Below, one piece after another: positions 1 through 64,000 of a DNA stretch of 64,000 nucleotides. Position 1 is the first letter of the stretch, and each line of letters begins with the position of its first letter. Position numbers and translations under genes: made by a program. The notes under the pieces are model-generated. The model had not been told where the DNA came from and did not search any database. It saw only the letters and a list, made by a program, of their open reading frames with translations. Source of the stretch: Pseudomonas nicosulfuronedens. GTDB taxonomy: Bacteria; Pseudomonadota; Gammaproteobacteria; Pseudomonadales; Pseudomonadaceae. The stretch spans positions 62,001 to 126,000 of the forward strand of contig NZ_SWDV01000005.1 of NCBI RefSeq assembly GCF_005877905.1, given 5' to 3'.

Positions 1-3000
1 CCAGGCGCTGCAGCGGTGGCTTGGCCAGGTCGAAGCCGAGGTTGCGCTGGGCGTCAGCCACTTGCTCCAGCTGCTGCTCGCCGACCGGCTGATCGCGCCA
101 GTCGAAGGACTGTACCGGCAGCTGTACTTCGCGCAGGACGAACTGCAGCGGCGCCGCATCCGCACTGGCGAGGAAGCCGGTGCGCAGGTTGGCGTGGCGC
201 GCAATGACCGCGCGCCAGGCGTCGAGGAAGCGGGCTTCATCGAGGCCGTCGAGGTCGACGCGCAGCTGGTTGACGTAGAGCGAGGAGCCCGGCACGTCGA
301 GGGCGTGGAACAGCATGCCCTGCTGCATCGGCGACAGCGGATAGAGATCGTCCACGCCGGCCGGCAGCGGCAGTGCATCGAGCTGTTGCTGGTCGAGTCC
401 AAGCAGCGGCACATCCTTTGCGCCAAGCTTGTAGGGATGGCTCAGGCAATAGGCGACCAGCGCCTGCAGCTCGGCGCGCAGCAGCGCTTGCAGCTCGTCG
501 ATGGCGGCGGCGTCGAACATGGCGCTGCTGTAGGTGACTTCCAGGCTCAGCTCGCCGCCCAGCACACGACCGGCGTAGACCAGTGCATTGCCCAGCGCCG
601 CATTCAGCGGTTGGCTGCGGCCGACGCCTTCGAAGGCCGGCAGGAAGTCGGCATCGGCAAACGCCTGGTCGAGCTGGCCGAGGTAGTTGAAGGTCACCTG
701 CGGCGCCGGCAGGTCACGCAGGCTGGCCGCGTGCTGGCTGAGGTAGCGCAGTTGGCCGTAACCCATGCCGGCGCGCGGCAGGTTGCGCAGATGTTCGCGG
801 GTGGCACGCAGGTCCGCGCCCGGCTCGCCGCCGGCTTGCAGGCGGATCGGGTACAGCGCGGTGAACCAGCCCACGGAACGGCTCAGGTCCAGCGCCGCTT
901 CGCCGTCGAAGGCGTCGCGGCCGTGGCCTTCCATCTCCACCAGCGCGGAGGTTTCGCCGGTCCAGGCACACAGGGCGCGGGCCAGCGCGGTGAGCAACAG
1001 GTCGTTGATCTGCACGCGCTGCGCCTTCAGTGCCGGACCGAGCAGTTGACGGGTGGTGTCGGCATCGAGGCTGAAGCGTGCGTTGGCGGCCTCCTTCCAG
1101 GTGGCAGGGGCGTCGCTGCGGGCGCGGGCCAGACGGGGTGCATCACGCAGTTCGCCTTGCCAGTAAGCCAGCTCGGCAGCGACTTCGGCGCTGTTGGCGG
1201 CCGCCTGCTGGCGGGCGCTCCAGGCCTGGTAGCTGTCGCTGCTCGGCAGCGCTGCCGGAGTGCGCCCGGCGCGCAGTTCGCGGTAGGCGGTCTGCAGGTC
1301 CTCCAGCAGGATGCGCCAGGACACGCCATCCACCGCCAGGTGGTGGATCACCAGCAGCAGGCTCTCGCCACCCTCCTCGAGGGTGACGTGCATGGCGCGC
1401 AGCAGCGGGCCATTGGCGATATCCAGACTGGCCTGGGCGTCGTCGCACAGACGTTCCAGGGTGCGGGCGTCGGCGGCACGGCGGCGCCACAGGAGGGTCA
1501 TGTCCAGCGGCCCCTGTTCCGCGTAACGCTGGCGGCTGCCATCGAAGCGCAGGCGCAGCGCGTCGTGCTGGCCGACCAGCCAGTGCAGGGCGCGGGCCAG
1601 GGCATCGCCATCCAGGGCTTCGCGTGGTTGCAGCAGCAGCGCCTGGTTCCAGTGGTGACGTTGGGCGCTCGGTACGCGTTCGAAGAAGCGCGTCTGTACC
1701 GGCGACAGGGCCACCTCGCCGCTGACGGCGGCCACCGGAGCCGGTGCCGCCGCGGCAGCCGGCGCACGGCTTTCCAGCCACTGCGCGAGCTGGCGGACGC
1801 TCTGCCGCTCGAACAGCTGTTTCGGGCTGAGCTTGTAGCCCAGCTTACGGATGCGCGCGATGATCTGCAGGCTGAGGATGGAGTCGCCGCCCAGTTCGAA
1901 GAAGTTGTCCTCGGCACCGACGCGCTCGACCTTCAGCACCGCCTGCCAGATATCGGCGATGCGCTGTTCCAGCTCGGAGATCGGTGCGCTGTCCAAAGGC
2001 TTGGCAGCCGTCTCGACACGCGGCAGGGCCTTGCGGTCGACCTTGCCGTTGGCGTTCAGCGGCAGGCAATCCAGCAGCATCAGCTGGGCCGGCAGCAGGT
2101 ATTCGGGGACTTCGGCGGCCAGGCTTTCACGCAGACTTTCAATGCTCTGCCCTTCTGCAACGGCCCAGGCCAGCAGCTTCATCGGGCCGTCGCCTTCACG
2201 CTCGGCCAAGGCCACGGCATCACGCACGCCGGGCAGGCGCTTGAGCGCTTGCGCCAGTTCGCCTGGCTCGACGCGGTAGCCACGGATCTTCACCTGGTCA
2301 TCCACGCGGCCGAGGAATTCCACGGCGCCGCGACGATTCAGGCGCACGCGGTCGCCGCTGCGATACAGGCGCTCGCCTTCGATCTCCACGAAGCGCTCCG
2401 CCGTCATTTCCGGCAGACCGAGATAGTCCAGGGCCAGACCGGCACCGCCGATGTACAGCTCGCCCGGCACGCCCGGCAGCAGGTCACGACCATTTTCGTC
2501 GAGCACGCGGATAGCGGTGTTGGCCAGCGGCGTACCGATGGGCAGGCTGGCCGCCGGCAGATCATCCACCAGCGACCATTCGTGGGTCAGCACGCCAACG
2601 GTGGATTCGCTGGGGCCGTAGTGGTTGACGATGCGCAGTCGCGGGGCCAGCTCGCGGATGGGTTGCAGCAGCGCGCGGTCGCAGGCTTCACCACCCACCA
2701 CCAGCAGACGACGCGGCAGCACAGCAGCGGCATTGGGCGCGGCAGCCAGCAGGCCGGCGAGGTGGCTGGGGACGATCTTCAGCACATCCACTTCACGCAT
2801 GAACTGCGAGAAGCGTTCGGCGTCGGCCACCGCCTGTGCATCGGCCAGGTGCAGACGGCCACCGCCGCACAGCGCGCCGAACAGCGTGGTATGACCGAGG
2901 TCGGCAGCCACCGAGGAAACCATCCCCATGCCCAGGCCCTGGGCACGGCCCTGGTCCAGTTGCAGGCGTTCGAGCACGGCCTGTACATAGTTGGCCAGCG

Positions 3001-6000
3001 CCGCGTGGCTGACGCGCACGCCCTTGGGCTGGCCGGTGGAGCCGGAGGTGAAGATGACGTAGGCGGCCTGCTGCGCGTCGATCCCGCGCGCGGGCGCTTT
3101 ATCGCTGCCCTGCTCCGGGCCACCCACAGATATCAACGAGGCTGCTTCACCGAAGGTTTCCAGCAGCGCAGGCTCACTCACCAGTACGCGGCCGATAGCG
3201 TTGTCCTGGATCAGCTGACGCAGGCGTTCAGCCGGTTGCGCCGGGTCCAGCGGCACGTAGGTGGCGCCGGCCTTGAGCACGCCCAGCAGCAGGAGCACCC
3301 ACTGCGCGCTGCGCTCCTGGCAGATGGCGACGCACTCGCCCTGCTCCACACCGCTGTCGATCAGCGCGTTGGCCAGGCGATTGGTGCGCGCATCCAGCTC
3401 GGCATAGCTGTAGCGCACGCCCTCGTCCTGCAGCGCGATGGCATCCGGTTGCGCGGCGGCCTGCGCGGCGAACAGCGCGAGCACGTCCTGCTGCGGCCAC
3501 TGGCGCGCTTCGCCACGACGACGCGAAGCGACCGGGCGCGGCAGCTCGCCGAGAGCACGCTGCGGCTCGGCACACAGCTGGCGCAGCAGGGCTTCGAACT
3601 GGCCGGCGATGGCAGCGACGCTGTCCTCGTCGAACAGGTCGCGGGCATAGACGAAGCTGCCGCGCAGCTCGTCGCCGGCGACACCATTGGTGTCCAGCGC
3701 CTCGGCCATGTCCAGGGCCAGGTCGAAGCGCGCGCCGTATTGTTCCTCGCTGAACAGTTCCAGCTTCAGCGACCCGGCGTCGGGCAGGCGGCTGACGTCG
3801 AAGCCGAAGTTGAACTTCACCTGCACCAGCGGGTTGTAGGCCAGGCTGCGCTGGGGTTGCAGCGCTTCCACCAGCTGTTCGAACGGCAGATCCTGGTTCG
3901 CCTGTGCGCCCAGCGCCAGCGGTTTGAGGCGAGCCAGCAGCGCGGCGAAGGATTCATCGTCGGCAAGCTGGCAGGGCATCACCTGGGTGTTGACGAAGAA
4001 GCCGATCAGCCCTTCGGTTTCCAGTTGCTGACGGTTGGCGATGGGCACCGCGACGCGCAGGTCACGCTGGCCGCTGTAGCGCTGCATCAGTACGGCATAG
4101 GCGCCGAGCAGCAGCATGAACAGGGTGACGTCCTGCTCGCGGGCCAAGTGCTTAAGGCGCGCGCCGAGGCCAGCGTCCAGGCTGAAGCCGAGGCTGCCGC
4201 CGCGGTAGCTCTGCACGGCCGGGCGCGGCCGGTCGGCGGCCAGTTCCAGTACAGGCGTCTCGCTATGCAGTTGTTCGGTCCACCAGCCCAGCTGGCGCTG
4301 GCCCTCCTCGCCCGCCAGCAGCTCGCGCTGCCACTGGGCGTAGTCGGCGTACTGCACCGGCAGCGCCGGCAGTTGCAGTTCCTCGCCAGCGGCGAAGGCG
4401 CCGTAGAGACGGCTGAACTCGTCCACCAGCACGCGGATCGACCAGCCATCGGAGACGATATGGTGCATCGTCAGCAGCAGCACGTGGTCGGCGTTGGCGA
4501 GCTTGATCAGGGTCAGACGCAGCAGCGGGCCTTTGCGCAGGTCGAACGGACGCTGGGCTTCTGCCTCGGCCAACTGGCGGGCAGCAGCTTCGGTATCACC
4601 TTCAGCGGACAGGTCCACTCGCGCCAGGTCCAGCGGCCGGGCCGGCTGGATACGCTGGAAGGCCTGGCCGTCCACTTCATCGAAGGTGGTGCGCAGGGTT
4701 TCATGGCGTGCCACCAGGGCATCGAAGGCACGGCGCAGCGCAGACTCATCCAGCTCGCCGCGCAGGCGCAGGGCGCCCGGCACGTTGTAGGCGGCGCTGG
4801 CCGGCTCCATCTGCCAGAAGAACCACAGGCGGCTTTGGGCGGCGGACAGCGGCAGGTCGCCGTCCCGGGCGATGGCCCGCAGCTGCGGGCGGGCACTCGG
4901 GCTCAGCGCACTGAGCCGGCCGGCGAATTCGTCCAGGCGGCTGGCCTCGAACAGATCGCGCAACGGGACTTCGCAGCCCAGGTCACGGCGCAGGCGGGAG
5001 ATGACCTGCGTGGCCAGCAGCGAATGGCCGCCCAGCTCGAAGAAGTCGTCCTCGCGGCCTACGGCCGGCACGCCCAGCACTTCGGCCCAGACAGCCGCCA
5101 CTCGGCTTTCCAGGCCGTCTCGCGGGGCTTCGGTGGTGCTGGCTTCGTCTTGTGGCTCGGGCAATGCCTTGCGGTCGATCTTGCCGTTGGCATTGAGCGG
5201 CATCTGCTCCAGCACGAGGACGCGCGACGGCACCATGTAGTCCGGCAGCTGTGCGCGCAGCGCAGCTTTCAAGGAATCTTCGGCGAGGGCTTCGCCGGTG
5301 ACGTAGCCCAGCAGGCGCTTGCCGCGTTCGCTGTCACGGGCGATCACCGCCGCTTCGCGTACGCCGGGCAGCGCACGCAGGCGGGCTTCGATCTCGCCCG
5401 GCTCGATACGGAAGCCACGGATCTTCACCTGCTGGTCAACGCGGCCGAGGTAGTCCAGCGCGCCGTCTTCACGCCAGCGCACGCGGTCGCCGCTGCGGTA
5501 CAGGCGAAGGCCGTCGGCATAGGGGTCGGCGACGAAACGTTCGGCAGTCATGCCGGCGCGCTGGTGGTAGCCGCGAGCCAGGCCATGCCCGCCGATGTAC
5601 AGCTCGCCGGCCACGCCGCGCGGTAGCGGTTGCAGGCGATCGTCGAGGATGTACAGGCTGCGCTCGCCGACCACCTCGCCGATGGGCGCGTAAGCGGCGC
5701 CGCATGCGGTGCGCGCATCGGCCTTCCAGAGCATCGGGGTGACCACGGTTTCAGTCGGGCCATAGCCGTTGATCAGGTATTGCGGTTTCAGCGCCTGGTG
5801 CGCCAGCTGGTACGCTGCTTCCGGCACGGCATCACCACCGAAGCAGTAGATGCGCATGCTCGGCGCGTGGCCGTGGATCGTCGCTTGTTCGGCCAGCTGT
5901 TGCAGGTAGGCCGGCGGGAAGGCGGCGACGCTCACTGCATGACGGCGCAGTTGCTCGAGCGTCTGTTCGGCGGTCCACAATGCGTCGTTGCGGATCAGCA

Positions 6001-9000
6001 GGCTGCCACCGTGGGACAGAGCGGTGAGCCAGCGCTCGTGGGCGCCGTCGAAGGCGAAGGACATGAAGATCAGTTCGCGATCTTCGCTGGTCATCGCGTA
6101 GCGCTGGCCGATGGCGCGGCAGTGCGCGGCGATCTCGCCGTGGGCCACGGCAACGCCCTTGGGTTGGCCAGTGGAGCCGGAGGTGTAGATCAGGTAGGCA
6201 AGGTTCTGCGCTTGGATGCGCACCAGCGGGCGCACCGCCAGGGCATTGCCGAGGTCAGCCTCTTCCAGTACCAGGCGCTCGATGCCAGCGGGCAGAGGCA
6301 GGCGCTCGGCCAACTGGGCGTTGGTCAGCAGCAGGTCGACGCCGGCGTCCTGCATCAGCCAGGCCAGGCGCTCCTCGGGATAGTCGACGTCCAGCGGCAG
6401 GTAGGCGCCGCCGGCCTTCATGACAGCCAGCAGGGCCAGCGGGATGTCCACGCCACGCGGCAGCGCCACGGCAACCCGACGTTCCGGGCCGATACCGCGC
6501 TGGATCAGGCGTTGCGCCAGACGGTTGGAGCGATCCTCCAGCTCGGCGAAGTTCACTTCGCGCTGCTCGTCGATCAGCGCAACCTTGGCGGGATGACGGC
6601 GGGCCTGGGCGGCGATGGTCTCGCTCAGCGCCTCGAACGCTGGCGCGTCACCGGCCACGGCGATGCTCCAGTCGCGGGTGGGCAGCCAGTCGCGGGCGTC
6701 CAGCACGGCGTCGGCATTCATCTGCGGCAAGGCGCGCAGCAGGTCGAGGAAGTGCCCGACGAGGCGCTGCATGCCCGCGGCGGCGTAGCGCTCCTTCGCG
6801 TAGCAGAAGCTCACGCGCAAAGAGTGATCGCCTTCGCGGACACGCAACACCAGATCGAACGGGGTTTCCAGGTCGAGCTGTTCCAGCGCTTCCACGCTGA
6901 CGCCCGGCAGGCCGTTGCCGGCGCGTGGCTGCCACTGGTGGTCGAAGGCCACCTGGCAAAGCGGATGGCGGCCGTGGCCACGTTCGGGCTGCAGGGCTTC
7001 CACCAGTTGTTCGAACGGCAGGCCCTGGTGCGCCTGGGCTTGCAGCAGGTCGTCGCGTAGCTGGCGGAGCACGCCACGCAGGCTGGCGCCTTCGGGCAGC
7101 TCGCTGCGCAGCACCAGCAGGTTGACGAAGAAGCCGACCAGTCGCTCGCTGTCGAGCTGTTCGCGACCGGCCTGGGTCAGGCCGATGCGCAGGTCGTGCT
7201 GGCCGCTGTAGCTTTGCAGCAGCAGGTTGTAGGCGCTGAGCAGGAGCATCGGCAGGGTCGCGCCGTGCGCCTGGGCCAGGCCGCGCAACTTCGCGGTCAG
7301 GTCGGCGTCCACTTCACGCTCGATCAGCTCGGCGCTCTGGCCTTTTCCGCCGGTGGTGAAGGGCAGTTCCAGCGGCGCATGCTGGGTGCCCAGGCGTTCG
7401 CTCCACCAGTCCAGCAGGCGCGTTCCCTCACCCGCTTCCAGCTTGTTCTGCTGGGCGGCGGCGAGGTCGAGGTACTGGCGCGACAGGACCGGCAGCACCG
7501 GTTCGCGTTGTTCGACGATGGCGCGGTAGCACTCGGCGAACTCGTCCAGCAGCAGATTCAGCGACCAGCCGTCCGCGATGATGTGGTGCACGCAGAGCAG
7601 CAGCGCCTGGCGGCCGCCGCCGAGGTTCTGCAGGCGCAGGCGCAGCAGCGGGCCGGCGGCCAGGTCGAACGGCTGCGCGGCAAAGGCATCGGCGTCCTCG
7701 CGGGCGGCGATGTCACGGCGTGCATTGCCCAGGGAGCTGAAGTCGCTCTCGGTCAGCTCGACCTGGCTCATGTCGGACAGGCTCAGCGACACCTCGCCGT
7801 CCGCCTGCTCGATGAAGCGGCTGCGCAGGGTTTCATGGCGGCCCAGCAGCACCGCGAAGGCTTGCTCTACCGCTGGGCGGCGCAGCTCGCCGCGCAGGTT
7901 CATGCGTCCGGCAATGTGGTAGACGGCGCTTTCCGGCTCGAGCTTCCAGAGGAACCAGAGGCGACGCTGGGCCGGCGAGAGGGGCAGCAGGCCGTCACGC
8001 GGAACCTGCGCAATGACTTCGGTTTCGCTGGTCGGCAGTGCCGCCAGTGCAGCGACGAAGGCACCCAGTTCCGGCGCTTCGAACAGCAGGCGCAATTCCA
8101 CGGCGCGGCCGAGACGTTCGCGCAGGCGCGCCATCAGTTGGGTGGCCTTGATGGAGTTGCCGCCCAGGGCGAAGAAGTTGTCGTCACGGCGGATCGCCGG
8201 CAGTTCCAGCACTTCGCTCCACAGCGCGGCGATGGCTTGCTCTTGGGCGGACAACGGCGCGACCGGCTTGGCATTGGCGCCATCGCTGATCGGCTCGCCG
8301 GCACGCTGGATCGCGTAGGCCTGAAGACTGCCGTCCAGCAGCTGGGCACGGCACGCCGAGCGCTGCAACTTGCCACTGGAGGTTTTGGGCAGTGCGCCGG
8401 GTTCCAGCAGCGCCACCACCAGCGGCGCCTCCTGGAAGGTTTCCGCCACGGCGGCGGAGATGGCCTTGGCCAGCGCCTCGGCGGAGATCAGCTTGCGCAC
8501 GCTGCGCCCGACCTCGGCGGCGATGCCGATGCCGTCGCGGCCCTGGTGTTCGATGGCGAAGGCGGAAACCCGGCCCTTGCGAACCAGGTCCACCTCTTCC
8601 TCGACGCAGCGTTCCAGATCCTGCGGGTAGAGGTTCTGCCCGCGGACGATGAGCATGTCCTTGAGGCGGCCGGTAACGAAGAGTTCGTCGTTGTGCAGGA
8701 AGCCCAGGTCGCCGGTACGCAGCCAGGTGCGACCTTCCTTCTCGACGAAGGTGCGCGCGCTGGCTTCCGGATTGCGCCAGTAGCCGAGGGCGACGCTGGG
8801 GCCGCTGCTCCAGATTTCGCCGACGCGGTCCGGGCCGAGGGTTTCTCCGCTCACCGGGTCGACCAGTTGCACGTCGTGGTCCGGCTGGGTGCGGCCGCAG
8901 TTGATCAGCGAGGTACCACGACCCGGGCGGGCGATATTCTCGCCCAGGGCGTTGAGGTCGACTTCCAGCTGCACAATGCCTTCGCCACGCACGCCGCCGG

Positions 9001-10000
9001 TGACGAACAGCGTCGCTTCGGCAAGGCCGTAGCAGGCGTAGAAGGAAGAGGCGTCGAATTGTGCCGGGGCGAACCAGGCGGCAAAGCGTTCCAGGGTGTC
9101 CGGGCGGATCGGCTCGGAGCCGGAGAAGGCCACGCGCCATTTGCTCAGGTCGAGGCCTTCCAGGGCGGATTCGTTGACCCGCTCGCAGCACAGTCGATAG
9201 GCGAAGTCCGGGCCGCCGCTGACGGTGCCACCGAAGCGCGCGATGGCTTCCAGCCAGCGGCGCGGGCGCTCGAGGAAGTAGCGCGGGGACATCAGCACGC
9301 ACTCGATACCGCTGTAGATCGGCTGCAGCAGGCCACCGATCAGGCCCATGTCGTGGAACAGCGGCAGCCAGCTGACGATCACGTCGTCGTCGCCGATGCC
9401 GAAGCCGTGACGGATCAGGCGCTCGTTGGCGACCAGGTTGCCGTGGCTGACCTGCACGCCCTTGGGCGTCGAGGTGGAGCCGGAGGTGTACTGCAGGAAG
9501 GCGATGTCGTCATCGGCCAGCTCGGGCATCTGCCACTCCACGGCCAGTGCCGGGTCGGCCTGATCCACCGCCAGCAGCATCGGGCTGTCGCCGTTCTCGC
9601 GCTCGCACGCCGGGCGCAGCGCTTCGATCAGCGTGGAGTCAGTGAGCACCAGACTGGGCTCGGCGTCATCGAGGATCGAGCGCAGGCGCGCCAGGTGCTG
9701 CGGGCGCACCGATTCCGGCGGGTAGGCCGGCACGGCGATGATCCCCGAGTAGAGGCAGGCGAAGAATGCGGTGACGTATTCAGGACCGCTGGGCAATAGC
9801 AGCACGGCGCGGTCGCCCTGCTGGCCGTGGCGCAGCATCCAGGCGGCCATGGCACGGGCACGCTCGTCCAGCTCGCGGAAGCTGATGGGCTGTTCGAGGT
9901 TCTCGGCGATGAATCGCAGGGCAGTCTTGCGCGGCATTTCGCAGGCGCGTTGCAGCAGGGCCTCGACCAGGTTTCCTGCGGCTTCGTAACGGTCGTTCAT
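1..10000 (-). CDS. pvdL: Pyoverdine chromophore NRPS PvdL, N-terminal ~3330 residues (3' end outside window)
   Basis: Reading the minus strand from the ATG at 9998-10000 gives an uninterrupted frame to the left edge. Domains in order: fatty-acyl-AMP ligase (about 10000-8330, TSGSTSTPKG near 9480), carrier domain (GGNSIKA near 8155), condensation (HHIIADGWS near 7580), adenylation (TSGSTGQPKG near 6175), carrier (GGHSLLA near 5025), condensation (HHIVSDGWS near 4460), adenylation (TSGSTGQPKG near 3045), carrier (GGDSILS near 1885), epimerization (HHLAVDGVSW near 1335), then the start of another condensation domain (LSPMQQGMLFH near 330). An acyl ligase followed by two extending modules with epimerization in the second matches PvdL, which in P. 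aeruginosa loads a fatty acid, then Glu, D-Tyr and Dab to start the pyoverdine chromophore. Substrates here are inferred from family and order. It is last in the mbtH-pvdG-syrP-like-pvdL run. The missing part should hold the Dab module. Confidence 0.9.
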   Translation of the reverse strand, partial: MNDRYEAAGNLVEALLQRACEMPRKTALRFIAENLEQPISFRELDERARAMAAWMLRHGQQGDRAVLLLPSGPEYVTAFFACLYSGIIAVPAYPPESVRPQHLARLRSILDDAEPSLVLTDSTLIEALRPACERENGDSPMLLAVDQADPALAVEWQMPELADDDIAFLQYTSGSTSTPKGVQVSHGNLVANERLIRHGFGIGDDDVIVSWLPLFHDMGLIGGLLQPIYSGIECVLMSPRYFLERPRRWLEAIARFGGTVSGGPDFAYRLCCERVNESALEGLDLSKWRVAFSGSEPIRPDTLERFAAWFAPAQFDASSFYACYGLAEATLFVTGGVRGEGIVQLEVDLNALGENIARPGRGTSLINCGRTQPDHDVQLVDPVSGETLGPDRVGEIWSSGPSVALGYWRNPEASARTFVEKEGRTWLRTGDLGFLHNDELFVTGRLKDMLIVRGQNLYPQDLERCVEEEVDLVRKGRVSAFAIEHQGRDGIGIAAEVGRSVRKLISAEALAKAISAAVAETFQEAPLVVALLEPGALPKTSSGKLQRSACRAQLLDGSLQAYAIQRAGEPISDGANAKPVAPLSAQEQAIAALWSEVLELPAIRRDDNFFALGGNSIKATQLMARLRERLGRAVELRLLFEAPELGAFVAALAALPTSETEVIAQVPRDGLLPLSPAQRRLWFLWKLEPESAVYHIAGRMNLRGELRRPAVEQAFAVLLGRHETLRSRFIEQADGEVSLSLSDMSQVELTESDFSSLGNARRDIAAREDADAFAAQPFDLAAGPLLRLRLQNLGGGRQALLLCVHHIIADGWSLNLLLDEFAECYRAIVEQREPVLPVLSRQYLDLAAAQQNKLEAGEGTRLLDWWSERLGTQHAPLELPFTTGGKGQSAELIEREVDADLTAKLRGLAQAHGATLPMLLLSAYNLLLQSYSGQHDLRIGLTQAGREQLDSERLVGFFVNLLVLRSELPEGASLRGVLRQLRDDLLQAQAHQGLPFEQLVEALQPERGHGRHPLCQVAFDHQWQPRAGNGLPGVSVEALEQLDLETPFDLVLRVREGDHSLRVSFCYAKERYAAAGMQRLVGHFLDLLRALPQMNADAVLDARDWLPTRDWSIAVAGDAPAFEALSETIAAQARRHPAKVALIDEQREVNFAELEDRSNRLAQRLIQRGIGPERRVAVALPRGVDIPLALLAVMKAGGAYLPLDVDYPEERLAWLMQDAGVDLLLTNAQLAERLPLPAGIERLVLEEADLGNALAVRPLVRIQAQNLAYLIYTSGSTGQPKGVAVAHGEIAAHCRAIGQRYAMTSEDRELIFMSFAFDGAHERWLTALSHGGSLLIRNDALWTAEQTLEQLRRHAVSVAAFPPAYLQQLAEQATIHGHAPSMRIYCFGGDAVPEAAYQLAHQALKPQYLINGYGPTETVVTPMLWKADARTACGAAYAPIGEVVGERSLYILDDRLQPLPRGVAGELYIGGHGLARGYHQRAGMTAERFVADPYADGLRLYRSGDRVRWREDGALDYLGRVDQQVKIRGFRIEPGEIEARLRALPGVREAAVIARDSERGKRLLGYVTGEALAEDSLKAALRAQLPDYMVPSRVLVLEQMPLNANGKIDRKALPEPQDEASTTEAPRDGLESRVAAVWAEVLGVPAVGREDDFFELGGHSLLATQVISRLRRDLGCEVPLRDLFEASRLDEFAGRLSALSPSARPQLRAIARDGDLPLSAAQSRLWFFWQMEPASAAYNVPGALRLRGELDESALRRAFDALVARHETLRTTFDEVDGQAFQRIQPARPLDLARVDLSAEGDTEAAARQLAEAEAQRPFDLRKGPLLRLTLIKLANADHVLLLTMHHIVSDGWSIRVLVDEFSRLYGAFAAGEELQLPALPVQYADYAQWQRELLAGEEGQRQLGWWTEQLHSETPVLELAADRPRPAVQSYRGGSLGFSLDAGLGARLKHLAREQDVTLFMLLLGAYAVLMQRYSGQRDLRVAVPIANRQQLETEGLIGFFVNTQVMPCQLADDESFAALLARLKPLALGAQANQDLPFEQLVEALQPQRSLAYNPLVQVKFNFGFDVSRLPDAGSLKLELFSEEQYGARFDLALDMAEALDTNGVAGDELRGSFVYARDLFDEDSVAAIAGQFEALLRQLCAEPQRALGELPRPVASRRRGEARQWPQQDVLALFAAQAAAQPDAIALQDEGVRYSYAELDARTNRLANALIDSGVEQGECVAICQERSAQWVLLLLGVLKAGATYVPLDPAQPAERLRQLIQDNAIGRVLVSEPALLETFGEAASLISVGGPEQGSDKAPARGIDAQQAAYVIFTSGSTGQPKGVRVSHAALANYVQAVLERLQLDQGRAQGLGMGMVSSVAADLGHTTLFGALCGGGRLHLADAQAVADAERFSQFMREVDVLKIVPSHLAGLLAAAPNAAAVLPRRLLVVGGEACDRALLQPIRELAPRLRIVNHYGPSESTVGVLTHEWSLVDDLPAASLPIGTPLANTAIRVLDENGRDLLPGVPGELYIGGAGLALDYLGLPEMTAERFVEIEGERLYRSGDRVRLNRRGAVEFLGRVDDQVKIRGYRVEPGELAQALKRLPGVRDAVALAEREGDGPMKLLAWAVAEGQSIESLRESLAAEVPEYLLPAQLMLLDCLPLNANGKVDRKALPRVETAAKPLDSAPISELEQRIADIWQAVLKVERVGAEDNFFELGGDSILSLQIIARIRKLGYKLSPKQLFERQSVRQLAQWLESRAPAAAAAPAPVAAVSGEVALSPVQTRFFERVPSAQRHHWNQALLLQPREALDGDALARALHWLVGQHDALRLRFDGSRQRYAEQGPLDMTLLWRRRAADARTLERLCDDAQASLDIANGPLLRAMHVTLEEGGESLLLVIHHLAVDGVSWRILLEDLQTAYRELRAGRTPAALPSSDSYQAWSARQQAAANSAEVAAELAYWQGELRDAPRLARARSDAPATWKEAANARFSLDADTTRQLLGPALKAQRVQINDLLLTALARALCAWTGETSALVEMEGHGRDAFDGEAALDLSRSVGWFTALYPIRLQAGGEPGADLRATREHLRNLPRAGMGYGQLRYLSQHAASLRDLPAPQVTFNYLGQLDQAFADADFLPAFEGVGRSQPLNAALGNALVYAGRVLGGELSLEVTYSSAMFDAAAIDELQALLRAELQALVAYCLSHPYKLGAKDVPLLGLDQQQLDALPLPAGVDDLYPLSPMQQGMLFHALDVPGSSLYVNQLRVDLDGLDEARFLDAWRAVIARHANLRTGFLASADAAPLQFVLREVQLPVQSFDWRDQPVGEQQLEQVADAQRNLGFDLAKPPLQRL

Positions 10001-10105
10001 GACATCACCTGTTCTGGCGGCGAGTGCGTGGGCGCTCGCCGGAGGAAATTCTTGGGACTTACCGGCGCCCGTGCCTGGCATGGGCTTTCCCGGTACTCCA
10101 AACTG

Positions 10106-10240
10106 TTCCCTCTCCCTTCAGGGAGAGGGAGCTATCCGTGCCGGCCTTTACGTCCGGCGCACTCCTGATACATCCATCTACTCCGAACCAGTCCCCTCTC
10201 CCTTCAGGGAGAGGGTTAGGGAGAGGGAGCTATCCGTGCG
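10106..10240. repeat. Two direct copies of an intergenic CCCTCTCCCTTCAGGGAGAGGG hairpin repeat
   Basis: The 244-base gap between the dioxygenase and pvdL carries two copies of the same unit at 10106-10141 and 10191-10240. Each contains CCCTCTCCC...GGGAGAGGG, which folds on itself, followed by GAGCTATCCGTG. The second copy has an extra TTAGGGAGAGGG duplication. I see no TAAAT/CGT promoter pair here, so pvdL is probably read from the upstream genes, with the hairpins possibly tuning or protecting the long mRNA. Confidence 0.75.
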
Positions 10241-10244
10241 GCGT

Positions 10245-11231
10245 TCAGGCCCCTGCGTCAGCCCCATGCCCTTCCGACATCGCCACCACTACCTTGCGCG
10301 GACCTGAGAACGGCGAGCGCGCATGGGCGGCGAGCATGTTGTCGAGCATCAGGACGTCGCCGCTGTACCAGGGGAAGCTCACCTTGGCCTCCTCCAGCAC
10401 GCCGCGCACTTCGTCGAGTACCGAGGGTTCGATGGGGCTGCCGTCGCCGTAGTAGACGTTGCGCGGCAGGTCTTCCTCATCGACGATTTCCAGCAGGCTC
10501 TCGCGCACTTCCGGCGGCAGGTTGGAGACGTGGAACAGGTGCGCCTGGTTGAACCAGACCCAGTCGCGGGTGACCGGATGCCGGGCCACCGCCTGGCAGA
10601 CCTGGCGAGTGCGCAGCTCGCCGTCTTCCTTCCATTCCCAGCCGATCTGGTGAGCCTTGCAGTAGGCCTCCACCACGGCCGGATCGTCGCTGTTGAACAC
10701 CTGTTCCCAGGCCACGTCCAGGCCGTTGCCGAAGTTGCGGGTGTACATCAGGCCGCGTTCGGTGAAACGGCGGCGAATGCCCTCGTCCACCTGGCGGTAG
10801 ATTTCGCGACTGTCAGCGATGGGCGTCTCGCCGCCGCTCTGCGCGGCCTGCACGCAGTAGAACCAGATTTTCAGCGGCCACTCGCGGGTATAGGCCTGCT
10901 CGTTGTGCAGCGGGATGTGCTGGTGCGGCGGGTACTCGGTGGAGGTATACACGCCGCTGGTGACGTTGCTGCGCGGGGTGGAGCCGAACTCGTAGTTGAG
11001 CAACGGATGGCCGAAGCCGGCGGCGAACTCGCGGAAGCGCTCCGGCGCACCGACCTGGAAGCCACGGAAGAGAATGCCGGCGCAGACCGGCAGGCGCTCG
11101 GCCACCAGTGGGCGCAGCTCGGCCAGGGCGTCGAGCAGGTCGATGCCGTCGCCGCGGGCCTGGACCAGCAGCGGCAGGCCGCCGCGCGCTTCGGCCAGGG
11201 GAGCAATGTCGAACAGAGAGGAGCTTGGCAT
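10245..11231 (-). CDS. TauD/TfdA-family 2-oxoglutarate/Fe(II) dioxygenase, SyrP-like amino-acid beta-hydroxylase
   Basis: The 328-residue protein has the Fe(II) facial triad H109-x-E111 (PLHNEQAY) and distal H303, plus the 2-oxoglutarate-binding Arg about nine residues later (R312 in GPRKVVV). The family uses 2-oxoglutarate and O2 to hydroxylate amino acids. SyrP-like members act on aspartate held on an NRPS carrier domain. The ATG at 11229-11231 has GGAG six bases upstream. It lies between pvdG and pvdL in the same run, so a role in making beta-hydroxy-aspartate (or another beta-hydroxylated residue) for the peptide part of the pyoverdine is inferred. The substrate cannot be read from sequence. 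HxE rather than HxD at the iron site is seen in this SyrP-like branch. Confidence 0.8.
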   Translation of the reverse strand: MPSSSLFDIAPLAEARGGLPLLVQARGDGIDLLDALAELRPLVAERLPVCAGILFRGFQVGAPERFREFAAGFGHPLLNYEFGSTPRSNVTSGVYTSTEYPPHQHIPLHNEQAYTREWPLKIWFYCVQAAQSGGETPIADSREIYRQVDEGIRRRFTERGLMYTRNFGNGLDVAWEQVFNSDDPAVVEAYCKAHQIGWEWKEDGELRTRQVCQAVARHPVTRDWVWFNQAHLFHVSNLPPEVRESLLEIVDEEDLPRNVYYGDGSPIEPSVLDEVRGVLEEAKVSFPWYSGDVLMLDNMLAAHARSPFSGPRKVVVAMSEGHGADAGA

Positions 11232-11252
11232 CGGGGTCTCCGCTTGAATCGA

Positions 11253-11975
11253 TCAGGCCAGCGCTGCGCTGGTCGACTGGCCGGGCTGGCGCAGGTGGCC
11301 GAGCAGCAGCTCGAGCAGGCGCGCCTCGCCGGCATTGAGGAAGAAATGGCCGCCGTCGAGCATCTCCAGGGAGAAGCCTGCGCTGGTTTCGTCCTGCCAC
11401 GCGGACAGGGAATCCACCGAGAGCCGGTCGGCCTTGCCGCCGAACACATGGATCGGGCAGGCCAACGGTGCACGGGGGCGGTAGTCGTAAAGGCCGCAGA
11501 GGAGAAAATCGGCGCGCATCACCGGCAGGGTCAGGCGCAGCATTTCCTCGTCGGCAAATACCGCTTCAGGCGTGCCGCCCAGGCGCCGCATGCGCTCGAT
11601 CAGTTGAGCATCGCTCTGCTCTTGCGCCAGCTCGCGATGGCTGTCGCGGCGGGCCGGCGCGGAGGCTGCCGAGGCAAACAGTGCCTGCGGCATCGGCAGG
11701 CCGCGCTCGCGCAGGGCGTGGGCCAGCTCGAAGGCCAGCAGGCCACCGAGGCTGTGGCCAAAGACCGCGTAGGGCTGGTCCAGGCGCGCGGCGATTTCAT
11801 CCGCCAGTTGACCGGCCAGGGCGCGCAGATCGGTCTGCAGGTTCTCGGCGAAACGCCGGCCGCGGCCGGGCAATTCCACCGGGCAGACCTCGATCCAACC
11901 CGGCAGCTGGCGTTTCCAGCGGGCATAGACCATGGCGCTGGCGCCCGAGTACGGCAGACAGAACAGACGCAGCAT
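11253..11975 (-). CDS. pvdG: Type II thioesterase PvdG
   Basis: This 240-residue alpha/beta hydrolase has the GHSLGG nucleophile elbow (Ser75) and the C-terminal catalytic His of GGHFFL (His210). It starts MLRLFCLPYSGASA, typical of stand-alone NRPS thioesterases. Such enzymes hydrolyse wrongly loaded or stalled acyl groups from carrier domains in the cytoplasm. It begins three bases after the mbtH stop and is followed after 21 bases by the dioxygenase, so the genes are almost certainly co-transcribed. Position next to pvdS and pvdL matches pvdG of P. aeruginosa. Confidence 0.85.
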   Translation of the reverse strand: MLRLFCLPYSGASAMVYARWKRQLPGWIEVCPVELPGRGRRFAENLQTDLRALAGQLADEIAARLDQPYAVFGHSLGGLLAFELAHALRERGLPMPQALFASAASAPARRDSHRELAQEQSDAQLIERMRRLGGTPEAVFADEEMLRLTLPVMRADFLLCGLYDYRPRAPLACPIHVFGGKADRLSVDSLSAWQDETSAGFSLEMLDGGHFFLNAGEARLLELLLGHLRQPGQSTSAALA

Positions 11976-11978
11976 CGG

Positions 11979-12188
11979 TTATTGCCCCTCGGCCATCTTC
12001 TGCCGAAGGCTCAGCGGGCGCATGTCGGTCCAGTTGGCTTCGACGAAGGCGAGGCAATCGGCCTTGTTCCCCTGCTGGCCGGCTTCGCGCCAACCAGCGG
12101 GGACTTCCTTGTACTGCGGCCACAGCGAGTACTGCTCTTCACCGTTGACCAGCACCTTGTAAACCGCCTCTTCGCGATCGAACGCCAT
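11979..12188 (-). CDS. MbtH-like NRPS accessory protein
   Basis: The 69-residue protein carries the MbtH signature: [10 protein letters not shown] near the start, then PAGW, then the WTDMRP end motif. MbtH-like proteins bind adenylation domains and are needed for their folding or activity. An AAGGAG ribosome site precedes the ATG at 12186-12188. It is the first gene of the minus-strand pyoverdine operon, directly behind a PvdS-type promoter. The equivalent in P. aeruginosa is the orphan MbtH protein of the pvd locus. Confidence 0.93.
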
Positions 12189-12260
12189 CGCCTTTCTCCT
12201 TCAGCTGTATGGGATGCCGGCCACCGGCCATTACCGATGTTTTCCAGCTCTGCCATGAAG

Positions 12261-12284
12261 ACGAGGGAGGCAATGAAATAGTTA
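12261..12284 (-). promoter_or_regulatory. PvdS (iron-starvation sigma) promoter of the mbtH-pvdG-syrP-pvdL operon
   Basis: On the minus strand the sequence reads TAACT, 16 bases, CGT. The PvdS-dependent promoter (IS box) is TAAAT-N16/17-CGT, so there is one mismatch in the -33 element and exact spacing. The CGT ends 73 bases before the mbtH ATG, on the correct strand. No better match was found in the 347-base gap. Confidence 0.65.
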
Positions 12285-12447
12285 GTGTTCTCGGATGCGA
12301 TTAATTCTCATAAGATATGCGCCGGCGAAATTTCCTAGCTTGTCCTTCACCCATGTACCGAGAGATCTGACGAATGGATGCGAATGAAAAATCTTCACAC
12401 TTGTGTGGGAACCCTGTCGCAGAGCGATAGTCGGAGTCTCTCGAATA

Positions 12448-12468
12448 AATTGATAATAATTATCATTT
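12448..12468 (+). promoter_or_regulatory. Fur box upstream of pvdS
   Basis: The core GATAATAATTATC (12452-12464) is a perfect 6-1-6 palindrome. It matches the Fur consensus GATAATGATAATCATTATC and lies in an AT-rich island in otherwise GC-rich DNA. It is about 70 bases before the pvdS start, where Fur represses sigma-factor transcription when iron is replete. Confidence 0.85.
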
Positions 12469-12535
12469 GATCTAGATTGACCGCCTCAACCCATGTGGAC
12501 GTCCCCGCCTCCGCCGCCGCATAGGAAAACCTTGC

Positions 12536-13072
12536 ATGTCCAAGCCAATGCCCGCCGAGTCGCGCCCCGCTCTCCACGAGCTGTTCGCCACCCACCGGCA
12601 GACCTTCATCAATGCGGCCGCACGCATCCTCGGCTGCCGCAGCCATGCCGAAGACGTGGTGCACGATGCGTACATCAAGCTCAATGCGAGCGACCTCACC
12701 CCCGGCATCCAGTCGCAGAGCGGCTATCTGATGCGCGTGGTGCGCAACCTGGCCATCGACCTCTATCGTCGCCAGGCGCTGGAGAAGCGCTACTCGGGTA
12801 GCGAGGAAGAAGGCATGCACATCGCGACGCCGTCCGCGTCACCGGAGATCGAGCACGAAGACCGGCAGACCCTGGAGGCTATTTCCAGCGCACTGCAGAC
12901 CCTGCCCGAGCGCACGCGCTACGCCTTCGAGATGTACCGCCTGCACGGTCGCACGCAGAAGGAGATCGCCGAGGAACTGGGCGTTTCCCCGACCCTGGTG
13001 AACTTCATGGTGCGCGACGCACTGATCCATTGCCGCAAGACCCTCAAGGGCCTGGAAGACGGCAAGCGCTGA
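12536..13072 (+). CDS. pvdS: ECF sigma factor PvdS (iron-starvation sigma)
   Basis: This 178-residue ECF sigma factor has a region 2 segment (ILGCRSHAEDVVHDAY, then YLMRVVRNLAIDLYRR) and a region 4 helix-turn-helix (LPERTRYAFEMYRLHGRTQKEIAEELGVSPTLVNFMV). These match the FecI/PvdS iron-starvation branch. It directs RNA polymerase to pyoverdine genes. AGGA lies nine bases before the ATG, and a strong Fur box sits upstream. The gene is divergent from the mbtH-pvdL operon, whose promoter has a PvdS-type sequence, which closes the regulatory loop. It ends three bases before the converging AraC gene. Confidence 0.92.
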   Translation: MSKPMPAESRPALHELFATHRQTFINAAARILGCRSHAEDVVHDAYIKLNASDLTPGIQSQSGYLMRVVRNLAIDLYRRQALEKRYSGSEEEGMHIATPSASPEIEHEDRQTLEAISSALQTLPERTRYAFEMYRLHGRTQKEIAEELGVSPTLVNFMVRDALIHCRKTLKGLEDGKR

Positions 13073-13075
13073 GCC

Positions 13076-13873
13076 TCAGCCTTCCGCCAGGGCGCGGAAG
13101 GTCGAGCGATACTGCTCCGGCGTGGTGCCTGACAACCGGCGGAACATCGCGATGAACGCCGAAGGGCTGCTGTAGCCCAGGTTGAAGGCAATCTGCTGCA
13201 CCCCCTCCCCCGATGCCAACGCCTCGATGGCGGCGAGAAACCGCAGGCGCTGCCGCCATTCGCCGAATGACATCCCCAATTCCCGCTGGCAGGCCCGCGC
13301 CAGGGTACGTTCGGTGCTGTGCACGCGCTCGGCCCATTGCGCCAGGGTGCGGTTGTCGCCCGGCTCAGCCTGTAGCGCGGCCAGCACCTCACCCAGCGCG
13401 CCGCCATTGGCATACGGCAGGTAATCGTCGTGAGGCTGCGCAGCCTGCAACTGATCCATCACTACCTCGGCCAGCCGCTGATCCGCCGGGCTCTGCGGGA
13501 TGTTCACCCCTCGCGCGGCGAAGTCGGAAAGGATCGCCTTGAGGATATCGCTGATCGCCAGCGTGCAAGGGGACTGCGGCAACTTGCGGGCCAGTTCGGC
13601 GGACACGTACAGCGAACGGTAGATGATGGCCTGGCGGTTGTAGCAGCTGTGCAGACGTCCCGGCGGAACCCACACGGCGTATTGCGGCGGCGAAAGAAAG
13701 CGCTGGCCGTCCACCTCCAGCTCCATCACCCCGTGGGACGCATAGTTGAGCTGGCCCCAGGCATGGCGATGGCTGGGCGAGTGCGAGCCGGCGTCGAATT
13801 CGTCGTAGCGGAAGTAGAGGTCGGCAGGCAGCCGGTCGATGTCAGGCAGCGGAAGGGAGAGTACGCGGGTCAT
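13076..13873 (-). CDS. AraC-family regulator with N-terminal cupin sensor
   Basis: The 265-residue protein has an N-terminal cupin-like sensor (HRHAWGQLNYASHGVMELEVDG, with GxLxxxxxG spacing) and a C-terminal AraC double helix-turn-helix (LAQWAERVHSTERTLARAC; QIAFNLGYSSPSAFIAMFRR). It is divergent from an EamA exporter gene 94 bases away. In this family such a regulator usually controls the neighbouring transporter in response to a small molecule. The ligand is unknown. Confidence 0.85.
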   Translation of the reverse strand: MTRVLSLPLPDIDRLPADLYFRYDEFDAGSHSPSHRHAWGQLNYASHGVMELEVDGQRFLSPPQYAVWVPPGRLHSCYNRQAIIYRSLYVSAELARKLPQSPCTLAISDILKAILSDFAARGVNIPQSPADQRLAEVVMDQLQAAQPHDDYLPYANGGALGEVLAALQAEPGDNRTLAQWAERVHSTERTLARACQRELGMSFGEWRQRLRFLAAIEALASGEGVQQIAFNLGYSSPSAFIAMFRRLSGTTPEQYRSTFRALAEG

Positions 13874-13967
13874 GTCCGAATGCCGGGGTGGATTGTCTGA
13901 TTTTCATTATACGTCTCGATTCGGACGAGCGGACAATACGCTTCGTTATCCCCGGAAGCGTTCCTCC

Positions 13968-14858
13968 ATGAATTACCTGTTCCCCCTGCTGGCCGTGGTC
14001 ATCTGGTCCGGCAATACCGTCGTCAACAAGCTCGCCGTGGGGCAGATCGCCCCGGCGGAGATCGGCTTCTTCCGCTGGCTGCTGGCGGGGGCTCTGCTGA
14101 CACCCTTCCTGTTGCGCGCCACCCTCGCCCACTGGCCGGTGATCCGCGCCAACCTGGGCAGGATCGTCACCCTCGGCCTGCTCGGCATGGCCGTCTACCA
14201 ATGCCTGGCCTACTACGCCGCCGCCCTCACCTCGGCAACCAACATGGGCATCATCTTGTCGCTGATGCCGCTGATGTCCCTCGCCCTGGCGTCGATCCTG
14301 CTGCGCCACAAGCTGAGCATCGCAGCGCTGCTGGGCGCGCTGGTCTCGCTGGGCGGCGTGTTGCTGGTGATCACCCAGGGCAACCCGCAGCAATTGATCA
14401 GCCACGGTGTGAACCTGGGCGACGGCATGATGATCGTCGCCACCCTCGCCTATGGCGTGTACGGCGTACTGCTGAAGAAGTGGAACCTGCCATTGCCGCC
14501 GCTGCTGATGCTCTATCTACAGGTGCTGGTAGCGATCCTCGCACTGGCGCCGCTGTACCTGGCCTCGCCGCACCACGGGCTGAATGCCGCCAACCTGCCA
14601 CTGGTGCTGTATGCGGGGCTGCTGGCCTCCATCGTCGGCGCACTGGCCTGGATGCAGGGCGTGCAGCGCATGGGACCGAGCCGCATGGCGCTGTTCTTCA
14701 ACCTGCTGCCGGTGATCACCGCTGCCATCGCCTCGGTTGTGCTGGGCGAGCAGTTGACCAGCTACCACCTGGTGGGCGGTGCACTGATCCTCGTCGGCGT
14801 GCTGCTGGCCGAACTCTGGCGGCCACGGGAGAAACCCGCCGCCATCGGCGCGCACTGA
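13968..14858 (+). CDS. EamA/DMT-family inner-membrane transporter
   Basis: The 296-residue protein is almost wholly hydrophobic, with ten predicted membrane spans in two EamA repeats (the second begins near MMIVATLAYGVYGVLLKKW). The family exports metabolites or amino acids. The start chosen is the ATG at 13968, because the protein then begins directly with the first membrane span (MNYLFPLLAVVIWSGNT). An in-frame upstream extension is hydrophilic and would overlap the divergent regulator. It is probably controlled by the adjacent AraC protein. Confidence 0.85.
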   Translation: MNYLFPLLAVVIWSGNTVVNKLAVGQIAPAEIGFFRWLLAGALLTPFLLRATLAHWPVIRANLGRIVTLGLLGMAVYQCLAYYAAALTSATNMGIILSLMPLMSLALASILLRHKLSIAALLGALVSLGGVLLVITQGNPQQLISHGVNLGDGMMIVATLAYGVYGVLLKKWNLPLPPLLMLYLQVLVAILALAPLYLASPHHGLNAANLPLVLYAGLLASIVGALAWMQGVQRMGPSRMALFFNLLPVITAAIASVVLGEQLTSYHLVGGALILVGVLLAELWRPREKPAAIGAH

Positions 14859-14870
14859 CTCGGATGTTCT

Positions 14871-14962
14871 CGCAGGAGCGAGCTTGCTCGCGAACCGCTT
14901 GACGCAAGGGTCGCCGGAAAATTTGTTCGCGAGCAAGAACCAGGCGTCCCCCTCGCTCCTAC
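14871..14962. repeat. Inverted REP pair, second copy interrupted
   Basis: A REP copy (GCAGGAGCGAGCTTGCTCGC) at 14871-14896 is followed by an inverted copy at 14925-14962. The second copy is split: GTTCGCGAGCAAG, then 14 extra bases (14938-14951), then CTCGCTCCTAC. It overlaps the stop codon of the nitronate monooxygenase gene. Confidence 0.85.
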
Positions 14963-16017
14963 AGATTCGCGCCAGTGCGGAATTCCCGCATCAGGGTTGC
15001 CACCAGCTCCGCCGCCGGCATCTCCCGCGACAGCGGCGCACCCTGCCCGGCCCATTGCACAGCGAAATCGGTATTGCCCCTGGCGGTCGCGGCGGCCGTC
15101 AGTGCCTTGGCTGCGTCGTAGGTGATCGGGTAGTCAGGCAGTGTCGGCGCGTCCGCGCCGCCCAGGTCGGTGAACAGCCGATTCACCATGCCCCGCGCCG
15201 CGCGGCCGGAAATCGCCGCCGTCACCTCGGTGCGCTCACCGCGCTCACCTCGCAGCGCCGCCTTGAACGCCGCATTGGCCGAAGACTCGTCGGAAGAGAT
15301 GAACGCCGTGCCCATCTGCACCGCCTGGGCGCCCAGTTCGAACACCGCGCGCATGCCCTGTCCGTCCATGATGCCGCCCGCCGCGATCACTGGCAGACCG
15401 GTGCCTTTTACCAGCGTGCGAACCAGAGCGAAGGTGCCGATGCGCGCGTCTTTCTCCGGCTCGAACACCCCACGGTGGCCGCCAGCCTCATAACCTTGCG
15501 CGACGATGGCGTCGATGCCCGCCGCCTCGATGATCCGCCCTTCCTCCAGGCAGGTAGCGGTGGCCAGCAGGCGAATGCCAGCGCCTTTCAGGCGGTCGAT
15601 CCAGGCCTGCGGCGGCAGGCCGAAGTGGAAACTGACCACGGCCGGACGAGCTTCGACGAGGAACTCCAGCATGTCCGGGTCAGCCAGGAAGCTGCGGTAG
15701 ATCTCGGTGATCTGCGCCGGCGGCTGCGCACCGAACTCGGCGAACAGCGGGCGCAGGTGGTCCAGCCAGGCTGCCTCACGCACCGCGTCAGCCACGGCCG
15801 GGCGGTGGCAGAACAGGTTCAGGTTGAGCGGCTTGTCGGTCAGCGCGCGGGTCTGCTCCAGCAGGGCACGGGCCTGCGCGGCGTTGCTCGCACCCAGGCC
15901 GATGGAACCCAGCCCTCCGGCATTGGACACCGCTGCCGCCAGCGCCGGGGTGGATACGCCGACCATGGGCGCCTGGATGATGGGGTGCTGGATGCCGAGC
16001 AGTTCGGTGATACGCAT
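14959..16017 (-). CDS. Nitronate monooxygenase (class I, 2-nitropropane dioxygenase family)
   Basis: The 352-residue TIM-barrel flavoprotein has class I nitronate monooxygenase motifs: [20 protein letters not shown] near the N-terminus, SFHFG around residue 130, and GYEAGGHRG with His181. FMN-phosphate-binding glycines lie in [10 protein letters not shown]. The enzyme oxidises alkyl nitronates such as propionate-3-nitronate with O2, a detoxification activity. It is divergent from a LysR gene with a palindromic operator between them, the arrangement also known for the P. aeruginosa NMO gene. Its TAG stop is provided by the outer end of a REP element. Confidence 0.87.
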
Positions 16018-16064
16018 GACGGGGTCCTCGCCGGTTGACGGATTAACGCTTGACTAACCATCTC

Positions 16065-16095
16065 ATAAAGAGAATATTCTTATCAACACATTCTC
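16065..16095. promoter_or_regulatory. Likely LysR operator in the divergent promoter
   Basis: The 93-base gap between the monooxygenase and the LysR gene contains the palindrome AGAATATTCT (16071-16080) inside a longer AT-rich inverted repeat (GATAAGAATATTCTC on the minus strand). A further half-site, ATTCTCT, lies at 16090-16096. LysR proteins bind such interrupted dyads. The assignment comes from position and symmetry only. Confidence 0.55.
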
Positions 16096-16110
16096 TATTT
16101 AAGATTAATC

Positions 16111-16983
16111 ATGGATCTCTCCAGCCTGGAAATCTTCCGCTGCGTCGCCGAGGAACAGAGCGTCACCCGCGCTGCCGCTCGCCTGCAGCGCGTGCAATCG
16201 AACGTCACCACGCGCATCCGCCAGCTTGAAGAGGATCTTGGCGCGGCGCTGTTCCTGCGCGACGGCAAGCGCATGACGCTGACCGACCAGGGCCGCGAGT
16301 TCCTCCGCTACGCCGAGCAACTGCTAGCGCTCGCCAACGAGGCGCGCCAGTCGCTGCATCCGGACCGAGCCACCGGCAGCCTGCGCGTGGGCAGCATGGA
16401 AGCCTCTGCCGCCAGTCGCCTGCCCGAACCGCTGGCACGTTTCCATCGCGCCTGCCCGGAGGTCGAGCTGCACATGACCACCGGCCATAGCCAGAAGCTG
16501 CTCGGCGAAGTGCTGAACCGCCAGCTGGACTGCGCCCTGATCGCCCACCCGGACATCCTCCGCGCCGAACCGGGCTTCGAAACCAAGCTGGAGCGCGGCC
16601 TGCGCGCCGAGCCGGTATTCCGCGAGGAACTGCTGCTCGTGCTGCCGGGCAACCATCCACCGGTGAAGCGGCCCGAGGACGTGCAGATTCGTACCCTGGT
16701 CGGTTTCACCCGTGGCTGCACCTACCGCCAACTGGCGGAGGACTGGCTCAAGGGCGCGCCGCTGGCGGTGCAGGAAGTGGGCTCCTACCACGGCATCCTC
16801 GCCTGCGTGAACGCCGGTTCCTGCATCGGCGTGCTGCCGCGCTCGGTGCTGGAACTGCAACGGGAAATGCCGGGCTTGCAGGTGGTGCCGCTGATGGAGG
16901 TGGACACCCTGCTGATCTGGCGCGACGGCTACGCCACTGGCGCCTTCCAGCGCTGGCGGGAAACCCTGGAGGCACGCCCGTGA
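16111..16983 (+). CDS. LysR-family transcriptional regulator
   Basis: The 290-residue protein begins with the LysR winged helix-turn-helix ([35 protein letters not shown]) and continues with a periplasmic-binding-protein-like effector domain from about residue 90. It is divergent from the nitronate monooxygenase gene and overlaps the downstream MFS gene by four bases, so it is co-transcribed with it. It probably controls one or both neighbours in response to a nitro compound or related stress, which is inference from context. Confidence 0.88.
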
Positions 16984-18146
16984 GCCGCACTCGCCGCCTG
17001 CCCGCAGCCGTGTCGGCGGCGCTGATCCTGGCCGTCGGCATGGGCTTCGGCCGCTTCGCCTTCACCGGGCTCTACCCGCTGATGGTGCGCGACGGGATGC
17101 TCAGCATCACTGGCGGTTCCCTGGCCGCCTCGGCCAACTACGCCGGTTACCTGCTCGGCGCGCTGCTGCTGTCACGCAGTCACGAACGACATGCCGCGCG
17201 AATCTGCGTCATTGCCCTGGTCGGCACCTTGGCCACCCTCGCCGCCATGGCCCTTCCGGGACCCGCCTGGTTTGCCATCGGCGTACGCCTGCTGGCCGGC
17301 GTGCTCAGCGCCATGGCCCTGGTCAGCGCCGCGCAATGGCTGCTGCAGAGCATGGGCGAAAGCCATGGGGCCCCGATGATGTTCGCTGGCGTGGGCATCG
17401 GCATCCTGGTCTCGGCGGAACTGATCGCCGCCGGCAACGCCTTTGGCCTCGGCAGCGCGGCGATCTGGTGCGTTCTGGCGCTGGCCGGGCTGGTGCTGTC
17501 GCTGCTGGCCGCACCCGCGCTCGGCCGGGAGGCGCCGGCCAAGCCGCATCACACGGCGAGCGGTGCGGGGGTGGCGCCGGAGCTGTCCGCGCCGATCATC
17601 CTGCTGGTCTATGGCCTGGCCGGCTTCGGCTACATCATCACCGCCACCTACCTGCCGCTGCTGATGAAGAGCAGCCTGGGAGCCATCGACCCGCTGCAGG
17701 TCTGGGCTGCGTTCGGCCTGGGGGCTGCACCCTCGTGCTTCCTCTGGCACCGTCTGCACCTGAAGCTTGGCGGTCGTCGCGCGCTGGCATTGAACCTGCT
17801 GGTGCAGGCCGTCGGCGTGATGCTACCGGCGCTGGGCGACTCGGCCTTCCTTTATCTGGGCAGTGCGGTGCTGGTGGGCGGCAGCTTCATGGGAACCGTG
17901 ACCATCGCCATGCCGGCGGCCCGTATGGTTGCCGCGCAGGTTCGATTCAACATGCTCGCCGCGATGACAGCACTGTATGGTGTCGGGCAGATCATCGGGC
18001 CGCTGGCCGCCAGCGCCCTGCGCGGGCTGACCGGCAGCTTCATCCCGGCCCTGGGGGCTGCCGCCAGCGCTTTGCTGGTAGGTGCGTTTTTCTGCCTGCC
18101 ACTGCGCCGTACTGCCCCCTGTAGGAGCGAGCTTGCTCGCGAATAG
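16980..18146 (+). CDS. MFS transporter (YbfB/YjiJ-like)
   Basis: The 388-residue protein has about twelve membrane spans and the YbfB/YjiJ-type start ([20 protein letters not shown]). It begins at a GTG overlapping the LysR stop, so the pair is translationally coupled. The substrate is unknown. The last residues ([11 protein letters not shown]) are encoded by a REP element, and the TAG stop lies just past it. The REP therefore either extended or replaced the original C-terminus. Confidence 0.83.
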
Positions 18147-18199
18147 CCTCAACACTGTGGCTGCCTGGAACTCCTTTCGCGAGCAAGCTCGCTCCTACA
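18120..18199. repeat. Inverted REP pair
   Basis: A REP at 18120-18143 (TGTAGGAGCGAGCTTGCTCG...) faces an inverted copy at 18176-18199 (CGCGAGCAAGCTCGCTCCTA), with 32 bases between them. The pair lies between the converging MFS and CMD genes, and the first copy is inside the MFS reading frame. Confidence 0.92.
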
Positions 18200-18222
18200 T
18201 AAAGCAGCCGACGTCGGCCAAT

Positions 18223-18663
18223 TCAGACCGGCGGCTGCTGGCGAAAGGAGACGCCCAGGCGGTTCCACACGTTGATCGCACCGATGGCCACGGTCAGGTC
18301 CACCAGTTCTCGTTCGCTGAACTGTTCGCGCGCCAGCTGGAAGACCTCCAGCGGCACCTTTGATTCGGACAACAGCGTCACCGACTCGCACCAGGCCAGT
18401 GCCGCCCGTTCGCGCTCGGTGAAGAATGGCGACTCGCGCCAGACGCTGACAGCAAACAGACGCCGCTCGGTCTCCCCGTTGCGACGGGCCTCCATGGCGT
18501 GCATGTCGGCGCAGAAAGCACAGTTGTTCACCTGCGAAACCCGCAGGCGCACCAACTCCAGCAACGGCTTTTCCACGGACAGTTCGAAGATGGCAGCTTC
18601 CAGCGCCAGCACCGCCTTCAGCGCTTCCGGCGAGGCGGTGTAGTAGTCCAGACGCGGTTCCAT
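18223..18663 (-). CDS. Carboxymuconolactone decarboxylase (AhpD-like) family protein
   Basis: The 146-residue protein contains the AhpD-type redox motif C48-A-F-C51-x3-H55 within VNNCAFCADMHAMEARRNGE. Family members are small helical peroxidase-type or decarboxylase-like proteins, and the CxxC group points to the alkylhydroperoxidase branch. The ATG at 18661-18663 is chosen over an open extension because GGAG lies ten bases upstream and the family begins here. It is divergent from a MocR regulator 147 bases away, which probably regulates it. The exact substrate is unknown. Confidence 0.87.
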   Translation of the reverse strand: MEPRLDYYTASPEALKAVLALEAAIFELSVEKPLLELVRLRVSQVNNCAFCADMHAMEARRNGETERRLFAVSVWRESPFFTERERAALAWCESVTLLSESKVPLEVFQLAREQFSERELVDLTVAIGAINVWNRLGVSFRQQPPV

Positions 18664-18810
18664 GATGGGAACTCCAGGGGATGACCCGGCTATTGTGCGC
18701 CGCCACCTTGCCATTGCAGGTGTCCAATACCGGGGAATTCGACCACGCAACTTCACCGGGCCACGTGCCAGCGCTACGCTTGCGCAACTACCTTGCCCCG
18801 GAGTTCGCCC

Positions 18811-20244
18811 TTGGAGCTGCACCTGATCATCCACGGCCAGAAGGATCTCGCCGGGCAACTCTATCGCCAGTTGCGCGAAGCCATCGACTCCGGGCGCCTC
18901 GCCGCGGGCACCCGCCTGCCGCCCAGTCGTCTGCTGGCGGAGCAGCTCGGCATCTCGCGCAAGACCATCTCCGACACCTACGCCCAGCTCACCTACGAAG
19001 GCATCCTGGTGGGCAAGATCGGCAGCGGCACCTTCGTCAACACTCGCCTGCCACGCCACGACCGGCGCCAGGACGGCGTGCGCTTCGCCAGCCAGGACAA
19101 CATCGATCGCTGGGCCAACCTCGACACCCGTCTGCGCCATCCCGGCACGACCGGCACGGCGAAAGCCGACTTCATCGGCGGCGCCACCACCCAATTGCAG
19201 TTCCCCCAGGAGGAATGGCGGCGCTGCGTGAACCATGCCATGCGCCAGATGGCCGGCCCGCGCGGGCACTACAGCGCGCCCGAAGGCATCGCCCCGTTGC
19301 GTGACGGCATCGCCCGGCACATCTCCTATGCCCGTGGCGTGAACTGCCAACTGGATGACGTGATGGTCTGCAACGGCGCGCAGCAGGCGCTGGACCTGCT
19401 CGCCCGGATAATGCTCCGCCCCGGTGACAAGGTGGCCATGGAAGACCCCGGCTACACCCCGGCGCGGCTGATCTTCCAGACGCTCGGCGCCGAGGTGGCC
19501 AGCGTGCCGGTGGATGCCGAGGGCATCTGCGTCGACCTGATTCCCGACGGCACGCGGATGATCTACACCACGCCTTCGCACCAGTTCCCGCTGGGCATGC
19601 CGATGAGCTCGGCACGGCGCGCGGCGCTGCTGGCGCGGGCGCTGGAGCTGGGTGCACTGGTGATCGAGGACGACTACGACAGCGAATTCCGCTACGAAGG
19701 CCGGCCCACAGACGCGCTGCAGAGCCTCGACCGTCATGGCGTAGTGGCTTACATCGGCACCTTTTCCAAGGTGCTGCTCCCCGAGCTGCGCCTGGGCTAC
19801 CTGATCCCTCCGCCCAGCCTGTTCCCGGCGCTGGTGCGCGCGAGGCAGATTTCCGATTGGCACAGCTCGACGCTGCCGCAGTGGGCACTGGCCAAGTTCA
19901 TCAGCGAGGGTTACCTGCTCAAGCACATTCGCCGCTGCCACGGCATCTATGCCGGGCGCCGCGAACGCATCCTCGCCAGGCTGCAGGGCGACCTGGCGCC
20001 CTGGCTGGAGACAGTGCCTTCGGTGGCGGGCTTCCATCTCACCGCGTTGCTGCGCCAGCCGATCAACGTCGCGCTGCTCACCGAACTGGCACGCAAGGTC
20101 GAAGTGGGCCTCTATGGCCTGGCGCCCTTCCACCACCAGGCGCCGGTGCGCGAAGGGCTGCTGCTGGGCTTCGGCGCCATCGACACACTGGACATCGACC
20201 CGGCGCTGGACAAGGTGCGCGACCTGCTGCAGCAATTGGCCTGA
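18811..20244 (+). CDS. MocR/GabR-type regulator (GntR helix-turn-helix fused to aminotransferase-like domain)
   Basis: The N-terminal GntR winged helix (residues about 1-75: QLYRQLREAIDSGRLAAGTRLPPSR and ISRKTISDTYAQL) is joined to a fold-type I PLP aminotransferase-like domain. The PLP lysine is K320 (GTFSK). MocR proteins use the PLP domain as an effector sensor. A TTG at 18811 is taken as the start because GGAG lies seven bases upstream. A TTG at 18793 is also in frame but has no ribosome site. It is divergent from the CMD-family gene, its likely target. Confidence 0.87.
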   Translation: MELHLIIHGQKDLAGQLYRQLREAIDSGRLAAGTRLPPSRLLAEQLGISRKTISDTYAQLTYEGILVGKIGSGTFVNTRLPRHDRRQDGVRFASQDNIDRWANLDTRLRHPGTTGTAKADFIGGATTQLQFPQEEWRRCVNHAMRQMAGPRGHYSAPEGIAPLRDGIARHISYARGVNCQLDDVMVCNGAQQALDLLARIMLRPGDKVAMEDPGYTPARLIFQTLGAEVASVPVDAEGICVDLIPDGTRMIYTTPSHQFPLGMPMSSARRAALLARALELGALVIEDDYDSEFRYEGRPTDALQSLDRHGVVAYIGTFSKVLLPELRLGYLIPPPSLFPALVRARQISDWHSSTLPQWALAKFISEGYLLKHIRRCHGIYAGRRERILARLQGDLAPWLETVPSVAGFHLTALLRQPINVALLTELARKVEVGLYGLAPFHHQAPVREGLLLGFGAIDTLDIDPALDKVRDLLQQLA

Positions 20245-20291
20245 GCCATACCCTCATGCTCCTACGCACAGCCCCCTCACATGCTGTGCCT

Positions 20292-20361
20292 TTGTAGGAG
20301 CGAGCTTGCTCGCGAACCGCATGGCACGGAGCTTGTTCGCGAGCAAGCTCGCTCCTACAGG
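20292..20361. repeat. Inverted REP pair
   Basis: TTGTAGGAGCGAGCTTGCTC (from 20292) and its inverted partner (GTTCGCGAGCAAGCTCGCTC, from 20335) are separated by 17 bases. They lie in the 290-base gap after the MocR gene. The rest of that gap holds only the leader of the next gene. Confidence 0.92.
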
Positions 20362-20534
20362 TTCGTCACGCAGGGCGTATTGGCCCAATGGTTTTCCCGG
20401 GAATTGGCGGTTCAGGCGAGGGAACTACGCCATTACCCTGTCAGCATCGGTTTGAAAGCCGGTTCCGGCCTTTATCGGATCGCAACCTCAGTGCCCAATG
20501 GCCGTTCATCCGGCCAACAGAAAGGAGCCTCGCC

Positions 20535-20825
20535 ATGTCCCCGTCCGCCATTGCCATCGTCCGCGTCCAGGCATTCCCCGGCCAGGCCGCCGCACTGGGT
20601 CTTCACCTGAGTGAGCTGCTGGTGCAGGTGCGTCAGCAGCCCGGTTGTCAGTCCGGGGAGTTGCAGGCGCTGGCCGCCGATCGCTGGCAGGTGAGTACCT
20701 GCTGGGCCAGCCAGGCCGAGCTGGACGCGCACTTGTCTGGCCCGAAAGCGCAACAGTGGCTGGGCCGCCTCGGCAGCGGCGAACTGGCGCTGGGGTTGGA
20801 GTTCGAAAGCCGCAGCGCCGAGTGA
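20535..20825 (+). CDS. Small antibiotic-biosynthesis-monooxygenase-fold (ABM) protein
   Basis: This 96-residue protein has the pattern of dimeric alpha/beta-barrel ABM proteins (IAIVRVQAFPGQAAALGLHLSELL, then QPGCQSGEL and CWASQAELDAHL). Members include quinol monooxygenases and heme-degrading enzymes. AAAGGAG at 20521-20527 sits eight bases before the ATG, which excludes the longer open frame. It converges on the SDR gene with a one-base gap. The substrate is not recognisable. Confidence 0.75.
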   Translation: MSPSAIAIVRVQAFPGQAAALGLHLSELLVQVRQQPGCQSGELQALAADRWQVSTCWASQAELDAHLSGPKAQQWLGRLGSGELALGLEFESRSAE

Positions 20826-20826
20826 C

Positions 20827-21615
20827 TCAGAACGGCGAGCGCACCACCCCGCCGTCCACCCGCAAGGCCGCGCCATTGGTGGCCGATGAGGCCTCGGAGC
20901 AGACGTAGACCACCAGGTTCGCCACCTCCTCCGGGCGCGCAAAGCGCTGCAGCAGCGAACTGGGGCGAGCGCTGCGGAAGAACTCCGCCTCGAACTCAGC
21001 GAATGGCTGGCCACCGGAGAGCTTCTCCACGAACTCGTTGACGCCCTCGGAAGCGGTCGGCCCCGGCAGTACCGCGTTCACCGTCACGCCGGTACCGGCA
21101 CAGGTTTCCGCGAGCCCGCGGGACAGGCTGAGCTGGGCGGTCTTGGTGACACCGTAATGGATCATCTCCACCGGAATCACCATCCCACTCTCACTGCTGA
21201 TGAACACCACTCGTCCCCAGTTGTTCTTTTTCATCCCTGGCAGGTAGGCACGGGATAGCCGCACGCCGGAGAGCAGGTTCACATCGAGGAAGCGCACCCA
21301 GTCCTCGTCAGGAATCTCCTCGAAGGGCTTGGGATCGAAGATGCCCAGGTTGTTCACCAGCACGTCCACGGACGGATAGCGCTGCACCAACGCCGCAACC
21401 TGCTGCGGGTCCGACAGGTCCCCGGCGAAGCCTTCCACCTGGGCGTCGGCCTGCCCGGCGCGCAGGCGCTGCAACGCCTCGTCCACCGAGGCCTGGCTTC
21501 GGCCATTGACGATGACTCGGGCCCCTTCGCGGGCCAGGCCCTGGGCGATGGCGAAACCGATGCCCTTGGTCGAACCGCTGACCAGGGCGAGCTTGTCGGT
21601 GAGGTGCAGGTTCAT
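20827..21615 (-). CDS. Short-chain dehydrogenase/reductase (SDR)
   Basis: The 262-residue classical SDR has the NAD(P) glycine motif SGSTKGIG (residues 13-20), NNLG around 88-91, the catalytic Ser near 141, and Y154-x3-K158. The ATG at 21613-21615 has GGAG six bases upstream, so the TTG fifteen bases earlier is rejected. It is an NAD(P)-dependent oxidoreductase of unknown substrate. The convergent ABM-fold gene does not settle its pathway. Confidence 0.87.
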   Translation of the reverse strand: MNLHLTDKLALVSGSTKGIGFAIAQGLAREGARVIVNGRSQASVDEALQRLRAGQADAQVEGFAGDLSDPQQVAALVQRYPSVDVLVNNLGIFDPKPFEEIPDEDWVRFLDVNLLSGVRLSRAYLPGMKKNNWGRVVFISSESGMVIPVEMIHYGVTKTAQLSLSRGLAETCAGTGVTVNAVLPGPTASEGVNEFVEKLSGGQPFAEFEAEFFRSARPSSLLQRFARPEEVANLVVYVCSEASSATNGAALRVDGGVVRSPF

Positions 21616-21702
21616 GGGTGTCTCCGGCAATGGCGAAGTGATGGGCGGCGGCGTTGCGCCGTGCGTCCGTGGACCGATCAGGATAGATGAGAGTTGGCGT
21701 TG

Positions 21703-23331
21703 TCAACGCCCCGTCGGGTTGTCGGGCTTCGCCGGCGCCGCGTGCCACTGCTCCCGCGGCACCCACTTGGGCTCCTGGGGGTCGCCCAGGTAGTGCGGCG
21801 ACATGATCTGCACGCCGTACTCGTTGAACACATCCTGGATGTTGGCGTGCAGCACGCTGAGCAACAGCGCGCGCGGACGCGGCTCGCTGGGGATGGCCTG
21901 AGCCACCAGCCGGTACTCGGGATAGAAGTCCGACAGCGCGGTCTGGAACACCTGCGGCGCCGGTGTTTCGAGGATGCCGTCGGTGCGCCGCGCCGCCTCG
22001 ATCAGCATGGCCTCCACCTGCCGCCAGGGCGTGTCGTAGCCGATGGTGACCACGGTATCCACCACGTAGCCCTGCCCTTGCACGATGCGCGAATAGTTGC
22101 GCGTCACGGAGCCGGTGATCATCGAGTTGGGCAGCGTCAGCACCTCGCCCAGGCCGGTACGGATGGTGGTATTGAACACGCCGACTTCGGTGACCGTGCC
22201 TTCGTTGTCGCCGATACGGACGAACTCGCCGACCCGCAGGGTGCGCGAGTAGGTGAGGATCAGCCCGGACGCCGCCTGGCCGATGACGCTGGACGCGCCC
22301 AGGGAGATCATCAGGCCGACCAGTACCGACAGGCCCTTGAAGGCCTCGGTGCCGGAACCGGGCAGGTACGGATAGGCCATGACAATGGCGAACAGCCAGA
22401 TCGCCAGGGAGGTCAACCGCGTGGTCGGCTGCAGGGTTTCCTCGGTCAGCCAGCGCAGGTTGCCGGGCCGCGCCATGCGTTGCAGCACATGACGGGCAAA
22501 GCCACTGATGGCGCGGGCGATGATCAGGATGCTGAGCGCCACCGCCAGGCCGGGCAAGGCGTCGAGCATGCCGTTGATGAGGTAACGCGCCAGGTTCACC
22601 AGGTGCACGTTGAGGCTTTCACCCCACGGGCGCGTATAGGGGAAGCGCGACAGCACGAAGCTCAGCCACTGGTAGCTGAAGAGGAAGGCCAGCAGCCAGT
22701 AGACCAGCCAGATCAACCGGCCGGCCAGGTAATACAGGTAACGACTGCCCAGTAACGGCGTATGGCCGACCTTGAGCTTGCCGCTGTGTCGGCTCATGAC
22801 ATCGGGCAGTCGATCCAGCAGTTTGTTACGCACGTAGCCGGTGCCGCACAGCGCCACGATATAGATGAGCGTCGCCAGGGCCGCCAGCCCCAGGGCGGTC
22901 AACAGGAAGCGCAGGCTGTGCGCCTCGCCGTTTTCCGCCACCACCAGGCGCAGGTTGGCGGCGGCCAGCTCGGCCGCGGCGCGTACCGAAGCACCAGGGG
23001 AGTCCAGGTCCGCCGGGGAGATAATGAAGGCACGGCTGTAGCCCAGCAGCACCAGGTAGCTATCCTGGATCGGGTCGATGCTGACCTTGGGCTCCTCGTT
23101 CCCTTGCAGCGCCTCTTCGATGGTTGCCTTGGCGCGGTGGGCTCGGACCTCAGGGGATTCGCCGAGCAAGGTCGCGCGAAACGTCAGGATCGCCCGATTG
23201 CCGACCTTGAGCTCCGTCGCTGCATCGGCGGGGGCAGCCGTAGCGGCCGGCTTCTCTTCAGCATACCCAGCGCCCCCCCAGGCGAACGCCAGCCACAGTA
23301 CGAGCAGCCACCTTCCCAGCTTCTTCCCCAT
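21703..23331 (-). CDS. MscS-family mechanosensitive channel
   Basis: This 542-residue inner-membrane protein has a signal-like N-terminus (cleavage near GGAGYA-EE), a periplasmic domain of about 140 residues, several membrane spans, and the MscS pore and beta domain: SLGASSVIGQAASGL, then the VGEFVRIGDNEGTVTEVG and TIRTGLGEVLTLPNSMI motifs. It should release osmolytes on hypo-osmotic shock. The ATG at 23329-23331 with AGGGAG upstream is preferred over a start 57 bases earlier, because it puts the signal sequence at the N-terminus. Confidence 0.87.
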   Translation of the reverse strand: MGKKLGRWLLVLWLAFAWGGAGYAEEKPAATAAPADAATELKVGNRAILTFRATLLGESPEVRAHRAKATIEEALQGNEEPKVSIDPIQDSYLVLLGYSRAFIISPADLDSPGASVRAAAELAAANLRLVVAENGEAHSLRFLLTALGLAALATLIYIVALCGTGYVRNKLLDRLPDVMSRHSGKLKVGHTPLLGSRYLYYLAGRLIWLVYWLLAFLFSYQWLSFVLSRFPYTRPWGESLNVHLVNLARYLINGMLDALPGLAVALSILIIARAISGFARHVLQRMARPGNLRWLTEETLQPTTRLTSLAIWLFAIVMAYPYLPGSGTEAFKGLSVLVGLMISLGASSVIGQAASGLILTYSRTLRVGEFVRIGDNEGTVTEVGVFNTTIRTGLGEVLTLPNSMITGSVTRNYSRIVQGQGYVVDTVVTIGYDTPWRQVEAMLIEAARRTDGILETPAPQVFQTALSDFYPEYRLVAQAIPSEPRPRALLLSVLHANIQDVFNEYGVQIMSPHYLGDPQEPKWVPREQWHAAPAKPDNPTGR

Positions 23332-23642
23332 TCCCCGCTCCCTGATACGCGACGCGTAGCCATGGCCTCTGATGGGCCTCTCGCCCAAGCGTAGCCAATG
23401 TCGGATGACACGCCTGCGCAGGGAGGAATATTGATGCCGCCCTCAGTTAACGCCTCAGGAGACTAGGAATACGCGGATTACGACGAAGGACCCTGTAAGA
23501 AACCTGATACACAACAGATACCTCGCTGTCGCTTATGTCGCTGTTCTGCTGGCGAAAATTCCAATCCCGACTAGTTTCAATTCCGTAAGCAGATATGCGT
23601 AGGACTGCTTTCCTCAGGGACTCACCAGCCGGATAGACGGAA
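23332..23642. promoter_or_regulatory. Intergenic region likely holding the giant-adhesin operon promoter
   Basis: This 311-base gap separates the divergent mscS-like gene from the giant surface-protein gene. The segment about 23460-23620 is richer in A and T than the flanks, as expected for a promoter. I could not find a convincing -10/-35 pair, Fur box or terminator. The ribosome site of the giant gene (GACGGAA before the ATG) is weak. Confidence 0.35.
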
Positions 23643-26600
23643 ATGCAGGCCAAATATCGCTCGAAGCTCTTCCAGCCCGTCGGCCACGCTCTGGCGCTGG
23701 AGCAACGCATTCTGTTCGACGGAGCTGCTGCAGCGGCCGTCGATCAACAGCATCACGACAGCAGCGCCGACGCCAAGGACACGGCCAAACCGGCCACGGC
23801 AGTCGAAGCGCGCGCCCAGGCGGCGGCTCCCGCGCAGGCGGCCCCGCGCAACCTGGTGGTCATCGATGCGCGCCTGGAAAATCGCGACCAGCTGGCCGCC
23901 AACCTGCCGGTGGGTACCACCGCACTGGTCGTGGATGCCGGCCAGGATGCCATCGCGGCGATCAGCAACGCCCTGGCGCAACTGGGCAAGGTCGATTCCA
24001 TCCAGATCTTCTCCCACGGCGCCACCGGCCAATTCACCCTCGGCAACCAGACCTTCACCAGCCAGAGCGTCGACCAACTGGGCGAGCGCCTGAGCGCCTG
24101 GCGTGGCGAACTCAACGCCGGGGCGGACATCCAGCTGTACGGCTGTGATGTGGGTGCGGGCAGTGCCGGCCAGGCACTGGTCAATGAGCTGGCGCGCTGG
24201 ACCGGCGCCGATGTCGGTGCCTCGAGCAACGCCACCGGCTCGAGCCGTGCCGGCGGTGACTGGAACCTCGAAGTACGCTCGGGTGATGTCGACAAGACCA
24301 TCGCCCTGAGCGCGACCACCCTGGTGGACTTCCAGGGCCTGCTGGCAGACGCCAGCCCCACCGTCGCCATGGGCAGCGGCGGCGCCGCCGTGCGCCTGGG
24401 CGACACCTTCACTTTCGATGTGATCTTCAGTAACCCTTCGACCCAGGTTGGCTACGCCCCCTACATCGACCTGTTCATGCCGGTCACCGGCCGCGACGGC
24501 AACGATGGGGCCACTTTCGTCTCTGCCACCTACCTGGGGCAGGCGGTGAAAAGCACCGTCCTGACCTTCGACGCCAGCGGCAATGCCACCCACCCATTCG
24601 CCAAGGACGCCAACGGCAATGCGCTGGTGATCAATGCCGCTAGCGTCGGCATGAAGCCGGGCGATCAGATGATCGTGCTGCAACTGCCCTATGGCAGCGT
24701 CACCAACGGCCAGCCGGGCATCGACATCCAGATCACCGCGCAATTGAGCAACCTGGCCGATACCACCTACTCCGACGGTGCGCCCAACCTCACCATCAAT
24801 GCCCGCGGCGGCTTCGAGTACGGCAACGACTCGTTGAACAACCCGACCCAGGACCCCTCGCTGGTGGAGTCCACGTTGCACAGTTTCGTGGTCACCCCGA
24901 CCCTGTTGTCGGTCACCCAGACGGTCAACATGCCCGAGGGCGAGACCGTCACCGGGCCGAACTTCACCCGCACCCAGACGGTGACCGTGACCCCGGCCAC
25001 CGGCCAGACCCTGACCAACGTCAGCGTCACCCAGACCGTGCCCGACCAGGTCCACGTCAGCCAGATCACCCCCGGTGCCGGTGGCACCCTGGAATCGATC
25101 ACCCTGCATGACGGCACCGTGCTGACCGATCCGACGCAGATCGCCGACGCGCTGGCCAACCCCAATGCGTTCGTCTCCAGCTACACCATCCATTACGACA
25201 CCCTGAGCAGCGCCAGCACCACCCAGGTCAGCTTCTACGTGCCGGAGATCGACGCCAACGGCCGGCCGGTGATCGACCCGGCCACCGGTAACCCGGTCAC
25301 CATCAACTTCGGCACCGCCACCGTCAACGGCGACTGGAACCCGCTGGATACCCGCGACCGTCCCACCGATCCGGACGGCTACCCCTTCACCGAGACCGGC
25401 AACGGCCAGGGCGTCACCTTCGTCGCCAAGTCCATCACCCTGCTCAAGCAGGTGACCATCCAGAACGACATCGGCAGCGCCGGCCTGACGCCCGGCGATA
25501 CCCTGCGCTACAACATGGAGGTGGCCATCTCCGACTTCTTCGCCTTCGGCAAGAACATCCTCGGCCAGGGCACCTTCACCATCACCGACCAGCTTGGCGA
25601 CGGTCAGACCTTCAGTGCCCTCAACCCGCCGACCATCGTCATCCAGCAGCACGGCGGCAGCCAGGTCATCCCGCTGATCTATACCGCCACGCAGAACGCC
25701 GACGGCAGCACCACCCTGGTCTTCGATATCGCCGCGTCGATTGCCGCCGCTGTCCAGGGACCGGGGGTCTATGCCCTGTACGGCGACCTGTGGGACGACG
25801 ATCCGCAGGAAGGCGCTACGACCCTGACCATCGTCTACGACGCCATCGTCGACCTCACCTACACCTCCGACCACCCACCCCACGACCAGCTCAACGAGGG
25901 CGACAGCGTCGGCAACAACGCCACCGTCGACGCCACCGTGCTGCGCGACTCGGTGAACCTCGGCGGCGAACAGACCGACGGCTCCAGCACCACCAGTACC
26001 ATCCAGACCTCGTCCGTCGACATCGAGCTGACCCAGGTGAACGGCGGCAACCCACCGGCCAATGGCGAGCTGCGCCCCGGCGACGTGGTGACCTTCACTA
26101 TCACCTACGACCTGCTAGTAGCGGACTACGAGAACTTCACCCTCACCGCCTACCTGCCGCTGCCGCTGCTGGATGCCACCGGCATCAACTGGTCGCAGGG
26201 CACCGGCGTCGGACAGTGGCTGATTACCGCCGGCAACACCATTGCCGACGTGCCCGACAGCGTCACCACCGGCCCAGGCAACTCGATCATCTTCAACTTC
26301 GGCAATTTCGTCTCCGGCGGCCTGAACGGTGGCCGGGTGCAGGTGCAGTTCACCATGCGCGTGGGCGACCAGCCCTTCGCCGACCAGCGCGAGCTGGATG
26401 TGCTGGCCCAATCGAGCCAGACCACCACTGTCGACAAGACTGTGCTGACCTCCTCTGACGTGGCGGTCATCGAGTCGGTCGCAGAACCCGTGCTGGACAT
26501 CAAGCACGGCGTGGTTTCCAGCACCAACGGCACGGTCACCGGCACCACCGGCACCTGGAGCCCGCCGGGCTCCACGGGCGTGCCCTTCAGCGGCAGCGTC

Positions 26601-29600
26601 ACCAGCCTGGCGGCGGTGGACGGCAATGTCAGCGGCATCGACGGCGCCGACACCCTGCGCCTGGCCACCGCGATCAAGAACAGCGGTGGCGGCGGCGCCT
26701 ACGACGTGGTCACCAGCATCACTCTGCCCGCCGGCCTGGCCTTCGCCAATGGCAGCCTGGCAGCGGCCAACCTGCAGATCTTCCGGGGCGATGGCAGCCA
26801 GCTGATCGCCGGAGTGGACTACAGCGTCAACGGCAATACTATCACCTTCCTTGACGCCAACTTCCAGCCCACGCTGCTGGCCGGGCGCGCCGGCACGGTG
26901 AATGACGCCACCGGCGCCAACGTAGTGGTGATCACCTACGACGTCACCGTCGACAATGCCATCCTCGCTTCGCGCACCCTGCAATCGAGTGCTTCGCTGA
27001 CCAACTACGCCAGCGTCGAGGGCGGCCAGGACTTCACCCCGACTGATATCACCGAGGTGGCCAACCAGCAGGTAGCCGCGCCGACCATCGTCAAGAACTA
27101 CAAGGACGGCAGCCTCAGCGCCGACGACTCCAGCGCCGGCCACACCACCGGCAGCAACCTGGTGATCGGCGAAAGCATGACCTACGACATCGTCGTAACC
27201 CTGCCCGAAGGCACCACCGGCAACCTGCGTATCAACGACCTCATACCACCGGGACTGCGCCTGGATCTCAACTTCAATGGCGGCCTGGGCTACCAGCTCA
27301 TCTTCACCAGTACCGGCAGCGGTGCCTTGGCCCAGGACTTCAACGGCAACGTGAATGTCTCAAGCTTCGTGGTCGACTCCGGCGATGGCGGTGACGTCCA
27401 CCTGGTGTTCAACGCCTCGGGGGTCAGCGCCGACAACCTCACCGGCAACAACAGCTTCGTCATCCGCCTGGTACTGATTGCCAACAACGTCATCGGCAAC
27501 CAGCAAGGCGTGGTCCTGAACAACGGCGCGCAACTGGTCTACAGCGACCCCGACGGCGACACACCCAACGGTGCCACCGCGATCGACCGCACCCTGACCA
27601 GCGGCCAGCAGCCGAGCGTGACCATCGTCGAGCCGACGCTGTCGGTCACCCAGGCCCTGACCACCACCCCGGCGTTCGGCGGCTTCGGCGAGAACGCGCC
27701 GATCTCCTGGGACATCACCATCAGCAACACCGGCGGCATCGATGCCTTCGACCTGAGCTTCCTCGATACCCTGCCGGTCCAGATCAGCAACTACACCATC
27801 ACCAACATCAGCGGCGCCGCCGCAGGCAGCTTCGCCATCGTCAATGGCGTCCTGCAGATCGTCGGCAAGGTGGACCTGTCTGCAGGCGGCAACATCGTCA
27901 TCAGCCTGTCCGGGGTGGTCAACAGCCAGGTCGGTACCGTACCGGTCATGCGCAACATAGCCGCCGTGCAGTGGACCAGCCTGGACGGCCCCGATAGCGG
28001 CGAGCGCACTGGCGTCGACGGCATCCTCCACAGCGGCGTGCTCAACGACTACGACATCGACCACACGCTGCTGATCCCGGTCTCCAACCAGATCCTCGTT
28101 TCCCGCGTCGGCGGCATGCCGGATACCCCGCCGGCCACCAATGCCAGCGGCGCGGTCGATACCTCGGCCCCCGTCGAGACGGTCGCGGTTGGCGAGGTGA
28201 TCCGTTACCGCGTAGCCGTGCAGATTGCCTCCAGCGGCACCGGCAACCTCAACTACCAGATCGTCATCGACCTGGCGCCCGGCCTGGAATTTCTTGCCGC
28301 CGACCTCAACGAAGTGCTCATCGCCTTCATTTCCTCCACGCAAGGCGGCCTCAACAGCAGCAACCCGTTGCTGGACGCGAACACAGTGGCCGGCCTGTGG
28401 ATCCAGGGCAACCAGCTCAGTGGCGTGGCCCAGCCGATCGACCCCAATGTGCCGGTCGACCCGTCCAACCCCGGCGCCTGGCCCGGCCCGACCGTGGTAC
28501 TGAACTCCTCCCTGTACTCCATCGCCCAGACCGGAGGCATCAACAATGGCCAGCGGATCACCATCAGCCTGGGCAACCTCACCAACACGGAGCAATTGCC
28601 GGGCGACGACGACATCGAAGGTGTGGTCATCGACTTCAACGTGCGGGTGCGCAATACCGTCGGCAACCAGGCCGGCACCCAACTGGGCATGCAGGTCAGC
28701 GAGTACGTCGACGGCAACACCGAACCGCGTGGTCAGAGCGGCGTTCTTTACGAAACCGTGGTCGAACCCGGCTTCACCGATCCGACCAAGTCGGTGATCG
28801 ATCTGACCCTGAATGCCGGAAACACCACCGACGCGACCCTGGAAGTGAGCTTCCAGCAGAACGGCAACGTGCCGGCCTACGATGTCCATCTGCAGGACAA
28901 GCTGCCAGGCGGCAGCAACTACCAGTTCGTCAGCGTCACCATTACCGATGCCGGCGGCACCAGCGTCATTTACACGCTCGCCGACTTCCTACCCGGCGGC
29001 AATGCAACCCTGGCCGGGTTGACCCTTACCATCGATCCGGACCCGGCCAACGGCATCGGCCTGGACATCGCCAAGCTCGACGTCGGTGACAAGGTCAGCT
29101 TCCGCTACAGCGTCACCGTGCCCGACAACCCCATCGCCAACAACGCCGCCAGCTCCGCGGTGCTGACCTGGACCAGCCTGCCGCAGAGCTTCACCAGCTG
29201 GGGCGGCTCGGCGGTCGGCGCGGCCGGCAGTGCCAGCGGCGAACGCACCGGGCAGGACGGGCCCGGCCCGGATAACAGTGTGTTGAACAACTACGTGAAG
29301 AGCGTCGGCATCGCCTTCGGCGTGGTACGAGGAACCCTCTGGGACGACACCGCCTCGGCAACCAGCAGCACCACACCCGATGGGGTCGGCCTGGCGAACC
29401 AGACCGTTACCCTGACCTGGGCTGGCGCCGATGGTCTGTTCGGCACCGGCGACGACGCTCAACTGGCGACCACCACCACCGACGCCAACGGCCAATACGT
29501 CTTCAGCATCCTGCCCAGCGGCCTGTACCGGGTCGACGTTGCGGCGCAGGTCAGCAATCCGGTGGCCGGTGACCCCAGCAACACCCTCAACGTACGCATC

Positions 29601-32600
29601 GACACCGACGGTGCTGGCAACACCTTCAACCGGGTCGAGCTGACCCTGGACGGCGGTACCGCCACCGACGGCCCGACCGGCCAGGCGAACTTCGGCTACG
29701 TGCACCTCAACGAGGCACCGATCAACACCATCTCCGACCAGCACGGCCAGGAAGACACCGTGCTGCACATCGGCGGTCTGGCGATCAGCGACGTGGACGC
29801 CGGCAACGGCGAGCTCACCGTCACCCTCTCGGTGCTGCACGGCGTGCTCTGGACCAGTGCCACCACCCCGGCGCCCGACGCGACCCCGCCCGCCGGCGCC
29901 AGCAACACCCTGGTGCTGCGCGGCACCCTCGCGCAGATCAACGTGCTGCTCGGCCAGCTCTATTACAAGGGCAATCAGGACTTCAACACCTTCCGCGACG
30001 CCGAGACGCTGACCATGGTCACCAATGACCAGGGCAACTTCGGCGACCACCCCACGACCGGGGACGGAACACCCGGGCAGAACCCGGCCGACGCCCTGAG
30101 CGATACCGACCAGATGAACATCATCATCGACCCGGTCAATGACGCGCCCGTGGCCCATCCGGACGTTGCCATCGCTGTCGAGGCCGGCGGCAGCCTCAAC
30201 GCCGACCCCGGGGTCAACCCCACCGGCAACGTGCTGGATAATGACACCGACGTCGACATCGCCACCAATAACGATGTGCTGCGCGTGACCCGCCTGGAGA
30301 ATGCCGCCGGCGCCGGCGTCAACGTCCCGAACGATGGCACCGTCGTCAGCCTCGCCGGCCGCTACGGCACGCTGTACATCACCGCCAATGGCGGCTACCA
30401 GTACGTGGTCGACAACAACAACGCCGCCGTCCAGGCCCTGCGCACCGGCACCGACATGCTGCGCGACTCCTTCGGCTACTACATCGCCGACCTCGGCAAT
30501 CTCGCCAGTTCGGCTGCCTTCACCGTCGATATCCACGGCGCCAACGACACCCCGATCGGCGTTCCCGACTTCGGCACCGCCATCGAGGCCGGCGGCACCA
30601 ACAACGGCACGCCAGGCCAGGATGCGACCGGCAACGTGCTCACCGGTGTCCCTGTCACCGGCGCTGGCGCCGACACCGACGTCGACTCGGTAGCACTGGG
30701 CGAGACCAAGTCGGTCACCCTGGCACGCTACGACGGGCCCGGTGGCGGCCGCATCTTCCCGGTCGCCACCGGAGCACCCGCCGTCCTGCAAACGGCGTTC
30801 GGCACCCTGACCATCAACGCCGACGGCTCCTACCGCTATGTGATCGATAACAGCAACGCGGCGGTACAGGCCCTCTCGCCGAACGAAACGATCACCGAGA
30901 ACTTCACCTACCAGGTCACCGACAAGGGCGGCCTGAGCGCGCTGACCACCCTGACCATCACCATCCAGGGTGCCAACGATGCCCCGGTGGCGGCAGACGA
31001 CCACAACACCGCCACCGCCGGTGCCAGTGACAACAGCCCACCAGCGACCAGTGCCACCGGCAACGTCATCACGGGCACCCCTGGCACCGGCGTGGATACC
31101 GATGTCGACAACGCCGACAAGCCCAACGCCGACAAGCTCCGGGTCGACGGCGTGCGTTCGGGCCTGGAAACCGCTGGCGGCAGCCTCACCACCGTCGCCG
31201 GCATCACCGGCATTACCGGCACGGTTGCACGGCTGGCCAACGGCACGCTCATCAGCGGCGACTTCGGCCGGCTCGTCATCGGCGTGGATGGCGCCTACCT
31301 CTTCGTGGTCAACAGTTCCGACCCGGCCATCCGCGCCCTGGCCGCCAACCAGAGCCTGGACGTGATCTTCACCTACCGCATCCACGACAGCGGCGGCCTG
31401 ACCGACCAGGCGCAGTTGGTGATTACCGTGACCGGGGTGAACGACCCGCCGCAGGTCAACGCGGTCAACGTCGACGCCATTGAGGCCGGTGGGCTCATCA
31501 ACGGCACTCCGGGACTGGACCCCAGCGGCAGCATCCGCTCGTCCTACAGCGATCCGGACGGCGATACCCTCACCATCACCGGCATCGCCACCGCCGGCGG
31601 TACCGCCGGCACCGTCGGGCAAAGCCTGACGGGCCTCTATGGCAGCCTGGTGCTGGATGCCCAGGGCAACTACCGCTACGTGGTGAACAACAACAACCCG
31701 CTGGTGGAGGCCCTGCGTACCAACCAGCAAACCCTCAGCGATGTCTTCCAGTACAGCGTCAGCGACGGCAATGGCAAGACCGTGACGGCCAGCTTCACCG
31801 TGGTGATCCATGGCCGCGATGACACGCCGATCGCCAATGACGACACCCGCACCGCCATCGAGGCCGGGGGCACCAACAATGGTACCCCCGGCGCTCCGGC
31901 CAGCGGCAATGTGCTGGACAACGATACCGACGTGGACAGTGTCCCCAACGGCGAAACCAAAGTGGTCGACGCCCTCCGCACCGGCACCAAGGCTGCCGGC
32001 GGAACCCTGATCGACCTCACTGCCAGCGGCGGCGTCATCGCCGGCAGCTACGGCACCCTGACCCTCAACGCCAACGGCACCTATACCTACGTGGTGAACG
32101 ACAGTCTCGCCGCCGTGCAGGCGCTCAAGCTCGGCGACAGCCTGGTGGAATCCTTCACCTACCGCATGCACGACACCGACGGCGCCAGCTCCATCGCCCA
32201 GCTGACCATCACCATCGAAGGCCGCTATGACGCCCCGGTGGCCAACGACGACATCAACTACGCCGTGGCCAACCTCGACGGCAGTGGCGGTCGCAACCCC
32301 ACCGGCAACGTGATCACCGGCCTGACCGGGATCTTCGACGGTATCGGCAAAGACACCGATGTCGATGCCGGCGACCATATGGTCGTCACCACCATCGCCA
32401 AAGGCCCGGAAGGTGCCCAGGTGAACACCGTGCCTGTCGTGCCCGGCAGCCCGCAGACCATCCAGGGCGCCTTCGGTACCCTGGTGATCAACGCCGACGG
32501 CAGCTACCAGTACTTCGTCGACAGCACCAACCCGACCATCATCGCCCTCGGCCCGCTGGCCTTCGCCATCGAATCGTTCACCTACCAGGTGACCGACGAC

Positions 32601-34289
32601 GGCAACCTCGACGACCACGCGACCCTGATCATCCTCATCCGGGGCCGCAACGAACCGCCGGTCACCGAACCGGACTTCGGCACCGCCGTGGAGGACGGTG
32701 GCCTGCACAACAACGTGCCGGGCAGCAATCCATCGGGCAATGTGCTGGCCAACGACACCGACCCGGACACCATCACCACGATCCCGCAGGACGTGATGCA
32801 CGTGGTCTCCTTCTGGGCTGGCGACAGCCCGACGTCGACCAGCGTCACCGCTCCCGGCCAGACGCTGCGCGGCCAGTACGGCACGCTGACGCTCAACCAG
32901 GACGGCAGCTGGAGCTACGCCCTGGACAACACCCTGCCGGAAGTCGAAGCCCTGCGTGCCAGCGGGCAGACCCTGCAGGACAAGTTCACCTACCTGGGCG
33001 CGGACATCTGGGGTGGCGCCACGCCCGGCCTGCTGACCATCACCATCGACGGCCGTAACGACACGCCGATTGCCAGCGATGACGTTGCCACCGCCGTGGA
33101 AGCGGGTGGCGTCAACAACGGCACCCCGGGCGTCGACCCGCGCGGCAACGTGCTGGACAACGACACCGATGTCGACGGCGTGCAGTACGGCGAGACCAAG
33201 ACGGTCGTCTACTACACCAACCAGAACGGCACATCGGCCAACGCCGGCAACGTGCTGCAAGGCCTCTACGGCAAGCTGCTGATCAACGCCGATGGCAGCT
33301 TCGAGTACCTGGTGGACAACGCCAATCCCACCGTGCAGGCGCTGCGCACCGCCGGGCAAACGCTGACGGAAGTCTTCGGCTATCGCATGCGCGATACCGC
33401 CGGAGCAACCTCCGATGCACGCCTGACCGTGACCATCCAGGGCGCCGACGACAACCCGGTCGCCCGCGACGACAGCAACTTCGCCAGCGACGAGACCCCG
33501 GCGCCACAAGCCACGGGCAACGTACTGCCTAACGACAGCGACGTGGACGGCGGTGATTCCATCAGCGTGACCGGCATCCGCACCGGGCAGGAAAACGGCA
33601 GCGGCACCGCCGGGGTCGTCGGCCAGCCCATCGCCGGGCGCTACGGAACCCTCGTGCTCAACGCAGACGGCAGCTACACCTACACCATCGACCAGAGCAA
33701 CCGCGAAGTACTGGCCGCCGCCGGGCTGGGGCAGATCCTCAAGGACTACTTCACCTACACCATCAGCGACCTGGTTGGCCTCACCGACCAGGCGCAATTG
33801 ACCATCACCCTGGATATCGCCACTCCGTACATCCCGCCGGGACCACACTTCGACCGCTTCGGCGACGATGGTTATCCGCGCGACCGGATACCCGACGTCG
33901 ACCCGGCGATCTTCGTACAGCCGGTGGTCGAGCGCGTCGACGAGCGACTGTCCCTCTCCGGCTGGGGCGCCGACGGCAGCAATGTCGAGTTCTTCGCCAC
34001 CCCGGAGATCGATAGCCCGTCGCTGGGCGATCAATTGGGACAGGTGAAGGGCCAGTTCGTCGCCCGCGCCGTGGCCGAAAGTCGACGCGCCAGCGACCTG
34101 GACAAGAACTGGGTGGACGGCCGCCACGGCGTGATCAGCCTCTCCGCCGACGGCCTGCTGCCCGACCCATCACTTTGGGCACCCTTCCCCGCCGACATGG
34201 TCGGCCAGCCGGACAAGGCCGCGCAGACCGCACCGGGCTTCCGCGCCCAGCTGCGCGAAGCAGCCCAGCGTCGGAGCGGCGGCCAATGA
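23643..34289 (+). CDS. Giant LEPR-XLL/DUF4347/VCBS-repeat surface protein (putative adhesin), 3548 residues
   Basis: Residues 17-29 (LALEQRILFDGAA) match the LEPR-XLL-type N-terminal motif of giant secreted proteins. No Sec signal peptide is visible. Residues about 69-235 are a DUF4347 domain with SHG (His125) and LYGCD (Cys168). Residues about 240-1890 are repeated DUF11-like beta modules. About 1892-2020 is an SdrD/CnaB-like module (GTLWDD...DANGQYVFSILPSGLYRVDV), followed by a cadherin-like segment. Residues 2166-3393 form nine VCBS-type repeats. The C-terminal 155 residues are polar, with no RTX nonapeptides. The protein is probably displayed on the surface for attachment or biofilm formation. 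Its stop overlaps the next in-frame ATG, and four exporter-like genes follow. Function is inferred; the domain reading is direct. Confidence 0.85.
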   Translation: MQAKYRSKLFQPVGHALALEQRILFDGAAAAAVDQQHHDSSADAKDTAKPATAVEARAQAAAPAQAAPRNLVVIDARLENRDQLAANLPVGTTALVVDAGQDAIAAISNALAQLGKVDSIQIFSHGATGQFTLGNQTFTSQSVDQLGERLSAWRGELNAGADIQLYGCDVGAGSAGQALVNELARWTGADVGASSNATGSSRAGGDWNLEVRSGDVDKTIALSATTLVDFQGLLADASPTVAMGSGGAAVRLGDTFTFDVIFSNPSTQVGYAPYIDLFMPVTGRDGNDGATFVSATYLGQAVKSTVLTFDASGNATHPFAKDANGNALVINAASVGMKPGDQMIVLQLPYGSVTNGQPGIDIQITAQLSNLADTTYSDGAPNLTINARGGFEYGNDSLNNPTQDPSLVESTLHSFVVTPTLLSVTQTVNMPEGETVTGPNFTRTQTVTVTPATGQTLTNVSVTQTVPDQVHVSQITPGAGGTLESITLHDGTVLTDPTQIADALANPNAFVSSYTIHYDTLSSASTTQVSFYVPEIDANGRPVIDPATGNPVTINFGTATVNGDWNPLDTRDRPTDPDGYPFTETGNGQGVTFVAKSITLLKQVTIQNDIGSAGLTPGDTLRYNMEVAISDFFAFGKNILGQGTFTITDQLGDGQTFSALNPPTIVIQQHGGSQVIPLIYTATQNADGSTTLVFDIAASIAAAVQGPGVYALYGDLWDDDPQEGATTLTIVYDAIVDLTYTSDHPPHDQLNEGDSVGNNATVDATVLRDSVNLGGEQTDGSSTTSTIQTSSVDIELTQVNGGNPPANGELRPGDVVTFTITYDLLVADYENFTLTAYLPLPLLDATGINWSQGTGVGQWLITAGNTIADVPDSVTTGPGNSIIFNFGNFVSGGLNGGRVQVQFTMRVGDQPFADQRELDVLAQSSQTTTVDKTVLTSSDVAVIESVAEPVLDIKHGVVSSTNGTVTGTTGTWSPPGSTGVPFSGSVTSLAAVDGNVSGIDGADTLRLATAIKNSGGGGAYDVVTSITLPAGLAFANGSLAAANLQIFRGDGSQLIAGVDYSVNGNTITFLDANFQPTLLAGRAGTVNDATGANVVVITYDVTVDNAILASRTLQSSASLTNYASVEGGQDFTPTDITEVANQQVAAPTIVKNYKDGSLSADDSSAGHTTGSNLVIGESMTYDIVVTLPEGTTGNLRINDLIPPGLRLDLNFNGGLGYQLIFTSTGSGALAQDFNGNVNVSSFVVDSGDGGDVHLVFNASGVSADNLTGNNSFVIRLVLIANNVIGNQQGVVLNNGAQLVYSDPDGDTPNGATAIDRTLTSGQQPSVTIVEPTLSVTQALTTTPAFGGFGENAPISWDITISNTGGIDAFDLSFLDTLPVQISNYTITNISGAAAGSFAIVNGVLQIVGKVDLSAGGNIVISLSGVVNSQVGTVPVMRNIAAVQWTSLDGPDSGERTGVDGILHSGVLNDYDIDHTLLIPVSNQILVSRVGGMPDTPPATNASGAVDTSAPVETVAVGEVIRYRVAVQIASSGTGNLNYQIVIDLAPGLEFLAADLNEVLIAFISSTQGGLNSSNPLLDANTVAGLWIQGNQLSGVAQPIDPNVPVDPSNPGAWPGPTVVLNSSLYSIAQTGGINNGQRITISLGNLTNTEQLPGDDDIEGVVIDFNVRVRNTVGNQAGTQLGMQVSEYVDGNTEPRGQSGVLYETVVEPGFTDPTKSVIDLTLNAGNTTDATLEVSFQQNGNVPAYDVHLQDKLPGGSNYQFVSVTITDAGGTSVIYTLADFLPGGNATLAGLTLTIDPDPANGIGLDIAKLDVGDKVSFRYSVTVPDNPIANNAASSAVLTWTSLPQSFTSWGGSAVGAAGSASGERTGQDGPGPDNSVLNNYVKSVGIAFGVVRGTLWDDTASATSSTTPDGVGLANQTVTLTWAGADGLFGTGDDAQLATTTTDANGQYVFSILPSGLYRVDVAAQVSNPVAGDPSNTLNVRIDTDGAGNTFNRVELTLDGGTATDGPTGQANFGYVHLNEAPINTISDQHGQEDTVLHIGGLAISDVDAGNGELTVTLSVLHGVLWTSATTPAPDATPPAGASNTLVLRGTLAQINVLLGQLYYKGNQDFNTFRDAETLTMVTNDQGNFGDHPTTGDGTPGQNPADALSDTDQMNIIIDPVNDAPVAHPDVAIAVEAGGSLNADPGVNPTGNVLDNDTDVDIATNNDVLRVTRLENAAGAGVNVPNDGTVVSLAGRYGTLYITANGGYQYVVDNNNAAVQALRTGTDMLRDSFGYYIADLGNLASSAAFTVDIHGANDTPIGVPDFGTAIEAGGTNNGTPGQDATGNVLTGVPVTGAGADTDVDSVALGETKSVTLARYDGPGGGRIFPVATGAPAVLQTAFGTLTINADGSYRYVIDNSNAAVQALSPNETITENFTYQVTDKGGLSALTTLTITIQGANDAPVAADDHNTATAGASDNSPPATSATGNVITGTPGTGVDTDVDNADKPNADKLRVDGVRSGLETAGGSLTTVAGITGITGTVARLANGTLISGDFGRLVIGVDGAYLFVVNSSDPAIRALAANQSLDVIFTYRIHDSGGLTDQAQLVITVTGVNDPPQVNAVNVDAIEAGGLINGTPGLDPSGSIRSSYSDPDGDTLTITGIATAGGTAGTVGQSLTGLYGSLVLDAQGNYRYVVNNNNPLVEALRTNQQTLSDVFQYSVSDGNGKTVTASFTVVIHGRDDTPIANDDTRTAIEAGGTNNGTPGAPASGNVLDNDTDVDSVPNGETKVVDALRTGTKAAGGTLIDLTASGGVIAGSYGTLTLNANGTYTYVVNDSLAAVQALKLGDSLVESFTYRMHDTDGASSIAQLTITIEGRYDAPVANDDINYAVANLDGSGGRNPTGNVITGLTGIFDGIGKDTDVDAGDHMVVTTIAKGPEGAQVNTVPVVPGSPQTIQGAFGTLVINADGSYQYFVDSTNPTIIALGPLAFAIESFTYQVTDDGNLDDHATLIILIRGRNEPPVTEPDFGTAVEDGGLHNNVPGSNPSGNVLANDTDPDTITTIPQDVMHVVSFWAGDSPTSTSVTAPGQTLRGQYGTLTLNQDGSWSYALDNTLPEVEALRASGQTLQDKFTYLGADIWGGATPGLLTITIDGRNDTPIASDDVATAVEAGGVNNGTPGVDPRGNVLDNDTDVDGVQYGETKTVVYYTNQNGTSANAGNVLQGLYGKLLINADGSFEYLVDNANPTVQALRTAGQTLTEVFGYRMRDTAGATSDARLTVTIQGADDNPVARDDSNFASDETPAPQATGNVLPNDSDVDGGDSISVTGIRTGQENGSGTAGVVGQPIAGRYGTLVLNADGSYTYTIDQSNREVLAAAGLGQILKDYFTYTISDLVGLTDQAQLTITLDIATPYIPPGPHFDRFGDDGYPRDRIPDVDPAIFVQPVVERVDERLSLSGWGADGSNVEFFATPEIDSPSLGDQLGQVKGQFVARAVAESRRASDLDKNWVDGRHGVISLSADGLLPDPSLWAPFPADMVGQPDKAAQTAPGFRAQLREAAQRRSGGQ
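30138..33821 (+). repeat. Array of nine VCBS-type repeats inside the giant protein
   Basis: Units of 120-155 codons start at 30138, 30543, 30975, 31440, 31818, 32226, 32649, 33057 and 33447, all in frame. Each begins with NDxP or a variant (NDTPIASDD, NEPPVTEPD, DDNPVARDD), then usually EAGG..NGTPG and GNVLDNDTDVD, then YGTLxxNADGSYxYxVDN and a closing FTYxxxD...LTITIxG. Units are related but not identical, so they are long-diverged rather than recently duplicated. Confidence 0.85.
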
Positions 34290-34327
34290 GGAAAAAGCGA
34301 TTAATTCGAATCGATCAAGGACAGAAC

Positions 34328-35905
34328 ATGCCCGCCTACGCACTGAAATGCCTGAGCGCAACCATCACCGTGAGCATTCTCCTCAGCGCCTGCTCGGCCT
34401 TCGAGCCCAAGCCTTACACCGAGGAGGAGATGCGCCAGCGGGTGATCGAAGACCAGGCGCGGATGTACAAGGAGCAGGAGCCGGTCAACGGGCCGATCAC
34501 CTTCTACGAAGCCTCGGCACGTGCGTTGAAGTACAACCTCGACTACCGCCTCAAGTTGCTGGAAAGCGCGCTGGCCTCCGACCTGCGTGACGTCACCAGC
34601 CACGAGATGCTGCCGCGTGTGGTCGCCTCCGCCGGCTACGCCGGGCGCAACAACGACTCGGGCGGTACCTCCATCGGTATCGAGGATCGTCAGGTCAGCT
34701 TGCGGCCGTCCACCTCGGAAGAACGCTACCGCCAGCTCTACAGCCTCGGGCTGTCCTGGAGCCTGCTGGACTTCGGCGTCGCCTATTACCGCACGCAGCA
34801 GAAGAACGACCAGATGCTGATGGCCGAGGAGCGCCGCGAGAAGGTCGCGCAGAACGTCCTGCAGGACGTTCGCAACGCCTACTGGCGCGCGCTGGGCGCC
34901 CAGCGCCTGTTGCCGGAAGTGGACGGCCTGCTGATGCGCACCCACCGCGCCCTGACCTCCGCCCGCGAGGCCGAAGGCAAGGGCCTGCTGCCGCGCCAGG
35001 ACATCCTCGCCTACCAGCGCGCCCTGCTCGACTCGGTGTACATGCTCACCGTACGCCGCCAGGACCTGGAGTTCGCCCGCGCCGAGCTGGCCGCGCTGAT
35101 GTCGTTGCCGCCGAACACCAAGATGGTCCTGGCCGACATCGGCGAGCAACCGCTGCCGCTGGTCACCAACAATATCGACCAACTCGAGCGCCTGTCGCTG
35201 GAACGCCGCCCGGAAATCATGGAGGAGTGGTATCGCAAGCGCGTCGACATGAACGACCTGAAGATCGCCAAGGCCCAGCTGTGGCCCAACGTGAGCTTCA
35301 ACTACGGCTACGAGTACGACTCCAACAAGTACCTGTACAACAACGACTGGAACCAGACCGGCATCAACGTCTCGATGAACCTGCTGCGCCTGGCCCAGTA
35401 CCCGGACATCAAGGCCGCCGAAGCCAGCCAGGAAAAGACCGACGACATGCGCCGCACCGCGCTGTCCATGGCCATCCTCACCCAGGTCCGCGTCGGCCTG
35501 CTGCGCTACCAGCTGGCCAGGCAGGAAGTGGAGTTCGCCGACGAGAGCCTGCGCGTCGACCAGAGCCTGCTCAGCTACGCCCAGTCCGCCCGTGGCGCCG
35601 CCCTGGGCAGCGAACTGGAGCTGATCCGCGCCGAAGGCCGCTACCTGCTCTCGCGTTACCAGCGCGAAGCCGCCTACTCCGACGCCCAGGCCGCCTGGGG
35701 CCGGTTGTACAACTCGGTGGGCTTCGAGGTGATGCCCAAGGAAATCGAGAACCACGACGTGAAGACCCTCGCACGGGAAATCCAGCGCACGCTGGAGCAA
35801 CAGACCAGCACCAACCTGCTCGCCAGCAGCGGCCCGACGACCGCTAAACCGACCGCCGGGCAAGCATCCGCAGGGCAGAAGGAAATCGCCAATGCCGCGC
35901 AGTAA
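34328..35905 (+). CDS. TolC-family outer-membrane factor lipoprotein
   Basis: The 525-residue protein begins with a lipoprotein signal (ILLSAC lipobox, Cys22 of the mature junction). It has the two long helical hairpins and short beta segments of TolC-type channels (for example YSLGLSWSLLDFGVAYYR and PNVSFNYGYEYDSN). It should form the outer-membrane and periplasmic tunnel for the giant protein. The ATG at 34328 has AGGA seven bases upstream. An in-frame ATG at 34286 overlapping the adhesin stop is possible. Its last 14 bases overlap the next gene. Confidence 0.83.
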   Translation: MPAYALKCLSATITVSILLSACSAFEPKPYTEEEMRQRVIEDQARMYKEQEPVNGPITFYEASARALKYNLDYRLKLLESALASDLRDVTSHEMLPRVVASAGYAGRNNDSGGTSIGIEDRQVSLRPSTSEERYRQLYSLGLSWSLLDFGVAYYRTQQKNDQMLMAEERREKVAQNVLQDVRNAYWRALGAQRLLPEVDGLLMRTHRALTSAREAEGKGLLPRQDILAYQRALLDSVYMLTVRRQDLEFARAELAALMSLPPNTKMVLADIGEQPLPLVTNNIDQLERLSLERRPEIMEEWYRKRVDMNDLKIAKAQLWPNVSFNYGYEYDSNKYLYNNDWNQTGINVSMNLLRLAQYPDIKAAEASQEKTDDMRRTALSMAILTQVRVGLLRYQLARQEVEFADESLRVDQSLLSYAQSARGAALGSELELIRAEGRYLLSRYQREAAYSDAQAAWGRLYNSVGFEVMPKEIENHDVKTLAREIQRTLEQQTSTNLLASSGPTTAKPTAGQASAGQKEIANAAQ

Positions 35906-36668
35906 GTCGTACCTGCTCCTCCCTCTGTACCTGATGTTGCTCCAGCCGGCGCTGGCCGACGACAGCACCGGCGCCCTGCCGCCGTTACCTGACAACCAGG
36001 ACCCCGGCGCCATTCGCGTGCTGCTGGTATCCAACCTGGAAACCACCCTCTCCGCCCAGATGAACGGCACCCTCGGCGCGTTCAAGGCAAGCCTCGGCGA
36101 CAAGGTCGCCAAGGACGCCGAACTGGCCCAGCTCAACTGCGTGGAAGTCAACGCCCGCGCCAAGGTCGCCGCCGCCGAACTGAACATGGCCCGCTCCAAC
36201 CTTGCCGCCAAACAGAACCTGCGCAAGCTCGATGCCGTGGGAGACCTCGAAGTCGCCATGGCCAATACCGAGGTACAGAAGGCCGACGGCGCACTCACCC
36301 TGGCCCGCGCCCAGGCCGGCTACTGCCTGGTCGACGCGCCCTTCTCCGGTCGCATCGCCAAGGTCTACGTCAAGCCGTACCAGACGGTGACGGCCGGCAC
36401 TCCGCTGTTCGACCTGGTCAGCGACGGCGCCCTCAAGGTGCGCCTCAACGTGCCCTCTTCCATGCTGCCCAGCCTGCGCCCGGACATGCCACTAGAGGTG
36501 GACATCCACGAAACCGGCAAGCAATACCCCGCCAAGGTCAGCGTGATCAACGCGCGGGTTGACGCCGTGGCGCAGACCGTGGAGCTGGAGGCAAAGCTGG
36601 ACGCCAGCTATCCCGAACTGATCGCCGGCATGAGCGGGGTCGCACGCTTCCCCGAAAGCCATGAGTGA
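35892..36668 (+). CDS. Periplasmic HlyD/RND-type adaptor
   Basis: The 258-residue protein has a cleavable signal peptide (ends PALA-DD). A barrel-sandwich hybrid domain is split by a short helical hairpin (GTLGAFKASLGDKVAKDAELAQL before it, VDAPFSGRIAKVYVKPYQTV after it), followed by a beta-barrel segment. It has no membrane anchor and is shorter than usual RND adaptors. It overlaps the TolC-like gene by 14 bases and the GAF-HlyD gene by eight, so all are translationally linked. It probably joins the outer-membrane channel to the inner-membrane adaptors encoded downstream. Confidence 0.83.
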   Translation: MPRSKSYLLLPLYLMLLQPALADDSTGALPPLPDNQDPGAIRVLLVSNLETTLSAQMNGTLGAFKASLGDKVAKDAELAQLNCVEVNARAKVAAAELNMARSNLAAKQNLRKLDAVGDLEVAMANTEVQKADGALTLARAQAGYCLVDAPFSGRIAKVYVKPYQTVTAGTPLFDLVSDGALKVRLNVPSSMLPSLRPDMPLEVDIHETGKQYPAKVSVINARVDAVAQTVELEAKLDASYPELIAGMSGVARFPESHE

Positions 36669-38001
36669 GCTGCTGCCGCCACCCCAGCTGCTGCTGAGCC
36701 TGGCCAATGTGCGCGACAAGGCGCTGACGGCCGACTCCCTCGGCGGCCTCGCCTTCAGCATCGCCAACGACCTGTTCCCGCTGCTGCGCTTCCACCAGGC
36801 GCTGGTGTTCGCCTGCCATGAATCGCGCAACGAGCTGCTGGCGGTGTCGGGACTGGCCAAGCCGACGGAGGACTCGCCCTATCTGGTCTGGCTGGAGCGC
36901 GCGAGTCGCTGGGTAGCCGGGCAGATACCCGACGCTACGCCCACCTGGCTGGCCCGCGATGCCATCGAACCGCCTGCCGACATCGCCGAGGGCTGGAGCG
37001 AATGGTGGCCCGCCGGGCTCTGGTGCGTACCGCTGCACGATCGCGCGGGCAAGCGCCTGGGGCTGGTGCTGTTCCTCCTCGACGAACCGCCGGCGCGCAA
37101 TCTGCAACCGCTGCTGCAGGGCATCTGGCAGACCTGGGCGCACGCCTGGGCAGCGTTCGGGCCACGTACCCGCCTGCGCTTCTGGCGACCGAGCAGGCGC
37201 CAGGTGCTGATCGGTGTGATCGCGCTGGCCGCGCTACTGCTGATCCCGGTGCGGCAGACCGCCCTGGCGCCGGCGGAAGTCGTCTCGCGCAACGCCCAGG
37301 TGATCAGCTCGCCGATCGACGGGGTGATCGTCAAGATGCTGGTGCGTCCCAACCAGAGCGTGGAAGTCGGCACGCCGCTCTTCGAACTGGACGAGACCAC
37401 TCTGCGCAGCCGCGCCGACGTGCTGGCCAAGGAAGTCGCCGTGGCCGACGCCGAGCTCATGGCGGCCAGCCAGCGCGCCTTCGACAACCCACAGAGCAAG
37501 AGTGAGTTGACGGTGCTCGACGGCCGTGCCCGTCAGCGCCGCGCCGAACTGGCCGCCGTGCAGGCGCAACTGGCGCGCACCCGCGTGCTTGCGCCGCGCG
37601 CCGGCGTTGCCGTGTACAGCGACCCCAACGACTGGCTGGGCAAGCCGGTGGTGACCGGCGAACGCATCCTGCAGATCGCCGACCCGAAGGCACCGGGCAT
37701 GCGCATCCAGCTGCCGGTGGCCGATGCCATCGCGCTGGAGCCGGGGGCGAAAGTGGCGCTGTTCCTCACCGCCTACCCACTGGACCCGCTGCATGGGGAA
37801 ATCCTCGACACCAGCTACCAGGCCAAGCCCAGCGACGAAGGCGTGGCCTCCTACCGCCTGCTGGCCAGCGTCGAGAACGCGCCGCCCCACGCGCGCCTGG
37901 GCCTGCATGGCACCGCCAAGCTCTACGGTGAGCGCGTCGTGCTCGGCTACTACCTGCTGCGCCGCCCGCTGGCATCCCTGCGCGCCTGGACTGGCTGGTA
38001 A
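36661..38001 (+). CDS. GAF-like domain / transmembrane / HlyD fusion
   Basis: The 446-residue protein has an N-terminal GAF-like region (about 20-165, with LRFHQALVFACHESRNELLAV and WCVPLHDRAGKRLGLVLFLLDE), one membrane span (about 182-198), and a periplasmic HlyD barrel-sandwich with a coiled coil (SSPIDGVIVKMLVRPNQSVEVG ... VLAPRAGVAVY). A cytosolic GAF domain on an export adaptor suggests that ligand or signal input controls export, which is inference. The gene starts eight bases before the previous stop and ends five bases before the M50 gene, inside the giant-protein operon. Confidence 0.8.
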   Translation: MSELLPPPQLLLSLANVRDKALTADSLGGLAFSIANDLFPLLRFHQALVFACHESRNELLAVSGLAKPTEDSPYLVWLERASRWVAGQIPDATPTWLARDAIEPPADIAEGWSEWWPAGLWCVPLHDRAGKRLGLVLFLLDEPPARNLQPLLQGIWQTWAHAWAAFGPRTRLRFWRPSRRQVLIGVIALAALLLIPVRQTALAPAEVVSRNAQVISSPIDGVIVKMLVRPNQSVEVGTPLFELDETTLRSRADVLAKEVAVADAELMAASQRAFDNPQSKSELTVLDGRARQRRAELAAVQAQLARTRVLAPRAGVAVYSDPNDWLGKPVVTGERILQIADPKAPGMRIQLPVADAIALEPGAKVALFLTAYPLDPLHGEILDTSYQAKPSDEGVASYRLLASVENAPPHARLGLHGTAKLYGERVVLGYYLLRRPLASLRAWTGW

Positions 38002-38006
38002 CGGCG

Positions 38007-40106
38007 ATGGACATTGCCGCCGAAGACCTGCCCACCCCGCCACTGCGGGACGACCTGCGCCTGGACGAAGCTGCCCCTGGCCCGGACGGCGAGCCGGTCT
38101 GGGTGATCCACGACAGCGTGCTCAATCGCTTCTACCGCATCGGCTGGCTGGAGTTCGAATGCCTGCTGCGCTGGGAGCAGACGCCCCGGCAGATCAGCGA
38201 GCAGATCGCCGAGCAGACTGCCCTCAAGCCCGAGGCCGAGCAGGTGCTGGGCTTTCGCCAGTTCCTCGAACAGCACCAGCTGCTGCGCCCTGGCCCCGAG
38301 GCGCTGGCACGGCTGGCCGCCCGTAGTGAAGGCAAGCAGTGGACGACCTGGAACTGGTGGCTGCACCACTACCTGTTCTTCCGCATTCCGCTGCTCCGCC
38401 CGCAGCGTTTCCTGCGCGCCATCGCCGGCAGCCTCGACTGGCTGTTCAATCGCTACGTGGCCATGCTGGTGCTGCTACTGAGCCTGGCCGGCATCGTCCT
38501 GGTAACCCACCAATGGGACACCTTCACCCATGACGTCGTGGAATCCTTCTCTCTCGAAGGTCTGCTGAGCTTCGCCGCCGCGCTGGTGGTGGCCAAGACA
38601 TTCCACGAGCTGGGCCACGCGCTGGTGGCCACGCGGCTGGGGCTGAAGGTCGCGCACATGGGCATCGCCTTCGTGGTGATGTGGCCGATGCTCTACACCG
38701 ACACCGGCGAGAGCTGGAAGCTGCGCAGCAACCGCCAGCGACTGGCCATCGCCAGCGCCGGGATCATCACCGAACTGGGCCTGGCCGGGCTGTCGACGCT
38801 GGGCTGGGCGCTGGCCGATCCCGGCCCGTTCCGCAACGGGCTGCTGTACCTGGCGACGACCAGTTGGGCGTTGTCGCTGGCCTTGAATGCCAGCCCTTTC
38901 ATGCGCTTCGACGGCTACTTCATCTTCTCCGACCTGCTGGACTTCCCCAACCTGCACGAGCGCGCCGGCGCCCTCGCGCGGACCACGCTGAGGCGCAACC
39001 TGCTGGGGCTGGAGGAGCCCTGGCCAGAGCACTTCCCCACCAGCAAGCGCCGGGCGCTGGTGGCCTTCGCCTTCGGCACCTGGGTCTACCGCCTGCTGCT
39101 GTTCCTCGGCATCGCCGTGGCGGTCTACTACTTCTTCTTCAAACTGCTGGGAATCTTTCTGTTCGCCGTGGAAATCAGCTGGTTCATCGTTCAGCCCGTG
39201 TGGCGTGAACTCAAGGTCTGGTGGCAGCGCCGCGCGGAAGTGAAGCCGCGGCGCAAGCTGGTGTTCTTCGCGGCACTGGTCGCCGTGCTCCTGCTGCTCG
39301 CCATCCCCTGGCGCACCCAGGTGCACGCCATGGGCGTGGCTCGCGCGGCGCAGCAGCTGCACGTCTACGCGCCCTTCCCCGCGCTGCTGCGCGACCTGCG
39401 CCCGGGCGGCGAAGTCGGCAAGGGTGAAACCCTGGCCGTGATGGAAGAACCCGATATCGCCGCCAAGGTCGCCGGCAGCGAGGCGAGCATCCGCGGCTAC
39501 CAGGGACGGCTGGCCGGCATGCTCGCCGACCCGTCCGGGCTCTCCGAGGAGGCCGTCACCCGCCAGCGGCTGGGCGTGGAGTACCAGCAGGCTCGCGCCG
39601 CCCGCAACGAGATGGCGAGGCTGAACCTGCAGGCACCCTTCGCCGGCCGCTGGATGGACGTCAATCCGGACTGGAAGCCCGGCCAGTGGATCAACACCCG
39701 CGAGCCCATCGGCGTACTGGTGGACCCGCAGCACTGGCTGGTGGATGCCTACGTCAAGCAGGACGAAGTGCAACGCCTCACCGATGGCGGCCATGTGCGC
39801 TTCTACCCCGAAGGTGTGCCGCGCCCCATCGAGGGCCAAGTGGTGCTGATCGGCACCACGCGCATCAGCCAGCTGGAGCAACCGATGCTCGCCTCGCGCT
39901 ACGGCGGCCCGCTGAACGTCAATCCTCAGGGCGAAGCGCTGGTGCCCAATCCGGCGCTGTTCCATGTGCTGGTGAAGCTCGACGCAGCGCCGCCGGGCTT
40001 GCACGAGACCCGTGGCCACCTGCAGATCGAGGGCGCCCGGCGCAGCTGGCTGGGCGAAGGTTTTACCCGCCTGCTGGCTGTCGCCCTGCGCGAGAGCGGC
40101 TTCTAG
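38007..40106 (+). CDS. PqqD-like / M50 metallopeptidase-like membrane domain / HlyD fusion
   Basis: The 699-residue protein has a soluble N-terminal PqqD-like region (about 29-93, VIHDSVLNRFYRIG...EFECLLRW...ISEQIAEQ...FLEQHQLL). It then has a multi-span membrane domain with the M50 zinc motif H200-E-L-G-H204 and the distal ligand motif D302 (PFMRFDGYFIFSD). After a last span near 417-433 comes a HlyD/biotinyl-lipoyl-like periplasmic domain (about 440-690). The intact zinc motifs suggest an active intramembrane protease. It ends the giant-protein operon, which lacks an ABC ATPase, so this may be its inner-membrane export or processing component. The substrate link is inference. Confidence 0.82.
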   Translation: MDIAAEDLPTPPLRDDLRLDEAAPGPDGEPVWVIHDSVLNRFYRIGWLEFECLLRWEQTPRQISEQIAEQTALKPEAEQVLGFRQFLEQHQLLRPGPEALARLAARSEGKQWTTWNWWLHHYLFFRIPLLRPQRFLRAIAGSLDWLFNRYVAMLVLLLSLAGIVLVTHQWDTFTHDVVESFSLEGLLSFAAALVVAKTFHELGHALVATRLGLKVAHMGIAFVVMWPMLYTDTGESWKLRSNRQRLAIASAGIITELGLAGLSTLGWALADPGPFRNGLLYLATTSWALSLALNASPFMRFDGYFIFSDLLDFPNLHERAGALARTTLRRNLLGLEEPWPEHFPTSKRRALVAFAFGTWVYRLLLFLGIAVAVYYFFFKLLGIFLFAVEISWFIVQPVWRELKVWWQRRAEVKPRRKLVFFAALVAVLLLLAIPWRTQVHAMGVARAAQQLHVYAPFPALLRDLRPGGEVGKGETLAVMEEPDIAAKVAGSEASIRGYQGRLAGMLADPSGLSEEAVTRQRLGVEYQQARAARNEMARLNLQAPFAGRWMDVNPDWKPGQWINTREPIGVLVDPQHWLVDAYVKQDEVQRLTDGGHVRFYPEGVPRPIEGQVVLIGTTRISQLEQPMLASRYGGPLNVNPQGEALVPNPALFHVLVKLDAAPPGLHETRGHLQIEGARRSWLGEGFTRLLAVALRESGF

Positions 40107-40117
40107 CGCCGCTATAA

Positions 40118-40151
40118 GCCGGCCCTGCCGCGATCCGCAGGCAGGGCTGGC
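40118..40151. terminator. Bidirectional hairpin terminator
   Basis: GCCGGCCCTGCC, a 10-base loop, then GGCAGGGCTGGC forms a 12-base stem with one mismatch, between the converging M50 and panB genes. No long T-run follows, so termination strength is uncertain. Confidence 0.6.
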
Positions 40152-40160
40152 GCGTCGGCC

Positions 40161-40985
40161 TTACTCCTTCGCCATCCCGAAGCAATGCCGCGCCTGCGGG
40201 AACCGGCGCTCGCGCACCTCGCTGGCGAAACGCTCGGCCGCCGCGCCGATCAGCTCGTCCACCCGCACGTACTGCTGGGCAAAGCGCGGAATCTGCTCGC
40301 CGGAAAGCCCCAGCATGTCCTCGGTCACCAGCACCTGCCCGGCGCAGGCGGGTGAAGCGCCGATGCCGATCACCGGGATGTCCAACTGCTCGCAGACCTG
40401 CCGCGCCACCGGCTCCAGCACGCCTTCGAGCACCACGCTGAAGGCACCGGCCGCAGCAACGGCATCCGCATCGCGCAGCACCTGCGCGACGCCGGCTTCC
40501 TCCTTGCCTTGAACCTTGAAACCGCCGAGGGCGTTGACCTTCTGCGGCATCAGGCCGATATGCGCCATCACCGGAATGCCGCGTTCGATGAGGAAGGCGA
40601 TGGTCTCGGCCATCTCCGCCCCGCCTTCCAGCTTCACCGCCTGCGCACCGCTTTCCGCCAGTACCCGCGCGGCGGCGAGAAACGCTTGCTGCGGCGAGGC
40701 CTGGTAACTGGCGAAAGGCAGGTCCACCACCACGCAGGCCCGTTGCGAGCCCCTGACCACCGCAGCGCCGTGGGCGATCATGGTGTCCAGGCTGACCGCC
40801 AGCGTGTGCGGCATGCCGTAGAGCACCATGCCCAGCGAATCCCCCACCAGCAGCACATCGACGTGCGGATCGAGCAGCCGGGCCATGGGCGTCGAGTAGG
40901 CCGTCAGCACGACCAGGCTGCCAGGCTCGTGGCGCTGGCGGATGTCGAGGGTGGACAGGCGTTGTTGCGGGCGATGGCTGCTCAT
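40161..40985 (-). CDS. panB: 3-methyl-2-oxobutanoate hydroxymethyltransferase (ketopantoate hydroxymethyltransferase)
   Basis: The 274-residue TIM-barrel enzyme converts alpha-ketoisovalerate and methylene-tetrahydrofolate to ketopantoate for CoA synthesis. PanB motifs are intact: [13 protein letters not shown] (metal Asp), [10 protein letters not shown] (second Asp), AVKLEGG (Glu), [15 protein letters not shown], and catalytic Glu in VVLEGVLEP. The ATG at 40983-40985 has GGAG six bases upstream. There is no panC or panD next to it, so this is likely a second, stand-alone copy beside the usual pan operon. An AraC-type gene is divergent 98 bases away. Confidence 0.92.
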
Positions 40986-41083
40986 GGTGCTCTCCGCTGT
41001 GGGATGGTTTTGGGGGCTGGTATTGGCCGGGAAAGACGCTACCATCGGCGCTTCGTGGCCCACTTCCGTGAGAGAGACAAGCT

Positions 41084-41893
41084 ATGCCGTCGACGGGACA
41101 GGATCCTCTGGCGCTTCCCGGGTTCGCTTCCCTGCCCCGCCCCGTCTGGCTGCGCGCCTTCGACATGCCGGCCGGCCACAGCGTGGAGCCACATACCCAT
41201 CCCTGGGGCCAGTTGATGTACGCCGCCAGCGGGGTTCTCGAGGCCAGCACCGAGCAGCACGCGTGCCTGATCCCGCCCCGTCGCGCCATGTGGCTGCCGG
41301 CAGGGGTTTGCCATAGCGTGCGGGCGCGGACGGCCGTGGTCTTCCGCAGCTTCTACCTGGCCCCGGAGATTGCCGCGGGGCTGGGGCCCTGCCGGGTCGT
41401 GGAGATCTCGACACTGCTGGACAACCTCATCCAGCGCGCCAGCGAGTTCGCCAGCGACTATCCCGACGAAGGCCCGGAAGCCCGCCTGATGCAGGTTCTG
41501 GTGGATGAACTGCACAATGCGCCGGACTCCGGCCTGGACCTGCCCCTGCCGCGCGACACCCGGCTGCGGCGCGTCACCGACCACCTGCAGGAGCACCCCG
41601 GCGAGCGCCTGGGCATCGAAGACTGGGCGCAGCGCGTCGGCGCCTCGCGGCGCACCCTGGCGCGGCTGTTCCGTGACGAGACCGGATTGTCGTTCCGCGA
41701 ATGGCGCGAACGCGTGCGACTGCTCGCGGCGCTGCCCAGGCTGGAGCGCGGCGAGTCGGTGACGCTGATCGCCGGAGAACTGGGCTACGAGTCCACCTCG
41801 GCTTTCATCGAGCTGTTCCAACGCCAGCTCAACACCTCGCCTGGCGCCTTGGCGCGGCAGATGCGAGCAGGTAGCCAGCCCAGCACAACTTGA
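41084..41893 (+). CDS. AraC-family regulator with N-terminal cupin
   Basis: The 269-residue protein has a cupin sensor (PHTHPWGQLMYAASGVLE, residues about 35-55) and an AraC double helix-turn-helix at the C-terminus (IEDWAQRVGASRRTLARLFR and IAGELGYESTSAFIELFQRQ). It has the same architecture as the AraC gene at 13076-13873. It is divergent from panB and 95 bases upstream of metE. Either could be its target, and its own gene is the third option. Confidence 0.85.
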   Translation: MPSTGQDPLALPGFASLPRPVWLRAFDMPAGHSVEPHTHPWGQLMYAASGVLEASTEQHACLIPPRRAMWLPAGVCHSVRARTAVVFRSFYLAPEIAAGLGPCRVVEISTLLDNLIQRASEFASDYPDEGPEARLMQVLVDELHNAPDSGLDLPLPRDTRLRRVTDHLQEHPGERLGIEDWAQRVGASRRTLARLFRDETGLSFREWRERVRLLAALPRLERGESVTLIAGELGYESTSAFIELFQRQLNTSPGALARQMRAGSQPSTT

Positions 41894-41902
41894 GAATTTC
41901 TT

Positions 41903-41921
41903 ATGTTCATCGCGAGAACAT
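41903..41921. promoter_or_regulatory. Inverted repeat ATGTTC-N7-GAACAT upstream of metE
   Basis: A perfect six-base dyad with a seven-base spacer lies 68 bases before the metE start in AT-rich DNA. Position and symmetry fit an activator or repressor site. It does not match the MetR consensus TGAANNNNNTTCA well, so the bound protein is unknown. No cobalamin-riboswitch core is apparent in this 95-base leader. Confidence 0.45.
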
Positions 41922-41988
41922 TGAGTTTGTCTCATGAAGAAGTCGCCAGGAGAATCTCACCATTCGCTGATTCAATGGAGAGATTCAC

Positions 41989-44289
41989 ATGGCACTGGCA
42001 CACAACCTCGGCTTTCCCCGCATCGGCCGCGACCGCGAGCTGAAGAAAGCCCAGGAGGCCTTCTGGAAAGGTGAGCTGGACGAAGCCGGCCTGCGCGCCG
42101 TTGGCCGCGAACTGCGCGCTGCCCATTGGCAGATCCAGAAAAACGCCGGCATCGAGTTGCTGCCGGTGGGCGACTTCGCCTGGTACGACCAGGTGCTGAC
42201 CCACTCGCTGACCTTCGGCGTGATCCCCGAGCGCTTCCGCGCCCATGGCGACGCCAAGCCGACCCTGCAGACGCTGTTCGCCATGGCGCGCGGAGTCAGT
42301 GATAGGTGCTGCGGCGGCGCCCACGCGCAAGAAATGACGAAGTGGTTCGACACCAACTACCACTACCTCGTCCCCGAGTTCAGCGCTGACCAGCCGTTCG
42401 AGCTGAGCTGGGAGCAACTCTTCGAGGAAGTGGAAGAAGCCCACGCACTCGGCCATGCAGTCAAGCCGGTGGTGATCGGCCCGCTGACCTACCTTTGGCT
42501 GGGCAAGACCAAAGGGACTGACTTCGACAAGCTGAATCTGGTCGAGCGCCTGCTGCCGCTCTATGGCCAGATTTTCCGTCGTCTGGCTGCACAAGGCGTC
42601 GAATGGGTGCAGATCGACGAACCGATCCTCGCCCTCGACCTGCCGCAGGAGTGGAAAAACGCTTTCGAGCGTACCTACAACCTGCTGCAGAGCGAGCCGC
42701 TGAAGAAACTGGTGGCCACCTACTTCGGCGGCCTGGATGACAACCTGGGGCTGGCCGCCGGCCTGCCGGTGGACGGCCTGCACCTCGACCTGGTGCGCGC
42801 GCCGGAGCAGTTCCCGACCATCCTCGACCGCCTGCCGGCCTACAAGATTCTCTCCCTCGGCCTGGTCAACGGCCGCAACGTCTGGCGCTGCGACCTGGAG
42901 AGGAGCCTGGAAGTGCTGCGACACGCCCATGAGCGTGTCGGCGAGCGCCTCTGGGTCGCGCCGTCCTGCTCGCTGCTGCACAGCCCGGTGGACCTGGAGC
43001 GCGAAGACCAGCTCGACGGCGAGCTGAAGAGCTGGCTGGCCTTTGCCGTGCAGAAGTGCGCCGAGGTCGCCCTGCTCGCCCGTGCCGTCAATGAGCCCCA
43101 AGCGCCGGAAGTCCAGGCCGCGCTGGAACAAAGCCGCGCCGTACAGGCCAGCCGTGCCGCCTCGCCGCGTATTCACAAGCCGGAAGTGAAGGCCCGTCTG
43201 GCCGCCGTCCATGCGCAGGACAGTCAGCGCCAGTCGCCTTTCGCCGAGCGCATCGTCAAGCAGCGCGCCGGCCTCAACCTGCCGGATTTCCCCACCACCA
43301 CCATCGGTTCCTTCCCGCAGACCTCTGCGATCCGTCTCGCGCGCCAGGCCTTCAGACAGGGCAAGCTCAGCGTTGCCGACTATACGGAAGCCATGCACAG
43401 CGAGATTCGCCATGCCGTGGAGATCCAGGAGAACCTGGGGCTGGACGTGCTGGTACACGGCGAAGCCGAGCGCAACGACATGGTCGAGTACTTCGCCGAG
43501 CAGCTCGACGGCTACCTCTTCACTCGCTTCGGCTGGGTGCAGAGCTACGGCTCGCGCTGCGTGAAACCGGCGGTGATCTTCGGCGACCTGAGCCGACCGC
43601 AAGCGATGACCGTGGCGTGGATCAAGTACGCCCAGAGCCTCACCAGCAAGGTGATGAAAGGCATGCTGACCGGCCCGGTGACCATGCTGATGTGGTCCTT
43701 CCCGCGCGAAGATGTCTCCCGCGAGGTGCAGGCACGCCAGCTGGCCCTGGCGATCCGCGACGAAGTGGTGGACCTGGAGGCCGCCGGCATCCGTATCGTG
43801 CAGATCGACGAGGCCGCGTTCCGCGAGGGCCTGCCCCTGCGCCGCAGCGACTGGGGTCGCTACCTCGACTGGGCCACCGAAGCCTTCCGCCTCTGCGCCT
43901 CCGGCGTACGCGATGAAACCCAGATCCACACCCACATGTGCTACAGCGAGTTCAACGACGTGATCGAGTCCATCGCCGCCATGGACGCCGACGTCATCAC
44001 CATCGAGACCTCGCGTTCGGACATGGAGTTGCTGGAGGCCTTCGAGAAGTTCGAGTACCCCAACGAGATCGGTCCGGGTGTCTATGACATCCACTCGCCG
44101 CGCGTGCCGGGCAAGGACGAGATGGTCAAGCTGCTGCGCAAGGCGACCCAGCGCATCCCTGCCGAGCGCCTGTGGGTCAATCCCGACTGCGGCCTGAAGA
44201 CCCGCGCCTGGCCGGAGACCGAAGCGGCGCTGGTGAACATGGTCGCGGCCGCCCGCGAGCTGCGCAGGGACGTGGCGCTGCTGGGCTGA
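41989..44289 (+). CDS. metE: Cobalamin-independent methionine synthase
   Basis: The 766-residue enzyme transfers the methyl group of 5-methyl-tetrahydropteroyltri-glutamate to homocysteine. The N-terminal half has [16 protein letters not shown] binding ([15 protein letters not shown]). The C-terminal half has [26 protein letters not shown], the zinc ligands in [11 protein letters not shown], and the final zinc Cys in [11 protein letters not shown]. Length is normal. GGAGA precedes the ATG. The next gene is the corrin enzyme CobF, though 272 bases and a hairpin repeat separate them. Confidence 0.96.
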
Positions 44290-44307
44290 CCGGCCTGCCG
44301 CCGTTCA

Positions 44308-44385
44308 TAGGATGGTGTGGAGCGCAGCGATACCCATCGCCCCTGCGCAACGACAGCATGGGTATCGCAAGCTCCACCCATCCTA
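44308..44385. repeat. Long imperfect hairpin repeat
   Basis: TAGGATGGTGTGGAGCGCAG... at 44308 and its inverse ending ...GCTCCACCCATCCTA at 44385 form a long interrupted stem (GCGATACCCAT pairs with ATGGGTATCGC). It lies in the 272-base gap after metE. It may terminate metE transcription or be a mobile intergenic repeat. Confidence 0.7.
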
Positions 44386-44408
44386 CGATCTACACACGAC
44401 ATCGGATT

Positions 44409-44433
44409 CGCAGGAGCGGACTCCGTCCGCGAT
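44409..44433. repeat. REP-like element, GCAGGAGCGGACTCCGTCCG type
   Basis: A single palindromic unit (GGAGCGGAC...GTCCGC) related to the REP variants near the RAYT gene at 62 kb lies between metE and cobF. Confidence 0.75.
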
Positions 44434-44561
44434 TGGCATCCGCTCGCAGCGGAACAACGGCGAACACCTGCTCTGCTGCACCGCGACGACCCGGCAGATG
44501 AGCGCACCGCCGGACAGGCGTAGTCTTGAAGGCCTTCGCTCCACGGCACACAGGACCAGAC

Positions 44562-45326
44562 ATGAAGCAGTTGCTCATCATCGGCATCGGCGCGGGCGAC
44601 CCCGAATACCTCACCGTGCAGGCGATCAACGCGATGAACCGCGCGGACGTGTTCTTCCTCATGGACAAGGGCGCGAGCAAGGTCAAGCTGCTCCAGCTGC
44701 GCCGGGACATCCTCGAGCGCTACGTCTCCCGTATCGACTACCGCATCGTCGAAGCCGACAGCCCCGAACGCGCCCGCGAAGGCGACTATTCCGGGCAGGT
44801 GCAAGGCCTCAACCACGCCAAGCAACAGGTGTTCGAACGACTGATCGACGAAGAACTGCAGGATGGCCAGTGCGGCGCCTTCCTCGTCTGGGGCGACCCA
44901 TCGCTCTACGACAGCACCCTGCGCATCCTCGACGCCGTCCTGCGCGAGGGCCGGGTGAACTTCGACTATCAGGTGATCCCCGGCATCACCAGCGTGCAGG
45001 CCCTGGCCGCGCGCCACCGGGTGCCGCTGAACGCCATCGGCCAGTCGGTGCAGATCACCACCGGTCGCCGTCTGGCCGAAGGGTTCCCGGCCAATGCGCA
45101 GAGCGTCGTGGTAATGCTCGATGCCGAAGATACCTACCGCCAGCTGGACGATCCGGAACTGGAAATCTACTGGGGCGCCTACCTCGGCACGCCAGACGAG
45201 ATCCTGCGTAGCGGGCGGCTCGTCGAGGTCGGCGAAGACATCCAGCGCACCCGCCAGGCGGCCCGCGAAGCCAACGGCTGGATCATGGACACCTACCTGC
45301 TGCGGCGCGGGCCGAAGGACGCCTGA
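44562..45326 (+). CDS. cobF: Precorrin-6A synthase (deacetylating)
   Basis: The 254-residue SAM-dependent methyltransferase has the corrin methylase motifs [11 protein letters not shown] at the N-terminus and [11 protein letters not shown] near 108, and the CobF-specific end (YLGTPDEIL...[12 protein letters not shown]). It methylates C-1 of precorrin-5 and releases the acetyl fragment in the aerobic B12 pathway. The ATG at 44562 follows AGGA at seven bases. A TTG 36 bases earlier is unlikely. No other cob gene is next to it. Confidence 0.9.
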
Positions 45327-45446
45327 GCCCCCAAGCAGGGCAGACAACCCGTGCCGGGGCATGCGCCCCACGGTTCTGAGCAGGCTCGGCAAAAGCGGCT
45401 AGAGTGATTGCGTTGTGTCGCCAACGCCCGCCGGAGCGCACCGCTC

Positions 45447-46013
45447 ATGCCCAACGCCACCCTCGCCCGCTTCATCGAACACGCTACCCAGCTCAGCCGG
45501 CAGGAGTCCGAGCCCTGCCAGTGCGTGGCCACGCTGGCACCTTTCATGATGGAGCTGCTGGCCCATGCCGGCGACTTCCTCGAAGCGCACCACTACCAGA
45601 GCGACCCGTTCCACTATGCGCGCAACCTGGTCTACCAGGCCCCTGACGACAACCTGTCGCTCTACGCGCTGGTCTGGTCGCCAGGCCAATGGACGCCGGT
45701 GCACGACCACGGCAGCTGGGGCGTGGTGGGCATAGTCGAAGGCGTGCTGGAGGAGCGCAGCTACGTTTGCCTGTCCGCTGACCGCCACCGCGATGAAGGC
45801 ATCGAACTGGTCAAGGGCGGCATGATCCTGCTGCCGCCCGGCGCGGTTACCAGCTTCGTCCCCAACCCCGACCACATCCACGTCACCGGCGTCCCCGCCG
45901 AGCGTCCGCGTGCGGTCAGCCTGCACCTCTACGGGCGGATGATGAACAACTACCACATCTATGACGTCGAGGCCGGCACGCGGCAATTCGTCGAGGTCGA
46001 GCACAACGGCTGA
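45447..46013 (+). CDS. Cysteine dioxygenase, Arg-type (thiol dioxygenase)
   Basis: This 188-residue cupin has the iron ligands H86 and H88 (PVHDHGSWG) and a third His at 145 (DHIHVTG). The Tyr of SLHLY is also conserved. The substrate-carboxylate Arg is present (HYARNLVYQ, Arg59), as in true cysteine dioxygenases. 3-mercaptopropionate dioxygenases have Gln there. It should oxidise cysteine to cysteine sulfinate with O2. GGAG lies ten bases before the ATG. It is followed by the HD-GYP regulator after 116 bases. Confidence 0.83.
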   Translation: MPNATLARFIEHATQLSRQESEPCQCVATLAPFMMELLAHAGDFLEAHHYQSDPFHYARNLVYQAPDDNLSLYALVWSPGQWTPVHDHGSWGVVGIVEGVLEERSYVCLSADRHRDEGIELVKGGMILLPPGAVTSFVPNPDHIHVTGVPAERPRAVSLHLYGRMMNNYHIYDVEAGTRQFVEVEHNG

Positions 46014-46129
46014 GCCGCCTGCCAGGCGAGCCTCCCGAATAGCCGGAGGCCACGCCCAGCGCGGGCTATACTGGTTCCGGCGCACAGGAAGGAATAGCTC
46101 TGGCGCGCCCCTTCGGCGGAGGACGGTCA

Positions 46130-47263
46130 ATGAATGCGCCTGGTCCCGTTGTTCGTCCGACGATCCTGATCGTCGACGATGCTCCCGAGAACCTCACGCT
46201 CCTCTCGGAGCTGCTCAAGCTGCTGTACTGCGTCAAGGCCGCCCGCAGTGGCGAGAAGGCACTGCAGATCGCCCAGTCGGACGAGCCGCCGGACCTCATC
46301 CTGCTCGACGTGATGATGCCTGGCATGGATGGTTTCGAGGTCTGCAAGCGCCTGCGCGACGACGCCCGAACCCGGCATATACCGGTGATCTTCATCACTG
46401 CCCAGGACACCGCCGATGAGGAAATACGCGGTCTGGAGCTGGGCGCCGTGGACTACCTGACCAAGCCGATCAACCCGCCCACGGTGCTGATGCGCGTGGA
46501 CAACCAGTTGCGCATCAAGGCCGCCGCCGACTTCCTGCGTGACCAGAACGAATACCTCGAACAGGAGGTGCAACGGCGCACCCGCGAGCTGGCGGCCATC
46601 CAGGACGTGACCATCCTGGCAATGGCCTCTCTGGCAGAGACTCGCGACAACGAAACCGGCAACCACATTCGCCGTACCCAGCATTATGTCAGCGCGCTGG
46701 CCGAGCACCTGCAGCAGCACCCGCGCTTCACCGCCGAGCTGGATGAGGAGACGCGGCAGCTGCTGTTCAAATCGGCGCCACTGCACGACATCGGCAAGGT
46801 CGGCATCCCCGACCACATCCTGCTCAAGCCGGGCCGCCTCACCAGCGAAGAGTTCGAAGTCATGAAGACGCACACCACCCTGGGCCTGGATGCCCTGGAG
46901 ACGGCCGAGGCGCGGCTCGGGATGGACGTGCCCTTCCTCCGACTGGCCAAACAGATTGCCTACGGCCACCACGAAAAGTGGGATGGCTCGGGTTACCCTC
47001 AGGGGCTGGCCGGCGACGCTATTCCGCTGTCGGCTCGGCTGATGGCGGTGGCCGATGTCTACGACGCACTGATCAGCCGGCGTATCTACAAGAACGCCAT
47101 GCCTCACGAAGCCGCCGTCGAGCACATCCGCGGCCAGCGCGGCCAGCACTTCGATCCTGACGTGGTCGACGCGTTCCTCACTCTTCAGGACGAATTCCGC
47201 CGCATCGCCGAACGCTTCGGCGACAAGGAAGCTCATCCTGCCGAGGGCGCCACGCCCACTTGA
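46130..47263 (+). CDS. Response regulator with HD-GYP domain (putative c-di-GMP phosphodiesterase)
   Basis: The 377-residue protein has a receiver domain (residues about 10-125, phospho-Asp in LILLDVMMPGMDG, Lys in LTKPINPP), a coiled linker, and an HD-GYP domain (LHDIGKVGIPDHILLKPGRL; GHHEKWDGSGYPQG; ADVYDAL). All metal-binding and GYP residues are intact, so hydrolysis of cyclic di-GMP is likely. GGAGGA precedes the ATG. A large hybrid histidine kinase starts 54 bases downstream, and the two probably form one signalling unit. Confidence 0.92.
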   Translation: MNAPGPVVRPTILIVDDAPENLTLLSELLKLLYCVKAARSGEKALQIAQSDEPPDLILLDVMMPGMDGFEVCKRLRDDARTRHIPVIFITAQDTADEEIRGLELGAVDYLTKPINPPTVLMRVDNQLRIKAAADFLRDQNEYLEQEVQRRTRELAAIQDVTILAMASLAETRDNETGNHIRRTQHYVSALAEHLQQHPRFTAELDEETRQLLFKSAPLHDIGKVGIPDHILLKPGRLTSEEFEVMKTHTTLGLDALETAEARLGMDVPFLRLAKQIAYGHHEKWDGSGYPQGLAGDAIPLSARLMAVADVYDALISRRIYKNAMPHEAAVEHIRGQRGQHFDPDVVDAFLTLQDEFRRIAERFGDKEAHPAEGATPT

Positions 47264-47317
47264 CCGATGCTCCCCCTTCATCGATCCAGAGCAGCCCCGC
47301 CAGGAGGCGCCCCGATA

Positions 47318-50300
47318 GTGACTCCACTCGGTTTTCTACAGCGGCTGAAGCTGAGGACACGGTTGGTGATCGGGTTTGGCGGCATCCTCCTGTTTGCCCT
47401 GTTCATCGGTCTGTACAGCCTGTACGTCCAGCGCGAGCAGACTCAGCGGATCACCCAGATCTACGAAAAGGAAATGCTCGGCCTTGCCCATATCGATGCC
47501 GCCCGGGTCGCGCTGGCCAGCATCGGCAGGAGTGTTCGCCAGACGGTGCTCGCGGCGGACACCGGCGCCAGGGAGCAGGCACTGGGGCAACTCAAGGAAA
47601 CCCAGGCGGCCTTGCGCGAGGAGATCGAACAGGCACGTCCGCTCATCTACCGCACCCGCGCGCAGCAGGAGCTGATCCGTTTCGAGGTCGCCTACGAGGA
47701 GTACCAGGGCCAGATCGACCGGGTGCTGCAACTCAACGATCAACCTGCCAGTGCGGGCCACTCCTCGGACCTGGCGGCGATTGCCCTGCTGTCGTCCACT
47801 GAGCTCCAGCGACCTGGCGAGGTCGCCAACCAGGCACTTTCCGAAGTGGGGCAAATCAAGCGCGCAGGAGCGGACCTGGAGGTCAATCGTGCCTCCGAGC
47901 ACTTTCTGCGCAGTGTCGAGCTGACCTTCTGGCTCCTCGCCTTGTGCGTGGGTGGCGGAGTCCTGTTCGCCATTCTCATCAGCCTGTCCATTCGCCGCCC
48001 GGCCGACAGGCTCAGGCACTCGGTCGACGCACTGAGCAAGGGCGAACTGGACGTGGTCGTTCCCTTCCAGGATTACCCCAACGAAATTGGCGAGATGGCG
48101 CGGGCCATCACTGCCCTGCAATCCGAAGCCCGGCAGATGGCGGACCAGCGCTGGGTGAAGACCCAGGTGGCGACGCTGAGCATGGCCATGCAGTCCGTCG
48201 CCGGGTCCCGCCAACTGGGCGACCGTGCCCTGGAGGCACTGGCCCCACCGATGTGGCTGCGGCGTGCCACTCTGCACATTCATGATGAGAAAAATGCCGA
48301 GCTGGTGCTGCTGGGCAGCTACGCGCCAGGCCCTGACTCACCTCATCGCGTGGCCGTCGGCCAGGGGCTGATCGGTCAGTGCGCGAAACAGCGCGCGGCA
48401 ATCCACCTGCCCCGACCTGAAAACGCGGCGGAGGATGGGTCCTCCCCAGCGCGGAGACTCGATGTTCTCCCGCTGATCCATGGTGAGCGCCTGGTCGGCG
48501 TGCTCGCGTTGGAGGGGGTTCAGGAATTTGGCCCGAGCCAGCTCGACCTGCTCGGCGAATTTGTCCCGCTGCTGGCGATGAACCTGGAAATCCTCGAGCG
48601 CACCTCGCGCACCGAACAGCTCCTCAAGGAGACCCTGACCCAGGCCGAGCAGATGGAATGCCAGGCCGCAGCCCTGCAGGAAAGCGAGAAGCGCCTGCAG
48701 TACATCCTCGACTGCAGCCCGGTCAGCGTCGCCATTTCCACCCAGGAGCACCTGCACCTGGTCAACCCTGCCTTCGCCACCAGCTTCGGGCTCAAGGTGG
48801 GCGACAATGCAGCCGGGCTTTACGTCGACGAGACGGAGCGCGAAGCGGTCTGGAACGAGCTGCTGTCCGGCGAGCAGATGCTCGAACGTGAGGTTCGCCT
48901 GTATGACGGCCAGGGCGCCGAGCGCGACATCCTCGCGACCTACCTGCCGATAGTCCACCACGGCGAACCCGCCATGCTCGCCTGGCTGTACGACATCACC
49001 GAGCGCAAGCTGGTCGAGCAGCAGATGCGCCGTGCCAAGGAACTGGCCGAGGAAGCGACCCGGGCCAAGAGCGAGTTCCTCGCCAACATGAGCCATGAGA
49101 TCCGCACGCCGATGAACGTGATCATCGGCATGAGCAGCCTGGCCCTGAAAAGCGGGCTCGACGCGCGCCAGCACAACTACGTGCAGAAGGTAAACCGCTC
49201 CGCCGAGGGGCTCCTGGGTATCATCAACGACATCCTCGACTTCTCGAAGATCGAGGCCGGCATGATGAGCGTGGAGCACGTCGAATTCCGCCTGGAGGAC
49301 GTGCTGGAGCAGTTTTCCGCGATGGTTGGTTTCAAGGCTGAGGAGCATTCACTGGAACTGCTCTTCCAGCTCAGCCAGGACCTGCCGACCTCACTGATCG
49401 GCGATCCGCTGCGCCTGGGGCAGATCCTGCTCAACCTGGGCAACAACGCGGTGAAATTCACCGAGCGCGGTGAGATCGTCCTCGGCATCGAACCTGTGGC
49501 ACTCGACGCCGAGGACGCGGAGCTGCACTTCTGGCTGCGCGACACCGGGATCGGCATGACCTCCGAGCAGTGCGGACGCATGTTCCAGTCCTTCATCCAG
49601 GCAGACTCCTCCACTTCGCGCCGCTACGGTGGCACCGGGCTCGGGCTGTCGATCTCCAGGAGCCTGGTGGAACTCATGGGCGGGCGCATCTGGGTGGAAA
49701 GCGAACCGGGCAAGGGTTCGGTGTTCCACTTCCACGCGCACTTCGGCATCCCCGAGGCCGCCGCGCCACGGCGCATGCTGCGGGCCGACGAGCTGCTCGG
49801 AGTGCGCGCCCTGGTGGTCGACGACAACGCCTCGGCGCGGGAGATCCTCTCCGGCATGGCGCTCAGCTATGGGCTGGAAGTGGACGTCGCGCGCAATGGC
49901 AACGAGGCGCTGGAGTGGATCAGCGAAGCGGAACAGCGCCAGCTGCCCTACCAGCTGGTGCTGGTGGACTGGCAGATGCCGGGCATGGATGGCATCGAGG
50001 TCGTTGCGCGTCTGCACGACGGCCACTGCGAGGAGGTGCCGGCGGTGGTCATGGTCACTGCCTTCGGCCGCGAGGAGGCTCTGGATGCGGCCCAGCAGCG
50101 CGGCGTCGAACTGGGCACGGTACTGACCAAACCGGTGACGCCCTCCACCCTGCTGGAGTCGATCAACATTGCCCTGGGCAAGCAGAACGTCGTCGAGCCG
50201 CGCAGTCGCGAACGCCAGAGCGCTACCGACGAGGCAGTGGCCCGTGTCGCCGGCAGCCGAATATTGCTGGTGGAAGACAACGAGCTGAACCAGGAGCTGG

Positions 50301-51283
50301 CGATGGAGCTGCTGGGCGATGCCGGTATCGAGATCGTGCTGGCCTGCAACGGTCAGGAAGCACTGGACCTGCTGGCCGTCGACAGGCGTTTCGACTGCGT
50401 GCTGATGGACTGCCAGATGCCCGTGCTCGACGGTTACGCGGCCACCCGGGCACTGCGCCTGCGGCCGGAACTGGCGCAGCTGCCGATCATTGCCATGACC
50501 GCCAACAACATGGCCGGGGACCGCGAACTGGCGCTGGCTGCCGGCATGAACGACCACATCGCCAAGCCCATCGACCCGCCCGCGATGTTCCTCACCCTGT
50601 CGCGCTGGATCGAGCCGCGGCAACGGCCGGGCACAGCGAGCGCGTCGGCACCCACTGCATCGCCCGCCAGCCTGTTCGACCTGCCGGGTATCGACAGCCG
50701 CGCCGGGCTCGCCACCTGCGCCGGCAAGGCAGCACTCTACGAGCGACTACTGCGGCGTTTTCACACCAGCTACCGGGATTTCATCGACGAGTTCCGCGCC
50801 CTCGACTCGGCGACCGACCCGACGATCCGTCGCCGCGCCGCCCACACCCTGCGCGGCGCGGCCGCGAACATCGGTGCCCTGGCACTGGCACGGGCGACCA
50901 CAGCGCTGGAAGACGCCTGCCTTGGATCGTCCTCGGAAGCACTGATCTCGCGCCTGCTGCTGGATGTGCAGGCGCAACTGGAGACGGTGCTGGCGAGCGT
51001 GGCGAATCTCGCCACAGCTTCCCCCGCGGAGCCGCCTGCGGCCGCCATGACCGAGGAGCAGATCACCGCCCTCTTCCGGCAGCTGCACGGTTTGCTGGAG
51101 CACAGCGACACCAGCGCCGGCGAACTGGTCGCCCGGCTGAGCCGCGTCTTCGCGGACTCGCCTCGGGCCGGGCTGCTGCGAGAGATAACCGAAGCCATCG
51201 AAGGCTTCGACTACGATCGGGCTCTGGCGCAGCTGCAGCGATTGATGGACGAGACCCCCGCGCCCCTGCAGCCGCATGCCTGA
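47318..51283 (+). CDS. Hybrid sensor histidine kinase (TM-HAMP-GAF-PAS-HisKA-HATPase-REC-REC-HPt)
   Basis: The 1321-residue membrane sensor has two membrane spans around a periplasmic helical domain, then HAMP ([20 protein letters not shown]), GAF-like and PAS segments. The kinase core has the phospho-His in [10 protein letters not shown] (His593), [11 protein letters not shown], and GTGLGLSI. Two receivers follow (Asp884 in [10 protein letters not shown], Asp1031 in [11 protein letters not shown]), then an HPt domain (His1176, AHTLRGAA). The GTG at 47318 is preferred because AGGAGG lies ten bases upstream. An ATG at 47267 in the same frame has no clear ribosome site. It probably phosphorylates the HD-GYP regulator encoded just upstream. 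Confidence 0.9.
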
Positions 51284-51293
51284 GCGAGCGGCC

Positions 51294-52070
51294 TCAGAGC
51301 GTCCTGATCGAGGTGCTGATCGCCCGCGCGCATTCGATGGCTGCCGGTGCCAGGCGACGTTCGGCGTCCTCGCGGGTCCAGCGACTGGTGGGCGCCACCA
51401 CGTGTACCGAGGCGACCGGACGGCCCTGGCTGTTGCGCACCGGTGCGGCCACCGCCATGTCTCCCAGGAACAACTCCTCGCTGTTGATCGCATAACCCTT
51501 GCGGCGAATCTCGGCGATCTCGCTGAGGATTTCCTCCAGCGAGGTGCGGGTGTACTGGGTGTGGCTGGACAGGTCACTGTCCTGCAGCAACTCCAGCACC
51601 TCGTCGTCGCTCAACGCGCTGAGGAAGGCGCGGCCCGAAGCGGTGCAGTACATGGGAATGCGGCTGCCGATGGGCAGATGAATCGGGATGAACTTCGGCC
51701 CGACGAAGCGCGCCACGTAGAGCATGTCGGTGCGTACCGGTTCGGTGAGATTGGTGGTCTCGCCCGTGGTCTGCGCCAGCTCCGCGAGGAAAGGGTTGGC
51801 CACGTCCACCAGGGTATCGGCGGCGAGGTAGTTGTAGCCGATCTCCATTACCTGCGGCGTCAGCTGGAAGCGCTTGGTCTGTGGGTGCTTGCTGACATAC
51901 CCCAGTGCTTCGAGGGTATGGATCATCCGCTGCGCCGAGCTCTTGGTGATATCGGCGGCCTCGGCCACCTCGGCCAGGTTCATCGTGCGGTTGCGCGCAT
52001 TGAAGGCGCGCAGCACCGCCAGGCCTTTTTCCAGCGACTGGTTGAACAGGCTGTTTTCGTTGTCGCTCAT
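51294..52070 (-). CDS. IclR-family transcriptional regulator
   Basis: The 258-residue protein has the IclR winged helix (SLEKGLAVLRAFNARNRTMNLAEVAEAADITKSSAQRMI) and the effector domain (GSRIPMYCTASGRAFLSALSDDE; VASVHVVAPTSRWT). The ATG at 52068-52070 has AGGA upstream. It is divergent from a small ABC importer operon across an AT-rich gap with two dyads, so it probably controls that operon in response to the imported compound. Confidence 0.9.
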   Translation of the reverse strand: MSDNENSLFNQSLEKGLAVLRAFNARNRTMNLAEVAEAADITKSSAQRMIHTLEALGYVSKHPQTKRFQLTPQVMEIGYNYLAADTLVDVANPFLAELAQTTGETTNLTEPVRTDMLYVARFVGPKFIPIHLPIGSRIPMYCTASGRAFLSALSDDEVLELLQDSDLSSHTQYTRTSLEEILSEIAEIRRKGYAINSEELFLGDMAVAAPVRNSQGRPVASVHVVAPTSRWTREDAERRLAPAAIECARAISTSIRTL

Positions 52071-52113
52071 GTCTCGTCCTTGCGAGGGAGAACGCCTTGA
52101 ATCAGGCATTTAG

Positions 52114-52157
52114 TATCGATATGCGATATTTATAAATCTCTTTACGATTCTTGTAAA
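52114..52157. promoter_or_regulatory. Divergent promoter with two dyads, likely IclR operators
   Basis: Within an AT-rich stretch, TATCG-ATATG-CGATA (52114-52128) and TTTAC-N7-GTAAA (52141-52157) are both perfect inverted repeats. They lie between the IclR gene and the ABC operon. Binding is inferred from location. Confidence 0.55.
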
Positions 52158-52248
52158 TCATTTATATTGCGACCAACGCCTCCTGCCGAACCTCGAGGCC
52201 ATCCATAACGCATAACGACAACAAACCGCGTCAAATGGGAGTTCACCA

Positions 52249-53007
52249 ATGCATCCTCGCCTCCGCGTGTTTTCCTGCGCCCTCGCGCTCGTCGCCAGCT
52301 GCGCTGCATCCCTGGCCGCCCAGGCCGAACCGCTGAAGGTCGGCGCCACCGCCACCGGCGTGCCGTTCACCTTCCTCGACATCCAGACCAACAGCATCCA
52401 GGGCATGATGGTCGATTCCGCCCAGGCCGTGGCCAAGGCCGGCGGCTTCGAAGTGGAAATCGCCCAGACCACCTTTGCCGCACTGATCCCCTCGCTCACC
52501 GCGAAGAAGATCGACCTGATCTCCGCCGCCATGCTGCGCACTCCCGAGCGGGAAAAAGTCGTGCAGTACTCCGACCCGGTATTCGAGTACGGCGAAGGCC
52601 TGGTGGTGCGTGCCGACGATGACAAGGCCTACACCAGCATGGATGACTTCAAGGGCGAAGTGGTCGGTGCCCAGGTCGGCACCATCTTCATCGACAAGCT
52701 CAACCAGCGCGGCATCTTCAAGGAGGTGCGCGGCTACGACTCCCTCGCCGACCTCACTCGCGACCTGGCGTTCGGGCGCATCAAGGCCGGCTTCGGCGAC
52801 CATCCGATCCTCGCCTACCAGATGGCCAAGGGCAGCCTGAAAAAGGTACGCCTGGTGGACAGCTACCAGCCGCAGATCAAGGGCGAGGTCTGCCTGATCC
52901 TGCGCCAGGGCGATCCGCAGCTGCTCGCCCAGGTGAACAAGGGCATCGCCAGCATCAAGGCCGACGGCACCCTGGCCGGCATCATCGGCAAGTGGCATCT
53001 GGACTGA
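52249..53007 (+). CDS. Periplasmic amino-acid/amine-binding protein of an ABC importer
   Basis: The 252-residue protein has a signal peptide (cleavage near LAAQA-EP) and the type II family-3 solute-binding fold (LKVGATATGVPFTFLD; LTAKKIDLISAAMLRTPEREKVVQYSDPVF; VGAQVGTIF). GGGAG precedes the ATG. The operon continues with one permease, one ATPase and an FAD-dependent oxidase, so the ligand is likely an amine or unusual amino acid. The exact ligand is not readable. Confidence 0.87.
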   Translation: MHPRLRVFSCALALVASCAASLAAQAEPLKVGATATGVPFTFLDIQTNSIQGMMVDSAQAVAKAGGFEVEIAQTTFAALIPSLTAKKIDLISAAMLRTPEREKVVQYSDPVFEYGEGLVVRADDDKAYTSMDDFKGEVVGAQVGTIFIDKLNQRGIFKEVRGYDSLADLTRDLAFGRIKAGFGDHPILAYQMAKGSLKKVRLVDSYQPQIKGEVCLILRQGDPQLLAQVNKGIASIKADGTLAGIIGKWHLD

Positions 53008-53045
53008 CGTCCGCCCGCTTCACACCATTCCCAAGTCTCACCCGC

Positions 53046-53078
53046 CCCTTTCGCCGGAGCCTCGCGCCCGGTGAAGGG
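53046..53078 (+). terminator. Hairpin between binding-protein and permease genes
   Basis: CCCTTTCGCCGG and CCGGTGAAGGG pair around a short loop in the 108-base gap. Such hairpins often stabilise or attenuate mRNA so that binding protein exceeds permease. No T-run follows. Confidence 0.4.
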
Positions 53079-53115
53079 TGACGGCCGCCCCTGATTTCCG
53101 CCCACGGACAAGCCC

Positions 53116-53772
53116 ATGTTTTTCCAGAACGCCCTGGACTTCCTGCCCATTCTCCTGAATGGCGCGGTGGTCACCGTGCAAGTCACGATTGCCTCCTTTC
53201 TGCTCAGCTCGCTCATCGGCCTGGCCTTCGCCCTGATGATGGTGTCGAAAGTCCGCGCCGTCGCCCTGTTCGGCATCTCCGTGGTCAACGTCATCCGTGG
53301 CCTGCCGATCATCGTGCAGCTGTTCTACATCTACTTCGTGCTGCCGGACTTCGGCGTGCAACTCAGCGCCATGCAGGCCGGCATCATCGGCCTGGGCATC
53401 GCCTACTCGGCATACCAGGCGGAGAACTTCCGCGCCGGCATCCAGGCCATCCAGCAGGGGCAGATCGAAGCCGCCGAATCCCTCGGCATGCGCGGCCCGA
53501 TGATCATGCGCCGGGTGGTACTGCCGCAGGCCTTCCGCATCGCCCTGCCGCCCTACGGCAATACCCTGGTGATGATGCTCAAGGACTCCTCGCTGGTGTC
53601 CACCATCACCGTCGCCGAAATGACCCGCGCCGGCCAGCTGATCGCTTCCTCGACCTTCGAGAACATGACCGTCTACACCCTGGTCGCCCTGCTCTACCTG
53701 GCCCTCAGCCTGCCGCTGTCGTTCGCCCTGCGCCGCCTCGAAGCGCGCATCGCCACGAGGAAGAAAGCATGA
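53116..53772 (+). CDS. Amino-acid-type ABC transporter permease
   Basis: The 218-residue inner-membrane protein has about five spans and the HisM/GlnP-type EAA loop ([30 protein letters not shown]). The start is preceded by weak purines only, and the next gene overlaps by four bases. Only one permease is present, so it presumably works as a homodimer with the ATPase encoded next. Confidence 0.9.
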
Positions 53773-54512
53773 TCCGTATCCAGTCGCTGCACAAAAGCTA
53801 CGGCAGCACCCGCGTCCTCGAAGGCATCGACCTGTCGGTCGAGAGCGGCCAGGTAGTGTGCCTGATCGGCCCGTCCGGCTCGGGCAAGTCCACGCTGCTG
53901 CGCTGCATCAATGGCCTGGAAACCTACGAGGGTGGCGACATCCTGGTCGGCCAGGAACGCGTCGACCGCCACGCCCACTCCATCCATGAAATCCGCACCC
54001 AGGTGGCGATGGTGTTCCAGCGCTTCAACCTGTTCCCCCACCGCACCGCCCTGCAGAACGTCATGGAAGGCCCGGTGTACGTGAAGAAGGAACGACCCGA
54101 AGCGGCCCGCGAACACGCCCGCGCCCTGCTGGAGAAGGTCGGCCTGAGCCACCGCATGGACGCCTACCCGGACGAACTCTCCGGCGGCCAGCAACAACGC
54201 GTCGCCATCGCCCGCGCCCTGGCCATGCGGCCCAAGGCGATCCTCTTCGACGAGCCGACCTCGGCGCTGGACCCGGAACTGGTGGGCGAAGTGCTGGCGG
54301 TGATGCGCAAGCTCGCCGACGAAGGCATGACCATGGTGGTGGTGACCCACGAGATGGGCTTCGCCCGCGAAGTGGCGGACAAGGTGTGCTTCCTCTATGG
54401 CGGCCGTATCGTCGAGGAAGGCGCAGCCAAGGATGTACTCGGCGCGCCGAGCCAGCCGCGCACCCAGGAATTCCTCCGGCGCCTGCTCAACACCGACGGG
54501 GGCCAGGCATGA
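53769..54512 (+). CDS. Amino-acid-type ABC transporter ATPase
   Basis: The 247-residue ATPase has Walker A (GPSGSGKST), Q-loop ([17 protein letters not shown]), signature (LSGGQQQR), Walker B ([11 protein letters not shown]) and the switch His (VVTHEMGFA), all intact. This is the GlnQ/HisP type. It overlaps both neighbours by four bases, giving tight coupling between permease, ATPase and oxidase. Confidence 0.95.
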
Positions 54513-55795
54513 ACGCCCAGCCCCTGGCACTGCCGCCCTCGCTGTGGGCAGCCACCGCTAACGCCGGCCCGGCCACACCGGCGCTGGCTGAAGACAAGCA
54601 GGTCGACGTCGCCATCGTGGGCGCCGGCTACACAGGGCTGGTCACCGCCCTGCACCTGGTCCGCAATGGCGTACGCGTCTGCGTGCTGGATGCCGGCGAG
54701 CCGGGCTGGGGCGCCTCCGGACGCAACGGCGGGCAGGTGATCCCCGGTCTCAAGCATGACCCCGATGACCTGCGGCGCATGTTCGGCGGTGACCGGGCCG
54801 AGCGCCTGATCGACGTCGCCGGCGGCGCTGCCGATGAGGTCTTCGAGCTGATCCGCCGCTACGACATCGATTGCGAAGCTACCCGCAAGGGCTGGATTCA
54901 ACCGGCTGCCTCGCCGGCCGCCCTGCGCGCCATCGAGAAGCGCGCCGAGCAGTGGCGCCAGCGCGGCGTACCGGTGGAGATGCTCGACAAGAGCAGCGTC
55001 GCCCAGCGCATCGGCAGCAAGGACTACCTCGGCGCCTGGGTCGACCCGCGCGCTGGCAGCGTCCAGCCGTTGAGCTACGTGCGCGGTCTTGCGCGAGCAG
55101 CGTTGAGTGAAGGCGCGGACATTCACGGACACAACCGCGTGACCGACCTGCGCCGCCACGGCAGCGGCTGGCAGCTCACCACCGACGCGGGGCACAAGGT
55201 CACCGCCGAGCGGGTGATCCTTGCCACCAATGGCTACAGCGACGACCTCTGGCCAAAGCTGCGGCAGACGGTGATCGCCGCCAACAGCTTCATCGTTGCG
55301 ACCAAACCCCTGCCGGAGCACCTGCGGCGCAGCGTGCTGCCCGGTGGCGAAGTCTGCTCGGATGCGCGCCGGCTGCTGTTGTACTTCAAGCAGGACGCGC
55401 GCGGCCGGCTGCTGCTGGGCGGTCGCGGCCCATTTGCCGAGCCGCGCTCGCCCGGTGATTGGTTGCACCTCAAGCGCTCGCTGCTGGGGCTGTTCCCGCA
55501 GCTGGCGGAGGTCGAGTTCGAGTACCAGTGGAGTGGCCGCGTGGCGCTGACGCCGGACTTCATGCCACGCCTGCATGAACCGGCCCCCAACCTCAGCATC
55601 CTGCTGGGCTACAACGGTCGCGGCATCGCCATGGCCTCGGCCCTGGGCCGGCACCTGGCAGAGCGCTTGCTGGACCGCGAGAAGGACTTCCCCTTCCCGA
55701 TCACGCCGGTGCGACCGATCCCCTTCCACGGGCTGCAACGCCTGTACCTGGGCGTGGGCATTGCCTGGTATCGCCTGCTCGACGCCGTGCTCTGA
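54509..55795 (+). CDS. FAD-dependent oxidoreductase of the DAO family (PuuB-like)
   Basis: The 428-residue protein has the dinucleotide motif [11 protein letters not shown] near residue 35 and [10 protein letters not shown], typical of DAO-type amine oxidases such as gamma-glutamylputrescine oxidase. A C-terminal [11 protein letters not shown] motif is also present. Its start overlaps the ATPase stop, so it should oxidise the imported compound or its derivative. It is a paralogue of the oxidase at 60600-61913. The substrate may be a gamma-glutamylated amine or a sarcosine-like amine. Confidence 0.83.
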
Positions 55796-55812
55796 GCGAC
55801 ACGCCCGGCCGC

Positions 55813-56586
55813 TCAGGCCGGGCGTCCTTCCTGTAGCGCCGCCAGGTACGCGCGCGGCGGCTGACCGGTGTGCTCGCGAAAGCAGCGGTAGAACACCGAC
55901 AGCGAATTGAAGCCCACCGCGAACGCCAGTTCATCGATGCGCGCCGTCGGTTCTTCCCGAAGGCGCTCCAGCAGATGGCCGATACGCGCCTGGTTCAGGT
56001 AGCGATAGAAGCTCTGGCCGAGCACCTGGTTGAGCAGGTAGGAAATCTGGTTGCGCGTGTAGCCGGTGGCCCGCGCCAGGCGCTCCAGGTCCATCTCCGG
56101 GTCGAGATAGGGATGGGCGCTGCCGAAGTAGGACTCGATATCCAGCAGCATCTTCCCCACCTGCGCGGAGTTCAGCCCCAGGCGGCGCTGGTCCTTGACG
56201 CCCTCCTCGCGCTGCTCGCGCACCGGCGTTGCATATTCGTGGACGCGCCAGATCAGCCCGTCGCGCACGGTAATCGCTTCGCTGGCGCGGAACGAGGCCA
56301 GCCGGCTGCTGCGCCGCAACGTCAGGCGCGAGCGGTACTGGATGAAGGCGGTGTCGCCATCGGCGCGAATCTGGTCGATGTGCTCGATGTGGTGCTGCGG
56401 GCTGCGCGGCATGGCGGTGCGGATATAGCCGGGCAACTCGCTGGCGGGGATTTCCAGGTCGTTGTAGAAGTCGCAGTACTGCACCTGCGGATGGAACATC
56501 GCCAGCACGCCCTCGACGTCGCGGTTCATCCAGCACTGGTGGTAACGCGTGACCACCTCGCGGGTGCGCTCGGTTTCATCATTCAT
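55813..56586 (-). CDS. AraC-family regulator with N-terminal SnoaL-like domain
   Basis: The 257-residue protein starts with a SnoaL/NTF2-like domain (about residues 5-125: VVTRYHQCWMNRDVEGVLAMFHPQVQYCDF ... ITVRDGLIWRVHEYATP). It ends with an AraC helix-turn-helix (LARATGYTRNQISYLLNQ; ELAFAVGFNSLSVFYRCFREHTG). The ATG at 56584-56586 has GGAG upstream. It is divergent from polyamine-binding protein and synthetase genes, so it probably senses a polyamine-derived ligand. The fusion of a SnoaL-like pocket to AraC is uncommon. Confidence 0.82.
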   Translation of the reverse strand: MNDETERTREVVTRYHQCWMNRDVEGVLAMFHPQVQYCDFYNDLEIPASELPGYIRTAMPRSPQHHIEHIDQIRADGDTAFIQYRSRLTLRRSSRLASFRASEAITVRDGLIWRVHEYATPVREQREEGVKDQRRLGLNSAQVGKMLLDIESYFGSAHPYLDPEMDLERLARATGYTRNQISYLLNQVLGQSFYRYLNQARIGHLLERLREEPTARIDELAFAVGFNSLSVFYRCFREHTGQPPRAYLAALQEGRPA

Positions 56587-56810
56587 GTTCTTGCCTCCGC
56601 CATGAGGGCCGCCAGCGTAGGGCGGTGCCCCTGCCCTGCACAGTGTCGCGGGTCCGCAGGAGCATGACCGATTCCGCCCGTGCACGGAAGAACGACGCCA
56701 GGCCGCGCCGCGCCTAGTTTTCGGCCAGGGCCGACAACAACAGAACAAGGCCCGATTCCCACCTGCCGATCGCATGGGCGCCGCGCTAGCCGGCGCCCCC
56801 AGGAGTGAAG

Positions 56811-57905
56811 ATGAACAAGCGTGCTTTGGGTTGTCTGGCCGGTCTGCTGGCCGGCGTCGCGTTGCCGGTGCTGGCGGCGCCGCAAGAGGTGCATTTCGCC
56901 AACTGGGCCGACTATATCGGGCCCACCGTGCTGGCGGACTTCCAGAAGGAAACCGGGATCAAGGTGGTGCTCGATGCCTTCGAGTCCGACGAAGTGCTGG
57001 AGGCCAAGCTGCTCACCGGGCATTCCGGCTTCGATGTGGTGGTGCCCTCGGCGGACTTCCTCGCCCGTCAGCTCAAGGCCGGCGTCTACCGCCCGCTGGA
57101 CGACGCACTGCTGCCCAACCGCAAGAACCTCGACCCCGACCTCCTGGCCCGCGTGGCCCAGTCCGACCCCGGCAACCGCTTCGCCGTGCCCTACCTGTGG
57201 GGTACCGTCGGCATCGGCTACAACCCGGCGAAAATCAAGGCGGCGCTGGGCGCCGACGCCCCGCTGGACTCCTGGGACCTGGTGTTCAAGCCGGAGAATC
57301 TCGCCAAGCTCAAGGGTTGCGGCGTGGCCTTCCTCGACTCGCCGGCGAAGATCCTGCCGCTGGCCCTGCACTACCTGGGCAAGGACCCGAACAGCAACAA
57401 CCCGGCGGACTACGAAGCCGGCACCAAGCTGCTGGAAAGCCTGAAGCCCTCGGTCACCTACTTCAGCTCGACCAAGTACATCGCCGACCTCGCCAACGGC
57501 AACGTCTGCATCGCCATCGGCTTCTCCGGCGACGTGTTGCAGGCGCAGAAAAGCGCCCAGGAAGCCGGAGGCTCGGTACAGGTGGAGTACAGCGTGCCGA
57601 AGGAAGGCACCAACATCTGGTTCGACAACCTGGCCATCCCGAAGGACGCGCGCAACCCCGAGGGCGCCCATGCCTTCATCAACTACCTGATGCGCCCGGA
57701 CGTGATCGCGAAAACCAGCGACTACCTGCACTACGCCAACGCCAACGTGCCAGCCAAGGCGCTGATGGACGAGCAGGTCCGCGGCAACCCGGCCGTGTAC
57801 CCGGACGCACAACTGGTGAAGGGCATGTACGTCAGCCTGCCGCCGACCCCTTCGATCCTGCGCCTGATCACCCGCGACTGGAGCCGGATCAAGTCGGGCG
57901 TCTGA
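56811..57905 (+). CDS. PotF/SpuD-like polyamine-binding protein
   Basis: The 364-residue protein has a signal peptide (cleavage near VLAA-PQ) and polyamine-binding motifs (VHFANWADYIGP; FDVVVPSADFLARQ; PYLWGTVGIGYN; YSVPKEGTNIWFDN). AGGAG lies five bases before the ATG. It is a close relative of the binding protein at 59518-60603. No ABC permease or ATPase is next to either, so they may share a PotGHI-type transporter encoded elsewhere. A terminator follows. Confidence 0.88.
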   Translation: MNKRALGCLAGLLAGVALPVLAAPQEVHFANWADYIGPTVLADFQKETGIKVVLDAFESDEVLEAKLLTGHSGFDVVVPSADFLARQLKAGVYRPLDDALLPNRKNLDPDLLARVAQSDPGNRFAVPYLWGTVGIGYNPAKIKAALGADAPLDSWDLVFKPENLAKLKGCGVAFLDSPAKILPLALHYLGKDPNSNNPADYEAGTKLLESLKPSVTYFSSTKYIADLANGNVCIAIGFSGDVLQAQKSAQEAGGSVQVEYSVPKEGTNIWFDNLAIPKDARNPEGAHAFINYLMRPDVIAKTSDYLHYANANVPAKALMDEQVRGNPAVYPDAQLVKGMYVSLPPTPSILRLITRDWSRIKSGV

Positions 57906-57931
57906 TTCCGCCGTCTGCTGGCGTTAACATC

Positions 57932-57966
57932 AACAGCCCCGGCCGCCATTGGCGTCCGGGGCTGTT
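57932..57966 (+). terminator. Rho-independent terminator
   Basis: AACAGCCCCGG, a 13-base loop, then CCGGGGCTGTT forms an 11-base perfect stem followed by TGCGTTT, 26 bases after the binding-protein stop. The downstream synthetase gene should then have its own promoter in the 212-base gap. Confidence 0.85.
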
Positions 57967-58117
57967 TGCGTTTCCGGGAATGCCTTTTCCACGGCGAATC
58001 CCCAGCCTTGCGGAAAGTGGATAGAACGCACCCGTGCCTCCAGCCGACACTAGCCTCGCCTGGCAGCATCCCCGCTGCATGTGCATTCACTACAAAACCA
58101 AAAAAACCGAGGCTTGT

Positions 58118-61913
<3,796 letters not shown>

Positions 61914-61931
61914 TGGATCTGGCGCCCTCGG

Positions 61932-62101
61932 GTTCGCGAGCAAGCTCGCTCCTACGAAAAGCGCTCCGGCGTCAAGCTTTTTGGAGCGAGCTTGCTCGCG
62001 AACTAGCCTCAGCATCGGCGTTGCCCCGGTGGCCAATCGCGGGCTACGTCCGCTCCTACAGGCCGGCGCCACCTTCGTAGGAGCGGATCTTATCCGCGAT
62101 G
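61932..62101. repeat. Four REP elements in two inverted pairs upstream of the RAYT gene
   Basis: Pair 1 is of the GAGCGAGCTTGCTCGC type: inverted copy at 61932-61955 and direct copy at 61983-62003. Pair 2 is of the GAGCGGATCTTATCCGC type: inverted copy at 62039-62061 and direct copy at 62076-62101. They fill most of the 317-base gap between the oxidase gene and the RAYT gene. Confidence 0.9.
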
Positions 62102-62230
62102 TTCTTTTCGCCAGAGCGGCAAATCCCTCAGCAGCAACCGATCCGCCCTACCCTCCGATTCGAGGCATCCGCTTTCGCTGAAGCACGCTTGTCCGCGAAA
62201 TGCCTGCATCCCCTTCGATGGATGCCTGTC

Positions 62231-62710
62231 ATGTCTTACCTGGCGCTCCCCTTCCCTCATTCAGGCCATAAGGCCTTGCGCAAAGGCCGCATATCAATGC
62301 CCGGCGGGGTGTATCTGATTACCGCGACTACGTACCACCGAACGCCCCTGTTCAGCGACTTTTCTGCCGCGTGCGCTGCCTCGGCGGCCTTCCATCAGCA
62401 CGCCGTCCTGGGTCAGAACAAGCTGTTGGCCTGGGTACTGATGCCGGACCACGTCCACTTGCTGCTCCAGCTGGGCACGAATGAAGAACTGAGCAAATCC
62501 GTTGGGCGAATGAAAGCCGTCAGCGCACGCGAGGTTCGGCGCGTCACCCGCAGCCAAGGCACAATCTGGGCGCCCGCCTTTCATGATCATGCATTGCGCC
62601 ACGAGGACGACCTTCTCGCAGTAGCTCGTTACATAGTGGCCAATCCACTACGGGCGGGTCTGACGAAATCGATTCGGGAGTATTCGTACTGGGGCGCCGT
62701 GTGGATTTAG
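62231..62710 (+). CDS. REP-associated tyrosine transposase (RAYT, Y1/HUH family)
   Basis: The 159-residue protein has the HUH motif H74-V-H76 in MPDHVHLLL and the catalytic Tyr134 in ARYIVANPLRAGL, with VYLITATTYHR near the N-terminus. These are hallmarks of RAYT/TnpA-REP enzymes that cut single-stranded REP DNA. The ATG at 62231 is chosen because the family motif begins soon after. An ATG at 62222 is also possible. Four REPs upstream and one downstream frame it, so it is probably the source of part of the REP population. Confidence 0.92.
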   Translation: MSYLALPFPHSGHKALRKGRISMPGGVYLITATTYHRTPLFSDFSAACAASAAFHQHAVLGQNKLLAWVLMPDHVHLLLQLGTNEELSKSVGRMKAVSAREVRRVTRSQGTIWAPAFHDHALRHEDDLLAVARYIVANPLRAGLTKSIREYSYWGAVWI

Positions 62711-62739
62711 GATTTCGCGGACAAGGTCCGCTCCTACAG
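62711..62739. repeat. REP element downstream of the RAYT gene
   Basis: ATTTCGCGGACAAGGTCCGC...CTCCTAC is an inverted copy of the GAGCGGA-type REP, immediately after the RAYT stop. With the upstream pairs it brackets the transposase gene. Confidence 0.85.
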
Positions 62740-62808
62740 ACCAGCCCTGCCCATCGAACGTGAAATCTCACCGCGCAGAATCAATAGTGAGCGCAACGTG
62801 CGCCGGCA

Positions 62809-63690
62809 TCAGGCCCGGCCACCCTGCTTCGCCGTGGTCTTCGGATACTCGCCGAACAGCGCGAAATACGACTGGGAAAACCGCCCCAGGTGCCAGAACG
62901 ACCACTTCATCGCTACCTCGGCCACAGTCATGCCGGACTCGGCGGCGGCCAGCAGGTCGCGCCGCGCCGCATTCAGGCGGCGGTTGCGAAGCCAGACGAT
63001 CGGTGGCATGCCGGCGTAATGCAGGAACGACTGCTGCAGAGTGCGCGGTGAAACGCCCGCCTTGGCCGCAAGGTCGGCCATGCCGAACTGCTCGTCGGGG
63101 CAGTCGTTCACCACTTCCTTGACCCGCTGTACCACACGCTTGGCCTGGACGATGGAACGCGCGCGGCGCTCGCCATCCAGGGGCGCTTCGCAGAGCAGCG
63201 AGAAACAATGGGAAACGATGCTCTGCGCCACACCCGGTGCATCCATCGGGTCGTCGCCGGTCGATGCACCGGTGAGCAGGTTGCTCAGGGAAGTCGCCAC
63301 CGACTGGCAGTGGCCCGAGCGCAGCGGCGTCAGCACCAGGTCGGCGAAGGCGTCGGCCGGCTGGCCCCAGTTCGCCGATTCCTTGATCACCACCGCCACC
63401 TCGCGGTAGTTCTCCGGCGTGACCCAGGCGTTGCGGGTTTCCCCATCGAGCAGGTAGAGGGCGTTGTCGGACATGTCGAAGCTGAACACCAACGCGCCGG
63501 GCGGGGCGTGGAATTCCTGCTCCACGCGCAGGTTCATCTGCTCCTCGTAGAGCTCGATCCCCTCGACCTCGGCATGCAGGATGCGCCCGGAGAATCGTCC
63601 GGCAGACATCTGCGTGTACTGCTGTTCCCAACCAGGAATGGCTATGCGCTGCTGATCTATTTCTTGTGCTTCGACAACCCGAATCGCCAT
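62809..63690 (-). CDS. AraC-family transcriptional regulator
   Basis: The 293-residue protein has a C-terminal AraC domain (MADLAAKAGVSPRTLQQSFLHYAGMPP; VAEVAMKWSFWHLGRFSQSYFALFGEYP) with the GRFSQSY core seen in the EutR/FeaR-like branch. Its N-terminal 180 residues form a large sensor of unknown ligand. The ATG at 63688-63690 is preferred to an upstream GTG at 63738. It is 89 bases downstream of the rlmN-like gene on the same strand. No target gene is evident here. Confidence 0.83.
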   Translation of the reverse strand: MAIRVVEAQEIDQQRIAIPGWEQQYTQMSAGRFSGRILHAEVEGIELYEEQMNLRVEQEFHAPPGALVFSFDMSDNALYLLDGETRNAWVTPENYREVAVVIKESANWGQPADAFADLVLTPLRSGHCQSVATSLSNLLTGASTGDDPMDAPGVAQSIVSHCFSLLCEAPLDGERRARSIVQAKRVVQRVKEVVNDCPDEQFGMADLAAKAGVSPRTLQQSFLHYAGMPPIVWLRNRRLNAARRDLLAAAESGMTVAEVAMKWSFWHLGRFSQSYFALFGEYPKTTAKQGGRA

Positions 63691-63779
63691 ACCCAGCCCT
63701 GCTGGTTTTTTCAGATGCGAAAGGCTAACAACCGGCACGACGCCCGTGCAAGATCTCGAACAGTAAAGGCGAGCAGTAA

Positions 63780-64000
63780 TTACTCGCTCAGACGAGAAAT
63801 CCGCCGGCCGGAGCGGGCGATCAGCCCGGTCGCCCGCGCACGCAGCTGGCCGCAGCCGCCGTCGACATCCTGCCCGGCGCTGTTGCGCACCTTGGTCAGC
63901 ACGCCGCGGCTGTGCAGGTAGCGGACGATTTCGCCGATGCGCTCGCTGTCCGGGCGCTGGTACTGGTCGCCTTCCAGCGCGTTGAAGGGGATCAGGTTGA
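63780..64000 (-). CDS. RlmN-family radical SAM methyltransferase, C-terminal fragment (5' end outside window)
   Basis: Seventy-three codons end at the TAA complementing 63780-63782. The peptide contains NLIPFN, then a QRP turn, TKVRNSAGQDVDGGCGQLR, and a basic tail. This is the C-terminus of RlmN-type enzymes that methylate A2503 of 23S rRNA and some tRNAs. The Cys of CGQL is the methyl-carrying cysteine of the family. The motif differs from the usual DIDAACGQL, so this may be a diverged paralogue, not the housekeeping copy. The radical SAM core is beyond the right edge. Confidence 0.82.
   Translation of the reverse strand, partial: NLIPFNALEGDQYQRPDSERIGEIVRYLHSRGVLTKVRNSAGQDVDGGCGQLRARATGLIARSGRRISRLSE

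Follow-up and report, generated by a model that had tools for sequence, protein, structure and literature searches.

TolC-coupled exporters known so far rely on an energised inner-membrane pump of the ABC, RND or MFS type, as set out in the abstract of PMC8277102. The gene set analysed here resembles the LapA/LapBCE type I secretion system in its TolC-like channel, its HlyD-type adaptors and its repetitive, Cys-poor giant protein without a Sec signal. However, the set has no ABC gene in the operon or consistently elsewhere, it has three adaptors instead of one in addition to M50 and RRE modules, and its cargo carries an N-terminal LEPR tag in place of a LapA-type N-terminus. The set also differs from MacAB-TolC and EmrAB-TolC, as there is no MacB or EmrB partner and a site-2 protease makes up the inner-membrane part. 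This protease, contained in a fusion protein termed M50-HlyD, shares the HExxH, the N...DG active site and the TM core with RseP and MJ0392, but its fusion partners are an RRE-like domain and an export adaptor, and it is encoded beside a giant cargo. The order of RRE followed by M50 is reminiscent of RiPP RREs and the daptide HExxH protease; unlike the latter, M50-HlyD stays under the model cut-off, has an added HlyD adaptor and is partnered by a 3,500-residue protein instead of a peptide. The LEPR-XLL family (NF012209) likewise consists of an N-terminal tag on very large proteins, and many giants of the M50-HlyD genomes pass as members; the library entry names just the domain, and the tie to an export machine is added here. 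DUF4347 shares its fold and conserved His/Cys with clan CD peptidases and with the T6SS effector Tce1 (PA0256, DUF4347), a putative cysteine protease according to passages of PMC13323088, although in the present locus it forms one module of a giant, close to the N-terminus.

ORF calls on the window, the whole 64,000-nt stretch of DNA that was analysed, give the following five-gene locus:

23643..34289, + strand, giant cargo protein of 3548 aa with a LEPR-like N-terminus, DUF4347, repeats, a C-terminal motif and one Cys
34286..35905, + strand, TolC-like outer-membrane factor (OMF), from sequence (Pfam OEP, 132 bits)
35892..36668, + strand, HlyD/RND-type periplasmic adaptor (Pfam/NCBIfam matches)
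36661..38001, + strand, GAF-HlyD, with a GAF-like cytoplasmic domain, one TM helix and a HlyD adaptor
38007..40106, + strand, M50-HlyD, an RRE(PqqD-like)-site-2-protease-HlyD fusion (Pfam/NCBIfam, structure models)
40118..40151, + strand, hairpin 3' of the operon, found by folding and without a T-run

A preliminary description had reported a giant of 3548 residues without a Sec-like signal, followed by four tightly linked genes. These coordinates hold, and the spacings (overlaps of 14 and 8 bases and a gap of 5 bases) are the same. The terminator placed at 40118 is indeed a strong hairpin (fold of 40107-40165, dG -37.6, z -4.0), but it lacks a T-run and is not found by a terminator scan. Pfam/NCBIfam searches with the five proteins returned DUF4347, VCBS/Cadherin_4 repeats, OEP, HlyD_3 and Peptidase_M50 but no ABC family, and a motif scan found no Walker-A-like motif in any of them, in agreement with the claim that none is an ABC transporter. 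The probable start of the OMF is ATG 34286, which shares an ATGA with the stop of the giant, or else 34328, whereas TTG 34175 further upstream is merely a mechanical ORF start. By eye, a probable lipobox (LLSACS) can be read in the OMF and a probable Sec signal peptide in the soluble HlyD. The sole TM helix of GAF-HlyD lies at about residues 182-200. Pfam leaves the proposed GAF part of the window copy blank, but matches it weakly (PF01590, 18.8 bits, under the cut-off of 22.4) in the paralogue from a second, paralogous set in the window's own genome.

M50-HlyD is the most composite of the partners, with the following parts:

38031..38303, + strand, RRE-like domain, residues 9-99
38550..39128, + strand, site-2-protease core, residues 182-374
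38604-38618, + strand, HExxH
38910-38912, + strand, third ligand Asp302
39243..40076, + strand, MacA/MexA/EmrA-like adaptor part, residues about 413-690

In structure models, a leader-recognition (RRE) domain is followed by a site-2 protease resembling RseP and by an adaptor resembling MacA. The N-terminal domain has the fold of leader-peptide-binding RREs (PqqD-like), and the central part has the HExxH and Asp third ligand within a TM core that mark site-2 (M50) proteases. The HExxH is kept in 120/120 M50-HlyD loci, and H200, E201, H204 and D302 together with N294 are invariant across an alignment of 61 M50-HlyD sequences; a simple third-ligand pattern misses 7/120, of which L134, L154 and L157 are included in this alignment. 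It had been suggested that M50-HlyD takes the place of the ABC pump. Since it has no Walker-A-like motif, an invariant site-2-protease site and an RRE-type fold, recognition and processing are likelier than pumping, and M50-HlyD is instead read as the component of a TolC-adaptor conduit that receives the tag and acts as leader peptidase.

The presumed substrate is the giant, in which three elements stand out:

23694..23744, + strand, N-terminal LEPR-XLL-like tag (NF012209), residues 18-34, core LALEQRILFDGAA
23853..24344, + strand, DUF4347 domain, residues 71-234, with His125/Cys168 (Pfam, AF2, fold matches)
34239..34286, + strand, C-terminal tail motif FRAQLREAAQRRSGGQ, a possible second signal

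The window giant narrowly fails the LEPR-XLL model (14.1 / 16.2 bits against the NF012209 cut-off of 17), whereas the paralogous giant passes with 18.3 bits. By hydropathy, residues 1-80 contain no Sec-like hydrophobic stretch (maximum KD19 0.89) and no TM-like segment exceeds the threshold along the whole protein. The repeats are DUF11-like first and VCBS/Cadherin_4 after; Pfam finds neither RTX repeats nor a C-terminal beta-barrel in the window giant. DUF4347 (PF14252) scores 164.3 bits against a gathering score of 24.6, and its AF2 model has a pLDDT of 93.9. Fold matches give a caspase-like fold with a His-Cys dyad, as in clan CD cysteine peptidases, and in the alignment the Cys is invariant (43/43) and the His conserved at >90%. 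The window giant has a single Cys. Among the M50-linked giants, the DUF4347 domain has exactly one Cys in 46/46, and 39/46 have none elsewhere within the giant sequence covered. Such Cys-poverty is not specific, as the LapA-like giant of the window's genome has 0 Cys and DUF4347 proteins not linked to M50 often have just the domain's one.

HlyD, GAF-HlyD and M50-HlyD recur with LExR-tagged giants, both within and outside the beta- and gammaproteobacteria. In E. coli, 24 of 5,426 genomes have the four partner genes, 22 of them with a match over at least 80% of the query, and the four records inspected have an identical five-gene order, no ABC and adjoining insertion sequences. Among 370 class genomes, M50-HlyD is present in 58, DUF4347 in 50 and both in 41 (Fisher p 5e-32). 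LEPR-XLL, counted when over the cut-off within a frame of at least 400 aa, occurs in 46/370, and 41 of these 46 also have M50-HlyD (p 4e-35). Either LEPR or DUF4347 is found in 47/58 M50-HlyD genomes; 17/58 are without DUF4347 and 11/58 without both DUF4347 and a counted LEPR, many being fragmented drafts, and five genomes (G066, G080, G147, G189 and G264) have a counted LEPR but no M50. This survey of M50-HlyD covers the sampled class and the named loci, with ORFs of at least 80 aa. The LExR tag precedes DUF4347 in 45/46 M50-linked giants, compared to 1/8 DUF4347 proteins without M50, of which two have DUF4214 within the protein or directly after it (RTX repeats being present as well in one case) and another has an autotransporter beta-domain. 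Because of this ratio and the other architectures of unlinked DUF4347, it is the tag rather than DUF4347 that tracks the machine. DUF4347 was rejected as the defining cargo mark, as it is found alongside DUF4214/RTX, autotransporter and Sec-like N-termini too; tagged giants without DUF4347 are present in the same gene set at L076, L084 and L086.

GAF-HlyD or a GAF-HlyD-like protein is encoded at 77/80 named, 17/20 near unnamed and 17/20 distant loci. An OMF lies within the contiguous span at 38/80, 8/20 and 0/20, respectively, so the channel gene may often be unlinked. Gene order varies between loci while the partners stay the same. Possible tailoring genes are seen at some loci. These, together with the best NCBIfam match of M50-HlyD (P0005), which is the daptide HExxH protease NF041824 (160.7 bits over residues 31-392, cut-off 300), would suit a RiPP-like modification in which a peptide is the substrate of RRE and M50, the giant being a separate, neighbouring adhesin. 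However, the recurrent partner found among ORFs of at least 80 aa is the tagged giant, and the same partners return despite the differing gene orders, which makes such a modification highly improbable.

The absence of a dedicated ABC transporter from the set holds broadly. With an HMM built from LssB-type ABCs, no ABC was found inside the operon span in 120 loci (0/120), in line with the E. coli records and with the preliminary description of an ABC-less set for the giant; of the hallmarks of type I secretion, the HlyD-type adaptor and the TolC-type channel are present. A same-strand ABC lies within 1 kb at 2/120 loci and anywhere in the examined stretch around the locus at 25/120. These counts replace those of an earlier PROSITE-like motif, which missed the genome's own LssB ABC. 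Operon span here means the consecutive partner genes that were recognised around M50-HlyD on its strand with gaps of <400 bases, and it can therefore come out short where a giant is unrecognised.

The set could still be a type I system in degenerate or incomplete form that borrows an unlinked ABC of the LapB/LssB, HlyB, PrtD or MacB-/MsbA-type, since its three HlyD-family members and its TolC-like protein belong to the type I repertoire. Genome-wide searches covered 40 of the 58 M50-HlyD genomes, with 21-26 ABC candidates scored per genome. Among the matches listed, curated cut-offs were exceeded for LssB in 7, HlyB in 4 and PrtD in 3, together 14/40 genomes, leaving 26/40 with none. A loose hand-set rule gives a T1SS-type ABC in 20/40 and about 20 without, or 17/40 without when the 396-417-bit HlyB matches of G208, G102 and G096 also count, again among the matches listed. 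A co-conserved dedicated ABC elsewhere, named at the outset as grounds for abandoning the idea, was therefore not seen in these 40 of 58 genomes. Nonetheless, 40/40 have an ABC exporter of some kind that matches LssB at E <= 1e-50, and at three named loci (L099, L108 and L124) the set is preceded by an LssB-like ABC at a distance of about 2.5-6.5 kb. The window's genome has, among the matches listed, four LssB-type ABCs over the cut-off at other loci, so a borrowed ABC is possible in this strain, and it has a MacB-like match of 640 bits. MacB as a hidden partner was rejected: among the matches listed, E <= 1e-80 is reached in 5/40 and the strict cut-off (966 bits) in 0/40. In addition, G280 (a 1.6-Mb draft, 95% complete) has the tag, DUF4347 and M50-HlyD, but LssB and HlyB searches each give, among the matches listed, one ABC-exporter match (a 615-aa frame) at E <= 1e-50. 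The window's genome contains both kinds of giant, its LapA-like giant (a likeness judged by eye) adjoining OMF-ABC-HlyD genes, while the present cargo has no RTX repeats and a different N-terminus; the E. coli unit also has no ABC. Taken together, borrowing of an ABC is quite unlikely. A SecA-like motor adjoining the set was also considered and dropped, the genome's single SecA match being on another contig.

Alternatively, the giant may enter the periplasm via Sec or another general route, with the HlyD/M50/TolC set serving outer-membrane passage or anchoring and M50 acting as a quality-control or release protease like RseP. MacA serves a pump that works from the periplasm to the outside, and RseP is a protease of stress signalling. 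The best structural match of the M50-HlyD adaptor part is MacA, and M50 is a site-2 protease with a complete active site, both of which would fit this route. However, the giant has neither a Sec-like N-terminal segment nor a TM-like segment over the threshold, and the RRE-like domain suggests a cytoplasmic peptide as target; entry by a general route is considered unlikely.

The sequences show which genes make up the set, that these co-occur, that the operon has no ABC, that the protease site is conserved and which folds the domains have, and the set very likely forms one export system for LEPR-tagged giants. Its fuller explanation as a system dedicated to the export or surface display of giants with an N-terminal LEPR-XLL tag is likely. 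In the cytoplasm, the RRE of M50-HlyD would bind the unfolded giant by its N-terminal tag, a step that is fairly plausible by analogy with RREs and RiPP leader peptides. The site-2-protease core would then cut within or beside the small-residue stretch FDGAAAAAV after the tag, and would thereby be the signal peptidase of the system. The adaptor domains of M50-HlyD and GAF-HlyD may combine with the soluble HlyD into a single mixed adaptor ring, which would seal onto the TolC-like lipoprotein to give a continuous conduit. Crossing of the inner membrane would depend on a housekeeping drive, most likely the proton-motive force or a general translocase, without a dedicated ABC, and could be helped by repeat domains folding outside; this energy step is the weakest link and is put forward tentatively. 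Outside the cell, DUF4347, where present, may act as a caspase/legumain-type cysteine peptidase or transpeptidase in self-processing or anchoring. It is possible, rather than probable, that the set represents a new Gram-negative secretion class, in which a TolC-adaptor conduit, with a ring of RRE-site-2-protease-adaptor and GAF-adaptor subunits as its inner-membrane component and without an NTP-hydrolysing pump, exports giants chosen by LEPR-XLL, driven by proton-motive force and outside folding, with a site-2 signal peptidase and a DUF4347 peptidase or ligase maturing or anchoring the cargo.

A full-text literature search on the set and its parts, with preprints and most subscription journals outside its coverage, found no description. 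Passages of PMC6722718, PMC8939145, PMC4446572, PMC8262886, PMC12322963 and PMC13323088 do not describe the set, and M50, LEPR or GAF occurs as a whole word 0 times in the first 300,000 characters of PMC8277102. The gene set is apparently widespread yet undescribed. Export of giant proteins without a dedicated pump, if true, would be a new way to energise secretion, or would point to a shared pump so far unconnected. The orphan LEPR-XLL domain would gain a machine, DUF4347 a likely chemistry based on its single invariant Cys, and a role as signal peptidases would become possible for site-2 proteases. The set is also movable, in E. coli. With copies in E. coli and a pair of paralogous sets in the Pseudomonas studied here, the question is directly testable.

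The C-terminal tail is a possible signal in the window and near group. Its motif, in a pattern written after the tails had been looked at, is found in 39/55 giant-like ORF tails of the window and near group, 1/10 distant-group tails and 1.1% of internal windows, and a universal signal was rejected for the distant group. By eye, the CH34 tail ASFTDQIRQLASR matches the pattern and the E. coli tail SLAAQVDALARN does so loosely.

The five genes of the set (window 23643..40106, + strand) encode a giant protein, a TolC-like outer-membrane factor (OMF), an HlyD adaptor, a GAF-HlyD protein and an M50-HlyD protein, in which an RRE, a site-2 protease and an HlyD part are joined. An ORF check confirmed the five frames, overlaps and gap of the preliminary description. 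According to Pfam and NCBIfam, the giant (3548 aa) carries DUF4347 (164 bits) as well as isopeptide/DUF11-like and VCBS/Cadherin_4 repeats. A hydropathy scan of the whole protein yielded neither a Sec-like nor a transmembrane stretch above threshold, and its single cysteine, residue 168, lies within DUF4347. Inspected by eye, the OMF is lipoprotein-like and the first HlyD protein probably carries a signal peptide; hydropathy places one transmembrane helix in GAF-HlyD and several in M50-HlyD. The five window proteins gave zero matches to ABC models and zero Walker-A-like motifs, in agreement with the initial claim of a set without an ABC transporter. The nearest recognised flanking genes (an SDR upstream, an AraC regulator and methionine synthase downstream) look unrelated, and a + strand scan of window 21.7-23.4 kb gave zero Pfam matches. 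Two long + strand ORFs, window:62-5626 (1854 aa) and window:7196-9799 (867 aa), likewise have zero Pfam matches and may be spurious or encode uncharacterised proteins.

The set recurs well beyond the window. Among 80 named GTDB loci, the best 80 of 359 relatives, the seven nearest, which mark the window's genome as Pseudomonas nitroreducens-like, encode an M50-HlyD that is 92-97% identical to the window copy, and M50-HlyD is accompanied by GAF-HlyD in 77, HlyD in 67 and the OMF in 53. DUF4347 giants were found in at least 34-36 of the 80, a lower bound because most of the nearest loci have a giant truncated by the 10-kb flank. The genes occur in at least three kinds of order:

Gene orders of the set across loci
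giant-OMF-HlyD-GAF-M50: the window
OMF-HlyD-giant-GAF-M50: loci L076, L084, L086, L088
HlyD-GAF-M50-other genes-giant-OMF: third kind

Across 370 genomes of the class, M50-HlyD (E <= 1e-20) is present in 58 and DUF4347 in 50, with 41 genomes holding both (p 5e-32). The LEPR-XLL model scored above its cut-off in 53 genomes; after a hand-set filter for frames of at least 400 aa had removed short-frame matches, 46 were left, and M50-HlyD is present in 41 of these (p 4e-35). Both p values are too strong because the genomes share descent. Neither mark was found in 11 of the 58 M50-HlyD genomes. In three genomes without a DUF4347 match (G049, G091, G212), LEPR-XLL matches lie in open frames of 10,000-14,000 codons, and the machine may serve some of these very large predicted proteins.

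The two marks differ in how closely they follow the set. Of 46 M50-linked giants, 45 have an LExR tag ahead of DUF4347, against one of eight DUF4347 proteins from genomes without M50-HlyD; the background is 51 of 2,891 N-terminal windows of general ORFs, a pool that contains giants too. The eight come from nine DUF4347-only genomes, the weak domain of G269 (L184) falling under the filter. A Pfam scan of five proteins from such genomes (L176, L178, L180, L183, L184) found DUF4214 in L176, an autotransporter domain in L178, and RTX plus DUF4214 in L183, on the ORF downstream of the DUF4347 ORF past a masked stretch; L180 and L184 gave zero export domains. By eye, L179, L182 and L184 have Sec-like N-terminal starts. 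DUF4347 was therefore rejected as the mark of cargo and is a mobile surface module; it is the N-terminal tag that marks cargo for this set. One tagged DUF4347 giant (LEKRIVFDA; L181, on contig C76 of G216) belongs to a genome in which M50-HlyD was not found at E <= 1e-20, reflecting either an absent contig or an exception to the pairing. The DUF4347 cysteine (window:24144-24146), a predicted active-site residue, is the sole cysteine in 39 of 46 linked giants over the sequence examined, a striking composition signal.

An HMM for ABC ATPases found none within the operon span at any of 120 loci. At two loci a same-strand ABC gene lies within 1 kb of the set (276 aa in L075 and 578 aa in L150); over the whole examined stretch, an ABC gene occurs in 25 of the 120. 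The set could instead borrow an unlinked ABC transporter: the genome of the window itself encodes four ABCs of the LssB kind, and each of 40 M50-HlyD genomes searched (of 58; curated models, 21-26 candidates scored each) has some ABC exporter. However, among the matches listed, 14 of the 40 exceed a curated cut-off (LssB 7, HlyB 4, PrtD 3), and a looser hand-set rule (full-length match or at least 430 bits) adds six, giving 20 of 40. Counting HlyB matches of 396-417 bits in G208, G102 and G096 as well, 17 of 40 are without such an ABC among the matches listed. G145, from the window's own family and with a linked tagged giant, is among the genomes without one, again among the matches listed, and for G280 the LssB and HlyB searches each gave a single ABC exporter at E <= 1e-50. 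MacB-like matches at E <= 1e-80 occur in five of the 40. A dedicated, co-conserved ABC elsewhere, which the preliminary description held to speak against an ABC-free machine, is hence not general in this sample (14-20 of 40), and borrowing survives for single hosts. One of the four LssB ABCs of the window's genome adjoins a LapA-like giant of 5108 aa at G000 C4:29432-49977 (L015, L016, L185), which has neither cysteine nor tag and lies beside OMF-ABC-HlyD genes. This locus serves as a control, within one genome, for the classical type I layout.

The set also occurs in other hosts, including Cupriavidus metallidurans CH34. M50-HlyD matches occur in 57 plasmid records, and among complete E. coli genomes 24 of 5,426 have the four partner genes at >= 99% identity (22 covering >= 80% of the query), in 21 plasmid and four chromosomal places.

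Intact five-gene set beside insertion sequences, on E. coli plasmids and chromosomes
L191:14830-34581 (E. coli plasmid)
L192, L193, L194

In the four records inspected (E. coli 0H23, H5, KMi029 and CAVP776), giant, TolC, two adaptors and M50-HlyD follow the window's order, and no ABC was found in the sets. Transposase genes or remnants flank the set on either side in 0H23, H5 and KMi029, and downstream in CAVP776, whose record starts shortly ahead of the giant. The 0H23 giant (4459 aa) has the tag ALESRQLFDGAAL, DUF4347 and one cysteine.

A search of the literature on the set and its parts found no description of the set. Since it lacks the ABC transporter that defines type I secretion, it is filed here as a new variant form of TolC-adaptor export, although there is a real possibility that it forms a separate class; a bolder alternative is that the exporter may be wholly pump-free. 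These readings and the borrowing of an ABC are not mutually exclusive, and the odds given to them do not sum to one. For the TolC-adaptor variant, folds and conservation suggest that the RRE may be the receptor for the tag, the site-2 protease the signal peptidase of the set, the adaptors a mixed ring and the TolC-like protein the outer-membrane channel. Energy would come from some housekeeping source and from folding of the giant outside.

The window's genome, G000, in which the window spans 62001-126000 of contig C5, also contains a second set, about 90 kb downstream of the first on that contig:

G000 C5:about 177500-194000 (L014, L013): paralogous set

It begins with HlyD, GAF-HlyD (41% identical) and M50-HlyD (36%), continues with Asp/Asn-beta-hydroxylase-like, sulfotransferase-like (under the Pfam cut-off), DUF6916 and phage-tail-collar genes, and ends with the giant and OMF. 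The partners are thus those of the window set in a different order. The giant (2407 aa) starts with ALEPRMLFDGA and has DUF4347. The extra genes between M50-HlyD and the giant could possibly tailor the giant. Related loci also have a GNAT acetyltransferase, a PMT-type mannosyltransferase and sulfotransferases.
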